From a virus, in the IMG/VR virus record IMGVR_UViG_3300042907_000631, positions 1 to 24,151 of that record: a stretch of DNA of 24,151 nucleotides; one strand, 5' to 3'. The notes under the pieces were generated by a model. The model ran no database searches. It saw nothing but the letters and a program-made list of their open reading frames with translations, and was not told the DNA's origin. Positions within the stretch are counted from its first letter, which is position 1; each line of letters opens with the position of its first letter. Shown one piece after another: positions 1-24,151 of this stretch. Both the position numbers and the translations under genes were made by a program.

Positions 1-2
1 AT

Positions 3-2957
3 TTAGCCGCATCCAAAGAAGAATCTCGTGTGTGCGGATGGCCCGAACGGATGGAAGCTCTTAAAACAGAAATTGATGCGCTCGAAGATGGTGAACCTAA
101 GAAAAATGCTTTATCAGCTTGGCAAGGTCAAGCAACTGCCTCATCTCGAGTTAAAGAACAGCGAACACAAGTAACTAATAATATTGCATCAATGAAATCA
201 ATGGGCCGAGTTGTTGATGCCCCAACGCAAGTAGCAGTTGCTCCACAACCGCAACCTGCTGAGATTGTTCCAGCAACTGCCGGTATTCCATTAACTACAG
301 TTCAACGAGCATCTATAAACAATGCATCCGGCCCAGTGGCAGTAACGTCACCTGCTAGCAATGCAAACGAAGCTACCGCTGGCGAGCAAAAAGCCACAGT
401 TGCTAATAGTACAAATGCTAGTGCTCGCCCAAATCCATTACATGCCTATCCAAGTTACACGTACGGCATAAGTCTACATTTATTAACTATTGAAGATTAT
501 AATACAATTGTTGAGAAAGGTGAGTATACCCCATCACATGTATTGGTGGCAAGTGCTGGCAGATGGAATGCACAAAAAACTGGAGCAAACGCATTTGGCA
601 GAGCCCCGGAATTTGGCGAAGACTTTTACTTTTCGAATCTTCATCTAACAACAATAATCGGGTTAGGTGAGCGCAACAGGGCAACTAATGCTATTGACAT
701 GACTTTTACGTTAATAGAACCGTACGGCATGACATTCTTAGATAGATTAATAGAGGCATCTAAAATAGTAGGTGGGTCTTACAATTATCTAGACAATCCT
801 TATCTAATTCAAATTGATTTTTTTGGAACAGATGATGATGGTAATGTACAGTCGCCTATTCCAAATATAACTAAACGCATGCCAATTAAAATTCTAACAT
901 GTGGAGTAAAATTAACACATCAAGGAACAGAATATCAAATAGCTGCGCAACCATATAGTCACCAAGCATTCAATGAATCGAATGTTAATACTAAAATTAA
1001 CTTACAACTCACTGCGGGTACAGTGGGCGGACTGCTAGTAGGTTCGGATACTGGTGCAAACGATTTAGCAGCCCAGGTAGCAGATGCAGGTGGTGAACGC
1101 ACTCGTCGTGGAGTAATTGTTGGCCGTGATGGACAGGAAGTCCCTGTTGCGGGCGGCGGCATAACTACTGATATTGCGGCATTTAATAAAGCATATAGTG
1201 CAGATCAGGTATACAAAGCTAAATCGTATGCAGATGCGTTAAATGCTTATGAAATACAAATAGAAAAAACTACAGCACAAAAAGAAGCTAATAGATATAG
1301 TTTTAATGTACACCCTACTATTGCTATTCAGCCTATGTATGATAGTGAAAAAACAGCAACCCCAGCAAATGCTCCAATGGCAGATGTTGGTAATACGCAA
1401 GATATCAGGCAAGCCAATGCAGGAGCATTAACTGCTGCATTAAATCTAAACCAGCGAACATTTCCTATACAAAAAGGAGATTCGATCGATAGTGTTGTGA
1501 CATTAATTATACGAAATAGTCAATATATATTGTCTCAATTAACGGATAAAAATGCAATCAACAAGAATCTTAACGCACAAACAACAGAATTATTAAATAA
1601 AGAAAATGAAACAGTAAAATGGTTTAAAATTATTCCTAAAATTAAATTGAGAAAATTTGACATAGCCACCAATGTATTTGCTAAAGATATTACATACGAA
1701 GTATTACCGTATGAGATATTTAATGTTAAGATTGAAGAAGCACCACAAGGAAAAGCAAAACATAACGATGCAGTAAAGCAGTACAATTACATATACACCG
1801 GCAAAAATGATGACATAATAAATGTAGATCTTAAATTTGATGCAATGTACTTTCTTTCTAGAACAGCATTTACATCACGTGAAATGAGTAACGCTGGAGT
1901 AGCAGGTCAATATGCCGACGATGGCCTATCGTGCAATGTAGTGCAAACACAAGCAAATCAAAATACAATTACACCGACACAAGTTAAAATTGGTATCGGT
2001 GATGAACGTACCCGTGCCGCCGGCGGAGCAAAAACAGCAAAAGAAGTGATAGCCGCAGACTTGGCTTCTTCACTAATGGCATTGTCTGGCGCTGATATGC
2101 TAGTAGTAGATCTTACAATAGTCGGAGATCCGGAATTTATTAAACAAGACGATATGTTTTATCCTAATACGTATGATGTAAATGGACAAGTCGAGCTACA
2201 GACTCATTTTATAACACCGAACGGTAGTTTAGTAATGGATACCAAAGAAATATTTTGTAATTTAACTTTTAAGACCCCTGTAGATATTAATGAAGACAAT
2301 GGGTTAATGACATTTGACCCTAAATATAAAGGCAGCGGCTTTTCTGGATTATATAAAATAAACCAGGTCGGTAATGATTTCAACAATGGTAAGTTCACGC
2401 AAGTGCTAAATTTAATTAGATATCCTAATCAAGATACTCCTGCAACCGCAAGTAAAGAAAGTAGTAATCAACGCAGTGAAACAACAGGCCAAACACCTAC
2501 CGCTGGCACTGCACTAATCAACCAAACCGGTACACCTATTGCTAAAGTAGCCGCCGCAGAAGATTTGGTTAATGAAGCTAAAACAGAAGTGGGTACTGTA
2601 ACTCCGTCTGGGATTGACCCAAAACTAGCGGCTATTAAAGCAGATGGATCTACCACAGCAATAACTGATGCAAATGCCCCTGCGGCAGTTGCTCCAACAA
2701 CTGCAAAAACAATCGGTGATATTGCTGCCGCGAATTTAGAAATTAACAGAAATATTAGCTCTCTCGATTCACTTATTACAACTAATCAAAATTCGCTGTT
2801 AGGGGCAAGAGGAGCTCTTGATATATTAAAAATCAAATCAGCAGATGTCGCGGCCATTGCCGCCGCACAAGGCAGAGTTAATGAACTACAAAATTCAATA
2901 AAATTATTACAAACAGCAAGAACTGAATTAGCAAGTAAATTGCAAGCTACTCCATAG
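3..2957 (+). CDS. Baseplate hub-like structural protein, 5' end outside window
   Basis: The frame is open from the first complete codon (nt 3) to the TAG at 2955-2957. No Shine-Dalgarno precedes GTG 30 or ATG 51, so the true start probably lies upstream. In order I see: a charged, probably coiled-coil start (nt 45-200); a Pro/Ala/Thr/Asn-rich linker (200-435); a globular region (about 438-1030) with motifs such as DNPYLIQIDFFG and IPIKILTCGVKLTHQGTEY in slightly varied form; a second linker; a second globular region (1459-2430) containing KWFKIIPKIKLRKFD, YIYTGKNDDIINVDLKFD and GDPEFIKQDDMFY; an Ala/Thr-rich linker; and a C-terminal coiled coil (2722-2950). This arrangement, directly upstream of gp5, resembles large hub-associated proteins of marine T4-like phages, some annotated VrlC. 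I infer a hub or spike-collar role, such as holding gp5 as T4 gp27 does. It could instead be another tail-tube-end protein. The exact family was not verified. Confidence 0.72.
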   Translation, partial: LAASKEESRVCGWPERMEALKTEIDALEDGEPKKNALSAWQGQATASSRVKEQRTQVTNNIASMKSMGRVVDAPTQVAVAPQPQPAEIVPATAGIPLTTVQRASINNASGPVAVTSPASNANEATAGEQKATVANSTNASARPNPLHAYPSYTYGISLHLLTIEDYNTIVEKGEYTPSHVLVASAGRWNAQKTGANAFGRAPEFGEDFYFSNLHLTTIIGLGERNRATNAIDMTFTLIEPYGMTFLDRLIEASKIVGGSYNYLDNPYLIQIDFFGTDDDGNVQSPIPNITKRMPIKILTCGVKLTHQGTEYQIAAQPYSHQAFNESNVNTKINLQLTAGTVGGLLVGSDTGANDLAAQVADAGGERTRRGVIVGRDGQEVPVAGGGITTDIAAFNKAYSADQVYKAKSYADALNAYEIQIEKTTAQKEANRYSFNVHPTIAIQPMYDSEKTATPANAPMADVGNTQDIRQANAGALTAALNLNQRTFPIQKGDSIDSVVTLIIRNSQYILSQLTDKNAINKNLNAQTTELLNKENETVKWFKIIPKIKLRKFDIATNVFAKDITYEVLPYEIFNVKIEEAPQGKAKHNDAVKQYNYIYTGKNDDIINVDLKFDAMYFLSRTAFTSREMSNAGVAGQYADDGLSCNVVQTQANQNTITPTQVKIGIGDERTRAAGGAKTAKEVIAADLASSLMALSGADMLVVDLTIVGDPEFIKQDDMFYPNTYDVNGQVELQTHFITPNGSLVMDTKEIFCNLTFKTPVDINEDNGLMTFDPKYKGSGFSGLYKINQVGNDFNNGKFTQVLNLIRYPNQDTPATASKESSNQRSETTGQTPTAGTALINQTGTPIAKVAAAEDLVNEAKTEVGTVTPSGIDPKLAAIKADGSTTAITDANAPAAVAPTTAKTIGDIAAANLEINRNISSLDSLITTNQNSLLGARGALDILKIKSADVAAIAAAQGRVNELQNSIKLLQTARTELASKLQATP

Positions 2958-2968
2958 GAAAGTAATCA

Positions 2969-5068
2969 ATGGCAATAGATCGTAGAATTGGTACTAAAAT
3001 TAATAAAGCACTGCTTAGAGAAGAAGCAGCTGGTATCCGGGTTGACCCATTTCCGTACATTGGTATTGTAAAAAATAATTTAGACCCTACACGATGCGGA
3101 AGATTACAAGTATGGATTCCAGAAAACGGTGGGGAACCAGATGAGCCGCAAAACTGGCGTACAGTTAGTTACGCAAGCCCTTTTATGGGTACCACAAATT
3201 TAACCTCAAAAAGTACAGTAAACTCATTTGAACAAACCCCACATACATATGGTATGTGGATGGTACCACCCGACATCGGAGTTGAGGTTATTGTACTGTT
3301 TATAGCAGGAGACCCGTTAAAAGGATATTGGTTAGCTTGTGTTAACTCAGCAATAAACAGACACATGTTACCGGGAATGGCTAGTTCTACCCACATCGAT
3401 TCCTCATCTGCAAGTGCAGATGTTAAGAAAGCTATTACTCCGGGATTTCAATATCCTGTGTCGGAATTTAATATTAACGACCCAAACGTAGATCGTACTA
3501 GATTTGCAACACAGGCTAAACCGATACACGAAGAACAATTTCGTCGACTAGTAGTACAAGGGCTAGATAGAGATAATACTCGCGGCACTATTACAAGTAG
3601 TAGCCAACGCGAAAGTCCGAGTAATGTATTTGGTATTAGTACCCCGGGCCGTCCGTATAAAAATGACCCAGCCGACGATCCAAATTTTGCAGCTAAAGTT
3701 GCTGCTGGCACGTTGACAGAGGATGATTATGCAGTAACTACTCGCAGAGGTGGCCACACATTTGTTATGGATGATGGTAGTGTTGCAGGAGTTGACCAAT
3801 TAATTAGATTACGTACTGCAAATGGCCATCAAATAATCATGCACGATAGCGATAATACAATGTATATTGCAAATGCAGAAGGCAAAGTGTGGCTTGAATT
3901 GGGACCGGAGGGCAGACTTGACATTTTTGCAGCAGGTGGATTTAATCTCAGAACACAGGGTTCTATCGAGATGCATGCTGATAAAAATATTACTATAAAC
4001 GCTGGCGGCAAGTTTAGTGTACGTGCCGAAAATGCAATGCAATTTGATGCGGCAAAATTCAATGTACTTACGGGCGGCGGCGGGATAAATTTACAAACCA
4101 CCGGAAAATTTGACGTTAAAACTGGCGGAAATTTTAACGTAGATACAGCCGGCCAAATATCATTGAAGGCTGGTTCCAAAATAATCGAAGATGCAGGCAG
4201 TTTATCAATGTTAACAGATAAAGGAGTTGATGTCACTGCACTTAAAATGATTCCGCTAAATTCACATCCTGACACATTAGCAGATCCTGACACTGGGTTA
4301 TATAAAAATATCGCTGGCAAAATTAGTTCTATTGTATCAATTGCACCAGGACACGAACCATTTTATATGCGCAACCAATCGCCCCCTGGTGAGCCAGAAA
4401 CTGCTAAAATTATGCCGCGACAATCCTATTCTGGAAATAACGATGCAACTAAAGATGGCGGCAGTGGAGTTACTAATCAAGTAACCGATGCCGATATTAG
4501 AAACGTAAAACTAGCAACAGACACAATTGGTACATTAACTAAAGAAGAGACCACAGCATTATTGGCACAACTTGCTAAAAGTGAGAGCGGTGGATTTGAT
4601 CCTAAGAAATTTCCAGACCAATATCATGTAATAAATGGGCTAGGGTTTGCTGGAAAATATCAATTTGGTACAGGAGCACTACAAGATATTGGGTATATTA
4701 AAAAAGGCTATTCGCCAAATGATAACTCGGTTTTAACTAACCCCAATGCCTGGACAGGTAAAGGTGGCATTCACAATATCCAAGAATATTATAAAGCACA
4801 AGATACACAAGAAACGATGGCGTTGGAATATCAACAACTAAGCTACACTAGATTAGTATCTAATGGTGTACTTACTAAAGATGATACACCGGGCGAAGTT
4901 GGTGGAATAATGCAAGTTGCCTGGTTTGGTGTAGGTAATGCTCAAAAGTGGAGAGCAAAGGAAATTCCCGATAATTACCAAGGCAATCCGTACCGCGAGT
5001 ACTATAATAGAGGCAAGTATGCAGTTACCCAAATGGCGCCCAAAGTTGCAGAGATACAAGCAGGATAA
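2969..5068 (+). CDS. gp5: gp5-like baseplate central spike with C-terminal lysozyme-fold-like domain
   Basis: This 699-residue protein should be the trimeric cell-puncturing spike at the centre of the baseplate. Residues about 25-130 form the gp5 OB-fold domain (FPYIGIVKNNLDPTRCGRLQVW, later GMWMVPPDIGVEVIVLF). Residues 130-255 are an extended linker with the STPGRPY element common in cyanophage gp5. Residues 258-410 open with RRGGHTFVMDDG, then continue as short Gly/Thr/Asn-rich beta repeats (INAGGKFSVRAE, LTGGGGINLQTTGKFDVKTGG), as expected for the triple-stranded beta-helix needle. Residues 520-699 form a separate domain with KSESGG (Glu539) and GKYQFGTGALQDIG, a pattern typical of lysozyme/transglycosylase folds. 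T4 gp5 carries its lysozyme between the OB fold and the needle; here it lies after the needle. ATG 2969 has AGGAAAG at 2956-2962, overlapping the upstream stop. The gp5 call is strong. Enzymatic activity is inferred. Confidence 0.93.
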   Translation: MAIDRRIGTKINKALLREEAAGIRVDPFPYIGIVKNNLDPTRCGRLQVWIPENGGEPDEPQNWRTVSYASPFMGTTNLTSKSTVNSFEQTPHTYGMWMVPPDIGVEVIVLFIAGDPLKGYWLACVNSAINRHMLPGMASSTHIDSSSASADVKKAITPGFQYPVSEFNINDPNVDRTRFATQAKPIHEEQFRRLVVQGLDRDNTRGTITSSSQRESPSNVFGISTPGRPYKNDPADDPNFAAKVAAGTLTEDDYAVTTRRGGHTFVMDDGSVAGVDQLIRLRTANGHQIIMHDSDNTMYIANAEGKVWLELGPEGRLDIFAAGGFNLRTQGSIEMHADKNITINAGGKFSVRAENAMQFDAAKFNVLTGGGGINLQTTGKFDVKTGGNFNVDTAGQISLKAGSKIIEDAGSLSMLTDKGVDVTALKMIPLNSHPDTLADPDTGLYKNIAGKISSIVSIAPGHEPFYMRNQSPPGEPETAKIMPRQSYSGNNDATKDGGSGVTNQVTDADIRNVKLATDTIGTLTKEETTALLAQLAKSESGGFDPKKFPDQYHVINGLGFAGKYQFGTGALQDIGYIKKGYSPNDNSVLTNPNAWTGKGGIHNIQEYYKAQDTQETMALEYQQLSYTRLVSNGVLTKDDTPGEVGGIMQVAWFGVGNAQKWRAKEIPDNYQGNPYREYYNRGKYAVTQMAPKVAEIQAG

Positions 5069-5071
5069 ATA
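5064..5071 (+). promoter_or_regulatory. Candidate T4-type late promoter (GATAAATA) before gp25
   Basis: GATAAATA matches the T4 late promoter octamer TATAAATA at 7 of 8 positions. It overlaps the gp5 stop codon (TAA 5066-5068). With usual T4 spacing, transcription would begin close to the ATG at 5077, giving an almost leaderless message, so it may equally be a chance AT-rich match. AGGA at 5062-5065, 11 bases before ATG 5077, is the only Shine-Dalgarno-like element. It favours 5077 over the in-frame ATG at 5086. Confidence 0.35.
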
Positions 5072-5076
5072 TTAAT

Positions 5077-5454
5077 ATGGCTAACATGTATAGAGGATTC
5101 AGTACCATTGGAAGATCGAGAAAGTTTCGATTGACAGACGCCGCACTGGTGAAACAAGATTTAATTAATCACTTTAACATACGTAAAGGTGAGAAGTTAA
5201 TGAATCCAAATTTTGGCACTATTATCTGGAATGTGTTATATGACCCATTGACAGAAGACCTTAAAGCCATTATAATAGCTGATGTAAATCAAATTGTTAG
5301 CTACGACCCACGAATTAGTGTTGATAGCGTAGTAATAACCGAGTACGAACAAGGGCTACAATTAGCCTTAACTGTGCGTTATTTGCAAACAAATCAAACT
5401 AGCGCAATGAATCTACAATTCAATAATCAAACTAAATCACTTACTGCCGTTTAA
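5077..5454 (+). CDS. gp25: gp25-like baseplate wedge / sheath initiator protein
   Basis: The protein has 125 residues, close to T4 gp25 (132). Family features are visible along its length: FRLTDAALVKQDLINHFNIRKGE, then NPNFGTIIWNVLYDPLT from residue 43, SYDPRISVDSV around 75-85, and a final beta-rich part ending in LQFNNQTKSL. The GPW/gp25 family normally carries an EPR motif that packs in the wedge core bundle with gp6; here it reads DPR (residues 77-79), a conservative change. In contractile tails gp25 joins the inner wedge to the first sheath ring, so the position between the spike gene and gp6 makes sense. The gap to gp5 is only 8 bases, which suggests co-transcription or translational coupling. 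Start ATG 5077 is favoured by AGGA at 5062-5065; ATG 5086 is possible but has no upstream Shine-Dalgarno. The assignment is secure by sequence pattern and context. Confidence 0.93.
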   Translation: MANMYRGFSTIGRSRKFRLTDAALVKQDLINHFNIRKGEKLMNPNFGTIIWNVLYDPLTEDLKAIIIADVNQIVSYDPRISVDSVVITEYEQGLQLALTVRYLQTNQTSAMNLQFNNQTKSLTAV

Positions 5455-5472
5455 TTAAATACGTACTTTTTC

Positions 5473-5480
5473 CTTAAATA
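5473..5480 (+). promoter_or_regulatory. Candidate late promoter (CTTAAATA) before gp6
   Basis: The 50-base gap between gp25 and gp6 is the largest in the window. It contains CTTAAATA, a 6 of 8 match to the T4 late octamer TATAAATA, 24 bases before ATG 5505. The same octamer at nearly the same distance precedes the giant gene, which supports a shared function. Initiation would fall near 5486, leaving a leader of about 20 bases that contains the gp6 Shine-Dalgarno (AGGGA, 5494-5498). The octamer also occurs inside the giant gene (12121-12128), so sequence alone is not decisive. Confidence 0.45.
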
Positions 5481-5504
5481 AATACATTATAACAGGGAAT
5501 TAGT

Positions 5505-8500
5505 ATGGCTATTACCACAAGACAAACCAGTTTATTAGTTGCTGAAGATTGGACTAAGATCTATCAAACCTTCCGTAATGCGGACTTTCAAAGCTACGAT
5601 TACGAAACACTTCGTAAGTCAATGATTGATTATTTGCGTTTATACTATCCAGAAGACTTTAACGACTTTACAGAAAGTTCTGAGTTCATTGCACTTATTG
5701 ATCTGATTGCTTTTATGGGACAAAGTCTTGCATTCCGTACAGACTTAAATGCTCGTGAAAACTTCATTGATACAGCACAACGTCGCGACAGTGTATTTAA
5801 ACTTGCACGTCTTATTAGTTACGTTCCTAAACGCAATATCGCATCATCGGGTTATTTAAAGATTGATGGCATTAGCACAACTGAATCAGTATACGATAGT
5901 AACGGATTAAATCTTGCTGGGTTAGTTATTAGCTGGGCAGATAGTGGTAATGACAATTGGTTAGAGCAATTTACAACGATACTTAACGCAAGTCTGACTT
6001 CTAGTCAAGTAGTAGGAAAACCAGGAAACAGCCAACTTATTAACGGAATCACAACAAGTGAATATCAAATAAATTTAGTTTCTAATATTATTGCAACTTA
6101 TAGATATCGTGCTGCAATCGAAGGTGCGCAAACAACATTTGAAGTAGTTAGTCCAACAAGCAGTGGCCAAACATATATCTACGAAGCTAGCCCTCGTCCA
6201 TCTCAGGCATTTAACATATTATACAGAAATGATAACTTAGGTAATGCATCTGCTAATACTGGATTCTTCTTATACTTTAAACAAGGTGAATTACAAAGTA
6301 TCGACTTTAATTTTGCAGAAAGTATTCCTAATAGAGTGCATAGTATAAACACTAACAATATTAATAATACCGATGTATGGTTATATAGTTTAGATACAAA
6401 CGGACAACCAAGCGTAGCATGGGCACCAGTGCCGGCTGTTGGTGTGTCTAATGTTATATATAATAAACAGGCAAATAAAAACATATATCAAGTAAACACT
6501 CGTGCAGGTGATCAAATTGATTTAATATTTGGCGATGGTTCGTTTGCTAATATTCCACAAGGTAATTATAGATTATATTACAGAACTAGTAACGGGGCAA
6601 ATTATAAAATCACGCCAGACGAAATGCAACATATTGTTATCCCTGTTAATTACACTAGCCGTTCTGGTAGAATAGAAACAATCAATATTACTGCAAGTTT
6701 ACAATACACTGTAGCAAATGCAAGTCCTCGTGAAACCATCGAGGAAATTAGACAAAAAGCACCACAACAATATTACACACGTGATCGTATGGTTACAGGT
6801 GAGGATTACAATATTCTTCCTTATACATTGTTTAGTAATGTGCTTAAAGTTAAAGCAGTTAATCGTACATCGTCTGGGGTAAGTCGTTACTTAGATGTTA
6901 TCGATACAACTGGAAAATATTCTAGTACTAATATTTTTGCAAGTGACGGATACCTCTATAGAGATGAAACTCAAAATACATTCTCATTTGAATTTGTAAC
7001 TCGTAACGATATCTATAGAACTATATACAATAATATCACTCCGCTAGTAACATCACAGGAAATGTTACAATATTTTTATGCATTTTATTTTAAATCTCCG
7101 TTATTATTGCCCGATGTCAGATGGGTTCATGCAACGACTGCGGCAAACAGTTCAACTGGATATTTTGTTGATAGCTTAGGTAAAATACTTCAAGTCGGTG
7201 ATACAGTTAGTAATAACAATTCATACATTAAACCAGGCGCCATTATTAAATTTTCTGCTGGTAGTGGTCAATACTTTGATGCAAGAAATATTATCCAAGT
7301 CGGAACGCCGATTAAATCGGGTGATAAATTATATTTGTATGTTGCTGTGGACACAGTATTAGCTGATGGAACAAATGCCGGCCAAGGTAAATTGGCCAAT
7401 GGAACAGGCCCTATTACAGTCGGTGGCAATGTGCCAACTGATGCAATTGCGGATTCAGTTTATGCTACATTTAATAATAAATTTTCAACTACACTAGTGG
7501 AATCAATTGTAGCATACACACAAGCATACGAAGATTTTGGTATTCGTTATGATATTGATCTGAATGTATGGGTATTAATTGAACCACAAAATTTAAATAT
7601 TGGTGAATTTGATTTACAATATGCTGGAAATACTAGCGGCACACAACTTGATTCGAGTTGGATGATCTATTTTAAAACAGTTGGGCAAACATACACAGTA
7701 ACCTACCGCGGATTAAATTACATATTCGAAAGTGTTAATGAAACAAATTTCTACTTTGATAATACTGTAAAAATTTATGATCCAAAAACAGGAATTACAT
7801 TACATGATCAAATTAAAGTATTAAAAATAAATTCTAACCCCAATGATTCGTATCCACAAGCGTTAGATTATACTTGGTATATTCATAAAAATATTGTTGA
7901 CGTCGACGGGTATTCGAACCCTAATAGAATTTCAATAACATTCCCAGATTCAAACAATGATGGCATACCAGATAACCCAGAGTTATTTGATCTTATAGTT
8001 TCGCCGTATACATATCCCGAATCTAAATATGTATATTTTAAAGCAACTGATGGGTACGATAATTTTACTAATCAAATTCCGGTAAGTAGTGAGTTAATTA
8101 TATCAACGTATGCAACTAAGTTATTGATAGAAGAAGATAAGACGCTGTATCAAGCAGATCAGTTATTCTACGTACCATTAACTAACCAATATTTTCAATT
8201 GGCTATTAGTAGTGCTAATGTGTATACATTGAATGAGGTTACTGGATATACTTCTAAAATTGGTAGACAAGATTTATATTTCCAATATAGACATAATAGT
8301 CCGAACTATCGTCGAATTGACCCAAGTCCAAATAACATCATTGATTTATATATGTTAACTAAACAATACGCGGCTGATTATATGTCATGGATTAGAGATT
8401 CGTCGGGCGCAACCATTGAACCTACTCGTCCGACATCGGCAGTGTTAGGTGCAGATTTTGCAAGTTTAGAAAAATACAAAAGTGTTAGTGATACAATTAT

Positions 8501-8897
8501 CTATAATCCTGCTAAGTTTAAACCAATATTTGGATCAAAAGCACCAGTATCATTGCAAGCAACATTTAAGGTTGTAAAAAATTCAGCTGTTATTGTTAGT
8601 GATAATGATATTAAGACTAGTGTAATTACTGCTATTAATAATTACTTTGATGTTACGAACTGGGACTTTGGTGAAACGTTTTACTTTAGTGAATTAAGTG
8701 CATATTTACATAGTGTACTTGCTCCAAATATTGCAAGTATAACTATTGTGCCGTCAGACGAAACAAGCCCGTTTGGTAGTTTGTTACAAATCAATGCAGA
8801 ATACAATGAAATCATTACAAGTGCAGCAACAGTAGATAATATACAGGTAATTAGTGCAATTACTGCGGCACAAATCAACCAAACTGTTCTGGCTTAA
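5505..8897 (+). CDS. gp6: gp6-like baseplate wedge protein (Baseplate J family), enlarged
   Basis: The 1130-residue product matches the gp6/Baseplate J type. Gp6 dimers with gp7 and gp25 form the wedge core and the ring that closes the inner baseplate. The N-terminal region is characteristic: DWTKIYQTFRNADFQSYDYE, then YYPEDFNDFTESSEF, DLIAFMGQSLAFRTDLNAREN and RRDSVFKLARLISYVPKRN within the first 125 residues. The Baseplate J signature APQQYYTRDRMVTGEDYN lies near residues 419-436. The C-terminus carries NWDFGETFYFSELSAYLHSV (from about residue 1052), ending in a beta domain. T4 gp6 has 660 residues; the extra length here lies mostly between about 440 and 1000, in beta-rich segments including a Ca-loop-like DSNNDGIPDNPE near 825. 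ATG 5505 has AGGGA at 5494-5498 with 6-base spacing. The reading frame is intact. The main assignment is firm; the role of the central extension is unknown. Confidence 0.93.
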   Translation: MAITTRQTSLLVAEDWTKIYQTFRNADFQSYDYETLRKSMIDYLRLYYPEDFNDFTESSEFIALIDLIAFMGQSLAFRTDLNARENFIDTAQRRDSVFKLARLISYVPKRNIASSGYLKIDGISTTESVYDSNGLNLAGLVISWADSGNDNWLEQFTTILNASLTSSQVVGKPGNSQLINGITTSEYQINLVSNIIATYRYRAAIEGAQTTFEVVSPTSSGQTYIYEASPRPSQAFNILYRNDNLGNASANTGFFLYFKQGELQSIDFNFAESIPNRVHSINTNNINNTDVWLYSLDTNGQPSVAWAPVPAVGVSNVIYNKQANKNIYQVNTRAGDQIDLIFGDGSFANIPQGNYRLYYRTSNGANYKITPDEMQHIVIPVNYTSRSGRIETINITASLQYTVANASPRETIEEIRQKAPQQYYTRDRMVTGEDYNILPYTLFSNVLKVKAVNRTSSGVSRYLDVIDTTGKYSSTNIFASDGYLYRDETQNTFSFEFVTRNDIYRTIYNNITPLVTSQEMLQYFYAFYFKSPLLLPDVRWVHATTAANSSTGYFVDSLGKILQVGDTVSNNNSYIKPGAIIKFSAGSGQYFDARNIIQVGTPIKSGDKLYLYVAVDTVLADGTNAGQGKLANGTGPITVGGNVPTDAIADSVYATFNNKFSTTLVESIVAYTQAYEDFGIRYDIDLNVWVLIEPQNLNIGEFDLQYAGNTSGTQLDSSWMIYFKTVGQTYTVTYRGLNYIFESVNETNFYFDNTVKIYDPKTGITLHDQIKVLKINSNPNDSYPQALDYTWYIHKNIVDVDGYSNPNRISITFPDSNNDGIPDNPELFDLIVSPYTYPESKYVYFKATDGYDNFTNQIPVSSELIISTYATKLLIEEDKTLYQADQLFYVPLTNQYFQLAISSANVYTLNEVTGYTSKIGRQDLYFQYRHNSPNYRRIDPSPNNIIDLYMLTKQYAADYMSWIRDSSGATIEPTRPTSAVLGADFASLEKYKSVSDTIIYNPAKFKPIFGSKAPVSLQATFKVVKNSAVIVSDNDIKTSVITAINNYFDVTNWDFGETFYFSELSAYLHSVLAPNIASITIVPSDETSPFGSLLQINAEYNEIITSAATVDNIQVISAITAAQINQTVLA

Positions 8898-8900
8898 ATA
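8893..8900 (+). promoter_or_regulatory. Candidate late promoter (CTTAAATA) before the giant gene
   Basis: This octamer is identical to the one before gp6 and overlaps the gp6 stop codon (TAA 8895-8897). It ends 23 bases before ATG 8924, against 24 bases for gp6. The shared sequence and spacing suggest a T4-type late element recognised by a sigma-55-like factor. The factor is not encoded in the window. Overlap with the stop codon limits the weight of the match. Confidence 0.45.
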
Positions 8901-8912
8901 CTATATAACACT

Positions 8913-8917
8913 GAGAA
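8913..8917 (+). promoter_or_regulatory. Weak Shine-Dalgarno deciding the giant-gene start
   Basis: GAGAA at 8913-8917 touches the upstream ATG (8918), which is too close for efficient use. GAG lies 8 bases before the in-frame ATG at 8924, a normal spacing. The start at 8924, giving a protein beginning MASRKTLKFLP, is therefore preferred. The difference is only two residues. Confidence 0.55.
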
Positions 8918-8923
8918 ATGACA

Positions 8924-11900
8924 ATGGCATCTAGAAAAACCCTTAAATTTTTACCAACAATATTCCAAACAGATACGAATAGTAAATTCTTGTCGGCGAC
9001 ATTAGATCAATTAATTGCCGAACCCGAATTAAAAACTATACATGGATATATAGGTAGAAAATTTGCGCCAACATATAAAAATAAAGATAGTTACTTAGTT
9101 GAAAGTTTAACTGAACGCCAAAATTATCAACTTGAACCAAGTATAGTTGCTCGTGATGACCAACAAAATATTACATTCTTTGCTAGTTATATTGACTTAT
9201 TAAATAAAATAGATTACTATGGTGGCATAACAACTGATCACAGTCGATTATTTGCTTCGGAATATTACTCATTTAATCCGCAAATTTCGTACGATAAGTT
9301 TATTAACTTTACACAATATTTCTGGTTACCAAACGGTCCTGATTCAGTTGATGTATATACCGGTAGTGTACCACTAACTGATACTATCACAGTACACAGA
9401 GATAGTACTACAAATAAATATCGATTTGAGTCCACAGGGCGCAATAACGGTACCTTAATATTAGCCCGCGGCGGAGTGTATACCTTTGAAGTTAATCAAC
9501 CCGGGCATCCATTTTGGATTCAGACTGAATTAGGAATCGACGGCCTTGTAAATTCAACACCCGGAATTAGTTCACGTGAAGTATTAGGGGTAACCAATAA
9601 CGGAGCCGATGTTGGTACGATTACGTTCTTAGTGCCACAATCGACTGCACAAGATAATTTTAATTCGATGAATTTAATCTACAATGTAGATTATGCTATA
9701 CCGTTGGCATATTCAAAAATTCAACATCAATTATTATCTAATTTTATACAAGCATTTCCACAATATGCTCCTATTGCAGCAAATATTGATGGTAAAACTT
9801 TAATCTTTATTGATCAAGATCAATTAACTAATTATGGCGAAAACGCTTGGATCACACCCGGCTTATTTGACAACCATGGTATAGAAGTAGACGAGTTTGA
9901 TGCAGGATATGTAGTAACTAACAATCAACGTTACGGTGTATGGAAAATAATGTTGATTGAAAATGGCGGTGACACAATTATTAGATTAGTGCCAGTGATA
10001 GATGTACCGCTGAATAATAAGGTATATATTCAATCTGGGATTACTAATGTTAACCGAGAATACTTTAAGGATTATGATGAATTTTTCCATCAAGTCCCTG
10101 TAATTTCAAGTGTACAAAATACAATATATTATCAAGATGGGTCATCATCTGACCTATACGGCCAATTCTCTTTAATTAATCCTGCAAGTTGGATCATTGA
10201 TGTAGATCAAGAAATTATTGGAAAGTCTGAATACATTAGTCCTAACGGAATTGAATTCACAACAGGATTAAAAATTAAATTCGGCACAGATGTCTACCCA
10301 GCAACATATCAAAACAATAGTTATTATGTAGAGGGAGTAGGTGATGCAATTCGACTAGTTGACATTACTGCATTGATTACTCCGGAACCATTCAATGATG
10401 AATTAGCAATAAATTATCCTGGGCAAGTATTTCCTGACTATATTACGATTAATCGTGCTAGCAAAGATTTAAATGCATGGTCACGTAGTAATAGATGGTT
10501 CCATAGAGATGTAATTGAAAAGACTGCAGAATATAATTCAACAACACCAGCGTATGATCAATTGCAACGTGCGCAACGTCCTATTGTACAATTTAACGCC
10601 GATTATCAATTATTTAATAACGGACGTATTGGTAAAAAAGCAATTGATATATTGGATACATTAACCACAGATGCATTTAGTGATGTTGAAGGAACCTATC
10701 AAACTATATTTCGTGGCGCAACTATTATAAATGGAACTCGTGTTATATTTGCTAACGACAATGATCCGTTAGTCCGTAATAACATTTATGAAATTAATTT
10801 AGTATATATAACGGTAGATGAATTTCAACGACCAGTAGGCGATCCACAAATTACATTGACTCTAGCCGCAGATGGTATAGCAGAACAATATGATTCGACT
10901 GTAATCACAACAGGGCAGTATAAAGGAACATCTTGGTGGTTTAACGGCATTAACTGGGTTGAAAGCCAAACAAAAACAAGCAATCAGCAAGACCCATTGT
11001 TTGATATATTTGATTCGGCTGATACTAGTTTATCAGAATATCCAGCAAGTACCTTTGCTGGTACTAAGCTATTTGGCTATAAACGAAATTCAACAGGGCG
11101 CACTGACCCAGTATTGCAATTTCCACTTAGTTATAGAAACTTCGGAACACAAGGCGATATCGAATTTTCTAATTACTATAATATAGATACGTTTAGTTAT
11201 ACAGCAAACCCAATTACTCAAATTTCTATCGGGTCATTGCATAAAATTGCAGACCGTTATAATTCTGTATCGTCTACTATTTGGTCAACAGTTATTGAAG
11301 AAAGTAAACAATACCAATTAATATCATATATCTATTTGGGCTCGACCACAATATTTGCAATTGATGTTACACCTGCGGTTGAATCTACTATTCCGTATCT
11401 GCGTGTATTTCAAAATAATGTATTGTTAACCCCTACTCAATGGGTATTTAATTCTGTAACAAAAACTATTAGTTTAGTGGCTACCCCTGCAATCGACGAT
11501 AAAATCGATATCTTAGTATACAGTAAAGAAGTAAGTAAACTTGGGCACTATCAGATTCCGTTAAATTTAGATTTAAATGCACAAAATATTGATTTAGAAT
11601 CATTGACCTTAGGCCAGATACGTAATCATGTGGTTGCGTTAAGTCACAATAGCAAAGAATTAGTTGGTAATATTCTTGGCCCTAATAATTTACGAGATAT
11701 TGAGCTTGCAACGCAAGGCGGCAACATCTTGCAACATAGCGCACCTGTTCCACATGCTGCATTATTTTTATTAAACGAAGATACTAATTTTGTTAACGCA
11801 GTTCGTTATGCACAACAAGAATATGCTAGATTTAAAAATAAATTTCTTGAATATAGCACAACATTAAATGGCATTCAACCAACTGATCCGTCTGCTAGTG

Positions 11901-14900
11901 TTGATTTAATTTTAACAACCATTAACGCAATTAAAAGTCAGTTATTTCCATGGTATTATAGTGATATGGTACCGTATGGTACTTTAAAAAATATTTTAAA
12001 TGATGTAGGATATACAGTATTTGATCCATTGGTTAGAACTTATGAAATTACATCGGTATTCAATAGTGCTATATTAAGTAACCAAGCGATATTAGTATAT
12101 CTAAATGGCGAACAATTAATCTTAAATAGAGATTATTCTTTTAATACAGAACGTCCGGCAGTAACTTTTGCAGATACTCTATTATTAAATGTAGATGATT
12201 TAATTACTATTGTAGAATATCAAAACACTGATGGATGTTACATCCCTGAAACTCCTACTAAGTTAGGATTATATCCTAAATTTATTCCTGAGATCTTTTT
12301 AGATGATACATACCGTACGCCTATTAATGTTATTAGAGGACACGACGGTAGCTTAACACCGGCATTTAATGACTACCGTGATGACTTCCTACTAGAATTA
12401 GAAAAACGTATCTATAATAATATTAAGGTGCCCGACACAGGCCGCAATCAAGATATCCACGAAATAGTTACAGGTAAATTTAGAAACAGCGACTTTGTAT
12501 TAGCTGAAGCCACTCAATTATTGTCGGGTAGTTTTCTTAACTGGGTCGGGAATAACAAATTAGATTATAGCACAAATGATACGTTTAATTCAAATGATCC
12601 GTTTACATGGAACTACAGTAGATTCATTGATAGAATTAACGGTGAAGCATTGCCGGGCAGTTGGAAAGCATGCTTCCAATATTTTTATGATACAATTCGA
12701 CCACACCAAACACCATGGGAAATGTTGGGCTTTACATCAATTCCTGATTGGTGGGAAGACGAATATGGAACAGCACCCTATACCGGCGGTAATACATTAC
12801 TATGGAGCGATTTAGAAGCAGGCTTAATTAAGGGCGGCCCAACTGCTGGAGTAGATTCTAACTATATTCGTCCTGGACTTTCAAAAATCATTCCAGTAGA
12901 CGAAAATGGTATATTAAAAAGCCCGGCGGCAATATTAACTGCCGAGTTTGATTCAAAATATGCCGCTACAAGTTGGGCGGCAGGTAGTCAAGGCCCGGTA
13001 GAAGCCGCATGGAGAACTAGTAGCGAGTTTCCGTTTGCTGCACAGGTAGCATTGGCATTAGCAAAACCAGGCAAATATTTTGGAGTCTTTTTAGATGTTA
13101 ACAGCTATCAATATAATTACAATATAGGTCAGTATCTAACAACAGCTAACAATCACTTAACACAAACATCAACATCATTTAACGGTGATACTACATCTGG
13201 CACAGTATTCAGAGGCGCCGGATATTTAAACTGGGTTGCGGATTATTTAATTAATCTTGGTATTAATCCGGCTACTAAAATTACTCTATTGATGAAAAAT
13301 TACAAAGTTAATCTTGCATATAAAATGGCTGGGTTTAGTGATCAAAAATATTTACAAGTATTAGCAGAGCAAAGCTCACCGACTAGTACAAATGATAGTA
13401 TTATTATTCCGGATGAAAATTACGAAGTATATTTGTATAAATCAACTCCGGTTGATAAACTTACATATAGTGCAGTTATCATTGAAAAAACAAGTAATGG
13501 GTTCAGTGTACGTGGGTATGATTTAAGTAACCCGTATTTCACTATCATTCCTAGCATAGTTAATTCTAATGCATCTAAGATTACTGTAGTAGCACAATCG
13601 GCTGCAGTGTTTAATGATTATCAACCAGTTAAATTAACAGTTCCATACGGTTATGATTTTAGTAGCATGCAACAAGTAGTTGATTTCTTAATAAGTTACG
13701 AACGCTATTTGCAAGCACAAGGGTTTACATTCAATGACAACGACGGGCAGTTAAATGAAGTACGTAATTGGAAACTTTCGTCTAAAGAATTCCTATTCTG
13801 GGCACAACAAGGTTGGCCAAATGGAAGTATTTTAGTCTTATCACCGGTGTCAAATTTAATAACTTCGTTAAGTTCAGGCGCAATCACCGACGGAATCTCT
13901 GATAGTCAGTACGGAACAAAAATATTAGATCAAAATTTTAAATTAATTAAAAATAATAATTATAATGTTTTACGTACACCAACAAGTTTAAAAGTAGAAT
14001 TAACTAACGGCCAAGTAATAGGACTTATGACGTTAGATTTAGTACAATACGAACATGTATTAGTTTTTGATAATACAACAGTGTTCAATGATATTATCTA
14101 TAAACCCGAGCTTGGTAACAGACAATTTAGATTAAAATTAATCGGACAAAAAACAGATAACTGGGACGGAAGTTTAACCTCCCCAGGATTTGTATATAAT
14201 TCTAATACTGTACAATCTTGGATACAAGGAAAAGATTATCTTAAAGGTGTATTAGTTCAATATAAAAATCAATATTATGTTGCACTTCAAAATATTATTG
14301 CATCCGAATTATTTGATTTCTCTGCATGGAAAAGTGTTGACGCTGACCAAATTAAAACAGGATTATTACCTAACTTTGCGAGCAATGCAGTTAAAGCACA
14401 ATCATATTATGATGCATACGGATATTTTAATGATTCTAACAATGTTAAATATAGCCACGGATTAATTGGATTTAAACCACGCCAATTTTTAGATGACATG
14501 GGCTTAAACGAAACAACCCAAGTTGAATTCTATAAAGGTTACATTACACAAAAAGGTACGGCAAATGCAATTGATGCATTAACTAATGCACAATTTAATA
14601 ATTTAAATAGTGCAATTGATTACTACGAAGAATGGGCAGTGCGAGTTGGCGAATATGGCGCAATTGATACTAATCCATACGTAGAAATTGCATTAGATGA
14701 AAAGGCATTCAGTGTTAATCCTGCACTTGCAGAATTTGTGCCAACAACAGACGAAGCACGAGCTAATGGAGTTACTGTATTTGCAAACGGCGATCTTTAC
14801 AAATCAACTAATCAATTTGATGGTACAATAGCCTCTATTAGAAATGATCAAAGTGATTATGATAATGATATTCCGACTGCGGGTTACGTAAACATTGATG

Positions 14901-17900
14901 ATATTGATGCTACTATATTTGACCTTGCTAACTATGCAGATTTAAATAGTCTAACATATACTATGGGTAGTGGTTATACTATATGGACCGCAAAAGATTT
15001 TAAATCAGATTGGAATGTTTTTAGAATATCAGAAACAGATACTACTATTGTAGAAGTAGAAAATGCATTAGATGGCTATATAACATTTAGAACAGATGTT
15101 TATCATGGATTAGCAGCTGATAATGTAGTAATGATTCGTAATTTTGATGCAGCATTTGATGGCTTCTATGAAGTATATAGAATTGTAGATTTAAGTAGCT
15201 TTATGGTTCGTTACACAGGCGATACAACAACATTAACTAACTTTACTGGCTCTGGTATTTTGTTTACCTTAGATAGTTTACGCTTTAATTACATGGAAAC
15301 TGCTCGTGAATACTTCCCACCACATGGCTGGAAAGTTGGCGAGAAGATTTGGATTGATACTGATGCAGCAACTACAACAGGACAAGGTCAACCGTACAAT
15401 ACTGGCGACAACTTATGGAAAGTATACGAGAAGACACGCCCATGGGAAATGGGCCAACGCCTAGTAAAAAATATCGGTGAATATTCTGCAGATATAGGAT
15501 ATGGCCAAGCATTAAAAATGATTGATAATGCCGCGCAAACTATTTTTGTTGGTACTACTTTATATGCAACTACTGGTGCAGTAAATGTATTTGATAAAAA
15601 TACATCAAATGTATATGTTGAAACAACTACTATAGTACCAGATGGTGCAAATACATTTACATTCGGTTCGCACATTGATACAGCAGTTGATACTACAGTA
15701 TTTGATGGTATCGATTCGAGAGAAACATTAGCAGTTGCGGCACCAACAAGTTCTGGATTAGCAGGAGCAGCAAATGTTGGACTATTATACATCTATAAAG
15801 AAACTGCTGGCACTGAAAATTGGGTAAGAGGACAAGTCATCGCAGGCAATGTTAGTGCCGTTGGTGGGAAATTTGGTACAGGCTTTGCGTTTGATGAATT
15901 AGGCCACTGGCTATATGTTGGTGCACCATACGAATCGACTCCTAAAGTTTATGTTTACGGTTTACAACGCTTTGTGACTGTGGCTACCGGAAATGTTACT
16001 ACATCTGGTTCTGTGTCAACGGTAACAGTACCGTTTACACGTGATGCAACAGTTGGGTCAACTGATGCTAATTCATTATTAGTTACAAGTGCAACACGTA
16101 CATATATTCCACGAATTGACTATACAGTAAGTGGGCAAACAATAACATTTATATCCGGTAACGTAAATGCTACATTAACAATTTCACAAGGACCATACTA
16201 CACTTTAATTGAAACTATTACTCCACCGCCCGGCACAGGTGATAACAGTGAATTTGGCTATTGTATTGATGCTAGCTTAAATGGTGCACAACTTGGAGTT
16301 GGATGCCCGGGTGATACAGTTAACGTAGCAGTATTCAGCGATGGTATAACAACCGTTGAACGTTCAATTCCTGTAGGAACTAATACTGCATCAATTACGT
16401 TAGATGGAAATGTATTACCACGTACATCATACGTTGAGAATGTTGGTGCTGGATCGGTATTTGTGTACGATCGTGTTATTGAATCATTTAATAGTACTAA
16501 CGATACAATATATACTACAGAAGAAACTATCGCTCCGGTATATAAAGTAACAGTTGATGGCATTGAAATATTTGATTATACAAAAACAGCCGCAAAAGAA
16601 ATAACATTATATGTTCCAGTAGGCATTGGTAAAGTTATTAACATCGAAACTAATAAATTTACTCTATTAGAAAAACTAATTGGAATTGATTCGCTTGATG
16701 GTACGCTAGGTGCAATTCAATCAGGCGCACGTTTTGGTTCGGCATTAACAATTTGTTCAAACAATTGCGCATTCTATATTGGCGCTCCGTATTACGACAG
16801 TGGTACAATTTATAACACTGGTGCTGTATGGAAATTCCATAATAGAGGAACACTATACGGTACTAACACAGGTTATACACATAACCCAACGTTCACACCG
16901 GGTGATACAATTCGATTAGACAACTTCCAAATTACTGTAACTGGTACTAGCTTAGATAGTTTGGTTGAAGATATTAACAATGCTAATCTATTAGGTATTA
17001 CCGCAGTTAATGAAAATGGATATTTAAGATTAAACAGTGATAAAACTGTAGCTAAAAATCGTTTACGTATCTTATCAGCAAGTGGCACCGTGTATGAAGA
17101 TGCAGGCATGGCTATATTTGCATTCATGCAGATTATTGTTAACCCTTATAAAAATGCCAATGAATATTTTGGTACTAAAGTTATATTGGCTCGCAATGCA
17201 TATATGCTAGTGATCAGTAGCGATCGCGGTACAACAAGAAAATATACTACATTTGATAACGATACTACTATACTCGATGGTGAAACTACTGGCATATATG
17301 ATAGTATAAAAGCTAGTGGAAGTGTATACACATATGAACTATACGATGACCCACGCAATGCAGTAGAGAATCCAGGACGCTACGCATTCTGTCAACAAAT
17401 TGATCCAACAGATTTAAATCCAGGTGACGGATTTGGTGCTGCGATTGATGTTATTGGCGGACATATCGTAGTAAGTGCACCAAATGATGATGCAACAATA
17501 ACCAATGGTGGTAGCATTTATCTGTTTAGTAATCCAACTGGGCAACGTGGGTGGAATTTATTACGTTACGAACAGCCAACAGTTGATATTGATTCTGTTA
17601 ACAGACTTTATGTGTATAACAAACGAACTAATACTATTTTAGCTAATTTAGAATTCATTGATCCAGCTGCTGGTAAGATTTTAGGGCTAGCAGAACAAGA
17701 ACTTTCATATAAAACATCATATGATCCTGCAATTTATAATAAAGGCACAAGTAGCGAAAGCAGTTCAAATACATATTGGGAAGCTACACAAGTCGGTAGA
17801 GTATGGTGGAATTTAGACCAAGTACGTTACATAGATTACGAGCAAGGATCACTAGCATATCGCAGTATTAACTGGGGTAGATTATTTCCAGGATCAATTG

Positions 17901-20900
17901 TTGAAGTATTAGAGTGGGTAGAATCGGACGTATTACCGAGCAAATATGTTTCTGCAGGTAATAATGGTACACCAAAACATGCTGACGATAGTGCGTATGT
18001 GGAAACTATATTTGTTGATCCACTTACTAATATAATTAGTACAAAATATTATTATTGGGTTAAAGATAAAACATCACTTGATGTTATTAATTCTTCAAGA
18101 TCATTGCCGATTAAAGTTATTCGAGACTTAATAGAAAATCCAAAAAATAACGGAACAGCATATACAGCTATCATTTCACCTTCTGCGGTGATACTATATA
18201 ATATTGCCGAGTATCTATCCGATGTAGATACAATATTGCATTTAGATTATGAATTAATACGAAATTCAAGCATAGTACATAGTGAATATGAATTAATACA
18301 AAAAGGTAATAATGTAGGTATAATTCCTGTTCGAATTATAGATAAATTAATAGATAGTTTAGTAGGATATGATATAGCTAATGCGCAAGTTCCGGATATG
18401 GGATTAAGCATTGCTGACCGATATGGTATTTCTATTAGACCTCGACAATCGATGTTTGTTGATAGACTTACTGCGGTTACTGTACTAATTGATTATGTTA
18501 ATAATGTATTTACAACTGCCCAATATACTACATATAATGTGGAACATCTTCTATTAGAAGAATCGCAACCAAGCAAAAAGTTAAATGAATACGATATATT
18601 AGTTACAACAGAAGAAGAATTACTATATGTTGATACAACCGAATTATCATCGGGTTACTTAGTATTAGTTGCGACTAATACAATGTACGAAGGTAGATGG
18701 ACACTGCATCAATTAACTAGTACTAATACATGGGAAATAATTCGAAGCCAATCATACAAAACTAGTTTGTATTGGGATTACGCAGATTGGTATGCCACTG
18801 GTTACACTTCTGCTATTAAACCAGCTTATTCAGTTGCAACATTGCTTGATGCATTAAAACTGCCGTATACAGCTAATGATATTATTAAAATAACCAATAC
18901 CGGAGCAGGACAATGGGAATTAATACTTGTCAATGACGCACTTGAATTTGTTACAATTGGTAAACAACACGGAACCATACAACTTAATAAATCTAAATTA
19001 ATTGATGTAACATTAGATCAACACGTTGAACTTCGAAATATTATTGTTGGATTGCAAGATGATATATTTGTTGGTACGCTTGCTGGAGAGTTTAATAAAT
19101 TATTCTTTCAATTGATAAATTATTTATTTACTGAACAAACTTATGTTGATTGGATATTTAAAACTAGTTTTATTAGCATTGTTCACAAATTACGTGGGTT
19201 AACTCAACCATCTAATTATATCAAGGACAATCAAACTTATTACCAGGATTATATAAACGAAGTTAAACCGTATTCAACTAAGATACGAGAATATTTACTT
19301 AATTACAATAGTGTTGATGAGTTTCCGGGTAGCGTGTCTGACTTTGATCTACCTGCATATTATGATCATACGCTGAAGGTATTCCGTAGTCCAAGTGGCG
19401 AGCAACTTGCTACAGATTCGTCGATGTGGCAAACAGCACCATATAATCAATGGTATGCTAATAGAACCTATGAAATCGAATCAATAGAAATTGGAAATAA
19501 AGGAGTCGGTTATGTAACTGCGCCTGTAGTTGAGATATACGGAAATGGCACCGGTGCAACTGCACACTCATTGATTAATTTTGATACAGGTGAAGTTACT
19601 GCCGTGATAGTTGATAACCCGGGAACAGGATATAGCCAACAAGTTGTTATTCGACTAAATGGCAATGGATCAGGGGCAACGGCATACGCAAGATTACACA
19701 ATAATCAAGTGCGTAGTATTAATACTACTATGAAATTTGATAGAATTAGTTATTCTAGTGTAGTTAAAGAATGGACACCTAATACAGTATTTTTAGCGGG
19801 CGACATTGTTAGCTATAATGCAGTTGGTTACATTGTAAATGCAAACATGACTACCCCGGCTAAATTTATTGCCTCTGATTATACTGTTCATCCATCTGCA
19901 AGTTTTACTAATGCAAATGATAGAATAATGGCAAACTATGCTCCGGGTAATGACCTTCCACTGAAAAATTTATCACAGTTAATTTATGGCATCGATTATC
20001 CAGGCGTACAAGTAACTGGACTGCCGTTTGATCAGGCTCCTGGCTTAGATTTAGGACCGTTTGATATCAACCTATTTGATCAGGTGCAATATGATATTGA
20101 TGGTCTACCAATGACAAGTGACACAGCAGTTGATTCGCTGATTCAGAGTAACTACACTGATTTAGCTCTTGGTACACGCCCAGAAGATATTAATGTTATT
20201 GGTGGTGCGTATGTTGATACATATTCGAGTCATGCTCCAGAAGAAATGGTTCCGGGTATTGTATTTGATACATTAAATCTACAAGTATATACTAAGATTC
20301 TTGGTAATACTGTGGTACTTGGATATCGCATATTACACGATATGCTACACAATTCGACATATCTACGAATTGCAGAACATTATTCAACGGTGTTAACTGC
20401 CCCTTTAAATATTAGTGATAGTTTAATTTATGTCGAAGATGCAAGCACCTTACCTATACCGGACCCAGATGCTGGTATCCCTGGGGTAATATTTATTCAG
20501 ACAGAACGAATTACGTATTATACAATTGATTTAATTAATCATACATTAGGACAATTACGTAGAGGAACAGCAGGAACCGCACCAAGATTAACTTATCAAT
20601 CTGGGGTTGCAGTAGTTGATGCAAGTAATAGACAATTAATGCCAAATATTGGTTCTAGTAATGTAACTCATGCAGTAGATCATGCATACACTATTACATC
20701 AACTCCGCCATATGAGTTAACATTTACTGATGCAATTATACCAACGTTTGGTGATTATATTACACAAGCAAGCACTGGTGCTAATGTTACGGTAACTGCA
20801 ATATCAACCTTAACTGCCGAAACCATACAAGTAAGTGCTATTTTACCAGTTTTACAAGTTGGTGACATTGTAACTCAAAGTTTGTCAGGAACAATTGCTC

Positions 20901-21685
20901 GAGTAACAAAAACAGATACGACTAGTAACTACATAACATTAGTATATACTGCCGGTCAATTTACTGTAGGATCAGGTAATATTAGTTTGAATGGAATAGA
21001 TGCCAATGCATATCCTACATCTGCAAGTATTAGGGCTGTGCCTCGTGCTACTGTTATTAAAAATAACAATATACCGTTTAGTTATGCATCTGCAAATGTT
21101 GGATTGAATAGTAATATCACAGTATCAAGTGGTAGTTACATAACTCAAAGCTCAACTGGTGCAAATGCAATAGTTCAACAATCAGTTACTGACAGTAAGT
21201 ATGTTAACTTAGTATATGTAGATACAACAATATTTGAATTAGGCGCTGGCAATATTGCAATTAATGGCGGTACTGTTACAAGTATACATCCTACTACATC
21301 GGTATATATTGCGAATATAAGTAATCAAATAAGTATCAATGGCACAATTAGTTCTGACATTGCTCCGCTTGCTATGAATTTATTAGCTGCAAGTGATTCG
21401 ACTAACGAATATGTTACTGGATCAGTTGATGCCAATGGAAATATTACAGTTAAAGCAAATGTAACTTTAAAAACAGATAATGCATGGTATACACCTATAC
21501 CTGGAGTTGCACCATCAGATGGGCTGGGCTTCCAGTTTACTGATACTGCTCAGGTATTATTCTTAAAATTATGGCCAAGTGGCTATCCAGCGAGTTTTGC
21601 AATAGGTGATGAGGCGTTGGTAAATATAGTAACAGAATCGGGTATAGAAATATACGGCGAGTTTGGTGATATTGATGGAAATTAA
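8924..21685 (+). CDS. Giant mosaic baseplate/adsorption structural protein (about 4,250 aa)
   Basis: One uninterrupted frame of 12.8 kb; residue numbers here count from ATG 8918. Residues 1-145 form a conserved-looking anchor (LKFLPTIFQTDTNSKFLSATL, HGYIGRKFAPTYKN, FTQYFWLPNGPDSVDVY). A cupredoxin-like beta domain follows (about 150-260), then a long region with signatures I associate with marine T4-like giant structural proteins (NAWSRSNRWFHRDV; RPHQTPWEMLGFTSIPDWW). Short beta modules occur near 831-872 and 1061-1105. A carbohydrate-binding-like motif starts at Trp1768. Seven FG-GAP-like repeats span about 2195-2895. A further conserved block (VDWIFKTSFISIVHKLRG, YINEVKPYSTKIREYL) lies near 3411-3480. 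The C-terminus has Gly-rich repeats (3522-3594), a second Trp module (3619), an RGTAGT-type domain (3831-3908) and TQSSTGA-type duplications (3943-4135). It follows gp6, where T4 has gp7, so I infer a peripheral wedge or receptor-contact role. No signal peptide, membrane segment or enzyme active site is evident. Confidence 0.82.
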   Translation: MASRKTLKFLPTIFQTDTNSKFLSATLDQLIAEPELKTIHGYIGRKFAPTYKNKDSYLVESLTERQNYQLEPSIVARDDQQNITFFASYIDLLNKIDYYGGITTDHSRLFASEYYSFNPQISYDKFINFTQYFWLPNGPDSVDVYTGSVPLTDTITVHRDSTTNKYRFESTGRNNGTLILARGGVYTFEVNQPGHPFWIQTELGIDGLVNSTPGISSREVLGVTNNGADVGTITFLVPQSTAQDNFNSMNLIYNVDYAIPLAYSKIQHQLLSNFIQAFPQYAPIAANIDGKTLIFIDQDQLTNYGENAWITPGLFDNHGIEVDEFDAGYVVTNNQRYGVWKIMLIENGGDTIIRLVPVIDVPLNNKVYIQSGITNVNREYFKDYDEFFHQVPVISSVQNTIYYQDGSSSDLYGQFSLINPASWIIDVDQEIIGKSEYISPNGIEFTTGLKIKFGTDVYPATYQNNSYYVEGVGDAIRLVDITALITPEPFNDELAINYPGQVFPDYITINRASKDLNAWSRSNRWFHRDVIEKTAEYNSTTPAYDQLQRAQRPIVQFNADYQLFNNGRIGKKAIDILDTLTTDAFSDVEGTYQTIFRGATIINGTRVIFANDNDPLVRNNIYEINLVYITVDEFQRPVGDPQITLTLAADGIAEQYDSTVITTGQYKGTSWWFNGINWVESQTKTSNQQDPLFDIFDSADTSLSEYPASTFAGTKLFGYKRNSTGRTDPVLQFPLSYRNFGTQGDIEFSNYYNIDTFSYTANPITQISIGSLHKIADRYNSVSSTIWSTVIEESKQYQLISYIYLGSTTIFAIDVTPAVESTIPYLRVFQNNVLLTPTQWVFNSVTKTISLVATPAIDDKIDILVYSKEVSKLGHYQIPLNLDLNAQNIDLESLTLGQIRNHVVALSHNSKELVGNILGPNNLRDIELATQGGNILQHSAPVPHAALFLLNEDTNFVNAVRYAQQEYARFKNKFLEYSTTLNGIQPTDPSASVDLILTTINAIKSQLFPWYYSDMVPYGTLKNILNDVGYTVFDPLVRTYEITSVFNSAILSNQAILVYLNGEQLILNRDYSFNTERPAVTFADTLLLNVDDLITIVEYQNTDGCYIPETPTKLGLYPKFIPEIFLDDTYRTPINVIRGHDGSLTPAFNDYRDDFLLELEKRIYNNIKVPDTGRNQDIHEIVTGKFRNSDFVLAEATQLLSGSFLNWVGNNKLDYSTNDTFNSNDPFTWNYSRFIDRINGEALPGSWKACFQYFYDTIRPHQTPWEMLGFTSIPDWWEDEYGTAPYTGGNTLLWSDLEAGLIKGGPTAGVDSNYIRPGLSKIIPVDENGILKSPAAILTAEFDSKYAATSWAAGSQGPVEAAWRTSSEFPFAAQVALALAKPGKYFGVFLDVNSYQYNYNIGQYLTTANNHLTQTSTSFNGDTTSGTVFRGAGYLNWVADYLINLGINPATKITLLMKNYKVNLAYKMAGFSDQKYLQVLAEQSSPTSTNDSIIIPDENYEVYLYKSTPVDKLTYSAVIIEKTSNGFSVRGYDLSNPYFTIIPSIVNSNASKITVVAQSAAVFNDYQPVKLTVPYGYDFSSMQQVVDFLISYERYLQAQGFTFNDNDGQLNEVRNWKLSSKEFLFWAQQGWPNGSILVLSPVSNLITSLSSGAITDGISDSQYGTKILDQNFKLIKNNNYNVLRTPTSLKVELTNGQVIGLMTLDLVQYEHVLVFDNTTVFNDIIYKPELGNRQFRLKLIGQKTDNWDGSLTSPGFVYNSNTVQSWIQGKDYLKGVLVQYKNQYYVALQNIIASELFDFSAWKSVDADQIKTGLLPNFASNAVKAQSYYDAYGYFNDSNNVKYSHGLIGFKPRQFLDDMGLNETTQVEFYKGYITQKGTANAIDALTNAQFNNLNSAIDYYEEWAVRVGEYGAIDTNPYVEIALDEKAFSVNPALAEFVPTTDEARANGVTVFANGDLYKSTNQFDGTIASIRNDQSDYDNDIPTAGYVNIDDIDATIFDLANYADLNSLTYTMGSGYTIWTAKDFKSDWNVFRISETDTTIVEVENALDGYITFRTDVYHGLAADNVVMIRNFDAAFDGFYEVYRIVDLSSFMVRYTGDTTTLTNFTGSGILFTLDSLRFNYMETAREYFPPHGWKVGEKIWIDTDAATTTGQGQPYNTGDNLWKVYEKTRPWEMGQRLVKNIGEYSADIGYGQALKMIDNAAQTIFVGTTLYATTGAVNVFDKNTSNVYVETTTIVPDGANTFTFGSHIDTAVDTTVFDGIDSRETLAVAAPTSSGLAGAANVGLLYIYKETAGTENWVRGQVIAGNVSAVGGKFGTGFAFDELGHWLYVGAPYESTPKVYVYGLQRFVTVATGNVTTSGSVSTVTVPFTRDATVGSTDANSLLVTSATRTYIPRIDYTVSGQTITFISGNVNATLTISQGPYYTLIETITPPPGTGDNSEFGYCIDASLNGAQLGVGCPGDTVNVAVFSDGITTVERSIPVGTNTASITLDGNVLPRTSYVENVGAGSVFVYDRVIESFNSTNDTIYTTEETIAPVYKVTVDGIEIFDYTKTAAKEITLYVPVGIGKVINIETNKFTLLEKLIGIDSLDGTLGAIQSGARFGSALTICSNNCAFYIGAPYYDSGTIYNTGAVWKFHNRGTLYGTNTGYTHNPTFTPGDTIRLDNFQITVTGTSLDSLVEDINNANLLGITAVNENGYLRLNSDKTVAKNRLRILSASGTVYEDAGMAIFAFMQIIVNPYKNANEYFGTKVILARNAYMLVISSDRGTTRKYTTFDNDTTILDGETTGIYDSIKASGSVYTYELYDDPRNAVENPGRYAFCQQIDPTDLNPGDGFGAAIDVIGGHIVVSAPNDDATITNGGSIYLFSNPTGQRGWNLLRYEQPTVDIDSVNRLYVYNKRTNTILANLEFIDPAAGKILGLAEQELSYKTSYDPAIYNKGTSSESSSNTYWEATQVGRVWWNLDQVRYIDYEQGSLAYRSINWGRLFPGSIVEVLEWVESDVLPSKYVSAGNNGTPKHADDSAYVETIFVDPLTNIISTKYYYWVKDKTSLDVINSSRSLPIKVIRDLIENPKNNGTAYTAIISPSAVILYNIAEYLSDVDTILHLDYELIRNSSIVHSEYELIQKGNNVGIIPVRIIDKLIDSLVGYDIANAQVPDMGLSIADRYGISIRPRQSMFVDRLTAVTVLIDYVNNVFTTAQYTTYNVEHLLLEESQPSKKLNEYDILVTTEEELLYVDTTELSSGYLVLVATNTMYEGRWTLHQLTSTNTWEIIRSQSYKTSLYWDYADWYATGYTSAIKPAYSVATLLDALKLPYTANDIIKITNTGAGQWELILVNDALEFVTIGKQHGTIQLNKSKLIDVTLDQHVELRNIIVGLQDDIFVGTLAGEFNKLFFQLINYLFTEQTYVDWIFKTSFISIVHKLRGLTQPSNYIKDNQTYYQDYINEVKPYSTKIREYLLNYNSVDEFPGSVSDFDLPAYYDHTLKVFRSPSGEQLATDSSMWQTAPYNQWYANRTYEIESIEIGNKGVGYVTAPVVEIYGNGTGATAHSLINFDTGEVTAVIVDNPGTGYSQQVVIRLNGNGSGATAYARLHNNQVRSINTTMKFDRISYSSVVKEWTPNTVFLAGDIVSYNAVGYIVNANMTTPAKFIASDYTVHPSASFTNANDRIMANYAPGNDLPLKNLSQLIYGIDYPGVQVTGLPFDQAPGLDLGPFDINLFDQVQYDIDGLPMTSDTAVDSLIQSNYTDLALGTRPEDINVIGGAYVDTYSSHAPEEMVPGIVFDTLNLQVYTKILGNTVVLGYRILHDMLHNSTYLRIAEHYSTVLTAPLNISDSLIYVEDASTLPIPDPDAGIPGVIFIQTERITYYTIDLINHTLGQLRRGTAGTAPRLTYQSGVAVVDASNRQLMPNIGSSNVTHAVDHAYTITSTPPYELTFTDAIIPTFGDYITQASTGANVTVTAISTLTAETIQVSAILPVLQVGDIVTQSLSGTIARVTKTDTTSNYITLVYTAGQFTVGSGNISLNGIDANAYPTSASIRAVPRATVIKNNNIPFSYASANVGLNSNITVSSGSYITQSSTGANAIVQQSVTDSKYVNLVYVDTTIFELGAGNIAINGGTVTSIHPTTSVYIANISNQISINGTISSDIAPLAMNLLAASDSTNEYVTGSVDANGNITVKANVTLKTDNAWYTPIPGVAPSDGLGFQFTDTAQVLFLKLWPSGYPASFAIGDEALVNIVTESGIEIYGEFGDIDGN
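9349..9700 (+). other. Cupredoxin-like beta domain within the giant protein
   Basis: The segment GGVYTFEVNQPGHPFWIQT, then GVTNNGADVGTITFLVPQ (roughly residues 150-260 of the giant protein), follows the marine virion pattern Y-x-F-x-x-x...GHPF...GV-x-x-NG...G-x-(I/L)-x-F-x-VP. I associate this pattern with a plastocyanin/cupredoxin fold. The usual C-terminal copper-ligand stretch (YYCxxHxxM type) is absent: the sequence runs DNFNSMNLIYNVDYAI instead. A structural, non-copper role is therefore likely. The family assignment is by motif only. Confidence 0.5.
14210..14340 (+). other. Carbohydrate-binding-like Trp module in the giant protein
   Basis: Starting at Trp1768, the sequence WIQGKDYLKGVLVQYKNQYY followed by FDFSAWKS fits the short pattern W-x(4-6)-Y-x-x-G-x-x-V-x-Y-x-x-x-x-Y...F...W seen in CBM5/12-like modules and many phage fibre proteins. 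A second copy begins at Trp3619 (nt 19772): WTPNTVFLAGDIVSYNAVGY. Such modules may bind cell-surface polysaccharide. Binding is inferred from the motif alone. Confidence 0.4.
15480..17610 (+). repeat. Seven FG-GAP-like repeats (putative beta-propeller) in the giant protein
   Basis: Seven (F/Y)G cores occur at residues 2195 (GYGQALKMID), 2249 (FTFGSHIDTA), 2319 (KFGTGFAFDE), 2446 (EFGYCIDASL), 2606 (RFGSALTICS), 2751 (YFGTKVILAR) and 2839 (GFGAAIDVIG). Most are followed about 10-20 residues later by a GAP-like element (YVGAPYES, YIGAPYYD, VVSAPNDD, AVAAPTSS, VGCPGD) and then a strand such as GAVWKF, GSVFVY or GSIYLF. This is the integrin-alpha/FG-GAP blade pattern, and seven is the usual blade number. 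Long insertions separate blades 3 to 6. Canonical DxDxDG calcium loops are not evident, so calcium binding is doubtful. Confidence 0.68.
16891..17095 (+). other. Flagellin-IN-like segment inserted between propeller blades 5 and 6
   Basis: The stretch from FTPGDTIRLDNFQITVTGTS through LDSLVEDINNANLLGITAV to NGYLRLNSDKTV resembles the flagellin/hook-associated IN repeat. Shared elements are a small beta hairpin, then a helix ending in a (D/A)IN-x-A core, then G-(I/V)-TA and NG-x-L-x-L. The same design is found in FliD and flagellins, and sporadically in phage fibres. It sits between the FG cores at residues 2606 and 2751 and explains part of that wide spacing. Confidence 0.45.
19480..19700 (+). 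repeat. Tandem GxGYxxxPxVxIxGxGxGATA repeat in the giant protein
   Basis: Two copies follow each other. Copy 1 reads GNKGVGYVTAPVVEIYGNGT and then GATAHS. Copy 2 reads DNPGTGYSQQVVIRLNGNGS and then GATAYA. They are joined by a GEVTAVIV strand. This Gly-rich beta repeat is common in virion proteins of marine phages and probably forms a small beta-prism or solenoid spacer. No catalytic residues are visible. Confidence 0.65.
20740..21315 (+). repeat. Degenerate duplicated beta module at the giant protein's C-terminus
   Basis: A full unit at 20863-21047 (GDIVTQSLSGTIARV, ITLVYTAGQF, VGSGNISLNG, YPTSASI) recurs at 21127-21312 (GSYITQSSTGANAIV, VNLVYVDTTIF, LGAGNIAING, HPTTSVYI). A half copy (GDYITQASTGANVTV) lies just upstream, near 20752. 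The order of elements is the same in each unit, which indicates internal duplication. At protein level the match is clear; at DNA level it is diverged. Confidence 0.7.
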
Positions 21686-21719
21686 TACCACCACGAAACA
21701 AAAAATGATTAACGTGTCC

Positions 21720-21723
21720 GGAG
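21720..21723 (+). promoter_or_regulatory. Shine-Dalgarno for the fibre-like gene
   Basis: GGAG lies 6 bases before ATG 21730 in the 44-base gap after the giant gene. This is one of the best ribosome binding sites in the window and fixes the start. Unlike the gaps before gp25, gp6 and the giant gene, this gap has no TAAATA-type octamer and no evident hairpin. The gene is probably read through from upstream. Confidence 0.75.
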
Positions 21724-21729
21724 ACATAA

Positions 21730-24141
21730 ATGACAATTAAAATAAGCCAGTTAACGGCGCTGACTAGCATGACAAATACTACGCTAATGGCAGTGGTAGA
21801 TACTGATGGACCGTATATTACTAAAAGAATAGATGGATCGGTATTACGAGATTTTTTTGCTAATGTAGCAACTACAGGAAACACTGCACAATTAACAGTT
21901 AATTCAAGTTTAGTTCCGATTACTGATTCAATGTATAATTTAGGAGCTGCTGGATCGGCATTTGGTGAGTTGTATACAAGTGGCACGTTTTATACAGATG
22001 GTGCAATTAGAAATAATGCCGGAATTGTGTCAGTATCAACATCAACTGGTGCGCTTACTGTAGTTGGTGGGGTTGGTGTAACTGGCAATATTAATGCAGG
22101 TAATGTTACTGCTACTAATTTAACTGGACATATTGCAACTCCGGTCCAAGATCAAATTACATCACTTGGCACACTAACTGGATTAACATCTAGTGGTGCC
22201 GTATCTATTACAGCAACAACTGGTTCAGATTCATCAACAACTGGCGCTTTAATAGTAGCAGGCGGACTCGGCGTTAGCGGTAACGTACACATACCGAGCA
22301 CATATCAACTACACGTTGGATCAGATGTAGTTGCAGCATCATTTCCGCAATCAGTAGCACAGTTCAATAGTAGCGTTAATAACTATCAACAAGTTGTGAT
22401 GCAAAATATAAGCAGTGGCGCGACTGCTTCGTCAGATTATATTGCAGTAGCCGACACAGGCGATGATGCTAGCAAATACATCGATATGGGTATTAACTCA
22501 AGTGGGTATTCTAATCTAGATTACAGTATCGCTGGCGCACTTGATGGATATATGTATGTTAACGGTGGCAATTTAGCAATAGGTACACAAACTGTAGGAA
22601 AAAGTATTGTATTCCACACAGGTGGCACACAATTATCTAATCTTCGAGCTCGATTATCGTCAACTGGATTAACAGTTAATGCAACAACAGCAACAAGCTC
22701 AATAACAACTGGCGCACTAGTAGTAAACGGTGGAATTGGAGTTGCAGGCGATATGCGAGTAGGTGGAAACATTTATGCTGCTAACTTAATTACTACTAGT
22801 ACTTCGACGTTATCTGTATCGGCTCCATTGGTATATATGGAAGCATCTACACCATACCCATATTCATATGATATAGGTATCTTTAGTGCATTCACTGGTG
22901 GCCCAGCCAACGTATATGCACATACCGGATTTGTACGTAACGACACCGACGGTGTATGGAATTTGTTTAGTAATGTTGCTGAACCAGCAGGCGGTCAAGT
23001 AAGTTTAACTAATGCAATTTATGATCCAATTAAGACTGGTGCTCACACAATCAATAGCGATGCAGTCACTAAACTAGTCAATGGCGGCACCAGTGGGGTT
23101 GGCAATATTGGATCGAGCAGCGGTATTTTTAATACAGTATTTGCTACTAAATTACAAGGTACATTAACTACTCCAGCACAAACAGCAATCACATCAGTTG
23201 GCACATTAGTAGGTGGAACATGGAATGCCGCTACTATTAGTGTAGCATACGGTGGAACAGGTACAACAACTAACACAGGGACAGGTTCAGTAGTATTAAG
23301 TAATTCGCCTACATTAGTGACACCAGCATTGGGTACACCAACAAGTGGTAATTTATCTAATTGTACGTTCCCAACATTAAATCAAAACACCAGCGGAACA
23401 GCTGCAGGATTGTCTGCTACATTGGCAGTTGCATCTGGCGGCACAGGTACAACAACAAGCACCGGTACTGGTTCAGTAGTACTAAGTACCGGCCCAACTA
23501 TAGCTACTCCTACATTTACTGCACCGGCATTAGGAACTCCAACATCGGGTAACTTTGGGTCTGGTACATTTGTTTGGCCAACATTTAATCAAAGTACAAG
23601 TGGTAGTGCCGCGAGTTTATCGGGTGTTCCGTCGCTTACGCTAGCATCTGTGACTACACCAAGTATTACCCATTCGGGCGGAAATGGCGTGGGAGATATT
23701 GGTGCTGCAGGTTCTACATTTGCTACAGTTTACGCAACAACATTCAGTGGTGTTTCAACTACTGCAAAATATGCCGATATAGCAGAAAATTATCAAGCAG
23801 ATGCGGAATACGCACCGGGCACTGTTTTAGCATTTGGCGGACTGTTTGAAGTTACGCTAGCCACCGATAATACAGCTCGAGTCGCCGGTATAGTATCTAC
23901 TAACCCAGCACATTTGATGAATACAAATTTAATAGGGCACAATGTTGTTGCCCTTGCATTGACTGGTCGTGTACCGTGTCGAGTTACTGGTAGTATTAAG
24001 AAAGGCGACTTAATGGTTGCAGCGTCTGATGGATTTGCTAGAGCAACAACATCTCCGCAGTTCGGCGCAGTAATAGGCAAAGCGTTAGAAGACTTTGAAG
24101 GTACAGACGGAATAATTGAAGTTGTTGTTGGAAGGCTATAA
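21730..24141 (+). CDS. Repeat-rich tail fibre-like protein with C-terminal Peptidase_G2-like chaperone domain
   Basis: The product has 803 residues rich in Thr, Ser, Gly and Ala, with almost no charged stretches, as expected for a trimeric beta-structured fibre. The N-terminus (MTIKISQLTALTSMTNTTLM, then VVDTDG) is of the type that starts many marine phage virion proteins. The shaft holds three TGALxVxGGxGVxGx repeats (from residues 106, 171 and 327), two TPxQxxITSxGTL repeats, three G-x-x-GSxFxxVYAT-like repeats, and two GGTGTTT cassettes (about 508-631). The last 128 residues (YADIAENYQADAEYAPGTVL, then AGIVSTNPAHLMN, LTGRVPCRVTGSIKKGDLMV, FGAVIGKALED) resemble the Peptidase_G2 intramolecular-chaperone domain of fibre/appendage proteins. 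That family trimerises the shaft and may be cut off by autoproteolysis. No S74-type SDxRxK motif is present. I infer a fibre or receptor-contact role near the baseplate; the scissile site cannot be identified by eye. Confidence 0.84.
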   Translation: MTIKISQLTALTSMTNTTLMAVVDTDGPYITKRIDGSVLRDFFANVATTGNTAQLTVNSSLVPITDSMYNLGAAGSAFGELYTSGTFYTDGAIRNNAGIVSVSTSTGALTVVGGVGVTGNINAGNVTATNLTGHIATPVQDQITSLGTLTGLTSSGAVSITATTGSDSSTTGALIVAGGLGVSGNVHIPSTYQLHVGSDVVAASFPQSVAQFNSSVNNYQQVVMQNISSGATASSDYIAVADTGDDASKYIDMGINSSGYSNLDYSIAGALDGYMYVNGGNLAIGTQTVGKSIVFHTGGTQLSNLRARLSSTGLTVNATTATSSITTGALVVNGGIGVAGDMRVGGNIYAANLITTSTSTLSVSAPLVYMEASTPYPYSYDIGIFSAFTGGPANVYAHTGFVRNDTDGVWNLFSNVAEPAGGQVSLTNAIYDPIKTGAHTINSDAVTKLVNGGTSGVGNIGSSSGIFNTVFATKLQGTLTTPAQTAITSVGTLVGGTWNAATISVAYGGTGTTTNTGTGSVVLSNSPTLVTPALGTPTSGNLSNCTFPTLNQNTSGTAAGLSATLAVASGGTGTTTSTGTGSVVLSTGPTIATPTFTAPALGTPTSGNFGSGTFVWPTFNQSTSGSAASLSGVPSLTLASVTTPSITHSGGNGVGDIGAAGSTFATVYATTFSGVSTTAKYADIAENYQADAEYAPGTVLAFGGLFEVTLATDNTARVAGIVSTNPAHLMNTNLIGHNVVALALTGRVPCRVTGSIKKGDLMVAASDGFARATTSPQFGAVIGKALEDFEGTDGIIEVVVGRL
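22045..22755 (+). repeat. Three dispersed TGALxVxGGxGVxG repeats in the fibre shaft
   Basis: Copies begin at 22045 (TGALTVVGGVGVTGNI), 22240 (TGALIVAGGLGVSGNV) and 22708 (TGALVVNGGIGVAGDM). Each is preceded by a Ser/Thr-rich run. The unit is a common beta-shaft building block in phage fibres. Confidence 0.75.
23251..23622 (+). repeat. Duplicated GGTGTTT cassette in the fibre gene
   Basis: Unit A (23251-23415) and unit B (23437-23622) encode the same series: GGTGTTT(N/S)TGTGSVVLS, a P-T element, TPALGTPTSGN or APALGTPTSGN, (F)PTxNQxTSG, and a GTAAGLS or GSAASLS end. Unit B carries a few extra residues near 23510. Similarity is visible in DNA as well as protein, suggesting fairly recent duplication or selection for the repeat. 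It resembles widespread phage-fibre repeats, which are frequent recombination points. Confidence 0.78.
24130..24135 (+). promoter_or_regulatory. Shine-Dalgarno for the next gene, inside the fibre gene's end
   Basis: GGAAGG codes for the penultimate residues of the fibre protein and lies 7 bases before ATG 24143, which begins one base after the fibre stop codon. This placement suggests translational coupling to the next gene. Confidence 0.55.
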
Positions 24142-24142
24142 A

Positions 24143-24151
24143 ATGTATTCG
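24143..24151 (+). CDS. Start of next gene (3 codons visible)
   Basis: ATG TAT TCG begins one base after the fibre stop codon and follows a well-spaced GGAAGG. Only three codons are inside the window, so the product cannot be identified. By position it is probably another tail or fibre-associated protein or a fibre assembly factor. Confidence 0.5.

Follow-up and report, generated by a model that had tools for sequence, protein, structure and literature searches.

Phage host range is usually attributed to tail fibres. Propellers on phage baseplates have also been described. For instance, one structural study presents the receptor-binding protein Gp45 of phage phi11 as a baseplate propeller platform with a cavity that could hold GlcNAc; it is a separate trimeric protein with five blades, and its best DALI match is a glutamine cyclotransferase (PMC4901313). 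In the same study, the C-terminal domain of PhiKZ gp131 (PDB 4GBF) is a propeller of seven blades located peripherally on the baseplate, for which a role as receptor binder or enzyme is unproven (PMC4901313). The locus described here shares with Gp45 a propeller platform on a phage baseplate, and differs from it in blade number and in not being a separate trimeric receptor-binding protein; it can be likened, by description, to gp131, in which the propeller is C-terminal and not an internal insertion. A third comparison is offered by RaK2 ORF070 and its counterparts in PBECO4, XaC1 and Vibrio phage 2.275.O (phrog_10938), each of which comes after a gp6-like or other long baseplate gene and has the same scaffold as our protein on both sides of the slot considered below, but no propeller. 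When we searched the open-licence PMC literature by title and abstract start, we found no paper on FG-GAP propellers within baseplate proteins of phages. Neither the fold of the ring nor its repeat family is new; the novelty lies in the setting, a hairpin of a giant baseplate protein that serves as a natural insertion site and also occurs empty or with other occupants.

The window, by which we mean the whole stretch of DNA analysed, is a virus record of 24,151 bases with all listed ORFs on one strand. Its first ORF (3-2957) runs off the left end and is followed by a hub/lysozyme-like ORF (2969-5068), a gp25-like ORF (5077-5454), a gp6-like ORF (5505-8897), a giant virion/baseplate ORF of 4255 aa (8918-21685, + strand, as are all features placed within it below) and, last, a fibre-like ORF (21730-24141). 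Within PHROGs, the giant ORF falls to phrog_10938, annotated as a virion structural protein, and it has eight cultured homologues of 3326-4555 aa. One of these, PA5oct gp355, carries an ESI-MS/MS remark in its record, and thus at least one homologue sits in the virion. Our assignment of the giant ORF to the baseplate rests on this remark and on the gene order gp25, gp6-like, giant ORF. The ORF occupies the place of T4 gp7, directly after gp6 (the T4 order is 6-7-8), and we use the name gp7 by position only, because hhalign gave no gp7 signal: when two profiles of the family were compared with a gp7 profile of five members, the best probability was 0.5%, and it was 1.1% against T4 gp7 alone. 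In a control, T4 gp6 against an alignment of the window's gp6-like protein, deeper than the alignments of the gp7 test, gave P 1.4e-4 and a probability of 52.5%. Comparisons of the giant-ORF family with gp8, gp10 and gp53 by hhalign gave no signal, and PDB sequence searches with the single full giant ORF and with its upstream core (A2) returned nothing at E <= 1. The source phage is probably an environmental jumbo phage. No match to the window was found among cultured phages at the DNA level, nor did tblastn with the propeller region alone give one, and the seven related loci found in genome contigs all fall in MAGs of mixed groups, so that we claim no host.

The original prediction placed seven FG-type cores at residues 2195, 2249, 2319, 2446, 2606, 2751 and 2839 of the giant ORF and read them as an integrin-like seven-bladed propeller. 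All seven cores are in place, the first as YG and the remaining six as FG. Across 43 aligned rows (the window and 42 relatives), the core G is invariant at all seven, and it is preceded by F or Y in 43/43 rows at six cores and in 42/43 at the seventh, where the exception has L. Taken by itself, the FG dipeptide shows just a mild enrichment (6 of 12 fall in the region; binomial p 0.011), and therefore the weight rests on family conservation and on a loose FG...GAP pattern, which matches six times within residues 2150-2900 and nowhere else in the giant ORF; 5000 shuffles of those residues gave a mean of 0.12 matches and a maximum of 3. The ORF also belongs with the FG-GAP_2 repeat proteins (PF14312) by the curated Pfam score: one repeat in the window, residues 2826-2870 (E 3e-5), lies above the cut-off, with 24.5 bits against 23 for the whole ORF and 26.8 for residues 2040-2990, and at E <= 0.01 the family matches 43/43 aligned rows, window included. 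Pfam FG-GAP (PF01839) has no match in the window and matches 2/43 rows. A profile of the 43 rows reaches PDB sequences of integrin alpha-4 (E 7e-7), alpha-6 and alpha-M (to E 2e-3), with matches concentrated on the first blades (about positions 143-325 of the profile); of the 15 sequences listed at E <= 1, one is a non-integrin (PHIST, E 0.008). Thus, sequence searches recovered both the FG-GAP and the integrin relationship that had been proposed.

An AlphaFold2 model built on residues 2040-2990 (mean pLDDT 77.6, pTM 0.75; pLDDT below 50 at 2149-2164, 2781-2789, 2811-2818 and from 2885 onward) predicts the strands of seven blades in succession, together with one that closes the ring. Foldseek ranked an entry for integrin alpha-5 first (E 1e-7), and its matches also included propeller entries of SF3B and DDB1. 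By VIA-align, 919 of 970 chains aligned at Z >= 8, and the best 50 of the 970 were all integrin entries (Z 36.5-39.9, 357-382 residues, 2.5-2.8 A, 15-18% identity); PhiKZ gp131 (4GBF) was not among these 50. The integrin matches span model residues 135-843, that is, 2174-2882, mostly starting at chain residue 1. The isolated integrin head 1tye_A (452 aa) aligns to the model over 375 residues at 2.7 A, and so the match covers the whole integrin head and not a few blades. In this model, residues about 2173-2878 form a complete seven-bladed beta-propeller of the FG-GAP_2 type that matches integrin alpha heads along their length, and the original reading as an integrin-like propeller is thus supported. 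One could still imagine a string of separate beta-sandwich domains in which the FG-GAP repeats arose by chance or convergence, given that one repeat only passes Pfam in the window alone and that the insertions make the core spacing very uneven. However, the glycines invariant at all seven cores, the family profile matches to integrin sequences and the Z of nearly 40 between the predicted fold and integrin heads make this explanation very improbable, and we rejected it on the profile matches, the model and VIA-align.

Integrin alpha chains carry a Ca2+-binding DxDxDG motif in the 1-2 loops of later blades, have leg domains and a membrane anchor, and pair with a beta subunit; some integrins have an I domain between blades 2 and 3. 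The predicted phage ring resembles the integrin alpha head in its seven FG-GAP blades, in a fold that matches the head in full (Z up to 39.9; 364 residues at 2.5 A) and in sequence-profile matches to several alpha chains. In contrast, apart from the low identity noted above, the phage propeller is without the DxDxDG-type loop, it has long insertions in the 3-4 loops of blades 3-5, and it sits inside a phage protein, flanked by phage baseplate scaffold. The cation motif, searched with the pattern D.[DN].[DN]G..[DE], is absent in 43/43 rows, for which reason we rejected membership in the integrins proper; the propeller is integrin-like in fold, not an integrin. Among the FG-GAP_2 propellers of bacteria and viruses, the Pfam family that the window and its relatives match, it stands apart as a single ring set into a conserved baseplate scaffold of which versions with an unadorned hairpin occur as well.

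The whole inserted propeller lies at 15434..17551 (residues 2173-2878). It had been placed at 15480-17610, and a ring is indeed predicted there; its start was set too late, because the outer strand closing blade 7 is assigned to a position before the first core. From the model strand and the start of the integrin alignment at 2174, we infer that this closing (velcro) strand is EMGQRL (15446..15463, residues 2177-2182), with WNLLRYE (2879-2885) assigned to the scaffold hairpin and not to blade 7 as its fourth strand. Blades 1 (15500..15634, residues 2195-2239) and 2 (15662..15844, residues 2249-2309) are followed by blade 3 (15872..16219, residues 2319-2434), which has a 76-aa insertion in its 3-4 loop (15968..16195; 73-248 aa in the 43 rows). 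Blade 4 (16253..16678, residues 2446-2587) has two insertions, one of 48 aa in the 2-3 loop (16307..16450; 11-66 aa in the 43 rows) and one of 60 aa in the 3-4 loop (16475..16654; 60-75 aa), while blade 5 (16733..17140, residues 2606-2741) has one of 91 aa in the 3-4 loop (16844..17116; 91-351 aa). Blade 6 (17168..17401, residues 2751-2828) has a 32-aa 2-3 loop and contains the two internal low-confidence segments of the ring, 2781-2789 and 2811-2818, and blade 7 (17432..17530, residues 2839-2871) would be completed by the velcro strand. Thus, the propeller is, as first described, split by long insertions. Three adjoining blades (3, 4 and 5) carry them in the same loop, 3-4, and blades 4 and 6 have them in the 2-3 loop. 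The 1-2 loops are short (0-9 residues) and near-constant except in blade 2. By eye, the insertion in the 3-4 loop of blade 5 looks Flagellin_IN-like; Pfam Flagellin_IN matches 2/43 members somewhere along their length.

In the gp7-position protein, the propeller takes the place of a turn of four residues in a beta-hairpin that belongs to a conserved scaffold. The scaffold before the insertion (14864..15433, residues 1983-2172) ends in LWKVYEK (15413..15433, residues 2166-2172), which, by DSSP of the model, is the first strand of the receiving hairpin and corresponds to strand 254-258 of the empty-site model described below; the second strand is WNLLRYEQP (17552..17578, residues 2879-2887, with pLDDT below 50 from 2885). 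The scaffold after the insertion (17579..18367, residues 2888-3150) is common to RaK2, PA5oct, Atu_ph07, SCTP-2 and others. None of the eight cultured homologues examined (of 62 records matched) has a propeller in this slot. In RaK2, PBECO4, XaC1 and Vibrio phage 2.275.O, scaffold is present on both sides, separated by 58-149 residues versus 784-848 in the window (in RaK2, 87 residues where the window has 823). PA5oct, SCTP-2, Phosso and Atu_ph07 have 290, 384, 1526 and 1532 residues, respectively, between the nearest blastp anchors, with neither the FG-GAP pattern nor a Pfam FG-GAP match; nothing passed when these four slots were scanned with Pfam, and a sub-cut-off Gp18_dom_I match was seen in Atu_ph07. 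A profile made by joining both flanks directly, with the ring left out, matches 8/8 cultured homologues; the alignments of Phosso, Atu_ph07, SCTP-2 and RaK2 begin left of the joint and cross it, that of PA5oct starts at the joint, and the other three cover the right flank only.

The empty site can be read most directly in two metagenomic proteins, L144 and L347, which are nested among propeller carriers and read through the junction as ...GWAVYTYNGATWDRTRQQ... and ...GWAVYTYNGSTWTRTRQQ..., that is, ...GWAVYTYNG(A/S)TW(D/T)RTRQQ.... For comparison, the ring-bearing junctions are ...LWKVYEKTRPW, ring, GWNLLRYEQ... in the window and ...GWGVYTYNRPW, ring, TTWQLTRHAEPQ... in L145. The model of the L144 empty site (pLDDT 85.1) predicts strands at 254-258 and 263-268 with a four-residue turn between them, and L144 shares 47.5% identity with the window in the right flank and 29% in the left. 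We did not accept any fold assignment for the scaffold round the empty site: the best VIA match had Z 6.8 over 76 residues (a UBA6 domain) and the phi92, EndoNF and K1F endosialidases gave Z 5.3-6.5, all below the caution line of 8.

To describe what occupies the slot more widely, we combined five IMG/VR scans (the query was the propeller region in one and the upstream core in four, each of the latter taking the best 80 of 574-579 relatives) with the eight cultured phages, which yielded 308 ORFs with both flanks, 200 of them distinct. By home-made profiles, 150 of the 200 slots hold a propeller, 26 are short or empty, nine hold a GDSL domain, two a YHYH domain and 13 something else, and no slot falls in two classes. 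The sampling is biased towards sequences like the queries and is no census; with that reading, 150/200 means that, in one environmental phage protein family, the fold of the integrin head is common. The short/empty class, defined as fewer than 330 residues, includes five cultured phages, among them PA5oct at 322, and three of the 13 other slots are also from cultured phages. Of the 64 propeller-class representatives, 52 were scanned with Pfam; FG-GAP_2 was found in 48 of these and failed in four. For ten slots missed by the first propeller profile, Pfam gave FG-GAP_2 in three, Lipase_GDSL_2 in four, YHYH in two and nothing in one (L144); five of the nine GDSL slots are classed by home-made profile alone. 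Ten metagenomic slots of the other class had no Pfam match above cut-off, with sub-cut-off matches to CBM_X2 (L181) and Gp18_dom_I (L194). When the sequences are read by eye, the YHYH domain lies at the hairpin and the GDSL domain upstream of a TAGYVN motif, at another point; GDSL and propeller are thus alternatives within one slot and not exact swaps. A jumbo-phage survey gives YHYH as a predicted tail-associated metal-dependent hydrolase (PMC7824862).

A FastTree phylogeny of 120 of the 200 upstream cores gives some indication of the history of the slot. The propeller label changes three times, and branches with a local support of 95% or more make every change necessary: one change separates two large groups, and two lie inside the propeller group, where L144 and L347 form a fully supported empty pair and the nine GDSL rows form one group, joined by YHYH in the second change. 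Two later losses of the ring are the simplest reading; with the root placed at the midpoint only, the change at the base may have been a single gain or a loss. We tentatively describe the slot as a modular display site at which the propeller, gained or ancestral at the hairpin, diversified and was lost at least twice, once with GDSL nearby or YHYH in the hairpin, and we put this history somewhat below even odds. The presence and family of the ring, its empty site and the alternative occupants of the slot can be read from the sequences themselves, and the absence of the ring from some related phages, together with the hydrolase-like domains at or near its site in a few, suggests that the propeller is a swappable part facing the host cell.

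Our main reading, to which we give a probability of roughly 0.5, is that the propeller is a host-surface-engaging platform displayed from the baseplate wedge and inserted in the hairpin turn of the giant protein. The first and last strands of the propeller would meet at the velcro closure, which is why the ring could be gained or lost at the hairpin without breaking the scaffold. The well-conserved blades 5-6 would then dock on a conserved phage neighbour, and the variable blades 1-2 and the loop insertions would face outward, where they would bind a glycan or protein of the host surface. One lineage nested among carriers lacks the ring and has instead a GDSL acylhydrolase at a neighbouring site or YHYH at the same hairpin. 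We infer the docking side, exposure and ligand binding of the ring, and the host-facing case rests on its accessory nature, its variable blades and insertions, the hydrolase-type domains of the slot and the phage propellers described earlier. That 26/200 slots are short or empty indicates that the baseplate works without the ring, which fits an accessory part and is no proof of receptor binding. If the display site is real, host recognition or surface processing would be built into the baseplate wedge and not only into fibres. The question is testable, given a conserved wedge-position protein that carries an adhesion- or hydrolase-type module at a defined place and has natural empty versions.

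Conservation is uneven around the ring. Strand identity to the window across relatives is 0.72-0.99 in blades 5-6 (0.77-0.99 in blade 5, among the most conserved) versus 0.36-0.65 in blades 1-2, with blades 3, 4 and 7 intermediate at 0.27-0.91. The partial high conservation also fits a purely internal role. The propeller might accordingly be a structural spacer or docking hub that binds wedge, fibre or whisker proteins and makes no host contact; blades 5-6 are highly conserved, and the loop insertions of blades 3-5 could clasp partners. However, blades 1-2 are much less conserved, the ring is missing from well-supported lineages, and one lineage has hydrolase-type domains at or near its site; we consider this a possible but less likely account. 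It could also hold together with the display of a host-engaging platform, for different sides of the ring.

Some propellers are enzymes. In view of the GDSL hydrolase beside the ring site and the predicted hydrolase YHYH at it in one lineage, the ring could likewise trim the host surface as, for instance, a glycosidase or lyase, and 1/52 wider members also matches Lactonase, a seven-bladed propeller family. Nevertheless, the best 50 structural matches are all integrin entries, although lower rows may include enzymes, and we regard an enzymatic ring as unlikely, well behind the host-engaging platform. The fibre-like gene after the giant ORF, which resembles a separate tail fibre (phrog_19602, E 2.8e-8), is another candidate for host recognition and in that respect counts against display from the ring. 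Finally, in some relatives the loops near blade 1 and within blade 7 are also long, reaching 100 and 90 residues, respectively.

Sinorhizobium phage Phosso and Agrobacterium phage Atu_ph07 encode other proteins with FG-GAP_2 repeats. Phosso has two adjacent giant genes on the minus strand (locus L085, 2339-11827 and 11901-22979), both annotated as hypothetical and encoding proteins of 3162 and 3692 aa with many FG-GAP_2 repeats; the longer one, which matches FG-GAP_2 with an E-value of 1.5e-172, has a Laminin_G-type lectin domain at its end. Each phage also carries an FG-GAP_2 protein of about 400 aa whose gene adjoins a MazG gene, in Atu_ph07 on the minus strand (locus L084, 5019-6200) and in Phosso on the plus strand (L085, 46125-48533). 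The Atu_ph07 gene, which is annotated as hemagglutinin, adjoins a tail-sheath gene as well. Its product is one of the viral structural matches of m864bb60a2e5e, our AlphaFold2 model of the window's propeller region. The model also resembles structures predicted for a virion protein of cyanophage S-TIM5, for an FG-GAP protein from an uncultured member of the Caudovirales and for proteins of giant viruses of eukaryotes.

The slot that holds the predicted propeller in the window, or a site neighbouring it, has other occupants in related loci. A GDSL/SGNH acylhydrolase is inserted into the giant baseplate protein, within its slot and upstream of the TAGYVN motif, in L140, L142, L149, L150 and L309-L313, which form one group on the tree of upstream cores, and a Pfam check confirmed the assignment in the first four. 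Ten further slots of 376-910 aa (L167, L169, L181, L183, L188, L190, L193, L194, L245 and L285) gave no Pfam match above the cut-off. Slots of 1462-1702 residues belong to homologues of about 6100-6230 aa, each a single open frame (L118, L121, L124 and L129), which, compared with the window, have some 830-960 extra residues ahead of the slot; in L118, a Pfam search of the whole part ahead of the slot found no match.

Giant gp7-type proteins are present elsewhere, given that phrog_2885, a baseplate wedge family whose profile spans 4179 positions, has a weak match to residues 730-758 of T4 gp7 (L359, 7061-10156). Downstream of the propeller, the window's giant ORF contains a CBM_5_12-like stretch (19769-19858, plus strand, residues 3618-3647) that scores 24.6 bits in Pfam, just below the cut-off of 26.2. 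Pfam matches to CBM_5_12 were found in 5 of the 52 slots scanned, and Phosso and Atu_ph07 have recurring segments that match family-profile positions of about 3600-3695. Close to the C-terminus, inspection of the translation by eye revealed a repeated motif, YITQ.STGAN... (about 20730-21400, plus strand, residues ~3940-4160).
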